A stretch of DNA of 64,000 bases from an uncultured Oscillospiraceae bacterium. Lineage in GTDB: Bacteria; Bacillota; Clostridia; Oscillospirales; Oscillospiraceae. Under the pieces are notes generated by a model, which had not been told where the DNA came from, ran no database searches, and saw only the letters and a program-made list of their open reading frames with translations. The DNA is taken from the NCBI GenBank assembly GCA_944385035.1, contig CALWVV010000007.1, positions 1 through 64,000 on the forward strand, read 5' to 3'. The position numbers and the translations under genes are program-made. The stretch's first letter is position 1, and each line of letters opens with the position of its first letter. Shown here piece after piece: positions 1-64,000 of the stretch.

Positions 1-100
1 TCTTCATCACCTTTTCCGTGCCCTTTTCCTTATTGTACCATATTTCTCCCCCATCTTCGACTTTGTCAACAGACCCGCCCTCGACCCGAAGCTGAAATAA
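1..100 (+). CDS. ABC transporter permease, C-terminal end only
   Basis: An open frame enters from the left edge (codon phase starting at base 2) and stops with TAA at 98-100. The 32 visible residues end in ...NRPALDPKLK, which resembles the C-terminal 'DPRLR/DPRIR' tail of DppB/DppC-type peptide permeases. It lies 16 bp upstream of two peptide-type ATPase genes, the usual place for the permease of the same importer. Which of the two permeases it is cannot be told from so little sequence. Confidence 0.5.
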   Translation, partial: LHHLFRALFLIVPYFSPIFDFVNRPALDPKLK

Positions 101-116
101 AGGAAGGGGGAGCATC

Positions 117-1196
117 ATGAACGACATCTTACTGGACATCCGCAATCTGGAAGTCAGCTATGACACCGAAGAAGGTATTGTCCGTGCCGTAAACGGCATT
201 GATCTTCAGGTGCGCCGGGGCAAAACCCTGGGAATTGTAGGTGAGACAGGCGCCGGAAAAACCACCACGGCAAAAAGCATTCTGCGCCTGCTCCCGGAGC
301 GCACCGGAAACATCCGCTCCGGCAGCATCGTCTTTGACGGCGAGGATCTGCTGAGCCTCTCCCTGGAGGAAATGCAGCTGCGCATTCGCGGTGAAAAGAT
401 TTCGATGATTTTCCAAGACCCCATGAGCAGCTTGAACCCGGTCATTACCATCGGCGATCAGATCGCCGAGGTTCTGGAGCTCCACCAGGCGCTGGAAAAG
501 GGAAAGCCGGGCAAACCGGGAAAGCCCGGAAAAAAGCACGGCCGTAAGCGCGATCCGGAAATTGACCGGCGTGTGGATCAGATCCTGGACATGGTGGGCA
601 TCCCCACCGAGCGCAAAAATGAGTATCCCCACCAGTTTTCCGGCGGTATGAAGCAGCGCGTGGTCATCGCTATGGCGCTGGTGTGTGAGCCCGCCCTGGT
701 CATCGCAGACGAGCCCACCACAGCGTTGGACGTGACCATTCAGGCCCAGGTGCTGGACATGATGGAGGATTTGAAGCGGCGGTTCAACACCTCCATGCTG
801 CTGATTACCCACGACCTGGGCGTGGTGGCTCAGACCTGTGATGACGTGGCCATCATGTACGCCGGTGAGATCATTGAGTACGGGACTGTGGAGGACATCT
901 TTGATCCCTCCAAGCCCCATCATCCCTATACGGTGGGCCTATTCAACTCGGTGCCCCGCCTGGACGACGAGGCAGAGCGGCTTAAGCCCATTCCCGGCTT
1001 GATGCCCGACCCCACTGATTTGCCCGCAGGGTGTAAGTTCCACCCCAGATGTCCTCAATGCATGGAGCGGTGCAAGCAGGAGTGCAGCCCCACCTATCAG
1101 GAGGGCACACACCAAATCTGCTGCCATCTCATGGAGGGGAAAATGGCCCTGCGTCCCCAGCAGGCGGACGATTCCACTCCGGGACAGGAGGTATAA
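117..1196 (+). CDS. Peptide/nickel-type ABC transporter ATP-binding protein (DppD-like)
   Basis: ATPase energising import of peptides or a related solute at the inner face of the membrane. Visible motifs are Walker A GETGAGKTT, Q-loop FQDPMSS, signature FSGGMKQR, Walker [13 protein letters not shown], switch His in LLITHDLG, and a C-terminal oligo_HPY region with Cys residues (GCKFHPRCPQC). At 359 residues it is slightly long because of a GKPGKPGKPGKK repeat between the Q-loop and the signature. The ATG follows an AAGGAAGGGGGA ribosome site and the stop is 3 bp before the next ATPase, so both are one operon with the permease upstream. The binding protein is outside the window, so the substrate is open. 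Confidence 0.92.
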   Translation: MNDILLDIRNLEVSYDTEEGIVRAVNGIDLQVRRGKTLGIVGETGAGKTTTAKSILRLLPERTGNIRSGSIVFDGEDLLSLSLEEMQLRIRGEKISMIFQDPMSSLNPVITIGDQIAEVLELHQALEKGKPGKPGKPGKKHGRKRDPEIDRRVDQILDMVGIPTERKNEYPHQFSGGMKQRVVIAMALVCEPALVIADEPTTALDVTIQAQVLDMMEDLKRRFNTSMLLITHDLGVVAQTCDDVAIMYAGEIIEYGTVEDIFDPSKPHHPYTVGLFNSVPRLDDEAERLKPIPGLMPDPTDLPAGCKFHPRCPQCMERCKQECSPTYQEGTHQICCHLMEGKMALRPQQADDSTPGQEV

Positions 1197-1199
1197 GTT

Positions 1200-2153
1200 A
1201 TGGCTGAGGCTTTTATTCAGGCAAACCACTTAAAGAAATATTTCAAAACGCCCCGCGGCATGCTCCATGCGGTGGATGATGTGAGCCTTTCCATCCAAAA
1301 GGGCAAGACGCTGGGCATCGTAGGGGAATCAGGCTGCGGAAAGTCCACCCTGGGCCGGCTGATGCTGAACCTGCTGGAGCCCACCTCCGGTGAAATGCTG
1401 CTGGATGGCCAGGACATCTATAAGCTGCGCCCGGCGCAGATGAAAAAGATGCGCCTGCGCGCCCAGATGATTTTTCAGGACCCCTACTCCTCTCTGAACC
1501 CCCGCATGTCGGTCAGTGAGATCATTGCAGAGCCCATTATTGCCAACGGCTTAATGAAAAACCGGCAGGAAATTCAGAAGAAGGTCAAGGACCTGATGGA
1601 TACCGTGGGCCTGGCCCAGCGCTTCATCAACTCCTACCCCCACGAGCTGGACGGCGGCCGCCGGCAGCGCATCGGCGTGGCCCGAGCGCTGGCGGTAAAT
1701 CCCGACTTCATCGTCTGTGACGAGCCGGTGTCCGCTCTGGACGTGTCTATTCAGGCGCAGATCCTGAACCTGATGATGGATCTTCAGGACGAGCTGGGAC
1801 TGACCTATGTGTTTATCACCCACGACCTGTCTGTGGTAAAGCATATCTCCGACGAGATCGCTGTGATGTACCTGGGTCAATGTGTGGAGCGCGTACCCAG
1901 CAAGGAGCTGTTCCACAATCCCATGCACCCCTATACCAAGGCGCTTTTGTCCGCCATTCCCATTCCCGACCTGTCTGCCCGAAACGCCAAGCGGCAGATC
2001 CTGACCGGCGAAGTGCGAAGCCCCATCGAGCCAAAGCCCGGCTGCCGCTTTGCAGCGCGCTGCCCCAACGCCACAGCCGCTTGCGCGCAGCATGTCTGCT
2101 CCCTGCGCGAGGTGGAGAAAGACCACTTTGTCTCCTGTGTTCTGTACGAATAA
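1200..2153 (+). CDS. Peptide/nickel-type ABC transporter ATP-binding protein (DppF-like)
   Basis: Second ATPase of the same importer, 317 residues. Walker A is GESGCGKST, Walker [13 protein letters not shown], the switch His lies in FITHDLS, and the C-terminal oligo_HPY segment keeps spaced cysteines. The ABC signature is [11 protein letters not shown] instead of the common FSGGQRQRIG; the key second Gly pair is kept, and this variant is known in a clostridial DppF subgroup, so I treat the protein as functional. The gene starts 3 bp after the DppD stop, and a strong hairpin about 100 bp downstream ends the operon. Confidence 0.92.
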
Positions 2154-2250
2154 GAAGTATAGAACCCTCCTTGTTTTCCACAAAGATCCTGGAACGAAAC
2201 CGTTCCATCATTCCCCCGATGAAGGAACGTATCCCCTTTTTCCTCTGAAA

Positions 2251-2291
2251 AAAGCTATGAAGGATAACCACTGGTTATCCTTCATAGCTTT
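2251..2291. terminator. Bidirectional hairpin between convergent genes
   Basis: Perfect inverted repeat with two 20-base arms (2251-2270 and 2272-2291) around one central base. It lies between the convergent ATPase and M29 peptidase genes, begins in an A-run and ends in T-rich sequence, so it can act as a terminator for both strands. Confidence 0.8.
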
Positions 2292-2307
2292 CATATATCA
2301 CCATATA

Positions 2308-3540
2308 TCACGAAATGACCCAATCCCCACCGCGCATAATTGGAATTCTTTGATTGTCGCGGGTAAGCCCGTCCACATCCATTTGATCCGAACCGATCAT
2401 AAAGTCCACGTGGAGCTTGCTTACATTGATACCGATTTTGTCCCGCTGTTCCGCGTTCATCTGGGTGCCTCCCGCCACTACGCCGGCCGGGGCATTTCCA
2501 AGGGCGATGTGGCATACCGCGTTTTCATCCAGCAGCGTATCATAAAACACTCTTCCAATCTGGTAAATGGGAGACTGTACTGTAACCAACGCGATTTCCC
2601 CAAAATAGCAGGAGCCTGAATCGGTCTCCAGAATGTTTTTCAGGGCGTGCAGGCCTTCTTTGGCATGATATTCCATGACCCGGCCGTCCTTCACCACCAT
2701 ATGGAAATCACGAATGATGGTACCGTGATAGTTCAGCGGGAGGGTGGCTGTGACGGTGCCGTTGATTTTGTACTTGTGCGGCACGTAAAAGATTTCTTCG
2801 GTGGGAATGTTGGGGATGTACTCAGACTGGTCTTTTTCATTGATGTCATAGCCCCCGACCCACGTTCCGTTGTCCACCAGCCCGATCTCCAGATCAGTAC
2901 CGGGGCCGTGGAAAAATAGCTTGGTCAGGTTCAGCCGGTTGAGCGCTTCCTTTTTGGCCCGAATGTTGTTTTTGTGATCGACCCAGGCCTGGACGGGGTC
3001 CGGCGCATCCAGGCGCACAATTTTGATCATATCCTCCCAGAGCTTGTTCAGCGCCTGGTCGGGCTCCAGCTCGGGATAGACCTTTTGCGCCCATTCCGGA
3101 CAGGGAACGCAGGTTTTGACCCAGCTTACATGGCCATCGGAACGGGCCTTTGCAAAGGGCACTTTCCCGGTTAACTCCGCCCGCTCCATCCGTATGACCC
3201 GCTCCGGGTCCAGTCCGGCGTTTTGATCCGGATTTGGATTGGCCAGCGACAAAATACATACATTGTCCCGCGCACTGTCCCCCAGATAATTGGACAGCCA
3301 CTGGGGATAGAAGTCCAGATATTCTTCCTCAGAATACTGACACCGCAAGACATTCGCAGAATCATCGAAAAAATCGGTTTTTACATATTTGGCTCCCATC
3401 TGATATGCCACCTTGGTGATCTCACGCACGAAGAGATAGTCTCTGGGGGAAGCGTTGATCATGAGAATTTCACCGGGCTTCAGATTGCCGCCTACTTTTA
3501 ACAGTACCTGAGCAAAATTGCGATAGATTTTCTCGTTCAT
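2308..3540 (-). CDS. M29-family aminopeptidase (thermophilic metalloprotease family)
   Basis: Cytosolic metallo-aminopeptidase predicted to release N-terminal residues from peptides with two metal ions. Family segments seen in order are GTDLEIGL, an IPTEEIFYVP block, GEIALV, HIALG and SKLHVDFMIGS, which carry the Glu/His/Asp metal ligands; length (410 residues) is normal. The open frame runs further upstream, but the ATG at 3540 has an AGGAAAGG ribosome site and matches the family N-terminus (MNEKIYRNFAQVLLKVG), so I place the start there. It is divergent from the MATE gene and convergent with a peptide importer, consistent with peptide utilisation. Confidence 0.9.
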   Translation of the reverse strand: MNEKIYRNFAQVLLKVGGNLKPGEILMINASPRDYLFVREITKVAYQMGAKYVKTDFFDDSANVLRCQYSEEEYLDFYPQWLSNYLGDSARDNVCILSLANPNPDQNAGLDPERVIRMERAELTGKVPFAKARSDGHVSWVKTCVPCPEWAQKVYPELEPDQALNKLWEDMIKIVRLDAPDPVQAWVDHKNNIRAKKEALNRLNLTKLFFHGPGTDLEIGLVDNGTWVGGYDINEKDQSEYIPNIPTEEIFYVPHKYKINGTVTATLPLNYHGTIIRDFHMVVKDGRVMEYHAKEGLHALKNILETDSGSCYFGEIALVTVQSPIYQIGRVFYDTLLDENAVCHIALGNAPAGVVAGGTQMNAEQRDKIGINVSKLHVDFMIGSDQMDVDGLTRDNQRIPIMRGGDWVIS

Positions 3541-3722
3541 CAGCCGAACCGCCTTTCCTAATAGTATGGACTGCGATGATTCTATCATAGCCTTTTCACC
3601 AGAAAAAGCTATAAACTGCTTTACAAATTTCCTCATAATACACATGTGCAATGGTCTATATATAAAATTTTTTGTGCATAAAGCAGCAATCCCTAGAGAC
3701 AACAGAGATCGGAGATGAGAAA

Positions 3723-5114
3723 ATGGCTGCTGACGTAAAACTGGGAGGCGTCACCGACATGACGGTGGGAACGCCATGGAAAGTCATTCTTCGGTTTTCC
3801 ATCCCGCTGCTGCTTGGAAATCTGTTTCAGCAAATGTATAATACCGTAGATGCCGCGGTGGTAGGACGCTATATGGGCAGCGAGGCACTGGCGGCCGTGG
3901 GAACCAGCGGGCCCATTATCAATCTCATGGTGGGACTGTTTATTGGCTTTTCCGTAGGCGCAGGCATTTTGATCTCACAATTCTTTGGGGCAAAAAATGA
4001 ACAGGCCATTCGGCGGGCCATCAATACCGCGTGGTTTTTGACTCTGGTCACCGGTTTTCTGGTGACCGTTGTGGGAATCCAGGCAACACCGTGGATTTTG
4101 CAGCGCCTGCATACGCCGGAAGAAATCTATCCCATGGCTTGCAGCTACCTGTGGGTCATTTTTTTGGGGGTCACCATCTCCATGTATTACAACATGGCGG
4201 CCTCTGTGCTCAGAGCCCTGGGAGACAGCTGGACCCCCCTGTTGGCGCTGGGCATAGCAAGTATCTGCAACATTATTTTGGATCTGTTTTTTGTGGTAGT
4301 GCTCAAGCGGGGTGTGGCTGGTGTGGCCTGGGCCACCATAACGGCTCAGCTCATCTCCGTACTGTTCAGCGCCTGGCGGATGAACCGCATCAAAAACTAC
4401 ACAAAGATCACCTGTGACTCTCTGCACCCAGACCGCCATATGGTGGGAGGGATGATCAAAACCGGCCTGCCCGCGGCTGTGCAGCAGACGGCCTTTTCCC
4501 TGGGCATGATTTTGATCCAAACGGTCATCAATGACTTCGGAAAATATGTCATGGCGGCCTATGTGGTGGTCATGAAAGTGGACGCTCTTTGTATTTTGCC
4601 CATCACCACGTTGGGACTGGCCATGACCAGCTACAGCGGTCAGAACATTGGAGCAGGTGATCTCAAACGGGTAGAAGCGGGAACCCACCAGGGCATTGTG
4701 CTCAGCATGTCCATTACCCTATGCCTATCGGTTTTGCTCTTCTTCGCAGGCAAATATCCGTTGATGTTATTCACCGATGAGGCCGCATTGATTCAGGAAA
4801 GCACGCATCTCTTGCGGATCCTATGTCCCTTCTATTGGATGCTCAGCGTGATCGATGTGCTGGCCGGTGTCATGCGCGGAGCCGGCAATACCATCATTCC
4901 CATGCTCAATTCCATGCTCTGTCAATGTTTTATCCGCATACCGCTGCTGTTTTTCTTAATGGAGATCTTTCAAACCTCAGACGTTCTGTACTGGTCCATG
5001 GTCATTGGATGGGCCTGCGGTTTTGTCTTTATTACGGCATACTATAAGAGCGGATGGTGGAAACGCCGCGTTGGCACCTTTGCGGCACTGGCCCAGGAAA
5101 AGCGGGAGGACTAA
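3723..5114 (+). CDS. MATE-family multidrug/metabolite exporter
   Basis: Twelve-helix cation-coupled exporter in the cytoplasmic membrane. The N-terminal PLLLGNLFQQMYNTVDAAVVGR block and the mid-protein TSYSGQNIGAGD block are MATE hallmarks repeated in the two halves. The ATG at 3723 is preceded by GGAGATGAG and gives a 463-residue protein, the usual size; the frame is open further upstream but lacks a site there. A DUF3899 gene follows 13 bp downstream and is probably co-transcribed. The substrate cannot be inferred; drug, toxin or metabolite export are all possible. Confidence 0.92.
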   Translation: MAADVKLGGVTDMTVGTPWKVILRFSIPLLLGNLFQQMYNTVDAAVVGRYMGSEALAAVGTSGPIINLMVGLFIGFSVGAGILISQFFGAKNEQAIRRAINTAWFLTLVTGFLVTVVGIQATPWILQRLHTPEEIYPMACSYLWVIFLGVTISMYYNMAASVLRALGDSWTPLLALGIASICNIILDLFFVVVLKRGVAGVAWATITAQLISVLFSAWRMNRIKNYTKITCDSLHPDRHMVGGMIKTGLPAAVQQTAFSLGMILIQTVINDFGKYVMAAYVVVMKVDALCILPITTLGLAMTSYSGQNIGAGDLKRVEAGTHQGIVLSMSITLCLSVLLFFAGKYPLMLFTDEAALIQESTHLLRILCPFYWMLSVIDVLAGVMRGAGNTIIPMLNSMLCQCFIRIPLLFFLMEIFQTSDVLYWSMVIGWACGFVFITAYYKSGWWKRRVGTFAALAQEKRED

Positions 5115-5127
5115 GGAGGACCCTGAT

Positions 5128-5505
5128 ATGATTTGGGTGTTAAACATTGGAAAATACATACTGGCCCAGTGGGCCATTGGATTGGTCATCGCACTGGTTC
5201 AGGGATTTCACCTGGTAAACTGGATGAATGCCACGTTTCTGGTGGGGCTGGTCATCTTTATCCTGTCTGGCATCTACTATTTAAAATGCCAAAATGCCTA
5301 CGGCGGGTTTTCCCGCTCCATGAAAAAATTTGTTTTCGCAATCGTGGAACTGTTTACCCACACCGACCATACCCAGCAGCGGAAAAAGCTGAATGAATCA
5401 AACACCGCACAGCCTGACCTGCGGAAAGGGAGTGAGGCGTTGGTTGCCTCCATCATCACCATGGCAGTGATTTATCTGATGGTCGGACTGTTTTATTCCG
5501 TGTGA
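5128..5505 (+). CDS. DUF3899-family small membrane protein
   Basis: A 125-residue protein with three hydrophobic stretches (about residues 6-24, 32-50 and 102-124) and a basic middle loop containing QNAYGGFSRSMKKF. This matches the DUF3899 family of Firmicutes, which has no assigned function. A textbook AAGGAGGA site sits 7 bp before the ATG at 5128. It directly follows the MATE gene and precedes a hairpin terminator, so the pair forms a small operon. Confidence 0.75.
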   Translation: MIWVLNIGKYILAQWAIGLVIALVQGFHLVNWMNATFLVGLVIFILSGIYYLKCQNAYGGFSRSMKKFVFAIVELFTHTDHTQQRKKLNESNTAQPDLRKGSEALVASIITMAVIYLMVGLFYSV

Positions 5506-5886
5506 TGCGCGTGCGGTCTTTGCCATTGGGAGCGATCCCCATGTTCCGTGGGCCAGAATGTTCCCGGCTTCGCCTCAGGTCCAGGGGTACCATGATCCCA
5601 ATGGGAACCTCCACGCTTTTGGGCATTATGGATATTGCAGCATACTTGTCCGATCGGCACTCTGCGGCCCTCCTGTGGAGGGCCGCAGCTTTTTATCCGC
5701 GCAAAATCTCCCAAACAAAAGGGCCTGCAGACGAAGATTTGGGGCTGTAAGGCTACGGCATAGCAAGGAACACGGCAGAAAACAGCTGCAAACACCCGAA
5801 CCATCCGTACAGCAGTCAATTCTTTGGTGTTTCTGCCACAACAACAATATTTATCAGCTTGTCCATTTGTCTATTTTTGTTCCAGT
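5506..5886. other. Intergenic region, no gene seen
   Basis: Between the DUF3899 stop and the oppA promoter I find no reading frame with a ribosome site or recognisable product. Short open frames here have unsystematic composition. The region holds one clear terminator (5662-5695) and a loose imperfect inverted repeat (ATTGGGA near 5525 against TCCCAAT near 5598). Confidence 0.6.
5662..5695 (+). terminator. Intrinsic terminator of the MATE/DUF3899 operon
   Basis: Twelve-base arms CTGCGGCCCTCC (5662-5673) and GGAGGGCCGCAG (5677-5688) enclose a TGT loop and are followed by CTTTTTAT. Confidence 0.85.
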
Positions 5887-5930
5887 TGTAAACTAGTTTA
5901 CAGATTTTTTTTGCTGGAATAAAGTACAAT
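5887..5930 (+). promoter_or_regulatory. oppA promoter region with a 16-bp perfect palindrome
   Basis: TGTAAACTAGTTTACA (5887-5902) is a perfect palindrome. Its last six bases (TTTACA, 5897-5902) can serve as a -35 box with TAAAGT 17 bp later at 5920-5925; TACAAT at 5925-5930 is an alternative -10. A palindrome over the -35 box is the usual layout of a repressor operator. No regulator gene lies next to it, so the binding protein is unknown. Confidence 0.55.
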
Positions 5931-6027
5931 ATAGAAAACACGATTCTTTATTTGACTGACTTAGGAAAATAAAAGCGTGTTCAATCCCAGAGAAGAGAAT
6001 AGGGCTCAAACGAAAGGGAGGATCAGA

Positions 6028-7686
6028 ATGAGAAAAGTTTTATCGATGGCCTTGGCTGCTGCAATGCTGCTGACGGTCCTGGCTGGATGCGGAGGCGGCA
6101 ATCAAACCGCTGGCGGATCCTCATCCGGCGCGCAAAGCAATGCCTCCAGTGGGGAAAAGGTGCTCACCCTGTCCTACACCGGAGATATTTCCACGCTGGA
6201 TATGAACTTGTGCTATAACTCCAACACCGCCGAAGTGCTGAGCAATACGGTGGCCACCTTGTTTAAACACGATCAAGAAGGCAAATTGACCAACGAAATT
6301 TGTAAAGACTACACCGTCAGCGAGGACGGCATGGTTTATACCTTTAACCTGCGGGATGACTTTAAGTGGAGCAACGGCGACCCCGTTACCGCCCACGACT
6401 TTGTATACTCCTGGCAGAGGCTGGGCAACCCCAACACCGGCTCCACCTATGCCAACTATCTGTCCAAAGCGCACATCATCAACGCCGAAGGCGTGGTCAA
6501 CGGCGATCTGGATGGCAGCGAGCTGGGGGTCACCGCCCTGAACGACTATACGCTGGAGGTCCGCCTGGACCGTCCCGTCCCCTATCTGCTGACCTTCCTG
6601 TGTGAGGCCGCGTTTCTTCCCATTAACCAGAAGTTCCAGGAGTCTGTGGGAGACAAATTCGGCACTTCTGTAGAGAACGCCCTGTTCAGCGGCGCCTATG
6701 TGGTAGCCGATTGGCAGACCGAGTATGAGATCCGTCTGGAGAAGAACCCGGATTATCCCCTGGCTGATCAGGTGGCCATTGACACGGTGATCATCAAGAT
6801 CGTCAAGGACGCCAACACCGCAGTGAACCTGTTTGAGACCGGTGAGCTGGATATCTTTGAGCTGGATGGCGAGCAGGCTGTTATGTATAAGGACGATCCT
6901 CATGCTCATGCCTACGCCACCACCCAGATGAACTTCCTGGTCATGAACGAGCAAAACCCCATTCTGGCCAACGTAAACGCACGCCGGGCCATTTCCTGCG
7001 TGCTGGATAAGCAGTTCATCACCGATGAAATCTACGCCAATGGTTCCACTCCTGCTGACTACATCATTCCGGCCGGACTGGACTATGACGAAAACGGAAA
7101 CGATTTCCGCACCACCACCAACATTCCTCCCGCTACCGATATTGAAAAGGGCAAGGAATATTGGGCCAAGGCAAAAGAAGAGCTGAATCTCCCCCAGTAT
7201 GAGATCCGGCTGATGATCGGCGACAGCACCAAGAGCAAGCGCCTTGCCGAGTTCTTCCAGTCTCAGCTGGAAAAGAATCTGGAGGGCTTAACGGTTACCT
7301 TTGATTATGCTACTTCGAAAACTGCCATTGACAAGGAAATCTCCGGAGACTTTGATACCACGTTCTCCACTTGGGGCGTAGATTATCTTGACTTGTCCTT
7401 CTTTATTGATATGTTCACCACTGATTTCTATGCCAATACCGGCCATTTCAGCAACGCCGAGTATGACGAACTGGCGCAGCTGGCCAGCGGCGAGTACTTA
7501 AACGACAAAGAAAAGCGCTGGGAAGCCCTGCGCAGAGCGGAGGAAATCCTGGTCGTGGAGGAAATGGGAACTGTACCTATTTTCCAGGGCGCCAGAATGT
7601 ATCTTGTCGCGGATCAGGTTGAGGGGTATCACTATTCTGATGTTACACCCCAACGCTTCTTCGCCCTTATGGATGTCGTAGCGTAA
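6028..7686 (+). CDS. oppA: Oligopeptide ABC transporter substrate-binding lipoprotein OppA
   Basis: Cell-surface lipoprotein that captures oligopeptides and hands them to OppBC. A signal peptide ends in the lipobox LAGC (Cys about residue 20), followed by a Gly/Ser-rich linker. The mature part is an SBP_bac_5 domain with the family blocks ISTLDMNLCYNS, YTFNLRDDFKWSNGDPVTAHDFVYSW and the FSGAYVV segment. The ATG at 6028 has an AAGGGAGG site; the open frame upstream lacks a signal peptide. It heads oppABCDF, and the OppA rather than DppA type agrees with the OppD/OppF C-termini downstream. Confidence 0.92.
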   Translation: MRKVLSMALAAAMLLTVLAGCGGGNQTAGGSSSGAQSNASSGEKVLTLSYTGDISTLDMNLCYNSNTAEVLSNTVATLFKHDQEGKLTNEICKDYTVSEDGMVYTFNLRDDFKWSNGDPVTAHDFVYSWQRLGNPNTGSTYANYLSKAHIINAEGVVNGDLDGSELGVTALNDYTLEVRLDRPVPYLLTFLCEAAFLPINQKFQESVGDKFGTSVENALFSGAYVVADWQTEYEIRLEKNPDYPLADQVAIDTVIIKIVKDANTAVNLFETGELDIFELDGEQAVMYKDDPHAHAYATTQMNFLVMNEQNPILANVNARRAISCVLDKQFITDEIYANGSTPADYIIPAGLDYDENGNDFRTTTNIPPATDIEKGKEYWAKAKEELNLPQYEIRLMIGDSTKSKRLAEFFQSQLEKNLEGLTVTFDYATSKTAIDKEISGDFDTTFSTWGVDYLDLSFFIDMFTTDFYANTGHFSNAEYDELAQLASGEYLNDKEKRWEALRRAEEILVVEEMGTVPIFQGARMYLVADQVEGYHYSDVTPQRFFALMDVVA

Positions 7687-7698
7687 TTGTGGTTTCGG

Positions 7699-7732
7699 AA
7701 GTCTGTGGCTCCTGGGAGGGGGCCACAGACTT
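7699..7732 (+). terminator. Stem-loop between oppA and oppB (partial terminator or stabiliser)
   Basis: Arms AAGTCTGTGGC (7699-7709) and GCCACAGACTT (7722-7732) pair perfectly, but only TTTCC follows rather than a run of T. This placement after a binding-protein gene typically lowers permease expression relative to the binding protein. Confidence 0.6.
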
Positions 7733-7765
7733 TCCACTAAACGGGACGGATAAGGAGGCCGCTTT

Positions 7766-8701
7766 GTGAAAAAGTATATCCTGGTCAGACTTTTGTATAT
7801 GGTAATTGCCATTGCACTCATTGTTTCCATTACATTCCTGCTGCTTCAATTCATGCCGGGATCTCCGTTCAATGATTTGCAGTTGACGCCGGAACAACGG
7901 GTGCTGCTGGATGAAAAATATGGGCTGAACGATCCAATTCCTGTGAAGTACGCACGCTATGTGTCGAATCTGTTTCATGGAGAATTGGGGACGTCATTTA
8001 TTTTCAACAACCAAGATGTCAGCGACATGATCGCAGCGCGCATGTCTTCGTCCGTTCGGGTGGGCCTGCAGGCTCTGGTATGCGGCAGCGTGATCGGCGT
8101 GCTTTTGGGCATTGTGGCGGCCCTGAAACGCAATTCCTTCTGGGACCATCTGACCACCATCATTGCCGTCATCGGCGTATCGATCCCCGCTTTTGTGATT
8201 GGTTCTCTAATGCAGTACTATTTCGGTGTTAAGATGGCAATCCTCCCGGTCATCTATGATAAAGGGAACGCCGTCTCGACCATCATGCCCACCATTGCAC
8301 TGGCGTTTTCCGTCATTGCCACCACCGCAAAGTACATGCGGAATGAATTGGTGGATATTATCAACTCCGATTACATCCTCTTTGCCCGCTCCAAAGGCCT
8401 GACCGGCAGTGAGGTCATTATAAAGCATGCCGTGCGCAATGCTTTGATCCCGGTGGTGACTATTTTGGGCCCCATGACCATCAGTCTGATCACCGGATCT
8501 ACCGTGGTAGAGCGAATTTTCAGTGTGCCCGGCCTGGGGAATTTGTTGGTCACTTCCATCCAAAACAATGACTACTTTGTCATTTTGGGAGAAGGACTGG
8601 TATTTAGCTTGATGTTCTTATCTGTGGTGTTGGTAGTCGATATTCTGTACGGACTGATCGATCCACGGATTCGGCTCGCCGGAGGTAACCACAATGAATG
8701 A
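7766..8701 (+). CDS. oppB: Oligopeptide ABC transporter permease OppB
   Basis: Inner-membrane permease, 311 residues. It has an N-terminal helix (YILVRLLYMVIAIALIVSITFLLLQF; positions 4-29), the MPGSPF motif, and the binding-protein-dependent transport EAA-like loop NSDYILFARSKGLTGSEVIIKHAVRNALIP that contacts the ATPases, ending in LIDPRIRL. It begins with GTG at 7766, set 7 bp after TAAGGAGG, with no better start nearby. Its 3' end overlaps oppC by 8 bp. Confidence 0.93.
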   Translation: MKKYILVRLLYMVIAIALIVSITFLLLQFMPGSPFNDLQLTPEQRVLLDEKYGLNDPIPVKYARYVSNLFHGELGTSFIFNNQDVSDMIAARMSSSVRVGLQALVCGSVIGVLLGIVAALKRNSFWDHLTTIIAVIGVSIPAFVIGSLMQYYFGVKMAILPVIYDKGNAVSTIMPTIALAFSVIATTAKYMRNELVDIINSDYILFARSKGLTGSEVIIKHAVRNALIPVVTILGPMTISLITGSTVVERIFSVPGLGNLLVTSIQNNDYFVILGEGLVFSLMFLSVVLVVDILYGLIDPRIRLAGGNHNE

Positions 8702-9749
8702 TATGACAACTTCTGTTCCCAACGGTTCCAGCTCATGTGACACGCTGGATCCTTCCAAATTTGTATTTGTCCACAATGATGGAGACGGGTTAAACCGTAT
8801 GGAGCGGCCCAGCTTCACCTTCTGGAAAGACGTTAAAATTCGTCTGATGAAAAACAAAATGGCCATGGCAAGCCTGGTCGTACTGATTCTCTTGGCTTTC
8901 ACCGCTGTGATCGCGCCATTTTGCAGTCCCCATCAATATTACGAACAGATTGAGCCCATGCGGACCTACATCAAGCTCCCGCCCAGAATTCCCGTGCTTG
9001 AGAATTTCGGCATTTTTGACGGTACCGACAGCGCAGGCGTGGACGTGTATGCCGAGCGGGGAATTGAAGACGAATACTTCTTCTTCGGGACCGATAACCT
9101 GGCCCGTGACCAGTGGAGCCGCACTTGGTATGGCGTACGGATCTCCATCTACATCGGCCTTTTGGCGGCGGCCATCAACCTGTTTATCGGGGTGACCTAT
9201 GGCGGAATTGCCGGCTACTATGGAGGCCAGATCGATAACCTTATGATGCGCTTTACGGAAATTCTGGGCAGTATTCCGGATCTGGTGGTCATGATCTTGT
9301 TCCTGCTGGTCTTTAAACCGGGCATCTTTACCATGTCACTGGCCATGGTGATTACCTCATGGATCGGCATGGCCCGCGTGACGCGCGGCCAGGTGCTGAA
9401 AATCAAAAACCAGGAATATGTCATGGTAGCCCGGACCCTGGGGGCAACGCCGCGGCAAATTATTGTCAAGCATATGCTGCCCAATATTTTGCCCACCATC
9501 GTAGTTGCCATCACCTTCAATATCCCCAACGCCATTTTCTATGAGGCGTTTTTGGCGTTTATCGGTTTGGGTCTGCCCGCTCCGGCGGCATCTCTGGGTG
9601 TTCTCATCAACGACGGATATACCTCGCTGCGCACCTATCCCTACATGATGCTCTACCCCACCCTGGTGCTCAGCATTCTGATGCTTTGTCTGAATTTGTT
9701 TGCAAATGGTCTGCGTGACGCTATTGACCCCACAATGCGGGATAAATAG
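8694..9749 (+). CDS. oppC: Oligopeptide ABC transporter permease OppC
   Basis: Second permease, 351 residues, longer than DppC because of an extracytoplasmic stretch after the first helix (about residues 80-145, containing FFFGTDNLARDQWSR). The EAA loop is NQEYVMVARTLGATPRQIIVKHMLPNILPT and the tail is NGLRDAIDPTMRDK. The long N-terminus and insert fit the Gram-positive Opp type. GGAGGT lies before the ATG at 8694; an in-frame ATG at 8703 is an alternative. It overlaps oppB and is followed 11 bp later by oppD. Confidence 0.93.
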   Translation: MNDMTTSVPNGSSSCDTLDPSKFVFVHNDGDGLNRMERPSFTFWKDVKIRLMKNKMAMASLVVLILLAFTAVIAPFCSPHQYYEQIEPMRTYIKLPPRIPVLENFGIFDGTDSAGVDVYAERGIEDEYFFFGTDNLARDQWSRTWYGVRISIYIGLLAAAINLFIGVTYGGIAGYYGGQIDNLMMRFTEILGSIPDLVVMILFLLVFKPGIFTMSLAMVITSWIGMARVTRGQVLKIKNQEYVMVARTLGATPRQIIVKHMLPNILPTIVVAITFNIPNAIFYEAFLAFIGLGLPAPAASLGVLINDGYTSLRTYPYMMLYPTLVLSILMLCLNLFANGLRDAIDPTMRDK

Positions 9750-9760
9750 GGAGGATCGCA

Positions 9761-10774
9761 ATGGAAAAGATTTTGGAAGTGAAGGGTCTGAAAGTCAACT
9801 TCAAGACGCAGGGCGGAACGGTACAGGCCGTGCGTGGAGTAGACTTTGATCTCTGTGCAGGCGAGACCTTGGCCATCGTAGGAGAGTCTGGCTCTGGAAA
9901 ATCGGTTACCAGCAAAGCGATGATGGGTCTTTTAGCCTCCAATGGCTCGATCGTAGGTGGTTCCATCCGATATAACGGCAAAGAGATTACCACCATGAAA
10001 GAAAAGGAATTTGAACACCTGCGCGGCAGAGACATTGCCATGATTTTTCAGGACCCCATGACCTCGCTCAATCCCTGTATGACCATCGGCCATCAGATTT
10101 CAGAAAGCATGATCAAACACCAAAAGCTAAGCCGCAAGCAGGCGCGGGAACAGACCATCGAGCTCATGCGTCTGGTGGAAATCAAGGATGCGGAAAAGCG
10201 CTATAAGCAATATCCCCACCAATTTTCCGGCGGCATGCGCCAGCGGATCGTCACCGCGGCCGCGCTGGCCTGCCACCCCAAAATTCTGATCTGTGATGAG
10301 CCTACTACGGCCCTGGACGTGACCATTCAGGCCCAGATCATCGACCTGATCAAAAGCCTGCAGAAGAAGCTGGACATCGGGATCATCTTCATTACCCATG
10401 ACCTTGGTGTGGTGGCCAATGTGGCCGACCGCGTAGCCGTCATGTATGCGGGCAAGATCGTGGAAATCGGTACGGCCGATGAAGTGTTTTATCAGCCTGC
10501 CCACCCCTATACCTGGGGGCTGTTGGCCTCGATGCCGTCCATGAGCGATTCGAAGGACGAATTGTGGTCCATACCGGGTTCCCCGCCGGATCTGATCAAT
10601 CCGCCAAAGGGCGATGCGTTTGCCCCGCGCAACCGCTTTGCCATGCAGATTGACTTTGAAGAGGAACCGCCCATGTTCCGCATCTCGGACACACACTCTG
10701 CCGCAACCTGGCTCCTTCATGAATACGCTCCTAAAATCCAGTCTCCACTGGCTGAACTGAGACAGAGGAGGTAA
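9761..10774 (+). CDS. oppD: Oligopeptide ABC transporter ATP-binding protein OppD
   Basis: ATPase, 337 residues, with Walker [11 protein letters not shown]-loop FQDPMTS, signature FSGGMRQR and Walker [13 protein letters not shown]. The C-terminal region reads [24 protein letters not shown] and [17 protein letters not shown]; the cysteines of the DppD-type cluster are absent, which is normal in Gram-positive OppD and separates this importer from the two DppD-like systems in the window. Ribosome site GGGAGG precedes the ATG. Confidence 0.93.
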
Positions 10775-10778
10775 GCAA

Positions 10779-11720
10779 ATGGCTGTGACAGAAGACAACA
10801 TTCTGCTCCGGGTAGAGCACCTGACCAAAAGCTTTAAGGTAGGGAAAAATTCCTCCTTTAAGGCCGTCAACGACATTTCATTCCATATCTATAAGGGCGA
10901 GACCTTTGGCCTGGTGGGACAATCGGGGTCCGGAAAATCCACCACCGGCAAGGTGATCATCGGCCTCAACGAGCCCACGGCCGGGACCATAACCTTTATG
11001 GGTACCACCATCGACCGGTCGCTGCCCAAGCAGCAGCATCGCGCTTTGTGCAGCAAAATCCAAATGATCTTTCAGGACCCCTATGCGTGTCTTGATCCGA
11101 GAATGACCGTTCTGGATATTATCGCGGAAGGCATCTTGTATAACCAGCCCAAAATGAGCCGGGATCAAATCAAGAGCAAGGTGTATGAGCTTCTGGAAAC
11201 GGTTGGACTGAGCCGCGAGCATGCAAACCGCTACCCCCATGAGTTTTCCGGCGGCCAGAGACAGCGCATCGGCATCGCCCGCGCCTTGGCGGTAGAGCCG
11301 GAATTCATCATCGCGGATGAGCCCATTTCCGCTCTGGACGTGTCCATTCAGGCCCAGATCGTCAACCTGCTCAAGCGCTTGCAGCGGGAAAAGAATCTGA
11401 CGTTCCTGTTTATTGCCCACGACCTCTCCATGGTCAAATACATCAGCGACCGGGTGGCGGTCATGGAGAGCGGGCGTATTGTGGAATTGGCAAAGAGCGA
11501 CGAGCTGTACCGCAACCCCATTCACCCCTATACCAAATCTCTGCTGTCCGCCATTCCCCTCCCCGATCCCAGAACGGAACGGAACCGGAGACGGATCCAT
11601 TATAACGCGGCCGATTACCGAAACGAAAATGAGCCGCTGATTTGGCACCTGATTTCCGATGAGCACTGGGTTTTGCTGACACAACGAGAAATCGACGCGC
11701 TGCAGCCAAGCAACGCATAA
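10779..11720 (+). CDS. oppF: Oligopeptide ABC transporter ATP-binding protein OppF
   Basis: ATPase, 313 residues, starting 4 bp after oppD. Walker A is GQSGSGKST, signature FSGGQRQRIG and Walker B FIIADEPISALD; the C-terminus (DYRNENEPLIWHLISDEHWVLLTQREI) is the OppF-specific tail of Gram-positive bacteria instead of a Cys-containing oligo_HPY region. It completes an intact importer; the operon continues into the DUF4438 gene. Confidence 0.93.
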   Translation: MAVTEDNILLRVEHLTKSFKVGKNSSFKAVNDISFHIYKGETFGLVGQSGSGKSTTGKVIIGLNEPTAGTITFMGTTIDRSLPKQQHRALCSKIQMIFQDPYACLDPRMTVLDIIAEGILYNQPKMSRDQIKSKVYELLETVGLSREHANRYPHEFSGGQRQRIGIARALAVEPEFIIADEPISALDVSIQAQIVNLLKRLQREKNLTFLFIAHDLSMVKYISDRVAVMESGRIVELAKSDELYRNPIHPYTKSLLSAIPLPDPRTERNRRRIHYNAADYRNENEPLIWHLISDEHWVLLTQREIDALQPSNA

Positions 11721-11760
11721 CAAGATAATTCAAGATCATGGAAAAGGAGATTTAGTGAAC

Positions 11761-12630
11761 ATGAGAACCAATCGTGATAAGCTTGTAAAGATGTCTGTAC
11801 AGGGTGCCGCCCATCACCCCTCCGGTTCTGAGATCCGGGTAAATTCCGAAGGAGAAGCCTTTGTGGTACCTGCCATTGGCGGAATTACCTATAATGTCAA
11901 GGTGGGCGATTGTGCATACGGGCTGGCCGGCGACCATGTCGAGCCCGGCGTATCCATGCAGAACGCAGACAAAAACAGCAATAACGCTTTTATGGTATTC
12001 TCTTGCCTGGGAAATAAAGCCCGCGTTGTCTCCGGCGATGCAAAGGGAGCTGTGGGCTATGTGACCGGCAAGCATGGCGGCATCGAGCATGTGATCGCTG
12101 ACTTTGACCAGGAAGACCTGTATAAGATGGCAATTGGAGACAACATTCTGGTGGAGGCCTATGGCCAGGGTCTCAAGCTTCTGGACTATCCGGATGTGCA
12201 GGTGCAAAGCCTTGATCCCGATATTTTGGAGGCCATGGACATCGAGGAAAAAGACGGCAAGCTGGTCGTCCCCGTGGTCGCGGTGGTCCCCTCTTACCTG
12301 ATGGGCTCCGGCGTGGGAAGCGGAAACTGCTATACCGGAGATTACGACCTGATGACTGCAGATCGGGAGGAGATCGCAAAACTGGGTCTGGATAAACTGC
12401 GCTTTGGCGATCTGGTCCTGATGGAGGATTGCGACAACGTTCACGGAAGAGGATTCTACAGAGGTTCCGTCTCCGTGGGTGTTGTCATCCACAGCGACTG
12501 CGTGGTCAGCGGACACGGCCCCGGCATCACCACCATCCTGGCCTGCCGAAAGCCCCTGATTGAAGGGAAAATCGACCCCGATGCCAATTTGGCCAAGTAC
12601 CACGAAAAGGTGGCTGGCTGCGCCAAATAA
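11761..12630 (+). CDS. DUF4438-family protein
   Basis: A soluble 289-residue protein without signal peptide or membrane segment. It matches the DUF4438 family (structures exist for members, no reaction is assigned). Conserved-looking stretches include GGITYNVKVGDCAYGLAGDH, GDNILVEAYGQGL and GDLVLMEDCDNVHGRGFYRGS, rich in Gly/Asp and with His residues that could form an active site; this is inference. ATG at 11761 is 10 bp after AAAGGAGA; GTG at 11755 is closer than usual. It is the last gene of the opp operon, 40 bp after oppF, and is followed by a strong terminator. Confidence 0.8.
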   Translation: MRTNRDKLVKMSVQGAAHHPSGSEIRVNSEGEAFVVPAIGGITYNVKVGDCAYGLAGDHVEPGVSMQNADKNSNNAFMVFSCLGNKARVVSGDAKGAVGYVTGKHGGIEHVIADFDQEDLYKMAIGDNILVEAYGQGLKLLDYPDVQVQSLDPDILEAMDIEEKDGKLVVPVVAVVPSYLMGSGVGSGNCYTGDYDLMTADREEIAKLGLDKLRFGDLVLMEDCDNVHGRGFYRGSVSVGVVIHSDCVVSGHGPGITTILACRKPLIEGKIDPDANLAKYHEKVAGCAK

Positions 12631-12658
12631 GTGCAATCGGAACCTATCCAAAAAGCGA

Positions 12659-12699
12659 ACAGGAGTGACACAGGGAATCTGTGTCACTCCTGTTTTTTT
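12659..12699 (+). terminator. Intrinsic terminator of the opp-DUF4438 operon
   Basis: Perfect 15-base arms (12659-12673 and 12679-12693) with loop GGAAT, followed by six T. Confidence 0.93.
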
Positions 12700-12748
12700 G
12701 GGTGGATCGCCTAGGCCCCTTCGCCGCAGAACCGGAATGAGAAAACCA

Positions 12749-14536
12749 TCACCGGCCGCTGAGCAGGCGCCAGAGCGTCGTTCGGCTGATTCCCAGCCGC
12801 CGGGCCGTTCGGCTCTGATTTCCGTTTTCCTCTTCCAGTACGCAGCGAATGATTTCACTGTTGATCTGCTCCAATGTGCCCTCCAAATTCAGCCGCTGCC
12901 CGCCACATTCCGCCCTCTGGCCTGCAATCGCTACGGTGCGCTCCCGCTGCAGGATCTGGGCTGTATCCTCTTGTGTGATGTAGGGGCCGTCCGTCATAAT
13001 GGCCAGCTCCCGCAAAATCCGTTGGAACTGCGCATGGTTGCCGGGCCAATCAAAATCATGCAGCAGCTGCACCGCGCCAGGCTCCAGCCCCAGCAATTGT
13101 TTGGTCAATTCGATGTTCAGATTGCTCAGGCATATATTGGCCGCTGCGGAAATCTGCGATGCATATTCCCGCATGGGGGGAAGATATAAAACCAAGCAGC
13201 CCAGATGCTCCACAAACGCCTTTCCAGCCTCGGTAACCGATTCCCCTACCTGGCATACGCAGGAAAATACCACCCGGTTGCGCTTGCAGATGTCCATCGC
13301 CAGCATATTGGCCAATATCTGCCGGCGCCGTTCGGGCGAAAGAACATCCACACTTTTCAAAAAAATCGTACACCCGCTCTGAGCCAGAGGGGAGTTATAG
13401 TGATTCACCAGATAATTCCACGCCTTATCGTTAAGCAAAAAGCAGTCAATGATGACCAGGGGGCAGTTATGCCGGCTGCTTGTCATGTAAAGGTAATTTA
13501 CCACCTGCTCTTTCAGGCACCCCGCCTCTCCGCAGACCATAATTGGCTGCGAGGACTGGTTCAGGTGGGCGCAGGAGGCCTGCAAGTCACGCATTAAGCC
13601 GGCCATGCCATAGAGACTTCCGTTATATTCCTGCTCCGCGTCCTGCTGGCTCACCAGACGGATGCCCCGCTGCAGCTCTGCGGAGGGCACCCGGCTCTCA
13701 GAAAAATAACAGGCCACATAGGGGTGGTCATTCAAGACCTCCCGGTGCATGCGCACATCATATTGAATGTTGTTGATCCGCTTGAGAATACGCTTCTCTT
13801 CCGAATCGGGCACATTGTTCCGCTCCTCCCGCAGACTGTCCACAATGGGAAGGGCGTTATTTTCCAGTGTGGAGAAAAAGATCTCTCCCCAATCATCAAA
13901 GACCAAAGTGTGGTTGATCTGGTTCCAGATAATGCTGCGCAGAAAGCGGTTTTCCTCCCGCAAATTGTCGTAGCAGCGGCACAGCCGCACCGCGTCATCA
14001 AAGGCGGCCTGAATGCTCTCTGGGCCAGAGGTGATCAGCACTACATTCAGCCCCAGGCGCATTGCAGTGCGGTTGGTGACCATGTCGCATAAAATGGCCC
14101 CTGTCCCCTTCTGTCTCAATTCCAAAAGAGTTTTCTCCGCCTGCTCCTCGTTCTGAATGGTATGGATATCGATCCGGTACTGCATCAATTGACACAACTG
14201 TTTCGCACTGGCCGTGACGCCTGGGAATCCTACAATGGCATACTGGTCCGAGACGCTTTCTGCCAGCTTCATCGCCCGCATGATATCAAACGGGGTCACA
14301 GCAATTTCAACGACTGGCAGGTCCAGCTCCTTTTGCAGCAGCTGGGCTGTTCCGCCGCGGGATACAATGGCGTCATAATCGTTATAAAAATTCCGTTTGG
14401 CCAGCTCAACCCCCTGCTGCAAATCCCCTACAAACACGGTCAGCTCCACGTCGTCCCGCTCCTGCGCCAGGTTGAGCATCAACGCTTTCATGTTATCATA
14501 CGGAGCAATTCCCAACACGCGAACCTTTCGATGCAC
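12749..14536 (-). CDS. PrpR_N-domain transcriptional regulator with degenerate AAA+ domain and Fis-type HTH
   Basis: Predicted sensor-regulator of 595 residues. Residues ~5-180 form a PrpR_N domain (YDAIVSRGGTA, LPVVEIAVTPFD, YAIVGFPGV), a family that binds small acids in PrpR. A PAS-like stretch follows (~205-290). Residues ~310-510 align with sigma-54 activator AAA+ domains but Walker A reads GEAGCLKE instead of GExGxGKE/T and Walker B reads GCTIFLKSVD instead of GTLFLDEI; no GAFTGA loop is present. The C-terminus (SRTARRLGISRTTLWRLL) is a Fis-like helix-turn-helix. It probably acts without sigma-54 or ATP hydrolysis. GTG at 14536 has a GGGAGGG site; the longer ATG frame has none. Adjacent to the catabolic operon at 14.7-21.8 kb, its likely target. 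Confidence 0.82.
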   Translation of the reverse strand: MHRKVRVLGIAPYDNMKALMLNLAQERDDVELTVFVGDLQQGVELAKRNFYNDYDAIVSRGGTAQLLQKELDLPVVEIAVTPFDIMRAMKLAESVSDQYAIVGFPGVTASAKQLCQLMQYRIDIHTIQNEEQAEKTLLELRQKGTGAILCDMVTNRTAMRLGLNVVLITSGPESIQAAFDDAVRLCRCYDNLREENRFLRSIIWNQINHTLVFDDWGEIFFSTLENNALPIVDSLREERNNVPDSEEKRILKRINNIQYDVRMHREVLNDHPYVACYFSESRVPSAELQRGIRLVSQQDAEQEYNGSLYGMAGLMRDLQASCAHLNQSSQPIMVCGEAGCLKEQVVNYLYMTSSRHNCPLVIIDCFLLNDKAWNYLVNHYNSPLAQSGCTIFLKSVDVLSPERRRQILANMLAMDICKRNRVVFSCVCQVGESVTEAGKAFVEHLGCLVLYLPPMREYASQISAAANICLSNLNIELTKQLLGLEPGAVQLLHDFDWPGNHAQFQRILRELAIMTDGPYITQEDTAQILQRERTVAIAGQRAECGGQRLNLEGTLEQINSEIIRCVLEEENGNQSRTARRLGISRTTLWRLLSGR

Positions 14537-14579
14537 CTGTCTTCCCTCCCGTTCTTTTCCGTGCCTCCCAGTAAATTTT

Positions 14580-14608
14580 AGTGTAATATGCATTTTGCAA
14601 TTTGTCTA
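14580..14608 (-). promoter_or_regulatory. Promoter of the PrpR_N regulator
   Basis: On the minus strand TAGACA (14603-14608) and TACACT (14580-14585) are separated by 17 bp, about 45 bp before the GTG start. Confidence 0.5.
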
Positions 14609-14630
14609 CTCTTACCACGATTTCCATCCA

Positions 14631-14667
14631 ATAAAATAGCCGGTTGAGGCACTGCACTCAACCGGCT
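14631..14667 (-). terminator. Intrinsic terminator of the six-gene catabolic operon
   Basis: Minus-strand hairpin with arms AGCCGGTTGAG and CTCAACCGGCT (14657-14667 and 14638-14648), then ATTTTATT. It lies directly after the aminotransferase stop and separates the operon from the regulator. Confidence 0.88.
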
Positions 14668-14673
14668 GATCCA

Positions 14674-15879
14674 TTATTTTTTCTGAATATATTCCTTGAT
14701 CATCTGACCCAAAATGGGAATACATTCCCGAATCTTATCTTCTCCCGTGGTTGAGAAGTTGAGCCGCATGGCGTTCTTGCCGCTGCCGTCAGGACAGAAG
14801 AACACGCCGGGCACATAGGCAATATTCTTCTGGAACACATAATCAAACATCTCCAGCGTATCATTGCCTTCCGGAAGCTCCACCCAGAGGAAGAGTCCGC
14901 CCCCGGAGGGAACAATACGGGTTCCCTCTGGGAAACTGGCCTTTACCTGCTCGATCATAACTTCCTTGCGCCGCTTATATACCTCCACAACCTGGCGGAG
15001 ATGCCCGTCAAAATCGCAATCCCGCAGATAGTGCAGCACTTGGCGCTGTGCCATATTGTTGACCTGAAGATCGTCCCGCATCTTCATATAAACCAGCTTC
15101 TGGATGCTGGCCTCATCGGCAACCAGCCATCCAATCCGCAGGCCGGGGGCGATCGTCTTGGAGGTGGACCCGGAATAGATCACCCGGCCGTACTTGTCAA
15201 AGCTCTTGATGGCGGGCATGACCGTTCCGTCAAAGGAAATCAGGCTGTACGGGGCATCCTCCACCACAAAGGTGTCATAGCGCTCCGCCAGTTCTACCAG
15301 CTGCTTGCGGCGGGGGATGGACATGCTGGCTCCCATGGGATTCTGGAAATCGGCAATGGTGTAAATGAAGGCCACCTTTTCATGCTCCTTCAGTGCCCGC
15401 TCCAGTTCCTCCATGGACATGCCTTCGTCGTCCATCTTAATTCCCACAATTTTTGCACCGCAGGAACGGAAGGTCTCCAGCGCCCCCGGATAGGAGGGAT
15501 TCTCCGTGATCACCACAGAGCCGGGCGTGATCAGTCCTTTGGAGAGATAGGCCAGTCCCTGCTGGGCGCCGCTGGTAATTAAGAAGTTTTTGTAGTTGAG
15601 GCCGGTAACCTGGAAGCGCTCCATAAACGTGACCAAATATTCTCTGAGGGGATCGTAGCCATCCGAAGCTGCATACTGGATGGCCTCGCCAGCCTCCTCA
15701 TCAAAAATCTGTTCGTTGATCTTTCTCAGGTCGTCTACGGGGAAGAATTCCGCACTGGGCAGTCCTCCGGCAAAGGATACTACTTTTTCACCCTGTTTTG
15801 CTTTATCACGAATTTTTGCCGTGATGCTGCGAATGGCAGAGGGAGTGAGTGAGTCTAAATATTCGCTGTGAATAACCAT
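14674..15879 (-). CDS. PLP-dependent aminotransferase, class I/II (LysN/2-aminoadipate type)
   Basis: Cytosolic aminotransferase of 401 residues. The PLP lysine lies in SGSTSKTIAPGLRIGW; other landmarks are VSFAGGLPSAEFFP, ITSGAQQGLAYLSK, ENPSYPG and the carboxylate-binding Arg near MRLNFS. The fold subgroup (MocR-like aminotransferases without the HTH) acts on amino acids such as 2-aminoadipate, aromatic or branched-chain residues; substrate is not predictable. The ATG at 15879 lies 7 bp after GGAGGA. As last gene of the operon, after an amino/dicarboxylic-acid symporter, it may open the pathway by deaminating the imported compound. Confidence 0.88.
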   Translation of the reverse strand: MVIHSEYLDSLTPSAIRSITAKIRDKAKQGEKVVSFAGGLPSAEFFPVDDLRKINEQIFDEEAGEAIQYAASDGYDPLREYLVTFMERFQVTGLNYKNFLITSGAQQGLAYLSKGLITPGSVVITENPSYPGALETFRSCGAKIVGIKMDDEGMSMEELERALKEHEKVAFIYTIADFQNPMGASMSIPRRKQLVELAERYDTFVVEDAPYSLISFDGTVMPAIKSFDKYGRVIYSGSTSKTIAPGLRIGWLVADEASIQKLVYMKMRDDLQVNNMAQRQVLHYLRDCDFDGHLRQVVEVYKRRKEVMIEQVKASFPEGTRIVPSGGGLFLWVELPEGNDTLEMFDYVFQKNIAYVPGVFFCPDGSGKNAMRLNFSTTGEDKIRECIPILGQMIKEYIQKK

Positions 15880-15924
15880 GGTATAGTCCTCCAATTAAAC
15901 TCAAATACGGATCATTTGAGATGA

Positions 15925-17223
15925 TCAGCCCATCAGGCTGACGTCAACGTCGGCCGTCTTCTTATCGTTAAACATATCCTCGTCAAATTCCTTCTCGCTC
16001 TTGGCCACGATAATGGTGCAGATGGAGTCACCCAAAACATTCAGGACCGTCTTGAACATATCGGGGAACTTGTCAATGGCCACAATGATGGCAATGACCT
16101 CCAGGGGGAAGCCAACGGACTGAAGCACCAGGGTCAGCGTTACCATAACCACGCCGGGCATGCCAGGAGAACCCACCGTCGCCAGAGTGATCGTAATGAT
16201 CAGGGTGATCAGCATGGTAAAGGTCAAATCGATGTTATAGAGCTGAGAAACGAATACCACGGTCATGCCCTGCATGATAGCGGTACCGTCCATGTTCAGC
16301 GTCGCGCCCAGAGGGATCGTAAAGGCTGCCACTTTCTCCGAGACGCCCACGCTGCGGCAGAACTGGATGGAATAGGGAATGGTGGCATTGGAAGAAGAGG
16401 TAGAGAAGGGAACCAGCGCGATCTTCGCATACTTTTTCAGCAGCTTAAAGAAATTCTGCTTGGTGAAGAAGGTAAACAGCAGGCCATAGACCACAAAGCC
16501 ATACAGGAAGAACAGCGAGATCTCGCACACACAATACTTGGCCAGGGTAATGATGATATCAAAGCCCAGGTTGGCCACCGTGGTCGCCATCAGCGCACAC
16601 ACGCCGTAGGGGGTCAGGCTCATTACCATGTTCACGATCTTTAACATGACATTGCCAAAGGCCTCGTTAAACTGCCGAACCGGCTCAGCCTTGGCACCGA
16701 GCAGGCTCATTGCAATGCCCACAAATACGGCAAACAGCACAATGTGGATCATATCACCATCGGCGAAGGAAGCAACAATATTCGTGGGAATAAAGTCCAA
16801 AATAACATCGGCGAAGGAAGTCTCCACCTGAGAATATTCACTGCTTAAATCAAAGGAACCAAGATTGACTCCGGCTCCGGGCTTCAGGATCATGCCGCCC
16901 GCAATGCCCACTGCCGAGGCCACCACCGTGGTGCACATATAAATCAGCAGGATTTTAGAGCCGATACGGCCAACTTGCTTTACATCGGTGGCAGAGGAGA
17001 TGCCCATGACCAGCGATGCAAACACAAAGGGAACAATTGTCATTTTGATCAGGTTCAGGTAACCGGTACCTACAATTTTCAAAACCGTGTTGATCAGGAA
17101 GTCATCCCGAATCACACTTGGCGGAACAAAGCATAAAATGCCGCCCAGAATTAGTCCACAAATCAGGCCGATAATTGATTTTTTACCCAAAGACATTGCT
17201 TTTTTCGATTCCTTTGTTTCCAT
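15925..17223 (-). CDS. Dicarboxylate/amino acid:cation symporter (DAACS family)
   Basis: Glutamate-transporter-fold membrane protein, 432 residues. Hairpin 1 serine motif (STSSSNATIP), TM7 NMDGT (GATLNMDGTAI), hairpin 2 GSPGMPG and the TM8 block DKFPDMFKTVLNVLGDS are all present. Aligned with archaeal GltPh, Asp390, Asp394, Asn401 and Asp405 equivalents are kept, but the side-chain-carboxylate-binding Arg397 is Lys. The family imports Glu, Asp, dicarboxylates, Ser/Thr or cystine; Lys here leaves the substrate open, an acidic or hydroxylated compound being possible. It lies between the PdxA-like and aminotransferase genes. Confidence 0.92.
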   Translation of the reverse strand: METKESKKAMSLGKKSIIGLICGLILGGILCFVPPSVIRDDFLINTVLKIVGTGYLNLIKMTIVPFVFASLVMGISSATDVKQVGRIGSKILLIYMCTTVVASAVGIAGGMILKPGAGVNLGSFDLSSEYSQVETSFADVILDFIPTNIVASFADGDMIHIVLFAVFVGIAMSLLGAKAEPVRQFNEAFGNVMLKIVNMVMSLTPYGVCALMATTVANLGFDIIITLAKYCVCEISLFFLYGFVVYGLLFTFFTKQNFFKLLKKYAKIALVPFSTSSSNATIPYSIQFCRSVGVSEKVAAFTIPLGATLNMDGTAIMQGMTVVFVSQLYNIDLTFTMLITLIITITLATVGSPGMPGVVMVTLTLVLQSVGFPLEVIAIIVAIDKFPDMFKTVLNVLGDSICTIIVAKSEKEFDEDMFNDKKTADVDVSLMG

Positions 17224-17277
17224 TGTTTTCTCCCTTTCATCATTTATTTTCCTACCAGGGGAATACAGCCTTGCCTC

Positions 17278-18372
17278 TTACTCTCCTCCTTTGCGATTTG
17301 CATGACACGCTAACTGGATGGCATAATCCATCGCGTTAATAAGACTGAGCTCATTGGCGTGGCCGCTGCCCGCATGGCCAAAGCCAGTACCGTGGTCCAC
17401 ACTGGCCCGGATAATGGGCAGACCCAGGGTGACATTTACGCCAGCCACCGCCTCCCAGTGTTTTTCCTCTTTGTTATAGACAAATCCCTTCACCTTCAAG
17501 GGAATATGGCCCTGATCGTGATACATGACTACCACAATGTCGTACCAGCCGCCCAGTGCCTTGGAGAAAACGGTATCCGGCGGGGTGGGCTTCTTCTCTG
17601 GGATATTGATCCCCTCGGCCAGGGCCTCATCGATGGCGGGCTGAATCTCCTCAATTTCCTCCCGGCCAAACATGCCATTCTCACCGCAGTGGGGGTTGAG
17701 GCCCGCCACGCCGATTTTGGGATTGTCAATTCCAAGGGCCTTGCAGCCCTCGTTGGCGATATGGATACACTCCAGCACCCGCGCCTTCTTCACCCGGTCG
17801 CAGGCCTCCCGCAGGGAGACATGGGTGGAGACGTGGACCACCCGCAGGTTCTCGTGGGCCAGCATCATGGTGTACTTGTCCGTGTGGGTATAATCGGCAT
17901 AGATCTCGGTGTGACCGGAGTAGTGATGGCCGGCCATATTGATCGCCTCCTTGGCCAGAGCATTGGTCACCGTAGCGTCCACCTCACCGGCCATGGCCAT
18001 CTCAATGACCTTCTTCACATACTGGAAGGATGCCTCCCCGCCAAGGGCACAGGCCCCGATCCCAAAGGGCTTGGGTTCCTCCTCATGGGAGGTATCGGGA
18101 ATCTGGTCCGCAGGCACCAGGCCCAGATCCAGCACATCAATGGTGCCATAAGTAAACTTGGCGTCCTTCACGTTCTTCACCGGATTGAGGTTCAGATGGA
18201 TACCGGACACCTTTTGGGCCACCTTCAGGGCGTATTCCATGCTGCTCACATCCCCTATCACCAGGGGGCGGCAGCGGTCATAGATGGTCTTGTCATTCAG
18301 CGCCCGAACCGTGATCTCAGGGCCGTTGCCGAAGGGATCGCCCATGGTGATACCGAGAATGGGTTTGCTCAT
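17278..18372 (-). CDS. PdxA-family dehydrogenase (probable 4-phospho-D-threonate/erythronate dehydrogenase, PdxA2-like)
   Basis: NAD-dependent metal-requiring dehydrogenase of 364 residues. Family blocks are GITMGDPFGNGPEI, the His-containing GHTEIYADYT and HVSTHVSLREA, GLNPHCGENGMFG, and MYHDQGHIPLK; the histidines bind the divalent metal. PdxA oxidises 4-phosphohydroxythreonine in vitamin B6 synthesis, but PdxA2 paralogues beside DUF1537 kinases oxidise and decarboxylate 4-phospho-tetronates to dihydroxyacetone phosphate. The DUF1537 kinase in the same operon supports the second role; this is inference from context. Confidence 0.88.
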   Translation of the reverse strand: MSKPILGITMGDPFGNGPEITVRALNDKTIYDRCRPLVIGDVSSMEYALKVAQKVSGIHLNLNPVKNVKDAKFTYGTIDVLDLGLVPADQIPDTSHEEEPKPFGIGACALGGEASFQYVKKVIEMAMAGEVDATVTNALAKEAINMAGHHYSGHTEIYADYTHTDKYTMMLAHENLRVVHVSTHVSLREACDRVKKARVLECIHIANEGCKALGIDNPKIGVAGLNPHCGENGMFGREEIEEIQPAIDEALAEGINIPEKKPTPPDTVFSKALGGWYDIVVVMYHDQGHIPLKVKGFVYNKEEKHWEAVAGVNVTLGLPIIRASVDHGTGFGHAGSGHANELSLINAMDYAIQLACHANRKGGE

Positions 18373-18422
18373 ATTGTCTGCCTCCTAATTGATCATCGGA
18401 TTTCCATGTTCAGAGCGGCTTC

Positions 18423-19334
18423 TCAGCACAGCCCCTTTGCTTCATTTTCCTTCAGCACAGCCTTGAGTTCCGCAATTCCTTCCTCACACAGATCGTTGAA
18501 GGGCCTGCGGCAGTCACCCACCGGATAGCCCAGCAGGTTCACCGCCTTTTTAATGACCGTGTTGGGATTGCCGAACTTGAATACCCGCTGGAGGGTGGCC
18601 ACCGCGTCCTGCATCTCCTGTGCCTTTTCCAGCTCCCCTGCCACGAAGTAATTGTAAATGGAAGCCAGAGCTTTGGGATACAAGTTGGCCCGGCCGGCGA
18701 TACCGCCCGCACCTCCTTCTTTCAGACAGGTGAGGATAGAACCGTCATTACCAGCCAGTACGGCAAAGTTTTTGCCGATGTCCCGCGTCTGTTGGATATA
18801 TGCCTTTAGGTTGTCAATGTCACCGCTGGAGTCCTTAGCCCCCATGATCACATCCACATCCTTGGCCAGCTTAGCTACCGTCTCCGGCAAAAGCTTGTTT
18901 CCGGTACGGGGCGGGATGTTGTAGAGGACAATGGGGATGTCCACATGCTTGGCCACCTCCGCATAGTGGTCATAAAGCTCCTTTTGGCTGGCCAGAGCGA
19001 AGCTCGGAGTAATGATGGACAGCACATCCGCCCCCATCTGTTCGGCCCGCTTGCTCATGTAAATGGTATCCCGTGTGGAGATGCAGCCCGTGCCGGCGTA
19101 GACAGGAACCCGGCCTTTTACCTGGTCGATGGTGGCCTCAAGAATCTCTTCCTTTTCCTTCATGCTCAGGATATAACCCTCGCCGTTGGTCCCGAAGGTG
19201 AACAAGCCGTGCACACCACCGGCAATCTGACGTTCAATTTGGTTACGCAGCTGGGAAAGGTTGACGCTCTCATCTTCCGGATTCATCGGTGTTACGATGG
19301 GAACCACAATCCCTTTTAGCTCTACTTGCTTCAT
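18423..19334 (-). CDS. DapA/NanA-superfamily aldolase or dehydratase
   Basis: Class I aldolase-type TIM barrel, 303 residues. It has FGTNGEGYILSMKEK (GTTGE motif), VLYNIPPRTG (catalytic Tyr) and the Schiff-base Lys in IMGAKDSSGD. The superfamily covers dihydrodipicolinate synthase, N-acetylneuraminate lyase, 2-keto-3-deoxy-sugar-acid aldolase and 4-hydroxy-2-oxoglutarate aldolase. Operon context with an acid-sugar kinase and aminotransferase favours a catabolic oxo-acid aldolase/dehydratase over lysine synthesis. The ATG at 19334 follows GAGAGGAG; the longer frame overlaps no better site. Confidence 0.88.
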   Translation of the reverse strand: MKQVELKGIVVPIVTPMNPEDESVNLSQLRNQIERQIAGGVHGLFTFGTNGEGYILSMKEKEEILEATIDQVKGRVPVYAGTGCISTRDTIYMSKRAEQMGADVLSIITPSFALASQKELYDHYAEVAKHVDIPIVLYNIPPRTGNKLLPETVAKLAKDVDVIMGAKDSSGDIDNLKAYIQQTRDIGKNFAVLAGNDGSILTCLKEGGAGGIAGRANLYPKALASIYNYFVAGELEKAQEMQDAVATLQRVFKFGNPNTVIKKAVNLLGYPVGDCRRPFNDLCEEGIAELKAVLKENEAKGLC

Positions 19335-19362
19335 GCTTCTTTCTCCTCTCGCTCCGCTGAAC

Positions 19363-20523
19363 TTACAGGATCTGCTGATAAATTGCTCGGGCATCCTCCG
19401 GAGTGACTTCCCGCATGTTGTTGACCAGCAGGCGGGTCACCTCCATACCGGCTGCCACCAGGCCCTCCAGGTCTTCTCCCGATACGCCGAACTCCTTCAG
19501 ACTGGTGGGGATGTCCAGGTGCTTTACGATCTTCTCCATCCACCCGATCATGTAAGCACTCTTTTCGTTCACCGTGGTGCAGGTGTGCTCTCCGTGGACA
19601 CAGCGGTCATAGGCCTGAGCAAATTTTTCCCGGCACACAGGCTCATTAAATTTCATCACCGGCACCAGCAAGATGGCATTGGATACCCCGTGCGCAATGT
19701 GGTATTTGCCTCCCAGGGGGTAACTCAGCGCGTGAACAGCGGTAGTGCCCGAGGCCGTGATGGCTACTCCGGCCAGAAAACTGGCGATCTGCATCTTGTT
19801 TTTGGCATCCATCGCCTCAGGATCATCACAGGCCGGTTCAATGTGGTTCAGGATCAGGTCCAGAGCCTCCATGGCAAACAGATCGCTGAAAGGATTGGCT
19901 TTGTTGCTGGTCCAGCACTCAATGGCGTGACACAGCGCGTCCACTCCAGTGGCAGCGGCAATCTTCCGGGGCAGCTTCTTGATCATGACTGCATCCAAAA
20001 TGACATAGTCGGCAATCATTTCCTCGTTTACGATGCCTACCTTCAGTTCCTTTTCCGGCACAGCCACAATGGCATTGGGCGTGGCCTCAGCACCGGTGCC
20101 GGCAGTGGTGGGGATCATCAGGGTCTTGACATGCTTCTTGCCAAGAGAGGGGTCGTCCAGAAGATCCTTGATGGTATATTCCTCTGTGGCCAAAATACTG
20201 GAAAGCTTTGCCGTGTCCATGACGCTGCCGCCGCCTACCGCCACGATAAAGTCCGCGCCGCTGGCCTTGTATGCGTCTACCAACGCCTGTGCCTGGGCAT
20301 AGGTGGGTTCTGGAGGCAGGTCGTTTAAAATGACGCTCTCTACTTCGGCGGCCTGGATCTTTGCCATGGGATAATCCAATAATCCCGCGCTCTGGATACC
20401 CTTATCCGTAAAGACGGCTACTTTCTTTACACCGTTTTTTTGCAGAATCACCTTTAGATTTTCCAGGGCGTCCTCGCCGCTGAAAATTTCATGGGGCATT
20501 TTCAGATTATACTTGGTCAGCAT
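19363..20523 (-). CDS. Iron-containing (group III) alcohol dehydrogenase
   Basis: NAD(P)-dependent dehydrogenase of 386 residues. The cofactor motif is GGGSVMDTAK; metal ligands lie in GVDALCHAIE and in AVHALSYPLGGKYHIAHGVSNAILL. The family interconverts alcohols with aldehydes or ketones, including hydroxy acids with oxo acids. Its start overlaps the kinase stop by 7 bp, so translation is probably coupled. In this operon it could reduce a 2-oxo-tetronate or oxidise a hydroxy acid; the substrate is not visible in the sequence. Confidence 0.9.
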   Translation of the reverse strand: MLTKYNLKMPHEIFSGEDALENLKVILQKNGVKKVAVFTDKGIQSAGLLDYPMAKIQAAEVESVILNDLPPEPTYAQAQALVDAYKASGADFIVAVGGGSVMDTAKLSSILATEEYTIKDLLDDPSLGKKHVKTLMIPTTAGTGAEATPNAIVAVPEKELKVGIVNEEMIADYVILDAVMIKKLPRKIAAATGVDALCHAIECWTSNKANPFSDLFAMEALDLILNHIEPACDDPEAMDAKNKMQIASFLAGVAITASGTTAVHALSYPLGGKYHIAHGVSNAILLVPVMKFNEPVCREKFAQAYDRCVHGEHTCTTVNEKSAYMIGWMEKIVKHLDIPTSLKEFGVSGEDLEGLVAAGMEVTRLLVNNMREVTPEDARAIYQQIL

Positions 20524-21791
20524 ACCTCTTCCTCCTCCGTTTTCTGCAAACTCAATTTATCTTTGAGATCCAAGAGCAGGCGGTCCGATCCGAATCCCCC
20601 GGACTTGGAGAGAATGGCATATTTTTTTCTTCGGTATTCGATCTGCGACAGGACTACGCCAGGGGCCAGTTCCCCCAGAGGGACCAGCTTATCCTGGCCG
20701 ATCTGCTGCATGAAGGCAAGCAGCGTATCTCCACCCGTAACCAGTACCGTGGCCTCCAGTCCCAGGGACAGCAGCCGCTCCAGTACACCGCCCAGGGTGC
20801 GGGAAATCTGAGAACGGATCTGTTCCAAATTCATTCCCATTCCCTCGGCGCAGCGCCGGGTCCTGTCCTCCTCCCCAGTCTGGTTTCCTTCCACAACGGC
20901 CAGCGGAGCGTCTTTCAGCTGGTTCATCCACTCTGCGGTGACCCGCATTCCCTCCGGGCTGGACAGCCAGCCCTCGTCCAGCTTCTGCTCCGGCGTGAGC
21001 TGAATGCGGGGAGCTCCTGTACGCTGCACCTCGTCCAGCTGGCGCAGGGTAATGGGATTGATGCTGCCGCAGACAACCAGCAGCTTTTGGGGAATCGGCG
21101 GAAGCCGGGGTGGTGTTCCCTCCAGTTCCAGCAGATCGGACAGCACGGATGCAAACCCTGCACAGCCCGCCATTATTTTCAGTTCTCCCCGAGCCTTTAG
21201 TTCCCTGGCAATTTCCTTCAGATTTTCATCGGTCGCCGAATCGTAAACCAAGATCCCCTGGGGGAAGCTCTTTGGTACGGTGGCTCCCATCAAAAAGGTG
21301 GGCACGGAGCTTTGACTGTGGATAATTTCTTCCAATTGGGAGCTGTGCACCGGCTCAAAAGGATCTTTCCCAAAAACGCTCTGTGCCACAGGTTCTCCCT
21401 CAATGTAATGCACTCCATTTACGGTGATGCGCCCCAGGAGAGGAAAGGCCGGAATAAAATGGAGGCTCTTTTGGCCGGAGGCATCCAACGCGGCAGTCAA
21501 TTCACTTCCTATGTTGCCCCGCAGCCCAGAATCTGTCTTTTTGTAGATATAGGGTATTCCTGCCTCTACCGCAGCCCGGACGATTCCATAGACTGTTTGG
21601 TAGGCATCCTCCGCCGTCATATGTCTTGTTTCCGCATCTACAATCAAAACCTGGAGGTTGGGATCCATTTTTTCCAGCGTCTCAAAACAATGATCCGAGG
21701 CGATCTGAATCAGGGGCCCATTTGCTTTAAACTGTACACCCGTATCCATTGCTCCGGTAAAGTCATCTGCGATCACCAGCAGTTTGATCAT
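20517..21791 (-). CDS. Four-carbon acid sugar kinase, DUF1537 family (DtnK/OtnK-like)
   Basis: ATP-dependent kinase of 424 residues. The substrate domain starts ADDFTGAMDTGVQF (family DDxTGA motif) and the nucleotide domain has VVCGSINPITLRQ and VTGGDTLLAFM. Characterised relatives phosphorylate the 4-OH of D-threonate, D-erythronate or 3-oxo-tetronate, and pair with PdxA2 or aldolases. ATG at 21791 follows GGAAGG. It is the first gene of the six-gene minus-strand operon and is the best clue that the operon degrades a C4 acid. Confidence 0.88.
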   Translation of the reverse strand: MIKLLVIADDFTGAMDTGVQFKANGPLIQIASDHCFETLEKMDPNLQVLIVDAETRHMTAEDAYQTVYGIVRAAVEAGIPYIYKKTDSGLRGNIGSELTAALDASGQKSLHFIPAFPLLGRITVNGVHYIEGEPVAQSVFGKDPFEPVHSSQLEEIIHSQSSVPTFLMGATVPKSFPQGILVYDSATDENLKEIARELKARGELKIMAGCAGFASVLSDLLELEGTPPRLPPIPQKLLVVCGSINPITLRQLDEVQRTGAPRIQLTPEQKLDEGWLSSPEGMRVTAEWMNQLKDAPLAVVEGNQTGEEDRTRRCAEGMGMNLEQIRSQISRTLGGVLERLLSLGLEATVLVTGGDTLLAFMQQIGQDKLVPLGELAPGVVLSQIEYRRKKYAILSKSGGFGSDRLLLDLKDKLSLQKTEEEEVC

Positions 21792-21900
21792 AGCGGCACC
21801 TTCCAATAATGTTTCATTTTAGAACATATCAGGTAGCACGAAGGTTGTGCGATTTTAACTCATTTCCCAATAAAATGCTCTCTTTTTTTGTTATAATAAA

Positions 21901-21930
21901 TATATAGCACTGGTTGCCCTCTTTTGCAAC
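21901..21930 (-). promoter_or_regulatory. Promoter and dyad of the acid-sugar operon
   Basis: On the minus strand TTGCAA (21924-21929) and TATATA (21901-21906) are 17 bp apart, about 110 bp before the kinase ATG. The dyad GTTGC-N8-GCAAC (21913-21930) covers the -35 box and spacer, a repressor-like position. No sigma-54 -24/-12 pair is present. Confidence 0.5.
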
Positions 21931-22200
21931 ACTTTGTAAGATAAGAATAGTTTAAAAATGAAACAATTTTAAGGGAACGCCGCTCACTCGGGCTGGCAAG
22001 CAAAGGAAAGAAGGCCTCCGCACCCTTGCTGCAGTGCGGAGGCCTTCCTCTCCTGAAATTCCTGTAGATGAAGCAGAGCTTTGATTCGAAAATTGCCTAT
22101 GCATACGCCCCTTCCTGCCGAATCGCCGATGAATCGGATCCGTTACAGATCATTTCCCAGGAATTTATCTCTGATTTTCTTTTTTCCAAGTCGTACCGTC
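21931..22200. other. Intergenic region, no gene seen
   Basis: The spacer between the acid-sugar operon promoter and the opine-dehydrogenase stop contains one strong hairpin (22010-22047) and no convincing coding frame. A short open frame at 22068-22355 has no ribosome site and runs into the antisense of the dehydrogenase. Confidence 0.6.
22005..22047 (-). terminator. Probable terminator of the opine dehydrogenase gene
   Basis: Perfect 14-base arms (22010-22023 and 22034-22047). On the minus strand the hairpin is followed by TTTCCTTTG. It lies about 150 bp past the dehydrogenase stop. Confidence 0.65.
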
Positions 22201-23247
22201 TTAGAAAGACCGCGCATCCGGCAGATACCGGGCCAAGTCTACCGTTGACAGATCCGGTGCCAGTGTCAGAAAATCTACTCCCATATATAACCCAAGCATA
22301 TGGACCAGCGTCTCCATGTAAGGGGTATCAATGCCAAATCTTCTGGCTAAAATGAGATACGGAGCCAGCCCATAGGGCAAATCCTCGCTCAGATACCGGT
22401 GGTTGAGGGTTTTGGGCCCCTTTGTCACCTGGTAGGCCGGCGTCTTGTGCAGCACATCCAACAAGGTGGGCTGTTTCTCCGGCCAAAAGGCGTTGAGCAT
22501 TTCCAGTTCTGTCCTGGGTGGGACACCGCAGGCCTTGACCACCGCCACCCGCTCTGCGTCCATGTGCTCCACAAACCGGGCGACCTTTTCCGTCACTCCC
22601 GTTCCAAACAGCAAATAATCCTCTCCATTTTCCAGGCGGGTAGCATTGAATAATACCAGCGGAGCGTGTATCATAGGGTTTGAATTATTAAGGGATGTAT
22701 CCAGCACGCTGTCCCCAGGGACAAATTGCGGAAACACCTCCTTTAATCTGTCGCACACCGCGGCGGTCTGTTGGGGGTGGACACAGGACAGGGGCATCGT
22801 CTGCTTGACCGTCTTCAAATATACTTCTTCCGGCGCAGGGGAACTGCACAAAATCAGCTGTCCCCCGGTCTCGGCCAGTATACACCCCTTCCGGTCGGCC
22901 TCCTCTCCCAGAACCTGGTCAAACTCAACCGCTCCCCAGCAGCCGTTTGTTACAAGCACCAATTGTCCCGGCGCCAGCGCGCCCTTCAGCGCCACCGCCA
23001 AAGGCCTGTGCCCTTCCGCCACCGTGCAGACCAAAATCACATCACTGTCTTTTGCACAGTCCAAACAATTGGTCAGGACAGGAGAGAATTCCCCCGATAC
23101 GACCCCGCTGGCTTTTAAGTTCTGCGTACGCAGGGAGGATAGTCGATCCAAGCTTCGATCATACAGCGTGACTTCCTGTCCCTTAGAAAGCAGGTATGCA
23201 CTGTACGCCTTCCCTGTGTTGCCGGCACCCAGAATCAAAAATTTCAC
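22201..23247 (-). CDS. Octopine/nopaline dehydrogenase-family oxidoreductase (opine dehydrogenase-like)
   Basis: NAD(P)-dependent enzyme of 349 residues. An N-terminal Rossmann fold (ILGAGNTGKA) precedes the Octopine_DH domain with the hallmark LNNSNPMIHAPLVLFNATRLE, whose His is the catalytic base. The family reversibly couples an amino acid and a 2-oxo acid into an N-carboxyalkyl amino acid; some members act on other hydroxy or secondary-amine acids. GTG at 23247 has a GGGAGGAAG site; the upstream frame has none. It is divergent from a peptide-type ABC importer, suggesting that an opine-like compound is imported and oxidised, though biosynthesis is equally possible. Confidence 0.8.
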   Translation of the reverse strand: MKFLILGAGNTGKAYSAYLLSKGQEVTLYDRSLDRLSSLRTQNLKASGVVSGEFSPVLTNCLDCAKDSDVILVCTVAEGHRPLAVALKGALAPGQLVLVTNGCWGAVEFDQVLGEEADRKGCILAETGGQLILCSSPAPEEVYLKTVKQTMPLSCVHPQQTAAVCDRLKEVFPQFVPGDSVLDTSLNNSNPMIHAPLVLFNATRLENGEDYLLFGTGVTEKVARFVEHMDAERVAVVKACGVPPRTELEMLNAFWPEKQPTLLDVLHKTPAYQVTKGPKTLNHRYLSEDLPYGLAPYLILARRFGIDTPYMETLVHMLGLYMGVDFLTLAPDLSTVDLARYLPDARSF

Positions 23248-23355
23248 AGAAATCTTCCTCCCTTTCTTTTCACTGTGGAAGCGCACACCTACGCATATGG
23301 ATATGCCGCCATTCCAGAAAGAACATCGGGCGTCCTTTTGCCCTGATTATCTGTT

Positions 23356-23384
23356 ATTAAACCAGATTGGCCTTTATTTGACAA
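23356..23384 (-). promoter_or_regulatory. Promoter of the opine dehydrogenase-like gene
   Basis: Minus-strand TTGTCA (23379-23384) and TTTAAT (23356-23361), each 5 of 6 to consensus, are 17 bp apart. Confidence 0.6.
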
Positions 23385-23434
23385 GAAAAAAACCCGATAT
23401 CACACGGATTAATCTAAAATTTTAATACAACCCA

Positions 23435-23449
23435 CAACCAATCGATTGT
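23435..23449. promoter_or_regulatory. Putative LysR-type operator, site 1
   Basis: CAACCAATCGATTGT, inside the longer dyad CCACAAC-N6-ATTGTGG. It is centred about 63 bp before the predicted transcription start of the ABC operon, the usual LysR activation site. Related copies lie at 30329 and 33750. Confidence 0.65.
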
Positions 23450-23468
23450 GGTGCACGGCATTCTTTTG

Positions 23469-23498
23469 TTGGACGCTACCCCCACTTTATACTATAAT
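23469..23498 (+). promoter_or_regulatory. Promoter of the second peptide-type ABC operon
   Basis: TTGGAC (23469-23474) and a perfect TATAAT (23493-23498) with 18 bp between; it leaves a leader of about 100 bases before the binding-protein ATG. Confidence 0.65.
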
Positions 23499-23603
23499 AA
23501 CCCTATTATCAGAGGAATCATTTAAATCGTGAAAGTGAAACACGGAAAAAGGGGAAGAACGCAGCAGACCAGCCGGTCTGCAACGGAACAAGGAGGAATA
23601 ACT

Positions 23604-25154
23604 ATGAAAAAGGCACTTTCTCTTGCGTTGAGCTTCGCACTGCTCGCCGGACTGCTTAGCGGCTGCGGCAACTCCAGCAGCAGCAGCGGTTCAGAAAGCT
23701 CTTCCGGCTCAGAAACGGTTCAGACAAAAACCGTAACCTGGGCCAACAGCAGCGACATCACCAGCCTTGATCCCAGAAACGGAAACTCCACCATCACCGC
23801 CAGTATTTTGGCCTCTCTTTACAGCACGCTGGTCAAGACCGACCCCAATGGTAAAATCGTCTGCGACGCGGCGGCCAGCTACGAGCAGGTGGATGACACC
23901 ACCTGGCACTTCACACTGAGAGACGATGTCTATTTTACCGACGGAACCCAGATGACCGCAGAGGATGTGGCCTACACCATCAACAGCCTGCGGGATACGG
24001 AAAAGCACTACGCTCTTTCCGGTGACTTCTCCTTCATGCAGGTGGAGAAGATCGGTGACTTTGAATTCAACATCATTACGGATTACCCCTTCCCCTCTCT
24101 GCCTCTGCGTCTGAACTACATTAAAATCATCCCCAGCGCTTATGTTCAGGAGGTAGGCGACGAGGCCTTCGCTGCCGCTCCCATCGGCTCGGGTCCCTTT
24201 AAGTTCGTCTCCTGGTCCAAGGATCAGAAGGTCGTCATGGAAAAGAACCCCGACTACTACGGCGATGTGCCCCAGATCGATCAGCTGATCTATGAGGTCA
24301 TCCCCGAGGCTGCGGACCGTGTGGCCGCTCTCCAGGCCGGCGAGGTCGATATCATCTGTAACATCCCCACCACTCAGGCAGAATACCTGAAGGGACTGGA
24401 GGGCTACACCGTGGTGGGACAGCCTTCCACCCGTGTGGTCTGGCTGCAGTTCAATCTGGTCGGAGAAGAAACTCCCCTGGATGATGTGCGGGTCCGTCAG
24501 GCCATCAACTACGCAGTGGACCGGGATGCTCTGATCCAGGGCGTTCTGGACGGCTACGCTGTTAAGGTCGCTTCCATTTCCACCCCCGAGTACGAGGGCT
24601 ATGATCCCGACGTGAAGGGCTATGAATATGATGTAGAGAAGGCAAAGAGCCTGCTTGCTGAGGCCGGCTATGCCGACGGCTTTGAGATCGAATGTTCCGT
24701 GACCTCCGGCCTGCTCAACAGCACCGACGTGGTACAGGCCATTGCCGCTCAGCTGGAGCAGGTTGGCATCCGCGTGAACATCAAGCAGGAAGACTCCGCC
24801 ACCCAGCGTGAGGAGATCGGTTCCGGTACGGTTGCTCCCATGTTCCTGCAGGGACTGGGCGGTCCTTACTGTGACATCAACCTGATTGCCAGCATCGGCT
24901 TCACCGAGGGTGCCCGCTACTGCACCTGGTCCGACCAGGAATTCATGGACCTGGCCAGTCAGGCCGCCTCTGAGATGGGCGCAGAGAAGCGGAGCGAACT
25001 GTTCAGCCAGATGCAGCAGTACATGGTGGACGAGGTTCCCGCCCTGTGGCTGTATCAGCAGGACACCCTGTATGCTTATAACTCTGACAAAGTTCAGAAT
25101 TGGACTGCCCGAACCGACGAGGTTGTACTGATGGACGGCGTAAGTGTTAAGTAA
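23604..25154 (+). CDS. Peptide-type ABC transporter substrate-binding lipoprotein (SBP family 5)
   Basis: Surface lipoprotein of 516 residues. The signal peptide ends in LLSGC (lipobox), followed by a Ser/Gly linker. The mature SBP_bac_5 domain shows DITSLDPRNGNS, WHFTLRDDVYFTDGTQMTAEDVAYTIN, GSGPFKFVSW and DVRVRQAINYAVDRDALI. DppA/nickel/opine-type relatives bind dipeptides, metal-ligand complexes, opines or N-substituted amino acids. ATG at 23604 follows AAGGAGGA. It heads a six-gene operon through the C45 hydrolase and has its own promoter and LysR site. Confidence 0.92.
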   Translation: MKKALSLALSFALLAGLLSGCGNSSSSSGSESSSGSETVQTKTVTWANSSDITSLDPRNGNSTITASILASLYSTLVKTDPNGKIVCDAAASYEQVDDTTWHFTLRDDVYFTDGTQMTAEDVAYTINSLRDTEKHYALSGDFSFMQVEKIGDFEFNIITDYPFPSLPLRLNYIKIIPSAYVQEVGDEAFAAAPIGSGPFKFVSWSKDQKVVMEKNPDYYGDVPQIDQLIYEVIPEAADRVAALQAGEVDIICNIPTTQAEYLKGLEGYTVVGQPSTRVVWLQFNLVGEETPLDDVRVRQAINYAVDRDALIQGVLDGYAVKVASISTPEYEGYDPDVKGYEYDVEKAKSLLAEAGYADGFEIECSVTSGLLNSTDVVQAIAAQLEQVGIRVNIKQEDSATQREEIGSGTVAPMFLQGLGGPYCDINLIASIGFTEGARYCTWSDQEFMDLASQAASEMGAEKRSELFSQMQQYMVDEVPALWLYQQDTLYAYNSDKVQNWTARTDEVVLMDGVSVK

Positions 25155-25216
25155 TCGGTAACCGTTCCAATTAAACATCCGCTTCGGTGCGGTTTCGATC
25201 AACGCAAAGAACACAG

Positions 25217-25256
25217 CGGCGCACCCGGCGTTCAGCATGGGTGCGCCGTTTTATTT
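25217..25256 (+). terminator. Terminator-like attenuator after the binding-protein gene
   Basis: Arms CGGCGCACCC (25217-25226) and GGGTGCGCCG (25239-25248), followed by TTTTATTTC. As no promoter is evident before the permease gene, partial read-through is likely. Confidence 0.75.
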
Positions 25257-25314
25257 CTCCCATCCGGGCACATTCTAGAAAATCCGTCTTTTGCGGTGAG
25301 GAAAGGTTGATAAC

Positions 25315-26235
25315 ATGGGCAAATACTTATTAAAGCGGCTGGGCCAATCGGTGATTGCCATCTTTGGTATCACAGTGGTCGTTTTTGTAATCCTGCATTT
25401 GACGGGTAATCCGGTGGAGCTGATGGTTTCTCCCACCACCCCGAAGGAGCAGATGGAGATCCTCAGTGAGCAGATGGGCTTTAACGATCCCTTGCCGGAA
25501 CAGTACATTCGCTTCCTGAAGGGTGTTTTGACGGGGGACTTCGGCACCTCCTACTACTATAATGAGCCTGCCCTTTCCGTGGTGTTGGAGCGGGCTCCGG
25601 CTACGCTTTCCCTCGCTTGTGCCGCCCTGCTGATCTGTGTGCTGCTCGGCGTTCCGGCGGGAATTCTCTCCGCCGTCAAGCGAAACAAGCTCTCCGATGC
25701 CATTATTCGGGTGCTGGCCCTTTTGGGACAGTGTATGCCCGCATTCTGGCTGGGTATTATGCTGATCATCCTCTTTGCCGTCAAGCTCCATTGGCTGCCC
25801 ACGGGCGGCGCTGACGAGGGTCTGCGCTCCATTATCCTGCCCGCCTTTACATTGGGTTTGTTTTCGGCCGCGACCATCTGCCGCCTGCTTCGCAGCAACA
25901 TGATCGAGGTATTGGGCAAGGAGTACATTGACGTATGCCGGGCCAAGGGACTGCCCGCCCGCAAAATTATCACCAAGCACGCCCTTAAAAACGCCATGAG
26001 CTCCATCATCACCATGCTTGGCATGCAGTTTGCCAGCCTGATCGGCGGCTCTGTCATTACAGAAACCGTGTTTGGATGGCCCGGCGTAGGAAGATTGGTG
26101 GTACAAAGCATCACCAGCAGCGACTTTGCTGTGGTGGAATGTATTGTGTTCCTGATGGCTGTGGTATTTGTCGTGATCAATTTCGTGGTGGATGTGCTCT
26201 ATTGCGTCATCAATCCGCGGGTTCGGCTGCAATAA
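25315..26235 (+). CDS. Peptide-type ABC transporter permease (DppB-like)
   Basis: Inner-membrane permease, 306 residues. It starts with the typical YLLKRLGQSVIAIFGITVVVF helix region, has the LTGNPVELM segment, the EAA loop around YIDVCRAKGLPARKIITKHALKNAMS, and the C-terminal CVINPRVRLQ tail. A GAGGAAAG site lies about 10 bp before the ATG. It follows the binding protein after an attenuator-like hairpin and precedes the DppC-like gene by 15 bp. Confidence 0.93.
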   Translation: MGKYLLKRLGQSVIAIFGITVVVFVILHLTGNPVELMVSPTTPKEQMEILSEQMGFNDPLPEQYIRFLKGVLTGDFGTSYYYNEPALSVVLERAPATLSLACAALLICVLLGVPAGILSAVKRNKLSDAIIRVLALLGQCMPAFWLGIMLIILFAVKLHWLPTGGADEGLRSIILPAFTLGLFSAATICRLLRSNMIEVLGKEYIDVCRAKGLPARKIITKHALKNAMSSIITMLGMQFASLIGGSVITETVFGWPGVGRLVVQSITSSDFAVVECIVFLMAVVFVVINFVVDVLYCVINPRVRLQ

Positions 26236-26250
26236 GGGGGTGCATATCAC

Positions 26251-27111
26251 ATGAAAAAAGGATTTTTGAATACCTGGGACAGCCTTCGGCGGAGCAAAAC
26301 CGGCATGATCGGGCTGATTCTGGTCTTGGTTGTGATTCTGTGCGCCCTGTTTGCCCCTGTTTTGGCCCCCTATGACCCGCTGGCTCAGGATCTGATGAAC
26401 AAACTGAAAGATCCCATTTGGGCCGCCCGCTCCTCCGCCGGCCACATTCTGGGCACCGACCAGCTGGGCCGCGACATTTTGTCCCGCCTGCTTTACGGCT
26501 CCCGTGTAACGTTGATCGTAGCCCTGGCTGGTACCATTGTGGGCGGAATCGTAGGCGTGGTCATGGGTTGTCTGGCCGGCTACTACGGAAAATGGGTGGA
26601 TGCCATTATCATGCGTCTGGTGGACATCCAGCTGTGTTTCCCCTTCACCCTTCTGGCTTTGTTTATCGCCGCGGTTCTGGGCTCCAGCCTGGGAAACGTC
26701 ATTTTGATCGCCGGAATCACCAGCTGGGTACGGTATGCCCGCTTGGTGAGAGGTGAGATCCTCAGCATCAAAGAAATGGAGTATGTTGAGGCCATTCGGG
26801 CCACCGGCGGCAGCGATGCGCGGATTATTTTCTATCATATTCTGCCCAATATCATTAGTCCCGTGATTGTCATCGCCACACTGGAAATGGCTAAGATCGT
26901 GCTGATGGAAGCCTCCTTGAGCTTCCTGGGTTATGGTGTTCCCATCAACATCCCCACATGGGGCCGTATGCTCAGCGAAGCCCGCGATAACATTCTCACA
27001 AATCCCTGGCAGTGCATCTTCCCCGGTCTTTGCATCACCTTGACCGTGCTGGGAGTCAACCTGCTGGGCGACTGGCTTCGTGATTATCTGGATCCGAAGC
27101 TGGATGTGTAA
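26251..27111 (+). CDS. Peptide-type ABC transporter permease (DppC-like)
   Basis: Second permease, 286 residues. It shows the DppC-type N-terminus (RSKTGMIGLILVLVVI), the HILGTDQLGRDILSRLLYGSR block, the EAA loop EYVEAIRATGGSDARIIFYHILPN and the tail NLLGDWLRDYLDPKLDV. AAGGGGG precedes the ATG at 26251. The short N-terminus distinguishes it from OppC at 8.7 kb. Confidence 0.93.
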   Translation: MKKGFLNTWDSLRRSKTGMIGLILVLVVILCALFAPVLAPYDPLAQDLMNKLKDPIWAARSSAGHILGTDQLGRDILSRLLYGSRVTLIVALAGTIVGGIVGVVMGCLAGYYGKWVDAIIMRLVDIQLCFPFTLLALFIAAVLGSSLGNVILIAGITSWVRYARLVRGEILSIKEMEYVEAIRATGGSDARIIFYHILPNIISPVIVIATLEMAKIVLMEASLSFLGYGVPINIPTWGRMLSEARDNILTNPWQCIFPGLCITLTVLGVNLLGDWLRDYLDPKLDV

Positions 27112-27126
27112 GGAAGGAGTATCCAT

Positions 27127-28155
27127 ATGAACCAACAACCGCTTCTGTGTGTGGACGATCTGAGCGTTCACTTCAAGACAAAATATGGTTCTGCCGCGGC
27201 GGTCAATCACATCAGCTTCTCCATGCAAAAAGGAGAAAAGCTGGGGCTTGTAGGGGAATCTGGATCGGGCAAAAGTGTGACCTCCAAAAGCATTATCCGC
27301 CTGCTGGCCTCTCCCCCGGCCTATGTGACGGGCAGCATTCGCCTCAACGGCGAGGAGCTGCTGACCATGTCCGAACGGCAGATGTGCCGGATCCGGGGCA
27401 ATAAAATTTCCATGATCTTTCAAGAGCCCATGGTCAGTCTGGACCCCCTCTTCCCCATCGGGGATCAGTTGGGCGAAGTGGTCCGCCTGCACAAGAATGT
27501 CTCTGCCGAGGAGGCAGCCAAGCTGTCGGTGGACATGCTGCGCACCGTGGGTATCCCCAGTCCGGAGACCCGCCTGAAGCAATACCCCTTTGAGCTCTCC
27601 GGCGGTATGCGCCAGCGTGTCATGATCGCAATGGCCCTGCTGTGTGACCCGGAGCTGCTCATTGCTGATGAGCCCACTACCGCCCTGGACGTTACCATTC
27701 AGGCCCAGATCCTGGACCTGCTTCGCTCCATCAACGAAACCATGGGCACATCCATTATTCTCATCACCCACGATTTGGGCGTCGTGGCCTCCATGGTGGA
27801 TACCGTGGCAGTTATGTACTGCGGCCATATTGTGGAAAAAGCGGACGTACAGACCATTTTCCGCAGCCCGCTGCACCCCTATACCGCAGGGCTTCTGCGC
27901 TCCATCCCACGTCCCGGCGAAGCGCGTGAGGAACTGCAGACCATCGAGGGGACAGTCCCCAGCATCTACCATATGCCAGAGGGCTGCGCCTTCCATAACC
28001 GCTGTCCCGACTGCCGGGAGATCTGCTGCAAGAAGCTGCCTCCCACGAGCCAGCACGGGGACGGCCACATGGTCCAGTGCTGGAAGTACTTCCCTGAGTG
28101 GGAACAGTCGGAAGCGACCGCGGGGGGAGAGAAAGGGGGAACGCCCTGTGTCTGA
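27127..28155 (+). CDS. Peptide-type ABC transporter ATP-binding protein (DppD-like)
   Basis: ATPase of 342 residues with Walker [11 protein letters not shown]-loop FQEPMVS, signature LSGGMRQR and Walker [13 protein letters not shown]. The C-terminal oligo_HPY part keeps cysteines (GCAFHNRCPDCREICC), the DppD pattern. GGAAGGAG precedes the ATG. Its 3' end overlaps the next ATPase by 8 bp. Confidence 0.93.
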   Translation: MNQQPLLCVDDLSVHFKTKYGSAAAVNHISFSMQKGEKLGLVGESGSGKSVTSKSIIRLLASPPAYVTGSIRLNGEELLTMSERQMCRIRGNKISMIFQEPMVSLDPLFPIGDQLGEVVRLHKNVSAEEAAKLSVDMLRTVGIPSPETRLKQYPFELSGGMRQRVMIAMALLCDPELLIADEPTTALDVTIQAQILDLLRSINETMGTSIILITHDLGVVASMVDTVAVMYCGHIVEKADVQTIFRSPLHPYTAGLLRSIPRPGEAREELQTIEGTVPSIYHMPEGCAFHNRCPDCREICCKKLPPTSQHGDGHMVQCWKYFPEWEQSEATAGGEKGGTPCV

Positions 28156-29125
28156 GTCAAATGTGCTTTTGAAGGTTGAAAATGTAAAAAAATGGTTTCC
28201 CGTACGCCGGGGGATCTTTTCCAAGGTCACGGAGTACGTGAAAGCGGTGGACGGAGTCAGCCTGGAAGTCCACGCCGGACATACCCTTGGAATCGTCGGC
28301 GAATCCGGCTGCGGCAAGTCTACGCTGGCACGCGTCATCATGGGGCTGATCCCTCCCACAGAAGGTGTGGTCTATTTTGAAGGCCAGGACATGACCCATG
28401 CGGACCGGGACAGCATCCACCGGATGCGCCGGGACATTCAAATTATTTTCCAGGACCCCTATGCCTCCCTTAACCCCAGACAGCGGGTATCCAGCATCCT
28501 TACGGAACCCTATAAGATTCATCACCTGGGCACACAGCAGCAGGCGATGGACCGGGCGCGGGAGCTTCTGGACCTGGTGGGCCTGCCCCAGGACAGCATG
28601 CGCAAGTTCCCCCACGAGTTTTCCGGCGGACAGCGGCAGCGGCTGTGCATTGCCCGTGCGCTTGCGGTCAATCCCAAGCTCATCGTCTGTGATGAATGCG
28701 TCTCTGCACTGGATGTATCCATTCAGGCGCAAATCATCAACCTGCTGACCCGGCTGCAGAAACAGCTGGGCATCGCGCTGATCTTTGTTTCCCACGATCT
28801 GCGGGTGGTGGAGCACATCTCCTCCCATGTGGCCGTGATGTATTTAGGCCGGATGGTGGAGTACGCAGAAAAGTCTCAGCTTTTCGCGGCCCCCGCCCAC
28901 CCCTACACAAAGGCATTGCTGTCAGCCGTTCCCCAGGCAGACCCCACTATAAAGAAGGAACGGATCATTCTTCAGGGCGATCTGCCCAGTCCCATCCACG
29001 TTCCCTCCGGCTGCCCCTTCCATCCCCGCTGCTTCTCTGCCCGCCCTGAGTGCTCCCAGCAAGTCCCGGAAACCCAGGAGCTTTGCGGCGGTCACCTGTG
29101 CAGCTGCCTTTATCCGGAGCATTGA
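28148..29125 (+). CDS. Peptide-type ABC transporter ATP-binding protein (DppF-like)
   Basis: ATPase of 325 residues. The frame is open far upstream, but family alignment (SNVLLKVENVKKWFPVRRGIF) and an AAGGGGGA site place the start at GTG 28148, within the end of the DppD-like gene. Walker A is GESGCGKST and the signature FSGGQRQR. Walker B reads LIVCDECVSALD: the usual Pro after the catalytic Glu is Cys, an unusual but probably tolerated change. The C-terminus has the Cys pattern GCPFHPRC. Confidence 0.9.
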   Translation: MSESNVLLKVENVKKWFPVRRGIFSKVTEYVKAVDGVSLEVHAGHTLGIVGESGCGKSTLARVIMGLIPPTEGVVYFEGQDMTHADRDSIHRMRRDIQIIFQDPYASLNPRQRVSSILTEPYKIHHLGTQQQAMDRARELLDLVGLPQDSMRKFPHEFSGGQRQRLCIARALAVNPKLIVCDECVSALDVSIQAQIINLLTRLQKQLGIALIFVSHDLRVVEHISSHVAVMYLGRMVEYAEKSQLFAAPAHPYTKALLSAVPQADPTIKKERIILQGDLPSPIHVPSGCPFHPRCFSARPECSQQVPETQELCGGHLCSCLYPEH

Positions 29126-29157
29126 GCTCTCTGTCTTAACATCAAGGAGGTAATTAT

Positions 29158-30255
29158 GTGAATTCTCAGTATGCGCCATCCTACTGCCAGGCGGTAGGAA
29201 CCCCCTATGAACAGGGTGTGCAGCAGGGGCAGTCCCTTCGGGATGCCATCCGCCGCAACTTGACATCCGTCCATCACAAGCTGGAGCAGGAAAAAGTGGA
29301 TATGCAGGTGTATCAGGAGTTTGTGGGACGAAATCTCCGCTTTTTCAAAGAGCAGCGGCCTGAAATGTACGAAGAACTCCAGGGCATTGCCAAGGGCAGC
29401 GAGCTCCCCCTGGAGGATATCCTCCTGCTTAACATCCCCGCCTACTTCCTCTGCGAGTCCTTCCGCCACATCACCCAGGAGTGCAGTATGCTCTGTGTCC
29501 GGGGAAAAGCCACCGCAGATGGAAACACCTACATTATCAAGAACCGGGATATGGGTATGCCTCTGGAGCAGGCGCTGGTACATCACAGCTTCCCCGACGG
29601 CCTGGAAATTCTGGAGGTGGGCGGCGCCGGCATTCTCACTTATCCCGCCGTGGGCATCAACAGCTATGGTCTGGCTGTGACTACCACCGGATTCTGGACC
29701 GAAAAGGACCCCACTCGGATCGACCGGGTGGAGGAGGCTGATATTTTCCTCAACGTGCGCGTTTTGCTGACTTCCTGCAAAACAGCGGCGGAAGCTGTGG
29801 AATTCTGCCGTACCGCCCCGCGTATGAACGGACTCAATGTCATCGCGGCCGATCCAAAGGAGGCCTATGTCATCGAGATGACAGCGGACGAAATTTACGT
29901 GGAAAAGGACGAGGGCACCGGAGTGTTGTACCGGACCAACCACGTCGTCAGCGACCAGCTCAGCCACTTTAATCCCCCCGAGGAGCAGTACCCCTCCACC
30001 CACAAGCGGTATGACCGCATCGGCGAAATGGTGGCCGAGCGCTACGGTTCTCTGCGTTTTCAGGATCTGTACCGGATCATGTCCGATCACACCTATGAAC
30101 CAAACTGCATCTGCCGCCATCCTCACGAGGGAGTTCCCGCTACAACGGTGTCCAGCACACTGTGCGTAGTAGAGGATTTCGAGCTGTGGACCACGCTTTG
30201 CAATCCCTGCCTGGCCCTCCCGCACACCCAGATCGAACACCCCCACAAGGGCTGA
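29158..30255 (+). CDS. C45-family autoproteolytic N-acyl hydrolase/acyltransferase
   Basis: Ntn-hydrolase of 365 residues related to penicillin acyl-coenzyme A:6-APA acyltransferase. The predicted self-cleavage site and nucleophile is Cys109 in ITQECSMLCVRGKATADG, followed by IIKNRDMG, the family's 'DG..l.gqN.D' block; LNVIAADPKEAYVIEM is a further family segment. There is no signal peptide. Members cleave or form amide bonds of N-acyl amino acids and beta-lactams. GTG at 29158 is 7 bp after AAGGAGG; an ATG two bases earlier is directly followed by TGA. It is last in the ABC operon, 32 bp after the ATPase, so it may cleave an imported amide. Confidence 0.85.
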   Translation: MNSQYAPSYCQAVGTPYEQGVQQGQSLRDAIRRNLTSVHHKLEQEKVDMQVYQEFVGRNLRFFKEQRPEMYEELQGIAKGSELPLEDILLLNIPAYFLCESFRHITQECSMLCVRGKATADGNTYIIKNRDMGMPLEQALVHHSFPDGLEILEVGGAGILTYPAVGINSYGLAVTTTGFWTEKDPTRIDRVEEADIFLNVRVLLTSCKTAAEAVEFCRTAPRMNGLNVIAADPKEAYVIEMTADEIYVEKDEGTGVLYRTNHVVSDQLSHFNPPEEQYPSTHKRYDRIGEMVAERYGSLRFQDLYRIMSDHTYEPNCICRHPHEGVPATTVSSTLCVVEDFELWTTLCNPCLALPHTQIEHPHKG

Positions 30256-30328
30256 CCAACGGCAAACCATTCTGCCGTCATTGCCGGATCACAGGGCAAC
30301 GGCGGCTCGGTTTGCTTGCCCCATACCA

Positions 30329-30343
30329 CAACTAAATGGTTGT
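30329..30343. promoter_or_regulatory. Putative LysR-type operator, site 2
   Basis: CAACTAAATGGTTGT with the dyad ACAAC-N6-GTTGT. Its first base is 58 bp before the -10 box of the M24 gene, the same distance as for site 1. Confidence 0.65.
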
Positions 30344-30363
30344 CGTATTTCCAAAAAATCTGT

Positions 30364-30392
30364 TTGCTATGCTGTGGCGCTTTGCCTATAAT
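30364..30392 (+). promoter_or_regulatory. Promoter of the M24/UroD-like operon
   Basis: TTGCTA (30364-30369), 17 bp, and perfect TATAAT (30387-30392), about 75 bp before the ATG. The weak -35 suits an activator-dependent promoter. Confidence 0.65.
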
Positions 30393-30468
30393 ATGGGCAG
30401 AAATAACAAGCGGTGATTCCATTTTTCCAATTGAATCTCCCGCAGAATGATAATTTGGAGGTCTTTGC

Positions 30469-31677
30469 ATGAATGTTCTGGAAGAAAAACGTTCCAGTCC
30501 ACAGTTACGAGACTACGTAAAGAAGCGCATTGAAGGGATGCAGGCGATCATGGCGCGCAAAGGGGTGGATGTCACCATCCTGATGCGTCCGGAAAATGTG
30601 TTTTACTTCAGCAATTTCAATCCCATTCTGATCAGCCATGTGCCCTATTTCATCCTGACCCAGGACGATGCGTTCCTTTTGGTCCACTGCATCCGGCACG
30701 ATCACGCCGTGAATGAGGGAGCGGTGGACAAGGTCCTTTGCTACGGCAAATGGGGCGCGACCAAAGCCGTCGCCATGGATGCCATGGATGCCATGCGGGA
30801 ACTTTTAGGCGATAAGCCTCTGACCGTGGGCGTTGAGGGCGACTATGCCAGCATGAATGTTCTGAACCGGCTGAAGGACAAGCTGAATGTCCGCGCCTAT
30901 GTGGACATTGCTCAGGATGCGGTGGACCTTCGCCTCATTAAAGATCCCCACGAGATCCAGATGTGCCGGATTTCCGGCGAGCTGGTCGACCTGGGCGTGA
31001 CCCGTGCCATCGAGGCTTTGGAAGCGGGCGCCAGCGAGGCCCAGGCAGCCACCCAGGGTCAGTACGCCATGCGCCAGCTGTGGCACGAGAAATACCAGCA
31101 GTATGAAGTCTCCGGATTTTCCAATTCCGAAACGGCCGACATTGATACCCTGGTGGTTTGGTGCATGTCCAATGAGCGCCTCAATTACGGCTGTGACTGT
31201 CCCACAGGCTATGTGCCCATGCCCGGAGACTTGACCATGCCCATGAGCTGGGCCCGTGTGGCTGGCTACAATGTAGAAAACGAGCGCACCGTCATGGTGG
31301 GCCGTGTGAATGACGAACGGCTTCGTGCTTACAATGCCATGCTCAAGGCCAGAGACCAGATTTTCAAGCTCCTGCGGCCCGGCACCATCTTTGAGGACCT
31401 GTACTTTGCCGCTATGAAAGAATATGAGGACGCCGGCTTTGGCGCTATCCTGCCCGGACGCTGCGGTCACGGAATGGGCCTGTCCACCCACGAATTCCCC
31501 TCTGTCACCAAGGGCAACAAAGCTCCCCTGGCTCCGGGGATGGTCTTCACCGTGGAACCCGGTCTGATGAGCGCTGAGCTGGGCGCGGTGCGCAACAGCG
31601 ATACGGTCTTGATTACCGAGGATGGCTTTGAGTTTTTGACCAAATCCCGCAGAGACACGATCATCATTAAAGGTTAA
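30469..31677 (+). CDS. M24-family hydrolase, creatinase-like, metal site degenerate
   Basis: Protein of 402 residues with a creatinase N-terminal domain (residues ~15-160, with RPENVFYFSNF) and a pita-bread C-terminal domain. M24 peptidases need Asp, Asp, His, Glu, Glu. Here the equivalents are Met259, Glu270, His334 (GRCGHGMG), Glu363 (VEPG) and Ser377. The sequence GYNVENERT resembles creatinase (GYYTALERT), which hydrolyses a C-N bond without metal. I therefore predict a creatinase/ectoine-hydrolase-like enzyme instead of an Xaa-Pro peptidase. GGAGG precedes the ATG. It has its own promoter and LysR site and is followed by the UroD-like gene. Confidence 0.82.
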   Translation: MNVLEEKRSSPQLRDYVKKRIEGMQAIMARKGVDVTILMRPENVFYFSNFNPILISHVPYFILTQDDAFLLVHCIRHDHAVNEGAVDKVLCYGKWGATKAVAMDAMDAMRELLGDKPLTVGVEGDYASMNVLNRLKDKLNVRAYVDIAQDAVDLRLIKDPHEIQMCRISGELVDLGVTRAIEALEAGASEAQAATQGQYAMRQLWHEKYQQYEVSGFSNSETADIDTLVVWCMSNERLNYGCDCPTGYVPMPGDLTMPMSWARVAGYNVENERTVMVGRVNDERLRAYNAMLKARDQIFKLLRPGTIFEDLYFAAMKEYEDAGFGAILPGRCGHGMGLSTHEFPSVTKGNKAPLAPGMVFTVEPGLMSAELGAVRNSDTVLITEDGFEFLTKSRRDTIIIKG

Positions 31678-31683
31678 CGATAA

Positions 31684-31719
31684 GGTTGGGCCCGTCTTCC
31701 TCAGAAGGCGGGCCCAACC
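31684..31719 (+). terminator. Intercistronic hairpin between the M24 and UroD-like genes
   Basis: Arms GGTTGGGCCCG (31684-31694) and CGGGCCCAACC (31709-31719), extended by CTTC/GAAG in the loop, without a T-run. It may stabilise the upstream message or reduce read-through. Confidence 0.6.
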
Positions 31720-31758
31720 AAAGATGTGATTTCCATTATGTGAGGGGTGCAAACTGCA

Positions 31759-32763
31759 ATGACCAAAAAAGAACGTATCCAAGCTGCCATCCGCGGGGAG
31801 AAGCCGGATAAGATTCCTTATTCCTTCTGGAGCCATATGCCCGGTACGGATCTGGACCCGGAAGCAATCGCGGAAAAGACCTATGAATTCTATAAAAAAT
31901 ATGATTTTGACTTTGTCAAAACCATGAATAACGGCATGTATGCCATTGAAGACTTCGGCTGCACCGTGGACTACTCGGAGATCGTCAAGGGCGGCGTGGC
32001 CAAAGTTGTCCATTCTCCCATTTCCTGTGCGGAAGACTGGCGCAGCCTGACTGTCTGCCCCTGTGACCAGGGCAGCAACGCACGGGAGCTGCACCATTTG
32101 AAGTTGGTTCTGGACAAGCTGAAGGGCGAAGAGGTCCCCGTCATCTTCACCGCCTTCACTCCCATCACCATTGCCGATAAGCTGTGCGGCGGCAAGCTGG
32201 TTTCCTACCTTGAGCAGGGCCATGGTGCGGACGTAAAGGCCGCCCTGGACGTGATCACCGCGACCACCTGCCAGCTGGTTTCCGCTGCCATCGACCTGGG
32301 GGCAGACGGGATCTTTTTCGCCTCCCAAATGAGCTCCTATGATAAATGCAGCGAGGAGCAGTATCTGGAATATGGCAAGCCCTATGACCTCCAGGTGCTG
32401 GAGGCCGCTCAAAAGGGCTGGATGAATACCATCCACTGCCACGGCAATAATATCATGTTCCACATTCTGAAAGATTATCCCGTCCAGATATTCAACTGGC
32501 ACGCCTGGGAGACCCTTCCCACCCTGGACGAAGCCTATGACCTCACCGGAAAATGTCTGATGGGCGGTCTGAGCCGCACCGACATTACCAATCGGAACCG
32601 GGGCGCCATCCAGCATCAGATCTACGAATGCTTCCAGATGATGGGCGGCCGTCACATGATTTTGACGCCCGGATGTGTGATCCGCTATCCCTTGGACGAC
32701 CAGATGCTGGCCTTTATCGGTCAAACCAGAAACGAAGTGGAGGCCGCTTTTTCCTGTAAGTGA
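31759..32763 (+). CDS. Uroporphyrinogen decarboxylase (UroD/MtaA/MtbA)-family protein
   Basis: TIM-barrel protein of 334 residues, starting TKKERIQAAIRGEKPDKIPYSFW, the usual opening of the non-haem UroD clade. This clade includes methylcobamide:coenzyme M methyltransferases, whose zinc site is His-x-Cys...Cys. Here I see His226-Cys-His228 and Cys306 (LTPGC), a plausible His/His/Cys zinc site. No corrinoid protein or MtaB/MttB-like partner is near, so methyl transfer is only a possibility. ATG at 31759 lies after GAGGGG; GTG at 31747 is an alternative. Its last 43 bp overlap the convergent lysR gene. Confidence 0.82.
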   Translation: MTKKERIQAAIRGEKPDKIPYSFWSHMPGTDLDPEAIAEKTYEFYKKYDFDFVKTMNNGMYAIEDFGCTVDYSEIVKGGVAKVVHSPISCAEDWRSLTVCPCDQGSNARELHHLKLVLDKLKGEEVPVIFTAFTPITIADKLCGGKLVSYLEQGHGADVKAALDVITATTCQLVSAAIDLGADGIFFASQMSSYDKCSEEQYLEYGKPYDLQVLEAAQKGWMNTIHCHGNNIMFHILKDYPVQIFNWHAWETLPTLDEAYDLTGKCLMGGLSRTDITNRNRGAIQHQIYECFQMMGGRHMILTPGCVIRYPLDDQMLAFIGQTRNEVEAAFSCK

Positions 32764-33737
32764 GGCTTGAGAGAAGGTTGTCCGTACATTCTCTGGGCCA
32801 ACTGAATAAATTCCCGTCCTGCCCTGCTAATGCTTTTGTCCTTCAGGCGGCATACGGAAATCATGGGTTTATTGGGCAGCCCTTTCAATAAGAAAAAGGA
32901 TAACTGCTCGATCTGTTTTTCACTGAACAGAGAAAAAAGCCGGCGTCCCATCTGCTCCTGCAACGGTGCGATAAAGGTACCGGGCAGCACGCACGCTCCA
33001 AGTCCCTCCAGGCACAGCGACAACTCTGTGATCAAATTCTGTGTGACCACAACCACGTTGGGTTCGATCTCCTCTGCCGCACACAGCTCCTGAAAGGTCT
33101 GTCCATTTTTAGTATCCGGACTCTGGGCCACAAAGGGGAGCCGGGCAAATTCCCGCAAGAAATGTGCCTCATGGGCGGCACAGTCCTGCTCGTATTGGGG
33201 ATACGTCTGATGGAGCAGCTGGTTTGGCACGACAAGGACAAAGCTTTCCTCATACAGCGGCGTTACAATCAGACCCCTGGTGTTGGACGGTTGATAGCAG
33301 ATACAGAGATCTGCCGTCCCATCATACAGCGCATCCGTGATGTTTCCGCTGCTGGTCCCTTCCACCAAAGTCAGCTTGATCTGGGAGAACATTCGGTGAA
33401 AATCGGACAGAAGCGGCGGCAGCATGATGGTACCGCGCGTCACCGGAATGCCGATGGTCAGCTCTCCCTGGTGGAAGTCTTTGATGTCCTGCACTTCCCG
33501 TGCGTAGTCATCCACACTAGACAAAATCTTTTGCGCGTGGGTCTGGAGGGCTCGTCCTGCCTCCGTCAGGGTCAGCGGGTTGCCCCGGTCAAAAAGCTTA
33601 ATGCCGAAGTATTGCTCCAGCTTGGCAATGTGGTTGCTCAAAGCCTGTTGGGTGATATAAAGGCGCTTGGCTGCACGGGTAAAATTCAGTTCCTCCGCTG
33701 CCACCGCAAAGCATTTGAGGCTGGTAATGCTGAACAT
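32721..33737 (-). CDS. LysR-type transcriptional regulator
   Basis: DNA-binding regulator of 338 residues. The N-terminal winged HTH reads LKCFAVAAEELNFTRAAKRLYITQQALSNHIAKLE, and the rest is a LysR_substrate domain (GELTIGIPVTRGTIMLPPLL; CLEGLGACVLPG) for a small effector. The ATG at 33737 has a GGGAGGA site; the upstream extension in the frame is not LysR-like. It is divergent from the desulfidase-family gene and convergent with the UroD-like gene. A dyad placed just after its own transcription start suggests autorepression, and matching dyads upstream of two nearby operons suggest it activates them. Confidence 0.93.
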   Translation of the reverse strand: MFSITSLKCFAVAAEELNFTRAAKRLYITQQALSNHIAKLEQYFGIKLFDRGNPLTLTEAGRALQTHAQKILSSVDDYAREVQDIKDFHQGELTIGIPVTRGTIMLPPLLSDFHRMFSQIKLTLVEGTSSGNITDALYDGTADLCICYQPSNTRGLIVTPLYEESFVLVVPNQLLHQTYPQYEQDCAAHEAHFLREFARLPFVAQSPDTKNGQTFQELCAAEEIEPNVVVVTQNLITELSLCLEGLGACVLPGTFIAPLQEQMGRRLFSLFSEKQIEQLSFFLLKGLPNKPMISVCRLKDKSISRAGREFIQLAQRMYGQPSLKPHLQEKAASTSFLV

Positions 33738-33749
33738 AGCAGGTCCTCC

Positions 33750-33764
33750 CAACAAAAAGGTTGT
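33750..33764. promoter_or_regulatory. Putative LysR-type operator, site 3 (autoregulatory)
   Basis: CAACAAAAAGGTTGT, 13 of 15 identical to site 2, with the dyad CAAC-N6-GTTG. It lies at about +5 to +19 of the predicted lysR transcript, where binding would block transcription. Confidence 0.65.
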
Positions 33765-33775
33765 TTCTAACGTCA

Positions 33776-33804
33776 ATTTTATATTTTTTAATTGTAAACT
33801 GCAA
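33776..33804 (-). promoter_or_regulatory. lysR promoter
   Basis: Minus-strand TTGCAG (33799-33804), 17 bp, TAAAAT (33776-33781). The predicted start near 33769 falls just before operator site 3. Confidence 0.55.
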
Positions 33805-33842
33805 GAGATTTTTACCGTACGAGTAGGAGGATAGATCATCCC

Positions 33843-35159
33843 ATGGAAGAAACGTTATATCGCAATCATCTGGCAATTTTGAAGGAAGAACTATTGGTGG
33901 CTCTCGGCTGCACCGAGCCCATCGCCATTGCATACGCGGGGGCAAAGGCCCGGCAGCTGTTGGGAGCAATGCCGGAGCAATGCCAGGTTTATTGCAGCGG
34001 AAACATCATTAAAAATGTTAAAGGTGTCATCGTGCCCAATTCCGGCGGCATGCGCGGAATGGACGTAGCGGCTACCCTGGGCATTGTGGGCGGAGATCCG
34101 GAACAAGAGCTGGCGGTGTTAGAGAGCGTCACCCAGCAGGACATTGAGCATGCGCAAGCCCTTTTGAAGGAGAATTTTTGTCAATGCCACCTGGTGGAGG
34201 AGGTGGATAACCTCTATGTCCTGGTGGAGGTGACCGGCGGCGGCCACTGTGCAAAGGTCGAAATTCAGGAGCACCACAACCATATCACCTACATGGAAAA
34301 AGATGGCGAAGTGGTATTGGACCACCGGCCCACGCCCCAAACGGCCCCCAAAAACACAGGTGCGGACCGGATGCTGCTGAATCTGCAAAATATTTTGGAA
34401 TTTGCGGAGGAAGTCCAGTTAAGCGATGTGCAAGAGCTCCTTCAGCGCCAAATCGACTACAACTGCGCCATCTCTACAGAAGGCTTGAAGGGCAACTATG
34501 GTGTGGAAACCGGACGAATTTTAATGTCCAATTCCATCAACGCCATGGGCCTTAACCGGGTTCGGCTTCAGGCCCGTGCGGCGGCTGCGGCCGGCAGCGA
34601 TGCGCGCATGAGCGGCTGCTCCCTGCCTGTTGTCATCAACAGCGGCAGCGGCAACCAGGGGATCACCGTTACCATGCCCATCGTTATGTATGCCAGGCAT
34701 TGGGAGGCGGACCAAGCCCTGCTCTATCGGGCCCTGGTCATCGGCAATCTGGTCAGCGTCCACCAGAAAAAATATATCGGCAGCCTGAGCGCCTATTGCG
34801 GCGCTACCAGCGCCGCTACCGGCGCGGCCTGCGGCATTGGTTATATGCTCCTGAAACAGCAGGGTGACAGCACAGAGCGGATCTACAAAGTTCTGGGTGA
34901 CACCATCACCAACAGCATCGAGACGCTGGGCGGCATGGTGTGCGACGGTGCCAAGGCCAGCTGTGCCGCTAAAATCGGCATTGCAGTGGAAAACGCGCTC
35001 ATGGCGCTGGAGCTGAGCCTGGCCGGCAACGTATTCCAGCCCGGCGAGGGTATGACCATGGAAAACCCGGAAGACACCATCGCCGCAGTGGGCCGTATGG
35101 GCCGTGTAGGTATGAAAAGCACCGATATTGAGATTCTCAATATCATGCTGGGCAAATAA
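33843..35159 (+). CDS. L-cysteine desulfidase-family Fe-S lyase (CdsB/CyuA/UPF0597)
   Basis: Cytosolic protein of 438 residues. The N-terminal ALGCTEPIAIAYA motif and C-terminal cysteine blocks CGATSAATGAACG and VCDGAKASC are those of the oxygen-sensitive 4Fe-4S family that includes archaeal L-cysteine desulfidase and E. coli CyuA (cysteine to pyruvate, sulfide and ammonia) and is related to the serine dehydratase alpha chain. Other beta-eliminations are possible. GTAGGAGGA lies about 12 bp before the ATG. It is divergent from lysR and is followed by a strong terminator, so it is a single-gene unit probably within the same regulon. Confidence 0.88.
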   Translation: MEETLYRNHLAILKEELLVALGCTEPIAIAYAGAKARQLLGAMPEQCQVYCSGNIIKNVKGVIVPNSGGMRGMDVAATLGIVGGDPEQELAVLESVTQQDIEHAQALLKENFCQCHLVEEVDNLYVLVEVTGGGHCAKVEIQEHHNHITYMEKDGEVVLDHRPTPQTAPKNTGADRMLLNLQNILEFAEEVQLSDVQELLQRQIDYNCAISTEGLKGNYGVETGRILMSNSINAMGLNRVRLQARAAAAAGSDARMSGCSLPVVINSGSGNQGITVTMPIVMYARHWEADQALLYRALVIGNLVSVHQKKYIGSLSAYCGATSAATGAACGIGYMLLKQQGDSTERIYKVLGDTITNSIETLGGMVCDGAKASCAAKIGIAVENALMALELSLAGNVFQPGEGMTMENPEDTIAAVGRMGRVGMKSTDIEILNIMLGK

Positions 35160-35264
35160 TCTCCCCTTATCCTGTTCTTCCCGTATCCCTTCTCCCCTCT
35201 GAAGGGCAGCTGGAAAACCGGCTTTCGCTATACGGGATTCCCTTTTCTATTACTCGATCGGTTT

Positions 35265-35314
35265 AAAAATACCTACCGCACCGTTTGCCAAAGCAGGGTG
35301 CGGTAGGTATTTTT
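35265..35314. terminator. Strong terminator after the desulfidase-family gene
   Basis: Perfect 18-base arms (35265-35282 and 35297-35314), ending in five T on the plus strand and starting with five A, so it works in both directions. The surrounding 35160-35475 spacer holds no gene. Confidence 0.92.
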
Positions 35315-35412
35315 ATAAGGAAAACAAGTCCAGTCTGTGGAAGCAAGCACTTTGTCTTTCTTCGCAGCACGCTTTCTCCGCACCAATGGCCCAACAATAT
35401 TCCCGCTAGGGG

Positions 35413-35441
35413 TTGAAAAAGCCAGAATGCTATTCTAAAAT
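35413..35441 (+). promoter_or_regulatory. Promoter of the regulator gene at 35476, with a small dyad
   Basis: TTGAAA (35413-35418), 17 bp, TAAAAT (35436-35441). The dyad AGAAT-GCT-ATTCT (35424-35436) lies in the spacer and touches the -10 box, suggesting autoregulation. Confidence 0.6.
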
Positions 35442-35475
35442 ATAGGAAAAACAACTTCAGAGAAAGGCGGGCTTT

Positions 35476-36831
35476 TTGCCTCGATCGTTGTTTATGCAGA
35501 TCAATATTGCATTTTTGCTGCAGGAACACTTTTACCATTACTGTAAGCAGGCCATCGGAGATACTTGGGAAGGACATCGGCTCACCTATTTTTGCTACAC
35601 CGATTTAAAGGAGCTTCAGCAGCTCTTTTTGGAACAAAAGCCCTACTATGATGCATTTTTTGTCAGCGGACCGCTTCCTTTGGCCGCACTCTGGGAGGTA
35701 GATTCTCCTCCCTACGCCATCAAAGACCGAATTGTCAGCTACCTGGCCAACACCTATCGAATTTTGCTGGGACTGCTGCTGAAGCAGCAGGTAGACACGC
35801 CCTCCCGCATCGGCATCGATTTTGTGGATGAGAATACGCCCCTGATCCAGGTGCTGGAAGACGACCGGCTGCCGGAACTGATCAACGAGCATGACCGGCA
35901 CTTTTTGGGAATGACCACCGAGGAGCTGGACCAGCAGGAGGTCCTTTTGGTGGCAGACTACCGGCGGCGCTGCCGGGCCGGGAAGCTGGATGTCATCATC
36001 ACCAACTACAACAGCGTGGTGCAGGGGCTTGCGGGGGAGGCGGTAAAATGCTACTACTCCTATCCCAGCCGAAACGCCATGGTGCAGTCTCTGGAGCAAT
36101 GCGTCAAAAAAATCCAGACGGAAAAGCTGCGGCGCAACCAATCTGCCGTCATTCGGGTCAGCCCAAAATATGACCTGCGCACCCGGCACTTTACCCCCAA
36201 CCACGGCTTGGAGCTGCTCTCCCTCAAAAGCAGGCTTTTGGAATACTGCCACCAGCATCAGATCGAGCCCGTTCTGAAGGATGACCTCACCGATGTGGAG
36301 CTCTATTTGACGGTGGAGCAGCTGGGCAACCTCACAAAGCAATTTTCCCAGTTCCATCTCCCCCGCCTTTTGGAGGAACAGGTCGGGTTCCAGGGCTTTG
36401 TCAGCTTAGGCAGCGGCGTGGACCTGAGTGCCGCCCGCAGCCACGCCATGCAGGCCCAGGATTACCGCACCCGTCTGGAGCAGGAGGTCTGCATTTATAT
36501 CGATGAGCAGGAGACCATCCATTCCCTGCCCATTGCCGCCACCGGCGCCCCACCGGAAAGCGGCATTTCCGCCGACGATGTGACGCAGGTGGCAAACCGC
36601 TGTCATCTCTCGGCCGAAACCGTCTACCGCGTCATCTCTGCCATGAAAACAGAGCGCACCAATCTCCTTACCTCCGAAGCGCTCATCCGCAACGAGGGCT
36701 TCTCTTTGCGTGTCGCCAACCGGGTACTCAGCGCACTGACGGCCAACGGCTATGCAGAAATTGTGGGCCAGCGGCGCATCGGCAACAAGGGCCGTCCCCA
36801 GAACCTGCACCGCATTTTTCTGGATTATTAG
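35476..36831 (+). CDS. Unassigned multidomain regulator with C-terminal winged helix
   Basis: I do not recognise a named family for this 451-residue protein. The N-terminal ~220 residues look like a PrpR_N/periplasmic-binding-like sensor (YDAFFVSGPLP; LDVIITNYNSVVQGL; CYYSYPSRNAM). Residues ~240-340 contain GFQGFVSLGSGVDLSAARSHAMQAQ, resembling a degenerate nucleotide-cyclase-like domain. The C-terminal ~80 residues (LSAETVYRVISAMKTERTNLLT...LRVANRVLSALTANGYAEIVGQRR) look like a winged helix that would bind DNA. TTG at 35476 follows GAAAGGCGG; ATG at 35494 is the alternative. It precedes the M20/YfcC operon and probably controls it. Confidence 0.6.
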   Translation: MPRSLFMQINIAFLLQEHFYHYCKQAIGDTWEGHRLTYFCYTDLKELQQLFLEQKPYYDAFFVSGPLPLAALWEVDSPPYAIKDRIVSYLANTYRILLGLLLKQQVDTPSRIGIDFVDENTPLIQVLEDDRLPELINEHDRHFLGMTTEELDQQEVLLVADYRRRCRAGKLDVIITNYNSVVQGLAGEAVKCYYSYPSRNAMVQSLEQCVKKIQTEKLRRNQSAVIRVSPKYDLRTRHFTPNHGLELLSLKSRLLEYCHQHQIEPVLKDDLTDVELYLTVEQLGNLTKQFSQFHLPRLLEEQVGFQGFVSLGSGVDLSAARSHAMQAQDYRTRLEQEVCIYIDEQETIHSLPIAATGAPPESGISADDVTQVANRCHLSAETVYRVISAMKTERTNLLTSEALIRNEGFSLRVANRVLSALTANGYAEIVGQRRIGNKGRPQNLHRIFLDY

Positions 36832-36879
36832 CGCCCACCCAGGCCATTTGTGCAAAAACACCACACCATTTTCTTAAAA

Positions 36880-36933
36880 AGATTCAGAGAACCTTCCTTT
36901 TGGGTCGTGTTCTCTGAGTCTCTTTTCTTTTTT
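36880..36933 (+). terminator. Terminator of the regulator gene
   Basis: Arms AGATTCAGAGAAC (36880-36892) and GTTCTCTGAGTCT (36909-36921) pair with one G-U wobble; CTTTTCTTTTTT follows. Confidence 0.88.
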
Positions 36934-37046
36934 CCCTTAACGAACATAAGTCTCCCGGCAATTCAGTACACTAAATTGCGATTTTGTTGTGCTATTTGCA
37001 TAAATTTAGTGCTTTCTTTTCTGTACTTATACCGGGGAACTCTTTG

Positions 37047-37075
37047 TTGACACCATTGCTCTGGCATAGTATTAT
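37047..37075 (+). promoter_or_regulatory. Strong promoter of the M20/YfcC operon
   Basis: Consensus TTGACA (37047-37052), 17 bp, TATTAT (37070-37075). It is one of the closest matches to a housekeeping promoter in the window. Confidence 0.8.
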
Positions 37076-37082
37076 ACTAAAT

Positions 37083-37097
37083 AAAGTACTGTACTTT
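37083..37097. promoter_or_regulatory. Operator-like dyad at the M20 transcription start
   Basis: AAAGTAC-T-GTACTTT, perfect 7-base arms, at about +1 to +15 of the M20 transcript. Three more GTAC half-site-like elements lie at 36966, 37023 and 37102. Binding here would repress the strong promoter. Confidence 0.6.
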
Positions 37098-37136
37098 TAG
37101 CGTACCTTAATTATCGTGATGGGAGGCCGATCATTT

Positions 37137-38318
37137 ATGGAGGAAATTCTTGCTCGTATCACCCAGTCAATTGAAACGCACCGGGCCGCGGCTATCGCGC
37201 TCAGCGACGATTTGTACGCCCATCCCGAGCCCCCCGGCCAGGAATTTCGCACCAGCAAATTGATGGCCGATTTGCTTGTTCAGGCCGGATATCAGGTGGA
37301 TTACCCCTATTTAAACATTCCAACCGCCTTCCGCGCGGTGTTGGACAACGGGGACGGTCCCTCTGCCGCCATCCTGGTGGAGTACGACGCACTGCCCGGT
37401 TTAGGCCATGCCTGTGGCCACAATGTGCACGGCTCCATGTCTATGCTGGCGGCGCTGGCTCTGGCCGATTTAAAGGATTGCTTCCAGGGCAAGCTGTACA
37501 TTTTCGGTACTCCTGCCGAGGAGGAAAACGGAGCAAAGGTCCCCATGGCCGCCCAGGGCGCTTTTGACGGGATGTCCCTGGCCATCATGATCCACAGCTG
37601 GAGCGGCGGAACGAGCTTGGCCAATATGGACCTGCTGGGGCTGAAATGCTACCTGGTGGAATTCAAAGGGCAGGAAGCTCACGCGGTCGCCGCCCCCTGG
37701 AAAGGACACAGCGCCCTGGCTGCCGCCCGGAAATTCCTGGACCTCATCGATGCGCGGCGGGAATGCTTTACTCCCGATGTCCACGTCAACGGCGTCATTA
37801 CCGACGGCGGGGTTTATCCCAACATCCTGCCCGCCCGGTCCGAAGTGCGCATCGAATTCCGAACCGATTCCGCCAGCAAGCTGGCCCAAATGGACGAGGT
37901 CGTGAAAAAATGCGCCCAGGGAGCTGCCATGGCGCTGGACTGCGACGTCTCCTTTACCGAGGGCTTTGACGGCTTTGACGACATGGTCCGGGTCCCTGTT
38001 CTGGAGCAGGAGGTGCTCTCCATTCTGGAGCAGCTGGGTCTTCCCAGCGGCGAGGTGCAGGCCCCCAACGGTTCCTCCGACATGGGCAATGTGAGCTACC
38101 GCTGCCCCTCCATCCAGCCCATGCTCTCCATTTCCGACACCTTCTACGCCCTACATACCCCCGAGTTCCGGGACGAGACCTGCAAGCCCGCCGCCCACCA
38201 GGCCATTGCCCACGGAGCCAATTTGATTGCCCAAATGACCCTTCGCACACTGACAGACAGCGCCTTCCGCAAGGCAGTTGAGGAGTCCTACCAAAGCGCA
38301 AAATCCCGGAAACTTTAA
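37137..38318 (+). CDS. M20-family amidohydrolase/metallopeptidase
   Basis: Zinc-dependent hydrolase of 393 residues, cleaving N-acyl amino acids, aminobenzoyl-glutamate-type amides or dipeptides. Metal-binding and catalytic blocks are EYDALPGLGHACGHNVHGSM, FGTPAEEENGAKVPM (catalytic Glu pair) and the dimerisation domain starting KGQEAHAVAAPWKG. The N-terminus (DLYAHPEPPGQEFRTSKLM) corresponds to the family 'diHahPEl..eE' block. GGGAGG places the start at ATG 37137. The next gene, 24 bp downstream, is a YfcC carrier, a common pairing for uptake and hydrolysis of an amide or peptide. Confidence 0.9.
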   Translation: MEEILARITQSIETHRAAAIALSDDLYAHPEPPGQEFRTSKLMADLLVQAGYQVDYPYLNIPTAFRAVLDNGDGPSAAILVEYDALPGLGHACGHNVHGSMSMLAALALADLKDCFQGKLYIFGTPAEEENGAKVPMAAQGAFDGMSLAIMIHSWSGGTSLANMDLLGLKCYLVEFKGQEAHAVAAPWKGHSALAAARKFLDLIDARRECFTPDVHVNGVITDGGVYPNILPARSEVRIEFRTDSASKLAQMDEVVKKCAQGAAMALDCDVSFTEGFDGFDDMVRVPVLEQEVLSILEQLGLPSGEVQAPNGSSDMGNVSYRCPSIQPMLSISDTFYALHTPEFRDETCKPAAHQAIAHGANLIAQMTLRTLTDSAFRKAVEESYQSAKSRKL

Positions 38319-38342
38319 TTGTGTGATAAAGGAGGAACTTTC

Positions 38343-39758
38343 ATGAGCAAACCAAACACACTGGAGAAACGGAAAAAACTTGGCCTGCCCCACATTTACG
38401 CCCTCTTGTTCCTGATCATCGTAGTCTGCACTCTTTTGACCTGGATCCTGCCCGCCGGCTCCTTTGACCGGGTGCTCAACGAGGCTACCAACCGCACCGT
38501 GGTCGTTCCCGGCACCTATCACGCCGTTGAGTCAAGCCCCGTGGGACTGTTTGACATGTTCCGCTCCATCTATGATGGCTTCATGGATGCCGGCGGTGTC
38601 ATCTTCTTCGTGTTCATCGCTTACGCCTCCATCAGCATCATCATTTCCAGCGGCGCCTTCAACGGCCTGGTGGCCGCCATGCTGAAGGTGTTCAAGGGCA
38701 AGGCCCGTGTGGCCATCATCCCGGTGTTCCTCACCATCATCGGCATCGCCTCCTCCACCATCGGCCTGTTTGAGGAGTGGTTCCCCTTCATCCCCGTCTT
38801 TACCGGCATCGCCATTGCCATGGGCTTTGACGCCATTGTGGGTCTGGCCATCGTGGCCCTGGGCGCCGGCATGGGCTACTCGGGCGCCATGGTCAACCCC
38901 TTCACTGTGGGTGTGGCCCAGGGCATTGCCGAGGTGCCCCCCATGTCCGGCACCGGCTACCGCCTGTTCTGCCACCTGTGCATGATCGCCGTGGCCTCCT
39001 TCTTCGTCATCCGCTACGCGCTGAAGGTTCAGGCCGACCCCTCCAAGAGCCTGGTTTATCACGACGATGTGGCCGCCTCCATGTCTGAGCAGGACGTGCA
39101 GAACGCCCGCTTCAGCGTCCGGGAAGTGCTGGTGCTGCTCATTCTGCTGGCCGGTATCATCGTGATCGTTTACGGCTGTAAGACTTACAGCTGGTACTTC
39201 CCCGAGCTGGCCGCCTCCTTCACCATCATGGGTATTCTCAGCGCCATCGTTATGGGCTGGGGCCTCAATGACATCGCCAAGAAGTACGAGCAGGGCTTTA
39301 CCAACGTGGCTATGGCCTGTATGATGATCGGTCTGGCCCGCGGCATTCTGATGGTTCTTCAGGCCGGCAACATCATCGACACCATCGTGTATTACATGTC
39401 CCTGCCCCTGTCCTATCTGCCCGCCTGGCTGTCCGCCGTGTGCATGCTGGTCCTCCAGACCTTCCTCAACTTCCTGATCCCCTCCGGCTCCGGTCAGGCT
39501 GCCACCTCTATGCCCATTATGGCCCCCCTGTCCGATCTGTTGGGCCTGCACCGGGATGTTGCCGTTCTGGCCTTCCAGTTTGGCGACGGCCTGTCCAACA
39601 TCGTGTGGCCCACCGGCTTTGCCGCTATCATGTCCGGTCTGGCCGGCGTGAAGATCCAGAAGTGGTGGCGGTTTGTGGTCCCCGTGTTCCTGGCCCTGTT
39701 TGTCACCCAGGCCCTGCTGATGGTTCTGGCTGTGGCAATCGGCTTCGGCGCGTACTAA
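38343..39758 (+). CDS. YfcC-family (DcuC superfamily) membrane carrier
   Basis: Integral membrane protein of 471 residues with about 11-12 hydrophobic helices. It opens with the YfcC-type GLPHIYALLFLIIVVCTLLTWILPAGSF and includes TIGLFEEWFPFIPVFTGIAIAMGFD, GYSGAMVNPFTVGVAQGIA and the C-terminal half repeat NFLIPSGSGQAATSMPIMAPLSDLLG. Relatives are annotated as basic amino acid, short-peptide or dicarboxylate carriers, with little experimental proof. AAAGGAGGAAC precedes the ATG at 38343. It forms an operon with the M20 hydrolase. Confidence 0.88.
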   Translation: MSKPNTLEKRKKLGLPHIYALLFLIIVVCTLLTWILPAGSFDRVLNEATNRTVVVPGTYHAVESSPVGLFDMFRSIYDGFMDAGGVIFFVFIAYASISIIISSGAFNGLVAAMLKVFKGKARVAIIPVFLTIIGIASSTIGLFEEWFPFIPVFTGIAIAMGFDAIVGLAIVALGAGMGYSGAMVNPFTVGVAQGIAEVPPMSGTGYRLFCHLCMIAVASFFVIRYALKVQADPSKSLVYHDDVAASMSEQDVQNARFSVREVLVLLILLAGIIVIVYGCKTYSWYFPELAASFTIMGILSAIVMGWGLNDIAKKYEQGFTNVAMACMMIGLARGILMVLQAGNIIDTIVYYMSLPLSYLPAWLSAVCMLVLQTFLNFLIPSGSGQAATSMPIMAPLSDLLGLHRDVAVLAFQFGDGLSNIVWPTGFAAIMSGLAGVKIQKWWRFVVPVFLALFVTQALLMVLAVAIGFGAY

Positions 39759-39861
39759 ATCCCATTCTTCCCTTCAAAAAGCAAGTTGGTTTCTCCCCTC
39801 GAAACACGCTTTGTCTTTTACGGTTGTCGATCCCTCATAATCCATTTGATACCAAACAGCA

Positions 39862-39910
39862 AGCCACGGGGCATCCCTTGTCTTTGGGATGACCCCGTGG
39901 CTCCTTTTGT
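39862..39910 (+). terminator. Terminator of the M20/YfcC operon
   Basis: AGCCACGGGG-x-ATCCC pairs with GGGAT-x-ACCCCGTGGCT (39862-39901), loop TTGTCTTT, then CCTTTTGTT. The rest of 39759-40215 shows no gene; it must contain the ECF operon promoter, but I find no clear -35/-10 pair. Confidence 0.85.
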
Positions 39911-40215
39911 TCCATGGTTCTGTTGGCCAAACAGCCCGTCGGGGGGGTAACATATGGGCAAGCGTATTTTTTACAAATGAGGATAGAGGATTTTTTTATT
40001 CTATGGTATGATAGCCATGACTTCGCAGGATCGTTTCAGCATTGTACCAGTGACACACCATGACGTGGTAAATGGGGCAGCGGATTGTCTATATTTTTGC
40101 CCCTTCCTTGTCACCTTTTCCCGCGCAATTCCCTCTTATACTAATAGAGGTGCATTGGGTAGGAACATTCATGGTACAATGGGAAATCGGATCAGCCATG
40201 GAAGGGGGGAGCTTT

Positions 40216-40689
40216 TTGGATGAGCTGAAGTGGTTTACCGATCAAATCAAGGAAAACGAAAAAACCATGTACCATTTAGCCATGGGCATACTCGGAAACG
40301 CTGAGGACGCAGCAGATGCCGCCCAAGAGGCTATTTTGACCGCCTACCAGAAGCTCCCTTCTCTTCGCCAGAAGGAATCCTTTCGGCCGTGGCTCATGCG
40401 AATCCTTACCAATGAATGCTACGGGATCCTTCGCAAGAGAAAAAAACTGGTCTCCCTGGAGGAGATTCACGACCTGCCCGCCGTATCCGGCGGAGAGGAG
40501 AACCTTCAGCTTTGGCAAGCAGTCTGCACATTGAATGCGCAGCTGAGGGCTGTTGTGGTTCTCTACTACTACCACGGATTCAGCGTAAAGGAAATCGGAC
40601 ACATCCTTGGCATCACAGAGGCCAATGTGAAAACTCGCTTGTCGAGGGCAAGAAAGCACCTCAGGATTCTATTGGAGGGAACAGAATGA
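40216..40689 (+). CDS. ECF-family RNA polymerase sigma factor (SigV-like context)
   Basis: Sigma factor of 157 residues. Region 2 is AEDAADAAQEAILTAYQKLPSLRQKESFRPWLMRI and region 4 is GFSVKEIGHILGITEANVKTRLSRARKHLR. The frame is open upstream, but the ribosome site GGGGGGAG (40204-40211) and the family N-terminus point to TTG at 40216 (DELKWFTDQI...). The stop overlaps the anti-sigma start (ATGA), the usual coupling. The partner being RsiV-like, I infer a SigV-type cell-wall stress sigma factor. Confidence 0.88.
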   Translation: MDELKWFTDQIKENEKTMYHLAMGILGNAEDAADAAQEAILTAYQKLPSLRQKESFRPWLMRILTNECYGILRKRKKLVSLEEIHDLPAVSGGEENLQLWQAVCTLNAQLRAVVVLYYYHGFSVKEIGHILGITEANVKTRLSRARKHLRILLEGTE

Positions 40690-41555
40690 ATTTCGATGAT
40701 AAGCTTCGGCAAAAAGCCCGGCACGAGGACATCCCGGTTCCCGAGGCATTCAGCCGCCGGGTGGAGGAAACCCTGGGCAGTCTCCCGGCTCGGCGCACGC
40801 GTCCCCATATCTGGCGCCGTTACCTGGGAAGCATATCCGCAGCAGCAGTGGCCCTTGCATTTCTTCTGCCCAATTCCAGTGCCGCAATGGCAGATACCAT
40901 GGCCGGCCTTCCTCTGGTAGGCCCCCTGTTCCAAGTGATCACCGTACGCACCTATGAGCAGAACGAGGGAAAAAACCACGTCTCCATCGACACCCCCCAG
41001 ATCTCCCAGAATGAACAAAGCCCCGGCGCGCAGGAGATCAACAGTGAAATCGAGACCTATATTGACCAGCTCATCGACGACTATGAGCAGACCGCCCACA
41101 GTGATGGCTATTATACGCTCGATGTGACCTGGGAGATCGTAACCAACACAGAGCGCTGGTTCACCCTGCGGATCGATTCGGATCTGATCCTGGCCTCCGG
41201 CAATCACCAGGAGCGCTACTATCACATTGATGTCCCCAGCGGCGAGCGCAAGCAGTTGTCCGACCTGTTTGCAGAGGATTACGACTATATCACCGTGATC
41301 AGCGACGAGCTGAAACGTCAGATGAGCCAGCGGATGGAAGATGACGCGTCGGAATATTACTGGCTGGAGGGCAGCTCCCAGCTTGGAACCTATTATTTTG
41401 ATGCCATTGATCCCAACCAGGACTTCTACTTTGACGAACAGGGGAACCTTGTTATCCCCTTTGACAAATATGAGGTGGCACCGGGGAGCGTGGGGAGCCC
41501 CAGCTTTACGCTGACCACCCCCGAGCTCTACGATCACCTTCTTTACCGCCCATAA
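40686..41555 (+). CDS. RsiV-family anti-sigma factor (DUF3298-type extracellular domain)
   Basis: Single-pass membrane anti-sigma of 289 residues: a cytoplasmic sigma-binding part (1-45), a membrane segment (~47-66), the ADTMAGLPLVGPLFQVITVRTY juxtamembrane block typical of RsiV, then an extracytoplasmic region ending in a DUF3298 domain (YDYITVISDELKRQM; DFYFDEQGNLVIPFDKYEVAPG). In Bacillus subtilis and enterococci RsiV binds lysozyme directly, triggering its own cleavage and release of SigV. The same trigger is inferred here. It is translationally coupled to the sigma gene. Confidence 0.85.
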   Translation: MNFDDKLRQKARHEDIPVPEAFSRRVEETLGSLPARRTRPHIWRRYLGSISAAAVALAFLLPNSSAAMADTMAGLPLVGPLFQVITVRTYEQNEGKNHVSIDTPQISQNEQSPGAQEINSEIETYIDQLIDDYEQTAHSDGYYTLDVTWEIVTNTERWFTLRIDSDLILASGNHQERYYHIDVPSGERKQLSDLFAEDYDYITVISDELKRQMSQRMEDDASEYYWLEGSSQLGTYYFDAIDPNQDFYFDEQGNLVIPFDKYEVAPGSVGSPSFTLTTPELYDHLLYRP

Positions 41556-41589
41556 AGCACCAAAGATATACCCCATTGGAGGAACTCCC

Positions 41590-42507
41590 ATGAGAAAAAG
41601 AACCATTTCCCTTTTCATTGCCGGTTTTCTGCTGGTCAATCTGTTATCCGCCTGCGGAAGTAGCCAGCCCCAGACGCAGACCCAGGAGCCGCCGGCCGCT
41701 CCCACAGAGGAGCAGACAAACCTCAGTGACCGAACCCCCGCTCCTCAGCCCCCCGTCCAAAAGCAAAAGCCGGATGCCGAGCCGCAGTCCCCAGATGAGG
41801 CCCCTGCCGCCCCGCAGCCGGAACAGCCGGAATATGATTTCTCCCAGCCTGTCCCCGAGAGCGAAGCGGTGGATAATTCCTACTTTGAGGATGCCGCCTT
41901 CATCGGAGACTCCCGGACCGACGGCTTCCTCATTTACAGCGGCATTGGCTGCGGAGAAAACCTGACCTCCAACGGCCTGTCCATTTTTAAGCTGGCCGAG
42001 AAAAAGGCCATCACCATTGACGGGAACCAGTATACCCTTTTGGAGGCCCTTGCCCTCAAGCAGTATGGAAAGGTATACTTGTCCCTGGGGATCAACGAGC
42101 TGGGCTACTACAACGATCAGGGGTTTTATGATTCCTACTGCCAGGCCATTGACCTCATTCGGGAAAGCCAGCCCAACGCCGTGATTTACATCCAGGGTCT
42201 CATTCCCCTCAACGAGGATGTCATTGCAGAGACCGGCGGGGCCAGCTACCTGAAGAACGACCACTTGCAGATCTACAATGATCTGATGAAAAAGGCTGCC
42301 GAAGAAAAACAGGTCGCCTTTTTGGATCTGAACCCCGTCTTTGCTGACGAAAACGGTCAGCTCCCCAGGGATGCCAGCGCCGACGGCGTCCACCTGCGCA
42401 AGGCCTACTGCCAGCAGTGGCTGGACTACCTGAAAACACATACGGTCTCCTACGATACGTTGTATCCCTCCCAGGAAAATTCCGCGTCTTCCTCTGCCGA
42501 GTCTTAA
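41590..42507 (+). CDS. SGNH/GDSL-hydrolase lipoprotein
   Basis: Exported lipoprotein of 305 residues. Signal peptide with lipobox LLSAC, a Pro/Gln/Glu-rich spacer (residues ~25-85), then an SGNH domain: block I GDSRTDGF (Ser nucleophile), LSLGINELGYY (Gly/Asn oxyanion residues) and DGVHLRKAY (Asp-His). GGAGGA lies before the ATG, 34 bp after the anti-sigma gene, and a terminator follows, so it is the third gene of the ECF operon. In SigV systems the output includes peptidoglycan O-acetylation; an SGNH enzyme acting on wall acetyl groups would fit, as inference. Confidence 0.85.
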   Translation: MRKRTISLFIAGFLLVNLLSACGSSQPQTQTQEPPAAPTEEQTNLSDRTPAPQPPVQKQKPDAEPQSPDEAPAAPQPEQPEYDFSQPVPESEAVDNSYFEDAAFIGDSRTDGFLIYSGIGCGENLTSNGLSIFKLAEKKAITIDGNQYTLLEALALKQYGKVYLSLGINELGYYNDQGFYDSYCQAIDLIRESQPNAVIYIQGLIPLNEDVIAETGGASYLKNDHLQIYNDLMKKAAEEKQVAFLDLNPVFADENGQLPRDASADGVHLRKAYCQQWLDYLKTHTVSYDTLYPSQENSASSSAES

Positions 42508-42541
42508 GGGAAGGCTCGCGCGATCGTCCCAAGGAACATGT

Positions 42542-42588
42542 TTGCCCCGCCCTTCCAGCCCATTTCTGGAAAGGCGGGGCAATTTTTT
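42542..42588 (+). terminator. Terminator of the ECF/RsiV/SGNH operon
   Basis: TTGCCCCGCC and TTCCAG pair with CTGGAA and GGCGGGGCAA, followed by six T. Confidence 0.9.
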
Positions 42589-42685
42589 GCTGTGAACCAC
42601 TCTCCCAAAGTGGGCGGGACCGGCCGGGGCACCCTTTGGGGGGGCACAGGCGGTGTGTCCCCCCATATGGGAATACGCAGAGCGT

Positions 42686-44794
<2,109 letters not shown>

Positions 44795-44832
44795 AAGATC
44801 CCAGTCCTTTCCGCTTCATTTGGAGGAAATGC

Positions 44833-44874
44833 AAAAAAAGAGGCAGTGGTGCCCTTCGTGGACACCATTGCCTC
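44833..44874 (-). terminator. Intrinsic terminator in the glnN leader (candidate attenuator)
   Basis: On the minus strand GAGGCA-A-TGGTG pairs with CACCA-C-TGCCTC (arms 44863-44874 and 44840-44851), followed by seven T (44833-44839). It lies about 40-80 bp before the glnN ATG, with no gene between it and glnN. A weak promoter candidate (TTGCTT at 44955-44960, TATTGT at 44932-44937) lies upstream. Confidence 0.75.
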
Positions 44875-45041
44875 ACATTACATTCCGAAGTGGTTGCCGC
44901 TGCAAACAGCAAAAGCAAACCTTCTGCCATTACAATAGCGCGCAAAAGAATAAAAAGCAAGCCCAAATTTTGCCTAAAATTTATTCGCTCTCTCTGCCGA
45001 TCCTGGGGCAATTCACCAGCCGGAGCGAGTCAAAGGCACAC

Positions 45042-45512
45042 TCACCTTCCCCCTCTGGACTTTTTTCCCGTCATCAGGTGGGGCAGCACGATCCGCAGCA
45101 CTGTGGAGGAGAGCATGGCCCCAATGGCCAGTGCGGCAGCCACACCGAAGGTGTGCAGCAGCGTGGAAAGAAACAAATCAGTCTGACCGTCCACACAGTA
45201 GCGCATGGCGTTGTAGATGCCCGCTCCGGGCACCAGCGGAAGCAGGGCCACCTGCAGGTAGCCTGTCACCGGGCAGCGGCGCACGCGGGCCATCATCTCG
45301 GCGTAGATGGCAATGATCACCGCGGCAAAAAAGGCCGGGATCACCTCTCCGCCCGCCAGACGCTGGGCGAGCAGATAGGCCAGCCACCCCAGCGCCCCGC
45401 CGAAGCCGCAGATCAGCACACCGAAACCATGGATATTGAATACCAGCCCGAAGCCCACACAGGCGATAAAGGACCACAGGCAGGGGAAAAAAAGTGCGTT
45501 CAACAGTTCCAT
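45042..45512 (-). CDS. Threonine/serine exporter family, ThrE_2/YjjB-type subunit
   Basis: Small membrane protein of 156 residues with four to five hydrophobic helices and the family segment LVPGAGIYNAMRYCVDG. It is the short partner of the split ThrE transporter, YjjB in E. coli, where YjjP/YjjB export succinate and related members export Thr/Ser. It starts 10 bp after the YjjP-type gene, so the two are one operon and likely one complex. Confidence 0.88.
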   Translation of the reverse strand: MELLNALFFPCLWSFIACVGFGLVFNIHGFGVLICGFGGALGWLAYLLAQRLAGGEVIPAFFAAVIIAIYAEMMARVRRCPVTGYLQVALLPLVPGAGIYNAMRYCVDGQTDLFLSTLLHTFGVAAALAIGAMLSSTVLRIVLPHLMTGKKSRGGR

Positions 45513-45522
45513 GTTCCTGCCC

Positions 45523-46281
45523 TCACGTTCCCATGGCCAGGGACAAAATGACCCCCAGAGAGATGGCCGCAGCGGTCAGAATGGCCTCAGCGGTGCGGTT
45601 GATGCCTGATATGATATCCCCATTGACGATCTCCCGCATGGCGTTGGTCAGGGCCATACCCGGCACCAGGACCATCAGCGTGCCGATGGTAATGAAGTTT
45701 AAATTGACTCCAATGCCCAGATCGGTGAGCAGCAGCGCCAGCAGCGACGCAATGACTGCCCCGATCAGGGTCTGGAAAAAGCCCACCACCCGCAGAGGTT
45801 TGCTGAGATAGAGGATCCACAGGCCCACCCCCAGGCCGCACACGCCAGCGCTGAGCATATCTGGAAGATTTCCCCCGAAAAAAGCGGCAAAAAAGGCGGC
45901 TGCCACCACATAGCCCATCAGCAGCACCCAGGTGGGATGGGCCCGGTGTCCCTCCCCCAGGCGGCGGACCTGCTCCTTGGCCTGCTCCAGGGGCGGGACC
46001 TCCCGGCACAGCCGGCGGCACAGGTCGTTGCAGGCCTCCAGCAGCTCAATGTCCGTTCCGTGGGAGGGGATGCGGCGCATGCTGGTAATGGGGTGGCCCG
46101 AGGGTGTGTTCAAGCTGACAATCAGACAGTTGGGGATGGCAAACACCTGGGGCTGCAGTCCATAGGCGGTGAGCAGCCGGTTTACCGACTCCTCTACCCG
46201 GTAAATTTCCGCCCCACTGTACATCAGCTGGTAGCCCAGCTCCGTACCCATATTCAGAAGGTCGTCATAGTTGTCGTGCAT
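45523..46281 (-). CDS. Threonine/serine exporter family, ThrE (DUF1212)/YjjP-type subunit
   Basis: Protein of 252 residues. A cytosolic N-terminal half (MGTELGYQLMYSGAEIYRVEESVNRL, the DUF1212 hallmark; SMRRIPSHGTDIELL) is followed by five hydrophobic helices with TLMVLVPGMALTNAMREIVNGD. In the classical ThrE both parts are fused; here the second part is the next gene. The substrate may be Thr/Ser or a dicarboxylate. Confidence 0.9.
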   Translation of the reverse strand: MHDNYDDLLNMGTELGYQLMYSGAEIYRVEESVNRLLTAYGLQPQVFAIPNCLIVSLNTPSGHPITSMRRIPSHGTDIELLEACNDLCRRLCREVPPLEQAKEQVRRLGEGHRAHPTWVLLMGYVVAAAFFAAFFGGNLPDMLSAGVCGLGVGLWILYLSKPLRVVGFFQTLIGAVIASLLALLLTDLGIGVNLNFITIGTLMVLVPGMALTNAMREIVNGDIISGINRTAEAILTAAAISLGVILSLAMGT

Positions 46282-46348
46282 ACCGGATCCCTCCCGTCTC
46301 TAGTAGGATACCATCTTTGGAGAAAATAGCAAGGTCTATTTCCGTCCC

Positions 46349-46391
46349 GAAAAAAAGGCCGCAGAGAAATGATAGTTCTCCGCGGCCTTTT
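46349..46391 (-). terminator. Terminator of the gal operon
   Basis: Minus-strand hairpin AAAAGGCCGC-x-GAGAA / TTCTC-x-GCGGCCTTTT ending in a T-run, 10 bp after the galM stop. Confidence 0.88.
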
Positions 46392-46399
46392 GGCTGCAT

Positions 46400-47440
46400 T
46401 TATCCGTTTTTCGTTACCTGGTACGTGGTCACATGGTGGTAGCTCTCTCCCTTGCCCAGCACCACGCAGGGGAAATTCTCGTGGTGGATGGCATCGGGCC
46501 AGGCCTGGGTCTCCAGGCAGAAGGCCGACCGGGGACCGTAGCAGGCCCCGCCCTTCCCCGCCTCTCCCTCCAGGAAATTGGCGGTGTAGAACTGCATTCC
46601 GGGCTGGGTGGTCCGGCACTCCAGACACAGCCCGCCTCCGGTCACTCTGGCCGCCTGCTTCAGAGGGCCCCGGCTCTGGCGATGGAGGACAAAGTTGTGG
46701 TCATAACCGTTGCCCAGCTTCAGCTGGGGATGGTCCATGGCCAACCCCACACGGATCTCCACAGGCTCTCTAAGGTCAAAGGGCGTTCCATCCACCGGGA
46801 GAACCGTCCCCGTGGGGGTGCTGTTCTCATCCATCTCCGTAATAGCATCGGCCAGGATCTGGATCTTCTGCTCCCCCAGAGAGCCGTGGGCGTGGCCCAG
46901 CAGGTTAAAATAGCTGTGGTTGGTGAGGTTGCAGAGGGTATCCTGGTCGCTCCGGGCCTGATACTCCAGCGTAAGTGTCCCGTCCTCTGAAAGGGAATAG
47001 GTCACCTGCACCGCCAGGCTGCCGGGGAAGCCCTCCTCCCCATCGGGACTGTTGCGGGTGAGCACCAGCGCACCGTTCTCCTCACGGGCCGCCCAGATAG
47101 CCCGGTCAAAGCCCCGCAGGCCCCCGTGGAGGCAGTTGGGGCCGTTGTTGACCGCCAGGGGGTAGTGCACACCGTTCAGGTCGAAGGCAGCCCCGCCGAT
47201 GCGGTTGGCCACCCGGCCCACTAGGGCGCCGAAATACTTGTCTTGGTTCTCGTAATCCTCCAGCGTCTCACAGCCCAGCACAATGTCCCGGCTTCCCTCC
47301 GGGGCGGGGACGCAGAAGGAGCGGAGAATTCCTCCATAGGTCAGCACCTGGGCGGAATATTCCCCGGCACACAGGGTCCACGCCTCCACTTCCCGGCCCT
47401 CTTTGGTCCGTCCGAAGCTTTGACCGATCAAGTTTGCCAT
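46400..47440 (-). CDS. galM: Aldose 1-epimerase (mutarotase)
   Basis: Interconverts alpha- and beta-galactose for galactokinase. The 346-residue protein shows GRVANRIGGAAFDLNG, NNGPNCLHGG (catalytic-site His), TNHSYFNLLGH (second His) and a late Glu in FYTANFLEGEAG. No signal peptide, so it is cytosolic. It begins 3 bp after galT and ends the galK-galE-galT-galM operon. Confidence 0.93.
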   Translation of the reverse strand: MANLIGQSFGRTKEGREVEAWTLCAGEYSAQVLTYGGILRSFCVPAPEGSRDIVLGCETLEDYENQDKYFGALVGRVANRIGGAAFDLNGVHYPLAVNNGPNCLHGGLRGFDRAIWAAREENGALVLTRNSPDGEEGFPGSLAVQVTYSLSEDGTLTLEYQARSDQDTLCNLTNHSYFNLLGHAHGSLGEQKIQILADAITEMDENSTPTGTVLPVDGTPFDLREPVEIRVGLAMDHPQLKLGNGYDHNFVLHRQSRGPLKQAARVTGGGLCLECRTTQPGMQFYTANFLEGEAGKGGACYGPRSAFCLETQAWPDAIHHENFPCVVLGKGESYHHVTTYQVTKNG

Positions 47441-47443
47441 TCC

Positions 47444-48943
47444 TTACACCTGCCTCAGGAAACGCAGGAAGGCCTCTTTGCCCTCCGGGGTGCGCTTGTA
47501 GACACCGGCGTGCTCCAGCACTTGGGAGAACACCAGTCCGGTCTCCTTTTGTACAATATCCAGCGCGTTTTCCGGGGTGATCTGGTACTTGCCCCGGAAG
47601 CTCTCCGCCCAATCGGCGTGGCTCTCGGTCAGGGGATCGGCGCGCAGGTCCTCCCCGGAGGCCAGCTTCTCCGCCACCGCGGCCAGCTCCGCTTTCAGCC
47701 GGGCGGGCAGCACAGCCAGGCCCATCACCTCGATGAGGCCGATGTTCTCCTTCTTGATGTGATGAAGCTCCGCGTGGGGGTGGTAGAGGCCCAGGGGGTG
47801 CTCGGACGTGGTCAGGTTGTTGCGCAGCACCAGGTCCAGCTCATAATCCTCTCCCCGCCGCCGGGCGATGGGGGTGATGGTGTTGTGGGGCTCCCCGTCG
47901 GTCTCGGCCAGGATGGTGGCCGCCTGGTCGGTGTAGCCTCTCCAGCTCAGGAGGATCTTGTCGGCCAGCTCCACCAGCCGCTGGGGATCGGCACAGGTGA
48001 GACGGACCACCGACATGGGCCACTTCACAATGCCGGATGTTACGTCCTCATAGCCGGGGAAGGTGAACTCCGTCTCCACCGGGGCCTTAGCCATGGCGAA
48101 GGTGTAGCGGCCGCCCTGGAAATGGTCATGGGCCAGGATGGAGCCGCCCACAATGGGCAGATCGGCGTTGGAGCCCACAAAGTAGTGGGGGAACTGGCCC
48201 ACAAAGTCCAAAAGCTTGCCAAAGCAGGCCCGGTCGATCTTCATGGGGGTGTGCTCCCGGTTCAGGCAGATGCAGTGCTCGTTATAGTACACATAGGGGG
48301 AGTACTGCAAAAACCAGGGAGAGCCGTTGATGGTGATGGGGACAATGCGGTGGTTCTGCCGGGCGGGGTGGTTCACCCGGCCTGCGTAGCCCTCGTTCTC
48401 GGCGCACAGCTGGCACCGGGGATAGGCGGAGGCGGGCAGGTTCCGGGCGGCGGCAATGGCCTTGGGGTCCTTTTCCGGCTTGGACAGGTTAATGGTAATG
48501 TCCAGCTCCCCGTACTCCGTGGGGGCCTTCCACTGCATATCCTTGGCGATCCGGTCCCGGCGGATGTAGTTGGTATCCTGGCTGAATTTATAGTACCAGT
48601 CGGTGGCCTTCCGGGGGTCCTCCTCCCGCAGGGCCTGGAAGTGGTCGATCACCTGGCCGGGACGGGGGGTCAGGGCGCCCATAATTTTCGTATCAAAGAG
48701 GTCCCGGTAAACGATGGAATTCTCCTTCAGCACGCCCCGTGCATGGGCATCGTCCATAAGGGCGTCCAGGATGACGGGCAGTTCCCCCTCCTCCAGGGCG
48801 GGCAGCTGCTCCGGCATGGCGCAGCCGTCCAGCTCCAGCACTTCCAGCAGGGCGTTCACCGCCCACATCTGCTCCTCGGGACGGATAAGCTCCTTCTCCA
48901 GGGCGTAAGCGGTCAGCTTGGCAATGGCCTGGTCACGTTCCAT
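47444..48943 (-). CDS. galT: UDP-glucose-hexose-1-phosphate uridylyltransferase, class II
   Basis: Transfers UMP from UDP-glucose to galactose-1-phosphate. Its 499 residues and sequence correspond to the Firmicutes class II GalT, about 150 residues longer than the E. coli enzyme. Visible parts include PTEYGELDITINLSKPEKDPKAIAAAR, CQLCAENEGYAG, GGSILAHDHFQGGRYTF and LGLYHPHAELHHIKKENIGLIEVMGLA. The start codon is 2 bp downstream of the galE stop. Confidence 0.94.
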   Translation of the reverse strand: MERDQAIAKLTAYALEKELIRPEEQMWAVNALLEVLELDGCAMPEQLPALEEGELPVILDALMDDAHARGVLKENSIVYRDLFDTKIMGALTPRPGQVIDHFQALREEDPRKATDWYYKFSQDTNYIRRDRIAKDMQWKAPTEYGELDITINLSKPEKDPKAIAAARNLPASAYPRCQLCAENEGYAGRVNHPARQNHRIVPITINGSPWFLQYSPYVYYNEHCICLNREHTPMKIDRACFGKLLDFVGQFPHYFVGSNADLPIVGGSILAHDHFQGGRYTFAMAKAPVETEFTFPGYEDVTSGIVKWPMSVVRLTCADPQRLVELADKILLSWRGYTDQAATILAETDGEPHNTITPIARRRGEDYELDLVLRNNLTTSEHPLGLYHPHAELHHIKKENIGLIEVMGLAVLPARLKAELAAVAEKLASGEDLRADPLTESHADWAESFRGKYQITPENALDIVQKETGLVFSQVLEHAGVYKRTPEGKEAFLRFLRQV

Positions 48944-48945
48944 GC

Positions 48946-49938
48946 TCAGTCCTCCCCATATCCGTTGGGGTGGGCCTTGTGCCAGGCCCAGGCGGAGGCC
49001 ACGATGGTGCTCAGGTCGTTAAACTGAGGCTTCCACCCCAGCACCTTCACCGCTTTCTCCGAGGAGGCAATGAGCTGGGCCGGGTCGCCCGCCCGGCGGG
49101 GGGCAATCTGGGCGGGGATGGGGTGGCCGGTGACCTGGCGGGCCACATCCACCACTTCCTTCACCGTAAAGCCCACGCCATTGCCCAGGTTGAAGACGTT
49201 GTTCTCTCCCCCGGCAATGAGATAATCCAGCGCCAGGATATGGGCCTGGGCCAGGTCGGTGACGTGGATGTAGTCCCGGATGCAGGTGCCGTCCTTGGTG
49301 GGGTAGTCGTTGCCGAACATGCTCACCGCCTCCCGCTGGCCCAGGGGGACCTGGAGGATGATGGGAATGAGGTGGGTCTCGGGGTTGTGGGCCTCACCGA
49401 TCTTGCCGGAGGCGTGGGCGCCGCAGGCGTTGAAGTACCGCAGGGCCACATAGCGAAGGCCGTGGGCGCGGGACACCCAGTTCATCATCTGCTCCATGGA
49501 CAGCTTGGTGTTGCCGTAGCAGTTGGTGGGCACGGTGGGGTCGCTCTCCAGAATGGGCACCCGCTCAGGCTCGCCGTAGGTGGCGGCAGTGGAGGAAAAG
49601 ACGATCTTATCCACCCCGTGCTCCACCATGGACCGGAGAAGCACCATGGTGCCGTAGAGGTTGTTGTCATAGTACTTCAGGGGGTCGGACATGGACTCTC
49701 CCACCTGGGAAGAGGCGGCAAAGTGAATGACGCCCTCAATGTTCTCCGCCTGGAACAGGGTGTCCAAGGCTCCCTTGTCCCGGATGTCCAGCTCATAAAA
49801 CTTCGCCTTGGGGTGGACCGCAGCCTTAAAGCCGGTCTGTAAATTGTCGGCCACAACCACCTCGCGGCCCGCGTCAATGAGTTCGTATACCGTATGAGAG
49901 CCGATGTAGCCGGCTCCGCCCAATACCAAAATCGCCAT
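48946..49938 (-). CDS. galE: UDP-glucose 4-epimerase
   Basis: Short-chain-type NAD enzyme of 330 residues that recycles UDP-galactose to UDP-glucose. NAD motif GGAGYIGSH, catalytic Ser/Thr in VFSSTAATYGEP, YxxxK as YGNTKLSMEQ, and ALRYFNACGAHASGKIGE. GAAAGGAG precedes the ATG. It lies 43 bp after galK and 2 bp before galT. Confidence 0.95.
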   Translation of the reverse strand: MAILVLGGAGYIGSHTVYELIDAGREVVVADNLQTGFKAAVHPKAKFYELDIRDKGALDTLFQAENIEGVIHFAASSQVGESMSDPLKYYDNNLYGTMVLLRSMVEHGVDKIVFSSTAATYGEPERVPILESDPTVPTNCYGNTKLSMEQMMNWVSRAHGLRYVALRYFNACGAHASGKIGEAHNPETHLIPIILQVPLGQREAVSMFGNDYPTKDGTCIRDYIHVTDLAQAHILALDYLIAGGENNVFNLGNGVGFTVKEVVDVARQVTGHPIPAQIAPRRAGDPAQLIASSEKAVKVLGWKPQFNDLSTIVASAWAWHKAHPNGYGED

Positions 49939-49981
49939 GTTTCAATGCACTCCTTTCGCATTCTGTTTCATCATATCACAG

Positions 49982-51268
49982 CTAGGACCAGAGCACCGTA
50001 CCGCCCACCGGCCGGATGCTCAGCACATGGCAGCTTCCGCCGCCCAGAGCCTTCTCTACCTGCGTCCGGAAATTCTCCAGCCCGTCCAAGGGAACAAAAG
50101 CCTGGATGGTGCCCGCAAAGCCGCCTCCGTGGACCCGGCAGGCGCCCTTGCCCTGCAGGGCCCGCTCGGCCACGGCGAGGGCCACGGCCATGGCCTGCTC
50201 GGCCACCGCACCGGCGGGCGTGATGTCCTGCAAAAGTTCCCAGGAGGACCGGCCCGACTCCCGCACCAGGGCCAGGAAGGTCTCCATATCACCCTGTTCC
50301 AGGGCGTCCGCCTCCTGCTGGGAACGGCGGTCATCCGCAAAGAAGTGCAGGGCCCGGAGCACCGCCCGGTCCCCCACCGCCTTCCGAAGCTGAGGCAGCT
50401 TCTCCACCACCTGCGCCTCGTCCACCTCCCGCAGCACCTGCTTGCCAAAGTAGGCGGCTACCGCTCCCATTTCCTGGGGCACCGCGGCATATTCGCTGGT
50501 CAGGTCGGCGTGGCTGGCTCCGGAGTCAATGATGCACAGGGCATAGCCCAATCCGGCCAGATCCACCGCCACGCTCCGCACCACCGGGGCGGCAGGGTCG
50601 GCAAAGTCGATGGCCACCGCGCCGCCCACAGAAGAGGCCGTCTGGTCCATCAGCCCGCTGGGCTTGCCGAAGAAGATGTTCTCCGCCTTCTGGCCCATCT
50701 GGGCGATGGTCACAGGGTCCAGCTGGCCCTGGCAGAACAGGTCGTTCTCAATGACCCCCAGCAGCACCTCGCAGGCCGCGGAGGAGGACAGGCCGGAGCC
50801 GGGCAGCACCTGGGAGGTGGCATACACATCAAAGCCCGCGACCTTATATCCCATCTGAGCGGCCTGGGCCGCCATGCCCCGTACCAGGGAGGCGGTGGAT
50901 TCCTTCTCGTCCTCTTTCGGCTCCAGGGTGTCCAGCTCCACCTCCACCATGGGCCAGCCTTCCGACTGAAAGCGGATGGTGTTGGTGCCGTTCAGGGCCG
51001 CACAGGCCAGAAAATCCAGATTCACCGCTCCGGCCAGAACCCGGCCGTGCTGATGGTCGGTATGGTTGCCGCAGATCTCTGTGCGGCCTGGGGCGGAACA
51101 CAGGGACACCTGGGTGTCCTCACGTGCGCCAAAGGTACGCTGAAAGCAGTCCAGAAGTGCAGCCACCCGCTGCCGTCCGGCCTCCAGGTCACTGCACAGT
51201 GTGGCTTTCAGGCCCTTGTCCAGTTCACCGGAGCCCAACGCCCGGCGCACATCCACCAGTTTTTGCAT
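49982..51268 (-). CDS. galK: Galactokinase
   Basis: GHMP kinase of 428 residues phosphorylating galactose at C1. The galactose-binding signature GRTEICGNHTDHQHGRVLAGAV, ATP loop LPGSGLSSSAACEV and the C-terminal GAGGxxx-like CRVHGGGFAGTIQAF are present. AGAGAGGGG precedes the ATG. First gene of the Leloir operon; the mgl importer for galactose lies directly upstream behind a terminator. Confidence 0.95.
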   Translation of the reverse strand: MQKLVDVRRALGSGELDKGLKATLCSDLEAGRQRVAALLDCFQRTFGAREDTQVSLCSAPGRTEICGNHTDHQHGRVLAGAVNLDFLACAALNGTNTIRFQSEGWPMVEVELDTLEPKEDEKESTASLVRGMAAQAAQMGYKVAGFDVYATSQVLPGSGLSSSAACEVLLGVIENDLFCQGQLDPVTIAQMGQKAENIFFGKPSGLMDQTASSVGGAVAIDFADPAAPVVRSVAVDLAGLGYALCIIDSGASHADLTSEYAAVPQEMGAVAAYFGKQVLREVDEAQVVEKLPQLRKAVGDRAVLRALHFFADDRRSQQEADALEQGDMETFLALVRESGRSSWELLQDITPAGAVAEQAMAVALAVAERALQGKGACRVHGGGFAGTIQAFVPLDGLENFRTQVEKALGGGSCHVLSIRPVGGTVLWS

Positions 51269-51328
51269 GTTAATCCCCTCTCTTTTCCCACCGGAAGTAC
51301 GTTTTCTCCCGGCCGGGCCGTTTTGTTC

Positions 51329-51357
51329 ATCTTATCATATTCGGCTTTTGATTCCAA
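51329..51357 (-). promoter_or_regulatory. Candidate galK promoter
   Basis: Minus-strand TTGGAA (51352-51357), 17 bp, TAAGAT (51329-51334), about 55 bp before galK. The match is modest; read-through from mgl is also possible. Confidence 0.35.
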
Positions 51358-51429
51358 TCCCCCGCCATGTTCCAGCAGAGGCGCCCTCCAGCCGCAGCAC
51401 TTTTTTCTCCCCAAAAATCCGGCGAGACA

Positions 51430-51477
51430 AAGCCGCCGCAAAGCAGTGGGATCTCCATATCTGCTTTGCGGCGGCTT
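51430..51477 (-). terminator. Terminator/attenuator between mglC and galK
   Basis: Perfect 17-base arms (51430-51446 and 51461-51477) around a 14-base loop; only TTTGTC follows on the minus strand, so termination may be partial. Confidence 0.75.
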
Positions 51478-51498
51478 CCTGCCGAGGTATTGAATGGA

Positions 51499-53157
51499 TT
51501 ACTTCTTCTGGACGTACTTCAGGCAGTCCAGCATAACAGCCACCAGGATGATGACACCGGAGAACACGAACTGCAGGTTGGTGTCAATGCCCAGGATGGT
51601 CAGGGAGTAGGTCAGGGCGGTGAAGATAAACACGCCCACGACCACGCCGGAGATCTTGCCGATACCGCCGGTGAAGGAGATACCGCCCACCACGCAGGCG
51701 GCGATGGCGTCCATTTCCCAGCCCTGGCCATAGGCCGCGGAGCCGGAACCGAACATACGGATACACTCCAGCCAGGAACCAAAGCCGTACAGGATACCAG
51801 CCATGACAAAGGCACCCACAGTGACCTTGAACACGGAGATACCGGAAACAGCCGCCGCCTCAGGGTTGCCGCCCACAGCGTAGAGGTTCTTGCCGAAGGT
51901 GGTCTTGTTCCAGATGAACCACACAATGACCACTGCGGCGATGGCCCAGAGAATAATGGTGGGGAAGCCGTTGATTCTGGGCATGATCATGCCGGAGATG
52001 GAGGAGTCGATGGCACCGAAGGACACACCCTTGGTGGAGTAAGTAACCAGGCCGAAGATGACCAGCATGTTGGCCATGGTGGAAATGAAGGGGTGCATCT
52101 TGAACTTTGCTGTGAAGAAACCGGCGATGGTGGTGAACACCGTACACAGCACGATACAAACCACCAGAGCAAAGATGATGCGCACCACCACAGGCAGGCC
52201 GGAGAAGTCAAAGACATGGCCAAACACAGAGCCCGTGTTGGGACCCTGGTGCATGATAATGGTAGCAGCGGTCATGCCCATACCAACCATACGGCCGATG
52301 GACAGGTCGGTACCGGCCAGCAGGATGAGGCCGGCCACGCCCAGCGCCAGGAACATTCTGGGGGAAGCCTGCTGCAGAATGTTCAGGACGTTGTTCACCG
52401 TCAGCAGCTGAACATTGGGCCCCTTGATGATGGGGGTAATGATACACAGGGCGATGAAGATGACGATGATGGCCAGATACAGGCCGTTGCGCAGGAAGAA
52501 GTCCCGCTGGTTAAAGGTGTACTTGTAGTTCTCCCACCGCTGGGCCATGGTCTCGCCAAAGGTGAAGCGGGACATGCGCAGCATGTCGATCAGGTGATAC
52601 TTGTGCTCAAAGGCCGCATGGCGGCGGTCCTTTACCTCCTGCAGGTCCTTGGCCAGACCCATCTTGGCGTCAAACAGGCGGTTTTTGTGGACGTACTTCT
52701 CGTCCTTGATCTCCTGGGGATCGCTGAGCTTGGCCAGGGTGGCCTGGTGCTCCTTGGTGAGCTCCTCCAGGGCCGCCTGGTACTTCTTCTGGGCCTGGAC
52801 CTTTTCTTGCTTGCAGCTTTCCAGCACCGGCTGGTAATAGGTGCTGTACTGGGCCTTCAGGTAGCTCTCCGCGTCAGCGATGAGCTTGGCGACCTGGTCC
52901 TTGTTCTGGGCCTCCACCGCCTTGGCCTGTTCCAGCTCTTTGGTATACTGGGCGGTCAGCTTGGCCTTCTCGTCCGGGGTATAGATGCGGTCGCGCTTCA
53001 GGTTGTCCAGATTGCTCTGAAGCTCGATCACCTTATCCGTGCCCTCCACACGCAGGGCATTGACTTGCTCTTGGATCTTGCCGACGTACTCGTCAATGGG
53101 CTGGCGGAGCTTCGCCTCCTGCTCAGCCGTCAGAATTTTTGTGTTTTCTGTTGCCAT
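51499..53157 (-). CDS. mglC: Galactose/methylgalactoside ABC transporter permease MglC with long coiled-coil N-terminus
   Basis: The C-terminal ~330 residues are an ordinary MglC/RbsC-type permease (VAGLILLAGTDLSIGRMVGMG; GGNPEAAAVSGISV; ACVVGGISFTGGIGKISGVVVG) with about ten helices. E. coli MglC has 336 residues; this one has 552, because residues 1-~222 form a charged Lys/Glu/Gln-rich, helix-prone, cytosolic extension (EQEAKLRQPIDEYVGKIQEQ and following). No frameshift or fusion to a known domain is evident. The ATG at 53157 follows GGGAGA. Last of mglBAC. Confidence 0.9.
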   Translation of the reverse strand: MATENTKILTAEQEAKLRQPIDEYVGKIQEQVNALRVEGTDKVIELQSNLDNLKRDRIYTPDEKAKLTAQYTKELEQAKAVEAQNKDQVAKLIADAESYLKAQYSTYYQPVLESCKQEKVQAQKKYQAALEELTKEHQATLAKLSDPQEIKDEKYVHKNRLFDAKMGLAKDLQEVKDRRHAAFEHKYHLIDMLRMSRFTFGETMAQRWENYKYTFNQRDFFLRNGLYLAIIVIFIALCIITPIIKGPNVQLLTVNNVLNILQQASPRMFLALGVAGLILLAGTDLSIGRMVGMGMTAATIIMHQGPNTGSVFGHVFDFSGLPVVVRIIFALVVCIVLCTVFTTIAGFFTAKFKMHPFISTMANMLVIFGLVTYSTKGVSFGAIDSSISGMIMPRINGFPTIILWAIAAVVIVWFIWNKTTFGKNLYAVGGNPEAAAVSGISVFKVTVGAFVMAGILYGFGSWLECIRMFGSGSAAYGQGWEMDAIAACVVGGISFTGGIGKISGVVVGVFIFTALTYSLTILGIDTNLQFVFSGVIILVAVMLDCLKYVQKK

Positions 53158-53172
53158 ATGCAATATCTCCCA

Positions 53173-54681
53173 TTATAGGTATTTTGCACTCAGTCGCAAA
53201 AGTTCTTCCTGGTTGGTCTCCTTGGTGTTCACAATTCCGGACAGATGCCCGTTGGACATCACGCCGATGCGGTTGGTAATCCCGAGGATCTCCGGCATCT
53301 CAGAGGAAACCACGATCACGGTCTTCCCCTGCTTTGCCATGTTGATAATCAGCTCATAGATCTCGTACTTAGCGCCTACATCGATGCCTCGGGTGGGTTC
53401 GTCCATCATAAAGACCTGGGGCTCACGCTCCAGCCACTTGCCGAAGATAACCTTCTGCTGGTTGCCGCCGGAGAGGCTGGTGATCATATCGTCCGGCCCC
53501 ATGCACTTGGTGTGCATGATCTTGATTTCCTTGTTGGTGGCCTTCACCATCTTGGGATTGGACAGGGCCAGACCCGACTTATACTGATTCAGGTTGGCAA
53601 TGGTGGTGTTAAAGGTCAAATCGCACTTCAGGAACAGGCCGTTGGCCTTGCGTTCCTCGGTGATCATGGCAAAGCCATGTTCAATTGCTTCCTTAGCACT
53701 GGAGAAATTCATCAGCCGGTTTTTAAAATAGACCCGGCCGGCCGCTCTGGTACGAACGCCGAAAATGGTCTCCAGCAGCTCGGTACGCCCAGCGCCCACC
53801 AGGCCGTAAAGGCCAAAGATCTCGCCCTCTTTTACGTCAAAGGTGACGTCCTGAAGATAGGGGGCGTACTTGGTGGACAGGTGCTGTACGGACAAAATGG
53901 TGTCGCCGGGGGTGTTGTCCACTGGAGGGAACCGGCTCTCCAGGGAACGGCCCACCATGGCGGTGATCAGCTCGTTCATGTTGGTGTCCTTGGCGCTCTT
54001 GGTCATGACCAGGTTGCCGTCACGCAGGACAGAAATCTCATCACAGATCTCAAATATCTCGTCCATTTTGTGGGAGATATAGATCAGGGAAATTCCCTGT
54101 GCCTTCAGCATCCGCATCATCTCAAAGAGCTTATCCACCTCCTGCACGGTCAGGGAAGAGGTGGGCTCGTCCAGGACGATTACTTGTGAATTGTAGGAAA
54201 TTGCCTTGGCAATTTCACACATCTGTCTCTGAGAGACAGACATATTCCGCATAGGCTGGGTCAAGTTGACGGTCATTCCCAGCTTGCGGAACAGCTCGGA
54301 AGCCTTCTTTTTCATACTGCCCTCGTCAACCATCCCGCCGGTGGTGGTGGGATAGCGGCCCAGGAACAGGTTGTCAATGACATTCCGCTCCAGGCACTGG
54401 TTCAGCTCCTGGTGAACCATGGCGATTCCATTTTCCAGGGCATCCTTGGGACCGGAAAAGCTGATTTCTTTTCCGTTTAAGAAAATTTTCCCCTCATCCT
54501 TCTGGTAGGTGCCGAACAGGCACTTCATCATGGTGGACTTACCGGCGCCATTTTCGCCCATCAGTCCCATGACGGTTCCCCGCTTTACATCCAGGTTGAT
54601 ATGGTCAAGCACCCGGTTTCGGCCGAAAGACTTGCTCATACCGCGGATTGACAGGACAATATCGTCTTTCGCATCTGCCAT
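53173..54681 (-). CDS. mglA: Galactose/methylgalactoside ABC transporter ATP-binding protein MglA
   Basis: Tandem-ABC ATPase of 502 residues for simple sugars. The first domain has Walker A GENGAGKST, signature MSVSQRQM and Walker B VIVLDEPTSSL; the second has a GLVGAGRTEL loop in place of Walker A, signature LSGGNQQK and FMMDEPTRGIDVGAK. The degenerate second Walker A is normal for this class. It sits between mglB (after a 200-bp structured spacer) and mglC (15 bp). Confidence 0.94.
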   Translation of the reverse strand: MADAKDDIVLSIRGMSKSFGRNRVLDHINLDVKRGTVMGLMGENGAGKSTMMKCLFGTYQKDEGKIFLNGKEISFSGPKDALENGIAMVHQELNQCLERNVIDNLFLGRYPTTTGGMVDEGSMKKKASELFRKLGMTVNLTQPMRNMSVSQRQMCEIAKAISYNSQVIVLDEPTSSLTVQEVDKLFEMMRMLKAQGISLIYISHKMDEIFEICDEISVLRDGNLVMTKSAKDTNMNELITAMVGRSLESRFPPVDNTPGDTILSVQHLSTKYAPYLQDVTFDVKEGEIFGLYGLVGAGRTELLETIFGVRTRAAGRVYFKNRLMNFSSAKEAIEHGFAMITEERKANGLFLKCDLTFNTTIANLNQYKSGLALSNPKMVKATNKEIKIMHTKCMGPDDMITSLSGGNQQKVIFGKWLEREPQVFMMDEPTRGIDVGAKYEIYELIINMAKQGKTVIVVSSEMPEILGITNRIGVMSNGHLSGIVNTKETNQEELLRLSAKYL

Positions 54682-54754
54682 TCTCGTTACTCCCGTTTGT
54701 CCATATTAGCAGTTTCAGCGAACAGTCTGATTCTGCCGGATTCTTCTTCAAAAG

Positions 54755-54830
54755 TGCTGTTAGGGAGAATTCCTTCCGCCGAACGGAGAAACAATTCTCA
54801 CGAACGGAGAATTCCTTCTCCCTAACAGCA
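54755..54830. repeat. Long inverted repeat with internal direct repeats between mglB and mglA
   Basis: Arms TGCTGTTAGGGAGAA (54755-54769) and TTCTCCCTAACAGCA (54816-54830) match perfectly over 15 bases. The interior holds two copies of CGAACGGAGAA (54780-54790 and 54801-54811) and several GAATTC/GGAGAATTCC segments, so several stems are possible. It likely forms a large mRNA structure setting the mglB:mglA ratio. Confidence 0.8.
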
Positions 54831-54881
54831 AGGCTTTATGGATTCCTCAGCACGGAATCTTACCGCTTCAACGCGGTGGAA

Positions 54882-56186
54882 TTACTGGGCCAGCAGGCCG
54901 GTGTAAGCGGCGGCGTTGTCGGTCTTCACCATGTTGATGGCGAAGGCGTCATAGGCGCTGGGGTTGCCCAGACGGTTGGTGATGTTGGACTCGGTCTGGC
55001 CGTCGCCGGCGATGTACTCAACATTCAGGTTCAGGAAGTCGTCGTACTTCTCCAGCAGGGGCTGATAGGTGGAGCCCAGGAAGTTATCAGCGGAGTTGTA
55101 GATGTTCAGCCAAACGTTCTTGGTGGGGTGAGCGGTGGCGTCCAACTGGTTGGAAACAGGAGCATAGGGGACGGTGGAGTCCAGGAATTCCTGATAGTTC
55201 TCAGCGGTGACAGCCACGTTCAGAGCATAGTAAGAACGGGTAGCCTCGTCATAGTAGAACACGTCCTCGCCCAGCACGTTGCCGGCGTCGTCGGCAGTGC
55301 CGATACCGGTGTCCACGTCCACGCCGTCCAGAGCGTTGCGCAGCACGCGCAGGGTCAGGTAGGCCTGCACGTCAGCGTGCTGGCTGATGGTGCCGCCGTA
55401 GCCTTCCGCGATGGCGGCAACGGCGTCGGAGTTGGCGTCATAACCAAAGGTGGGAACCTCGTTGGCCTTGGACCAGGCGTTGAACATAGCCATGCCCATG
55501 CCGTCGTTGTTGGAGGCCACGATGTCGATCTGATCGCCGAAAGAGGCGGACCAGGTGTTGATGGCGTTGCCGGCGGTGGCAGCGTCCCAAGTGGCACCGG
55601 CGGAGTTCTTCATCTCCTGGGAAGCCAGCTCACGGACGATGTAGGTGGTGCCGCCCACGGTGATCTCGCCGTCCTTCACGAAGGTGGAGGTGCCGTCTAC
55701 GTTGGTGCCCACGGGAGTGCTGTCGATGGCGCCGTTGGCCTCAACAGCGGTGCCCAGAGCGGAACGGACGCCGCGGGTACGGGCGATGGAGTCGTTGTGG
55801 CCGATGTCGCCGATGGCCAGCACGTAGCCGATGATGCCGTCGCCGTTGCGGTCCAGGCCCTCGATGTTGGCCTCGATGTAGTTCTTGATCATGGTGCCCT
55901 GGAGCTCAGCGCCCTGGTTGGCGTCGAAGCCCACATAGTAGGTGTCCTCGTTGAAGCTCAGAGCGGTCATGTCCAGCTCGCCGGTGGAGCTGTTGGAGGG
56001 CTGGCGGTTGAACCAGACCAGGGGCTTGTCCTTGTTGGCCACAGTGGTGGTCTGGGCGGCGCTGCTGCTGCCGGCGCTGGTGCTGGTGCTGGCGGAAGAG
56101 GACTGGGAAGTCTTATCCCCACCAGAGCAGGCGACCAGGCTGAGGGACATTGCAGCGGCCAGGGTCAGTGCAAGAGCTTTTTTCAT
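54882..56186 (-). CDS. mglB: Galactose-binding lipoprotein of the mgl importer
   Basis: Extracytoplasmic sugar-binding protein of 434 residues. Signal peptide with lipobox LVAC, a Ser/Thr/Ala linker, then a periplasmic-binding-protein type I domain (AELQGTMIKNYIEANIEGLDRNGDG; DIVASNNDGMGMAMFNAW; PTFGYDANSDAVAAIAEG) close to clostridial MglB. It is longer than E. coli MglB (332) through insertions in the central region. The ATG at 56186 is 6 bp after AAGGAGA. First gene of mglBAC. Confidence 0.9.
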   Translation of the reverse strand: MKKALALTLAAAMSLSLVACSGGDKTSQSSSASTSTSAGSSSAAQTTTVANKDKPLVWFNRQPSNSSTGELDMTALSFNEDTYYVGFDANQGAELQGTMIKNYIEANIEGLDRNGDGIIGYVLAIGDIGHNDSIARTRGVRSALGTAVEANGAIDSTPVGTNVDGTSTFVKDGEITVGGTTYIVRELASQEMKNSAGATWDAATAGNAINTWSASFGDQIDIVASNNDGMGMAMFNAWSKANEVPTFGYDANSDAVAAIAEGYGGTISQHADVQAYLTLRVLRNALDGVDVDTGIGTADDAGNVLGEDVFYYDEATRSYYALNVAVTAENYQEFLDSTVPYAPVSNQLDATAHPTKNVWLNIYNSADNFLGSTYQPLLEKYDDFLNLNVEYIAGDGQTESNITNRLGNPSAYDAFAINMVKTDNAAAYTGLLAQ

Positions 56187-56212
56187 AGCAATTCTCCTTT
56201 TCATAAAACCGT

Positions 56213-56239
56213 TTAAATGGGATGTTCGCGCCCATTTAA
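56213..56239. promoter_or_regulatory. Operator-like dyad upstream of mglB
   Basis: TTAAATGGG (56213-56221) and CCCATTTAA (56231-56239) pair perfectly around nine bases. It lies just after the predicted mgl transcription start and just before the mglB ribosome site, so it can be an operator or a leader hairpin. Confidence 0.5.
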
Positions 56240-56249
56240 CGCTGATTTA

Positions 56250-56278
56250 ATGTTAGAAGAAGCTGTCCGGAAAAGCAA
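56250..56278 (-). promoter_or_regulatory. Candidate mglBAC promoter
   Basis: Minus-strand TTGCTT (56273-56278), 17 bp, TAACAT (56250-56255); the -35 is weak, as expected for a promoter needing the adjacent AraC-type response regulator. Confidence 0.4.
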
Positions 56279-56364
56279 GGGGAAAAATTACCGAAAGAGG
56301 GGCAAAATTTTATCCAGGCGCAACAGTATGCAAAAATTTCTCCACATGTTTTTGTCTATTTCGT

Positions 56365-57342
56365 CTAATTTAAATGCTGTTCAAAGGCAAACAGCGCCTT
56401 TTGGCTGTCCATGGTGAAGAGATTTTCCCGGTCCACGATCTGGGTGGAGGTGTCCACCGTGCTCTCCAGGCTGCCCCCCTGGCCGCTGAGCAGTTTATAG
56501 GCACTCTCCACCCCCAGGTATCCCATGGCATAGGGGTTTTGCACCACAAGCGCATCCACGCTGCCCTCTTGCAGACCATCCACAGTAATGACATTGGAAT
56601 CAAAACCCACCAAAAAGATATCCTCTGAGCGGTCCAAATCTTCCACCGCCCAGGCCGCTCCCACGCTGGTGGGCTCGTTGAAGGCCAGCAGCACATTGAT
56701 CTGGGGATTTTCCTCCAACAGGGCGATGGTGTCCTCCCGTGCGGATTCCGCCTGGGCCAGGGTGTTGATGACGGCCGCAACATTGGCCCGGCCGCTCTCC
56801 TTCAGAAGGTCCACCGCTCCCCGCTCCCGCTCCTGCCCGTTGGCGCTGCTGATGTCATAATTGACAATGCCCACCTCCAGATCACCGTCCACCCGGTCCA
56901 GGGCGGCCTGGGCGGCCATTCGTCCGGCGGCATAGTTGTCGGTGCCGATGTAGGTGCTCACCGCCTGGGAATCCACGCTGCTGTCAATGGCTACAATGCT
57001 CACACCCTTTTGGGAGGCCTCGTCAATGGCAGAGGCATTGTTTTCAAAATCAATGGCGGAAAACACCACCGCTTCCGCTCCATCCTCCACCGCCTGGGCC
57101 ACCATGCGGTTTTGCGTCTCAAAATCCTCCTCCGTCTCAGGGCCCATAATGCTCAAATCCAGGTTATATTCCGTTGCCGCGGCCTCCGCCCCGGCAAACA
57201 CAGACAGCCAAAACTCCGTCTGGGTGGATTTTGCCACCAGGGCCACAGAGTGCCGGGATGCCGAAATGCCTTTGGAGGAGCAGGCACACAGGCAGCACAG
57301 TGCCAGCACCACGCCCAGGGCGGCACGTTTACTTCCCTTCAT
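56365..57342 (-). CDS. Sugar-binding lipoprotein linked to the two-component system
   Basis: Extracytoplasmic type I binding protein of 325 residues. Signal peptide with lipobox LCAC, then ALVAKSTQTEFWLSVFAGAEAAATEYN, VAIDSSVDSQAVSTYIGTDNYAAGRMA and IFLVGFDSNVITVDGLQEG, as in ribose/galactose-binding proteins. The ATG at 57342 overlaps the kinase stop by 14 bp, so it is the third gene of the regulator-kinase-binding protein operon. It likely presents a sugar to the sensor kinase instead of serving transport, by analogy with such three-gene sets. Confidence 0.88.
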   Translation of the reverse strand: MKGSKRAALGVVLALCCLCACSSKGISASRHSVALVAKSTQTEFWLSVFAGAEAAATEYNLDLSIMGPETEEDFETQNRMVAQAVEDGAEAVVFSAIDFENNASAIDEASQKGVSIVAIDSSVDSQAVSTYIGTDNYAAGRMAAQAALDRVDGDLEVGIVNYDISSANGQERERGAVDLLKESGRANVAAVINTLAQAESAREDTIALLEENPQINVLLAFNEPTSVGAAWAVEDLDRSEDIFLVGFDSNVITVDGLQEGSVDALVVQNPYAMGYLGVESAYKLLSGQGGSLESTVDTSTQIVDRENLFTMDSQKALFAFEQHLN

Positions 57343-59044
57343 AGTCTCCCTCCCGTATCTTCGGCATACGGATCTCCACACAGGTGCCCACATCCGGCTC
57401 GCTGGTGATATGCAGCCCGTAGTTCTTGCCAAAATAGATTTTCAGCCGGTCGTTGACGTTTTTAATGCCAATGCCCGTGCGGTCATGGGGGCCATGCTGC
57501 ATGATGGACTCGATCTGCTGGGACGTCATCCCAACGCCGTTGTCCTGAACGCAAAACAGGATGTCCTCCCCCTGCTGATACACCCGCACCTCAATATGTC
57601 CTTCTTCCACCAGCAGGTCAAGCCCGTGGTTGATGGCGTTTTCAATAATGGGCTGCAGGGTAATTTTATTGCAGTAATAGGACAGGCACTCGGGCTCTAC
57701 GTCAAACTCGTAAGTAAACTGGTTCTTATAGCGGTACTTCTGGATCTGGAGGTAGCTCTCCGCGTGCTCGATTTCCTTCTCAATGGGAATGAGCTCATGG
57801 CCGCGGCTTATGCTGATGCGAAAAAGTCTGGCCAGGGCGTGGACCATCTTCACCGCATCGGCATTGCGCCCCTGCTCACACATCCAGGCAATGGAATCCA
57901 GCGTATTATAAAGGAAGTGGGGGTTGATCTGGGCCTGGAGCGCCTTGAGCTCGGTCTTGCGCAGGTTGATCTCCTCCTCCCGCACCGTGGTCATCAGCTG
58001 CTGAATGCGCAGCACCATGTGTCCAAAGGATGCGGACAGCTCCCGCACCTCCCGGGTCCCGCCCACAGGGCGGTAGGTGAAATGGTCCGCGTCGGTTTCA
58101 AAGCTCTCCATGGCGGCAGCCAGCCCCCGCAGGGGCCGCCCCAGCAGATGGGACAGCAGCCAGCTGGTGAGCAGCGCCGCGGCCAGCAGCACCCCGGCCA
58201 GCAGGAACGACAGGCGGATCATCTCATGAACGTTGCGGTTGACCAATTCGTCTACATAGCTCACACCCACGATCCGCCAGTCGCTGCCCTCTACGCTGGT
58301 GATGCAATAAATCACCGTGTCATCGGCGTAGGCGCCGTCCGCCAGAGTTGCCAGCGCCGGGGTATTCTCTGCCTTCAGGCCGGAGTAGAGCAGCTGCTGC
58401 TGGGGATGATAGACAATGTTGCCCTCCTCATCCATTAAAAAGCAGTATCCCCGCTGGCCAATGCTTACGTTGCTGATGTAGCTGGAGATGCTGGAAAAGC
58501 TCAGGTCCAGGGACACCCACGCCGCCTCTCCGGCCTGGGTCAGGGGGGCCGTCATGGTGACCACCCAGGGGTAATAGCCCTCAAAGATGGTCTCCACATG
58601 GGGGGCCGTCATATAGGCCCCCAAATAGTCTCTGGCCTTTTCCAGGTCAAAGGAAAGGTTTTGGAAAATTTCCTCCCTGGGTTCCCGGCCCAGCGACCAG
58701 CAGTCCAGCAGCTCCCCCTCTCGGGAATAGCTGGTCACCGCCACCACGTCGGGGCGAAATTTTAAAAAGGCGGACAGCAGCTCATCCCGGCCCTCCACCT
58801 CCTCCCACATGGACTGCTCCACCAGCTCCATGGCCTGATTCATATCGCCCAGATAGTTGCCCACCGTGTTGGATACCTGAGCCACCGCCTGGGCGGTGCT
58901 GGTCTGGGCGCTTTGTACCATGGCGCTGCGGTAACGGTCCAGGAAAATGGTAATGAAGCAAAACAGCATAATGGCCACCACGCCCACCACCATAGAGACC
59001 AGAATGGTGGTGGTGCGCAGACCCGTGGAGAGCGTTTTCTTCAC
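57329..59044 (-). CDS. Sensor histidine kinase, YesM/LytS type
   Basis: Membrane kinase of 571 residues: helix ~12-35, an extracytoplasmic dCache-like sensor (~36-280), second helix ~282-302, HAMP (~303-355), the His_kinase block LQAQINPHFLYNTLDSIAWM with the phospho-His, and an ATPase domain with QPIIENAINHGL and DNGVGM / TGIGIKNVNDRL. It overlaps the response-regulator gene by 4 bp and the binding-protein gene by 14 bp. Position before mglBAC suggests it senses galactose or another hexose. Confidence 0.93.
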   Translation of the reverse strand: MKKTLSTGLRTTTILVSMVVGVVAIMLFCFITIFLDRYRSAMVQSAQTSTAQAVAQVSNTVGNYLGDMNQAMELVEQSMWEEVEGRDELLSAFLKFRPDVVAVTSYSREGELLDCWSLGREPREEIFQNLSFDLEKARDYLGAYMTAPHVETIFEGYYPWVVTMTAPLTQAGEAAWVSLDLSFSSISSYISNVSIGQRGYCFLMDEEGNIVYHPQQQLLYSGLKAENTPALATLADGAYADDTVIYCITSVEGSDWRIVGVSYVDELVNRNVHEMIRLSFLLAGVLLAAALLTSWLLSHLLGRPLRGLAAAMESFETDADHFTYRPVGGTREVRELSASFGHMVLRIQQLMTTVREEEINLRKTELKALQAQINPHFLYNTLDSIAWMCEQGRNADAVKMVHALARLFRISISRGHELIPIEKEIEHAESYLQIQKYRYKNQFTYEFDVEPECLSYYCNKITLQPIIENAINHGLDLLVEEGHIEVRVYQQGEDILFCVQDNGVGMTSQQIESIMQHGPHDRTGIGIKNVNDRLKIYFGKNYGLHITSEPDVGTCVEIRMPKIREGDYEGK

Positions 59045-60324
59045 ACCCCTTCACCCGCCTTTTCTGTGCCCACCCGGCGGCGCATGGCGTTGGGGGATTC
59101 CCCACAGTACTTTTTAAAGCAGTAGCTGAAATAGTGCTGGTCGGTGTATCCGCACCGCTGGGAGATCTCCTGAACACGCAGGTTGGAGTGACAGACCATT
59201 TCCCGTGCCGCCTCCATCCGTTTGCGAATGAGGATATTGATAAACGTTTCCCCAGCGTATTTTTTGATGCAGGCGCTCAGATGGTTGGGACTTACATCCA
59301 GCATTCCGCTCAGTGACACCAGTGAGAGGCTTGCATCCATATAATACTGGTCCAGGGTATCCAGGGCCCGCTTGCACAGCAGGCTCCCGCCCTTCACCGC
59401 CGGGGCAAGGTCGCTGATAAACTGGGCTCCTCCCTCGTTTTTATCCCCCTGACGCAGGGCCTCCATGGCCTCCCGATAGGCATCGTGGAGGGCCGTGAGA
59501 CTTTGGGCCATCCGGCTGACGCCAATGCGGCAGCGCTTGCCCAGTACCCGGAGGGCCATCTGGGGGATCTCATCGGTTAAGATATGAAGATACTCATCAA
59601 AATCCGAAGGGTTTCCCAGCAGCACGGAAATGACCTTTCCCGATGCGAAAAAGCTCACCGCCCGCAGGTATTTCAGGGCCAGCCGGTCCACGGAGGCTGC
59701 AAAGGAGGGGGCCGTCTCATTGGTCCCATCCTCCCCCAGAAGGGTGGAGACCATCACCGTATAGCAGGGCCGGTCGTCCCGGTCCCGGAGCAGGCCGCAC
59801 TGCCGGGCATATTCCTCCGCCTGGGCCTCTCCCTCGGGCTCGGCATAGTCATCCAGCACCAGGGGCATCAGCATAGCCGCCCGCAGGTCCTGGCGGTCCG
59901 GCCCCGGCACAGTCTGGCGAAACATGGCAAACTGGGCGTCAATCTTCTGGCGAATGGTCCGCAGCTCCGCCCCCAGCCCCTCCAAGGTAAGCGGCTTGAG
60001 CATGTAGCTGATGATATTATATTGGATCGCCTGCTTGGCATATTTAAAGTCGTCGTAACCACTTAAAAAGGCAATGTTGGTAGCCGGGCGCACCTCCCGC
60101 ACCTGACGGGCCAGCTCAATGCCGGAAATAAAGGGCATGCGAATATCGGTGAGCAGCAAATCGGGCTCGTACTTTTCCACCATCTGCAGGGCATCCAGTC
60201 CGTTGCTGGCGCTCCCCACCAGGCAGAACCCATAGTCCTGCCAGGGGATCATGGTACATACCGCCTCTCTCAGCTCATCCTCGTCGTCGGCAACCACCAC
60301 GGTATACAGCGTCTTGGGGGTCAT
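59041..60324 (-). CDS. AraC-type response regulator (YesN-like)
   Basis: Cytosolic regulator of 427 residues: receiver domain with VVADDEDELR and phospho-Asp in LLLTDIRMPF, middle region, and a C-terminal AraC double HTH (MDASLSLVSLSGMLDVSPNHLSACIKKYAGETF and VQEISQRCGYTDQHYFSYCFKKYCGESPNAMR). ATG at 60324 follows AAAGGAAGG; the frame upstream is unrelated. It starts the operon and is the likely activator of mglBAC. Confidence 0.93.
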   Translation of the reverse strand: MTPKTLYTVVVADDEDELREAVCTMIPWQDYGFCLVGSASNGLDALQMVEKYEPDLLLTDIRMPFISGIELARQVREVRPATNIAFLSGYDDFKYAKQAIQYNIISYMLKPLTLEGLGAELRTIRQKIDAQFAMFRQTVPGPDRQDLRAAMLMPLVLDDYAEPEGEAQAEEYARQCGLLRDRDDRPCYTVMVSTLLGEDGTNETAPSFAASVDRLALKYLRAVSFFASGKVISVLLGNPSDFDEYLHILTDEIPQMALRVLGKRCRIGVSRMAQSLTALHDAYREAMEALRQGDKNEGGAQFISDLAPAVKGGSLLCKRALDTLDQYYMDASLSLVSLSGMLDVSPNHLSACIKKYAGETFINILIRKRMEAAREMVCHSNLRVQEISQRCGYTDQHYFSYCFKKYCGESPNAMRRRVGTEKAGEGV

Positions 60325-60384
60325 GTCAGCACCTTCCTTTCCCGGAGAACGGCGTGTTATAGGTTCTCCGGCGGTGTTTTGTCT

Positions 60385-60413
60385 ATTATAACAGATTCTT
60401 AATGTTCCCTCAA
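60385..60413 (-). promoter_or_regulatory. Promoter of the regulator-kinase-binding protein operon
   Basis: Minus-strand TTGAGG (60408-60413), 17 bp, perfect TATAAT (60385-60390), about 55 bp before the regulator ATG. Confidence 0.65.
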
Positions 60414-60491
60414 ATGTTTCTTCGGTGCAATCTCTCTGTGAAAAATACATATTTTTCCAGTTATCTGCACCCAGCTCTCCCTGCATTCCAT

Positions 60492-60520
60492 TTGCACTGC
60501 GCCGCCTGGTATGGCATAAT
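60492..60520 (+). promoter_or_regulatory. Promoter of the RNA methyltransferase gene
   Basis: TTGCAC (60492-60497), 17 bp, CATAAT (60515-60520), with the ATG 57 bp downstream. Confidence 0.55.
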
Positions 60521-60577
60521 GGGTCCATAGTGCCGGCTGGCCGCCGGCCGAATGTTCTGTTTTCTGGAGGGATCCCC

Positions 60578-61405
60578 ATGGCCCATATCGTTCCGCTCAC
60601 CGATCTGTCCGCACCTCAGCTAAGCCCCTACGTGGGATTGACCCACGCACAGCTGCGCAGCCGCCGGGACCCCCAGCAGGGGATCCTCATTGCCGAGAGC
60701 ACCAACGTCATCTCCAGTGCCCTGGCCGCCGGCTGCCAGCCTCTCTCCCTGCTGATGGAGCAGCGGCAGCTCAACACCCTGCCCCAGGACTTTTTGGACC
60801 GCTTTGGAGCGGTCCCCATTTACACCGCCCCCAGGGAAATGCTCTCCCAGCTTACCGGCTATGAACTTACCAGGGGGATTTTATGTGCCATGCGCCGCCC
60901 CTCCCTGCCCAGCGCCCAGGAGCTGTGCCGGACCGCCCGGCGCCTGGTGGTGCTGGAACACATCACCGATGCCACCAATGTGGGGGCCATTTTCCGCTCT
61001 GCCGCGGCCCTGGGCATGGATGGGGTGCTCGTCACCCCCTCCTGCTGTGACCCCTTCTACCGCCGGTCGCTGCGGGTCAGCATGGGCACCGTCTTTCAAA
61101 TCCCCTGGGCTTGGACGGGCGAGGACTCCTCCCAATGGCCTCAACCCGGCCTGTCCCAGCTCAAAGCTCTGGGCTTTCAGACCGTAGCCATGGCTCTCAA
61201 CCACCGTTCCATCCCCATCGACCATCCGGCGCTTGCCCAGGCGGACAAGCTGGCTATCATCCTGGGCTCTGAGGGCAATGGGCTGACCGAGCAGACCATC
61301 GCAGCCTGCGACTATGTGGCCCAAATCCCCATGTGCCACGGGGTCGACTCCCTCAACGTAGCGGCAGCCGGCGCGGTCATTTTCTGGCAGCTGCGGCCGC
61401 GATAA
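60578..61405 (+). CDS. SpoU/TrmH-family RNA 2'-O-ribose methyltransferase
   Basis: S-adenosylmethionine-dependent SPOUT enzyme of 275 residues. The N-terminal part (GILIAESTNVISSALAAG) resembles the substrate-binding domain. The catalytic domain has the three SPOUT motifs: NVGAIFRSAAALGMDGVLV, ILGSEGNGL and IPMCHGVDSLNVAAAGAVIFW. Target rRNA or tRNA nucleotide is not predictable. ATG at 60578 follows GGAGGG; the upstream frame lacks family similarity. Divergent from the galactose regulator operon. Confidence 0.92.
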   Translation: MAHIVPLTDLSAPQLSPYVGLTHAQLRSRRDPQQGILIAESTNVISSALAAGCQPLSLLMEQRQLNTLPQDFLDRFGAVPIYTAPREMLSQLTGYELTRGILCAMRRPSLPSAQELCRTARRLVVLEHITDATNVGAIFRSAAALGMDGVLVTPSCCDPFYRRSLRVSMGTVFQIPWAWTGEDSSQWPQPGLSQLKALGFQTVAMALNHRSIPIDHPALAQADKLAIILGSEGNGLTEQTIAACDYVAQIPMCHGVDSLNVAAAGAVIFWQLRPR

Positions 61406-61568
61406 GCGGTCCGGGCTCAATTTTCCACGGCCTCATCCCGGCCTGGAACGCCCGCTGGCACGCTGCAGCGGCCTTTTTTCCGCGTTGCCATCGGGGACAC
61501 ATCCAGAGCAGAGGCAGCACCAGCCCTTCGGGGCTGGCGGTTATTTTCCTTTTTTCGACAAAGCGGCA

Positions 61569-61597
61569 TTGCTTTGCTTCCCTTCCAATGGTACAAT
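61569..61597 (+). promoter_or_regulatory. Promoter of the SLH protein gene
   Basis: TTGCTT (61569-61574), 17 bp, TACAAT (61592-61597), 63 bp before the ATG. Confidence 0.55.
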
Positions 61598-61660
61598 AAT
61601 ATCACAATTATCTACCGGTCCTGCACGAAAGGCCCTGTTATCACCTAGGAGGAGAATGAA

Positions 61661-62614
61661 ATGAAAGTCCTTCAGACTAAGCTTGCCGGCATTGTTTTGT
61701 CCCTGTCCATGATCCTTTCCCTGGCGTTGGTCCCCGCACTGGCCGCGGACACCTCCGTTCATAGCGACGGAAACGAAGCTTCCTCATCCGCCACCGGGAC
61801 CAAATGCTCCATCAAGATTCAAAGCAGTGAACACGGTCACATCACGGTCTCACCGGAGGAGGCGTATCTTTTTGATACCGTTACCTTGACCGTCTTTCCA
61901 GACGACGGCTATCGAGCGGGGCTGATCACGGTGACCTCTGACAGCGGGAAAAACCTTTCCCTGTCCTCCACGGGAAAAAATCAATATTCCTTTAACCTAA
62001 ACCACACCGCCGTCACCATCACGGCCTTCTTCCTCCCGGCCCAGATTCCCGTGGAGCGTGTGTCCTTTTCCGATGTCAGCGACTCCGCCTGGTACCGGGA
62101 TGCGGTATATTACGTGGCAAACAAGGGCATCATGTCCGGCACCAGCACAGATACCTTCGAGCCTGACGACACCCTCACCCGTGCCATGACCGCCCAGATC
62201 CTCTATGCCATGGAGGGCAAGCCCAACTTCGGCTCCATTAATTTCGGGGACGTCACCTACGAAGACTGGTACTGCGATGCAGTGGCCTGGGCCAATGCCA
62301 AGCAGATCATGACCGGCTACGAGGAGGGCCGTTTTGGCCCTAACACTTCCGTCACACGGGAACAGGTAGCCTTGATTCTCTTCAACTATGCCAAGCTCCA
62401 CAACTATGACACCCGCGCCTCCAGTGACCTGTCCGACTTTTCTGACTATGACAGCATCTCCACCTGGGCGAAGAATGCCATGCCCTGGGCCGTGGGCGTT
62501 GGGATCCTGTCCGCCCGTGACGGCGATCGTCTGGAGCCTGGGGCCCCTGCCACACGGGCTGAAATTGCCCAAAGTCTTATGCAGTTTTGTGAAAATGTAG
62601 CTGAAACCCCTTGA
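61661..62614 (+). CDS. S-layer-homology (SLH) domain surface protein
   Basis: Secreted protein of 317 residues. A signal peptide ends near ALAADT; residues ~48-130 form a beta-rich domain of the InlB/bacterial-repeat kind (SSEHGHITVSPEEAYLFDTVTLTVFPDDGY); three SLH repeats follow (FSDVSDSAWYRDAVYYVANKGIMSGTS; FGDVTYEDWYCDAVAWANAKQIMTGYEEGRFGPN; DYDSISTWAKNAMPWAVGVGILSA). SLH repeats anchor proteins to secondary cell-wall polymers. TAGGAGGAG precedes the ATG; single-gene unit. Confidence 0.93.
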   Translation: MKVLQTKLAGIVLSLSMILSLALVPALAADTSVHSDGNEASSSATGTKCSIKIQSSEHGHITVSPEEAYLFDTVTLTVFPDDGYRAGLITVTSDSGKNLSLSSTGKNQYSFNLNHTAVTITAFFLPAQIPVERVSFSDVSDSAWYRDAVYYVANKGIMSGTSTDTFEPDDTLTRAMTAQILYAMEGKPNFGSINFGDVTYEDWYCDAVAWANAKQIMTGYEEGRFGPNTSVTREQVALILFNYAKLHNYDTRASSDLSDFSDYDSISTWAKNAMPWAVGVGILSARDGDRLEPGAPATRAEIAQSLMQFCENVAETP

Positions 62615-62627
62615 CCCATTGCTTCCC

Positions 62628-62665
62628 AAAGCGGGCCGGAGCATATGCTCCGGCCCGCTTTTTTA
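62628..62665 (+). terminator. Terminator of the SLH gene
   Basis: A 34-base perfect palindrome (62628-62661) with a GCATATGC centre and a TTT extension. Confidence 0.9.
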
Positions 62666-62824
62666 AAAGCCCTTCAGGTTCAGAGAGGAGCTTTCCCTCT
62701 CCCCTTCCCTGGCTGGGAGGTTTTTCCTCTCCCTCCGGTTTGGAAGGCGGGGGCAAAGATGGTATCCTATTGTCACAACTCGGACACAACCGCCCGCTAT
62801 ACTGACCGTGAAAGGAGGGGTACT

Positions 62825-63493
62825 ATGGAACACGTCTTACTGGTGGAGGACGAACCGCGCCTGCGCAGCATTGTGCGGGACTACTTCTCCGCCCATGGTT
62901 TGGAGTGCGACCTGGCCAGGGACGGGGAGGAGGCCCTGGACCTTATGCGGGACCACGACTACGATGCCATCCTCCTGGACATCCTCATGCCCCATTTAGA
63001 CGGCTTCGGGGTGTGCCGGGCGGTGCGGGAGAACAGCGCCGTTCCCATCCTCTTTCTCACTGCCCTGGGGGGCGAGGAGGACATGCTCCGGGGCTATGCC
63101 CTGGGATGTGACGACTATGTGACCAAGCCCTTCTCCCTGGCGGTGCTGCTGGCAAAGACCCAGGCCCTCATCCGCCGCAGCCGGGGCACGGGGGAGGCGG
63201 GGCTTCTCTCCTGGGGGGCCATTGGGCTGAACACCCGCAGCCGCCTGTGCAGGGCCGGAGGACGGGAGGTCAAGCTCTCCCCACGGGAGTATGACCTTCT
63301 CCTGTGTCTCATGCGAAACCGGGGGCAGGTGCTTACACGGGAACAGCTGCTGGACAAAGTGTGGGGCCTGGACTTTGAAGGAGATGACCGGGCGGTGGAC
63401 ACCCGGATCCGCAGCCTGCGCGCCGCCCTGGGGGATGCGGGAAAACAGATCAAGACGGTGTTCAAGACCGGATACCGGCTGGAGGAGGTGTGA
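62825..63493 (+). CDS. OmpR/PhoB-family response regulator
   Basis: Regulator of 222 residues. The receiver domain has LVEDEPRLR, the phospho-Asp in AILLDILMPHLDG and VTKPFSLAVL; the winged-helix output domain has LSPREYDLLLCLMRNRGQVLTREQLLDKVWG and TRIRSLRAALG. AAAGGAGGGG places the ATG at 62825. The sensor kinase starts 2 bp after its stop. The stimulus is unknown. Confidence 0.94.
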   Translation: MEHVLLVEDEPRLRSIVRDYFSAHGLECDLARDGEEALDLMRDHDYDAILLDILMPHLDGFGVCRAVRENSAVPILFLTALGGEEDMLRGYALGCDDYVTKPFSLAVLLAKTQALIRRSRGTGEAGLLSWGAIGLNTRSRLCRAGGREVKLSPREYDLLLCLMRNRGQVLTREQLLDKVWGLDFEGDDRAVDTRIRSLRAALGDAGKQIKTVFKTGYRLEEV

Positions 63494-63495
63494 GC

Positions 63496-64000
63496 ATGAA
63501 ACCAAATCGCCCCAGAAAGCTTCGCTGGCGCCTGGCCCGTGCCCTGATCTTCTCCACGCTGCTTTTGTGGCTGGGCTTTGTGCTGCTGATGTACAACAAC
63601 CGCCTGGGCGAATTGGAGAACTCCGTCAGCAACATCTACCAGCGGACGCGAACCAGCCTGCAGCAAAGCATTAGGACCGACCAGGAAAACCGGGCCAGCG
63701 GCCTGGGAGCGCGGGCCGATCATTTGCTCATGCGCAGCCTCAGCAGTTTGCAGTTGGACGGAATTTACTCCATGGACGGCGGGACCGCCCTGGCCGTCCA
63801 GACGGGCGGCAGCCTGGTGCGCAGCCAGATCACCTGGGGCCTGGGCCATGAGGCCAGCGGCGAGCAGCCATGGTTTCTCTACTTTGACCAGGGGCTGGAT
63901 GACCAGGGGCAGTTGGAGTTTACCCGCTGGATGATGGCCCACCGCAGCGGCTGGTCTTACGAACTCTTTCCGCCCGGAGAGGGCCCTCCCGGCGAAAACG
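63496..64000 (+). CDS. Sensor histidine kinase, N-terminal part (cut by the window edge)
   Basis: An open frame from the ATG at 63496 (after GGAGGAGGTG) runs to the right edge, 168 codons without a stop. It encodes a basic N-terminus, a membrane helix at ~17-35 (LIFSTLLLWLGFVLLMYNN), and an extracytoplasmic region. Position 2 bp after an OmpR-type regulator identifies it as the partner kinase; the HAMP and catalytic domains would lie beyond the window. Confidence 0.85.
   Translation, partial: MKPNRPRKLRWRLARALIFSTLLLWLGFVLLMYNNRLGELENSVSNIYQRTRTSLQQSIRTDQENRASGLGARADHLLMRSLSSLQLDGIYSMDGGTALAVQTGGSLVRSQITWGLGHEASGEQPWFLYFDQGLDDQGQLEFTRWMMAHRSGWSYELFPPGEGPPGEN

Follow-up and report, generated by a model that had tools for sequence, protein, structure and literature searches.

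Does the LysR-type regulator encoded at positions 32721-33737 (minus strand) of this stretch of DNA control the genes around it, and through which sites? The stretch analysed here (the window) comprises 64,000 nucleotides from an uncultured Oscillospiraceae bacterium, and a first-pass annotation had read a three-site LysR regulon from its letters. We consider it probable, from comparison of sequences, that this protein is a dedicated local activator of two operons, and that it is probably autorepressed.

Gene content and the three dyads

The regulator has HTH_1 and LysR_substrate domains, with PF00126 (74.6 bits) and PF03466 (101.7 bits) both above cut-off, which places it among LysR-type proteins. 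One putative target is a predicted plus-strand operon (23604-30255) for a solute-binding protein of family 5, two permeases, two ATPases, and a C45-type acyltransferase/hydrolase; the family search named its first and last genes, and the permeases and ATPases were assigned by eye. The other encodes an M24 family metallopeptidase (30469-31677, plus strand), whose nearest solved relatives are prolidases, with creatinases also among them, and a URO-D family protein (31747-32763, plus strand). The nearest NCBIfam models of the latter are MtaA/CmuA-type methyltransferases, at scores below their cut-offs, and a PDB search with this protein gave no match at 1e-5. Divergent from lysR is an SDH_alpha family gene (33843-35159, plus strand), presumably CyuA-like, which is a possible further target. 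The module could plausibly serve to take up a small acylated peptide or amide and hydrolyze it. A literature search for work linking at least three of LysR, AbgT, uroporphyrinogen decarboxylase and the M24 family found none.

Two neighboring features were also recorded. Near the SDH_alpha gene is a 451-aa ORF (35476-36831) with no Pfam match at 1e-3 and no NCBIfam match at 1e-5; its C-terminal part resembles a DNA-binding domain by eye, making it a possible second regulator. On the minus strand, a run of genes at 15925-21806 encodes a transporter, PdxA-like, DapA-like and iron alcohol dehydrogenase-like proteins, and a sugar-acid kinase (the kinase named by SBD_N and NBD_C, the others by eye), and is perhaps a separate sugar-acid pathway.

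The three 15-mers of the first-pass annotation are present at 23435, 30329 and 33750. The dyad of operator 1 (ACAACCAATCGATTGT, 23434-23449, plus strand) is a candidate recognition site for the promoter of the ABC/C45 operon, and that of operator 2 (ACAACTAAATGGTTGT, 30328-30343, plus strand) is its counterpart at the M24/UroD promoter. At both, the predicted -10 element, a TATAAT, begins exactly 58 nt past the dyad start as had been claimed (23493-23498 and 30387-30392, plus strand), and the dyad centers near -63 of the predicted, unmapped transcription start, also in agreement. LysR recognition sites usually lie near -65 and activation sites near -35. The third dyad (ACAACCTTTTTGTTGG on the lysR strand, 33749-33764, minus strand) lies, as proposed, within the predicted transcript of lysR itself, at about +5 to +20 of its predicted start (positions by eye), with the start codon 12 nt further on. 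The earlier account lacked a third block, CTGTTNGA, which occurs at +31 and overlaps the -35 element. In operator 1 this block reads TTGTTGGAC (23466-23474, plus strand), a candidate activation site overlapping the -35 hexamer TGGACG (23470-23475); in operator 2 it reads CTGTTTGC (30360-30367, plus strand) and overlaps TTGCTA (30364-30369).

How specific are these patterns? In the window the dyad gave five strand hits at four places against 0.72 expected, a count reached in 1 of 100 shuffles. The fourth place (46118, minus strand) is inside ORF 45523-46281, and we put this match down to chance. When the dyad was combined with TATAAT at exactly 58 nt, the window held two occurrences and 300 dinucleotide shuffles of it held none in total. 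Across the 2.52-Mb genome, however, ACAAC-N6-RTTGT gave 11 strand hits (8 places) against 5 for a reversed control, so the dyad by itself is weak evidence. One of the eight places, a perfect palindrome outside the window (ACAACCAATTGGTTGT, L007 7451-7466, equal to G000:C24:21450-21465), lies inside a terminator-like stem and was rejected as a false-positive operator. The genome-wide motif search suggested as a check shows the dyad alone to be common; the strength of the case lies in the combined geometry and its conservation at orthologous promoters and not in the dyad.

Conservation of the operator in related genomes

At a cut-off of E 1e-65 or better, LysR orthologues were identified in 6 of 64 genomes of the genus, counting the window's own. 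The five among the 63 other genus genomes (G001, G017, G035, G440 and G445) and one from another family (G204) are 44-71% identical to the window protein. G204 was the one further orthologue in an order-wide sample of 394 genomes (at most five candidates scored per genome). A family sample (400 genomes, E 1e-75, at most five candidates scored per genome) returned the window's own LysR and no other, as did a class sample for M24 with the window's own M24 (391 genomes, E 1e-150, at most four candidates per genome). More orthologues may exist, since the groups were sampled and few candidates were scored per genome. A contig scan for LysR relatives yielded a single Microcoleus locus (24% identical), which was set aside.

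The regulator gene adjoins urod and m24 in all seven orthologue-bearing genomes, the window included, and the importer varies. A peptide-type ABC set with C45 occurs in the window and in G445, which carries two more distant AbgT genes as well (42 and 32% identical); an AbgT-type transporter is found in G017 and G204, AbgT with C45 in G440, and an ABC set divergent from lysR in G035. In G204, abgT, m24, urod, lysR and the SDH_alpha gene lie together (L055, G204:C1:312000-331999). The presence of this complete module in a genome of another family, with an M24 protein 76% identical, suggests horizontal transfer of the module. In G001, a contig (L048, G001:C82) joins an octopine-dehydrogenase (odh) fragment, from codon 145, to the end of an AbgT gene, from codon 432, near position 4345. 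This junction is either a chimeric contig or a deletion, and an AbgT protein search of that genome found nothing at E 1e-40; because of the join, the G001 promoter was left out of the comparison.

In all five relatives with a readable promoter, an operator precedes the transporter or M24 operon and keeps its distance to the -10 element, as the proposal would have it. The strict dyad precedes abgT in G440 and G204 and m24 in G035; the G017 abgT and G445 m24 promoters carry relaxed dyads that could be aligned once the third block was known. All five have the dyad, CTGTTNGA at +31 over the -35 element, and the -10 element at +58/59. The dyad centers at about -63 of the predicted start in both window promoters and in all five relatives (two with relaxed dyads), in keeping with a -65-type recognition site. 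What is seen directly, then, is a set of sequence blocks at constant distances from one another that orthologous promoters retain.

Shuffling supports this conservation. CAAY-N7-YTGT, TGTTNG at +32 (+33 in G204) and TAnnnT are present in all five regions (G017, G204 and G440 abgT; G035 and G445 m24), and the combination arose in 0 of 5000 shuffles of each. This three-block pattern was drawn up after most promoters had been seen, five of them having been inspected by the time it was complete. The later matches were limited to G017, G445 and G013, each with a relaxed dyad (YTGT for RTTGT, and in G445 and G013 also CAAT for CAAC). The strict dyad of the first-pass annotation, taken with TAnnnT at 57-59, was found in three of the five regions, with shuffle rates of 0 to 0.0006 per region. 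Over seven promoters (the window's two and these five, with G204 aligned after removal of one base), the invariant positions are A-1 C0 A1 A2, A6, T12 G13 T14, T32 G33 T34 T35, G37, T58 A59 T60 and T63, and pairwise identity is 82% in the blocks versus 38% outside them. The -10 element is TATAAT in four promoters (window twice, G017, G440), TATTCT in G035 and G204, and TATCTT in G445. With a 17-nt spacer, five of the seven have TNGAC as their -35 element, G440 has TGGAA and operator 2 has TTGCT. Leave-one-out matrix scores for the seven ranged from 23.5 to 40.1; elsewhere in those loci the top score was 16.7, inside the G204 abgT gene. As CTGTTNGA overlaps the -35 hexamer, its conservation may partly reflect promoter constraint. 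LysR operators usually carry a T-N11-A signature, which is absent from the dyad consensus CACAAC-N6-RTTGT, with its even spacing and a left arm that contains no T.

Among the 64 genus genomes, the dyad plus third block at a gap of 16-18 nt occurs at 15 places in 13 genomes (reversed control, 5 hits). A gap of exactly 17 occurs at five places, all at these operons (twice in the window genome, and in G017, G035 and G440); the other ten have gaps of 16 or 18 and are in genomes without a LysR orthologue. The dyad with TATAAT was found at six places (control, 2 hits), five of them with an exact 43-nt gap: four belong to these operons, and the fifth lies in a genome without the orthologue (G432). 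Relaxing the pattern in seven genomes added the G445 and G204 operators (control, 4 hits), along with two off-target places with a gap of 18, in G035 and G204. Operators 1 and 2 alone fit in the window genome (assembly 89.5% complete), so the regulon looks local. Conservation favors the claimed control of the ABC/C45 and M24/UroD operons. Control of the ABC operon is unsupported in G035 and G445, where that operon is placed differently and a search for the three-block operator did not find it.

A more distant locus bears on spacing. G013, a member of the window's genus, encodes a LysR 38% and a URO-D protein 64% identical to those of the window, with lysR/urod adjoining an ABC set. Between its ABC operon and urod (L051, G013:C81, 5597-5763) are two relaxed operator copies back to back, identified post hoc with the relaxed dyad. 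One, at 5660 on the minus strand, faces the ABC operon with TAAAAT at +59; the other, at 5698 on the plus strand, faces urod and has TATGCT at +60. Each copy reads CAAT-N7-CTGT with an 18-nt gap, and none of 400 shuffles of this 15-kb locus gave a match. Two rows, G013 and G204, lie outermost in the LysR tree and were flagged by the program as long branches; the other six form an inner group with support of 82/98 that includes G001, whose promoter was not compared. All six inner-group promoters have a gap of 17 separating dyad from third block, and the three that belong to the outer LysRs have 18. Since G013 has 18 although it belongs to the window's genus, the gap tracks the regulator's tree and not the genus. 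Operator spacing may thus follow the regulator, a suggestion based on three promoters; speaking against it, the helix-turn-helix of the G013 LysR is no nearer to that of the window protein than a paralogue's is. Comparing inner with outer regulators, whose gaps are 17 and 18, would be a clean way to learn how a LysR protein fixes the interval separating its two sites.

The lysR promoter and leader

The predicted lysR promoter (33776-33804, minus strand) consists of a -35 TTGCAG (33804-33799), a 17-nt spacer and a -10 TAAAAT (33781-33776). In a seven-row alignment of the window and its six relatives, the CTTG and TAnAnT columns are invariant. Over the -35 and facing the divergent gene is a CTTGY-N5-ACAA element (33791-33805, minus strand), in which ACAA is retained in five of seven rows (window, G001, G017, G440, G445) and replaced by ACAG in G035 and TCAA in G204. 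This element might represent divergent -35 elements that overlap each other, or a second contact through which LysR acts on the SDH_alpha gene, at which a search for the three-block operator found none.

Further downstream, ACAAY-N6-RTTGG precedes the start codon by 11 or 12 nt in the window and in four of the six relatives (G001, G017, G440, G445), and is not found in the lysR leaders of G035 or G204. It arose in 0 to 13 of 5000 shuffles of the seven 60-nt leaders. Conservation of the third site is thus a matter of how strictly it is drawn: the original 15-mer recurs in none of the six relatives, CAAC-N6-RTTG in two (G001, G017), and the relaxed form in four. For the autorepression that had been proposed, the position of the site fits, but the 15-mer itself is not conserved in the leaders. 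From the position of this dyad, which follows the predicted start and lies over the ribosome-binding region, we propose negative autoregulation of lysR.

Alternative explanations and the favored model

The site in the lysR leader could instead be a ribosome-binding region or RNA element, its RTTGG, which runs into GGAGG, being kept for translation. The right half of the dyad does overlap the Shine-Dalgarno region, G035 retains ATTGG alone, and the predicted folds of three of seven leaders (window, G440, G445) bring the dyad halves together in a hairpin of 4-5 bp. We nevertheless judge this unlikely: translation has no need of the left half, ACAAY, which is kept at exactly six bases in five of seven, the halves are unpaired in the predicted folds of the other four leaders, and no hairpin common to the seven was found. 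A somewhat smaller chance attaches to the possibility that another regulator, unlinked or a LysR paralogue from the same genome, reads the operators while control by the adjacent LysR is confined to its own gene and the SDH_alpha gene. Operator, operon and lysR co-occur completely, so that co-occurrence cannot name the binder; moreover, the lysR promoter has a conserved element of its own and the leader dyad is loosely conserved. Helix-turn-helix identity is likewise indecisive. The orthologues match the window LysR at 45-51 of 61-62 positions and a paralogue in the window genome at 34/62, yet the G013 LysR, which has operators, matches at about the paralogue's level (35/61). Set against this, a related dyad is present in the lysR leader of five of seven genomes, and the change in gap from 18 to 17 tracks the LysR tree. 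In addition, lysR was the sole known regulator among 15 window genes used as queries (20517-39758) to match all seven related loci, none of which was matched by the possible second regulator at 35476-36831.

It is highly improbable that the dyad is a SufR-type operator bound by an iron-sulfur regulator rather than by LysR, even though the sites at 30329 and 33750 match CAAC-N6-GTTG exactly. The SufR model TIGR02702 was over cut-off in none of the seven LysR-orthologue genomes (the window genome being 89.5% complete), where the single weak match was 21.7 bits in G204; a control search passed the cut-off in 1 of 14 named genomes. SufR is described as a repressor of suf loci, whereas the sites here are at -63 with a block at -35, and the named genes include none for Fe-S assembly. 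That the three dyads are chance matches picked out by eye, with a coincidental 58-nt distance, has next to no probability: the count for the dyad alone, little above its control, would allow it, but the fixed-spacing conservation at orthologous promoters argues strongly against it.

We thus favor control by the LysR of 32721-33737 itself. Under this model, the protein would bind the CACAAC-N6-RTTGT dyad at about -63 before the ABC/C45 and M24/UroD operons, would also contact the half-dyad block overlapping the -35, and would recruit RNA polymerase to promoters with a good -10 and a poor -35, so acting as an activator at these two sites. In its own leader it would bind the third dyad, which follows the predicted start and overlaps the ribosome-binding region, and there it would most likely block lysR transcription. 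We further infer that it responds to a small metabolite derived from the imported substrate. The prediction looks real because matching sites recur at the same promoter distances in related bacteria. A regulon spotted by eye in a single raw window has stood up to comparative tests, and the outcome is a precise operator model for an uncharacterized LysR that seems to govern a module for import and hydrolysis.

A broader reading is conceivable, although we lean slightly against it: an undescribed LysR subfamily may read a SufR-like palindrome (CACAAC-N6-GTTGTG) in place of T-N11-A and run a mobile catabolic module in two bacterial families, with the recognition-activation distance shifted by one base along the regulator tree. 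That module would comprise a peptide ABC or AbgT importer, a C45 acylase, an M24 peptidase and an MtaA-like protein.

LysR-type regulation as such is already well known. According to the excerpted text of two sources, a LysR tetramer holds the recognition site and shifts its grip on the activation site upon ligand binding (PMC11739112, PMC12609908). The system reported here resembles BenM, CbnR and YhaJ, which those sources name, in protein domains, in the upstream position of the dyad, in a second block over the -35, in a regulator gene beside its targets and in a site at the regulator's own promoter; it differs in its dyad, CACAAC-N6-RTTGT, which has even spacing and no T-N11-A, and in that binding here is predicted. 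In the portion of PMC8593673 consulted, the SufR palindrome is given as CAAC-N6-GTTG, the same core as in our operators; SufR differs in belonging to another protein family (not over cut-off in these genomes), in acting on other genes and in being a repressor. The LysR regulators PcaQ and CutR are reported in the excerpt of PMC12609908 to use T-n12-A, with the CutR site at about -60. Like theirs, the operator described here departs from T-N11-A; unlike theirs, which keep a T...A pair at 12 bases, the window dyad is without that pair. Its departure from T-N11-A may be a further specificity.
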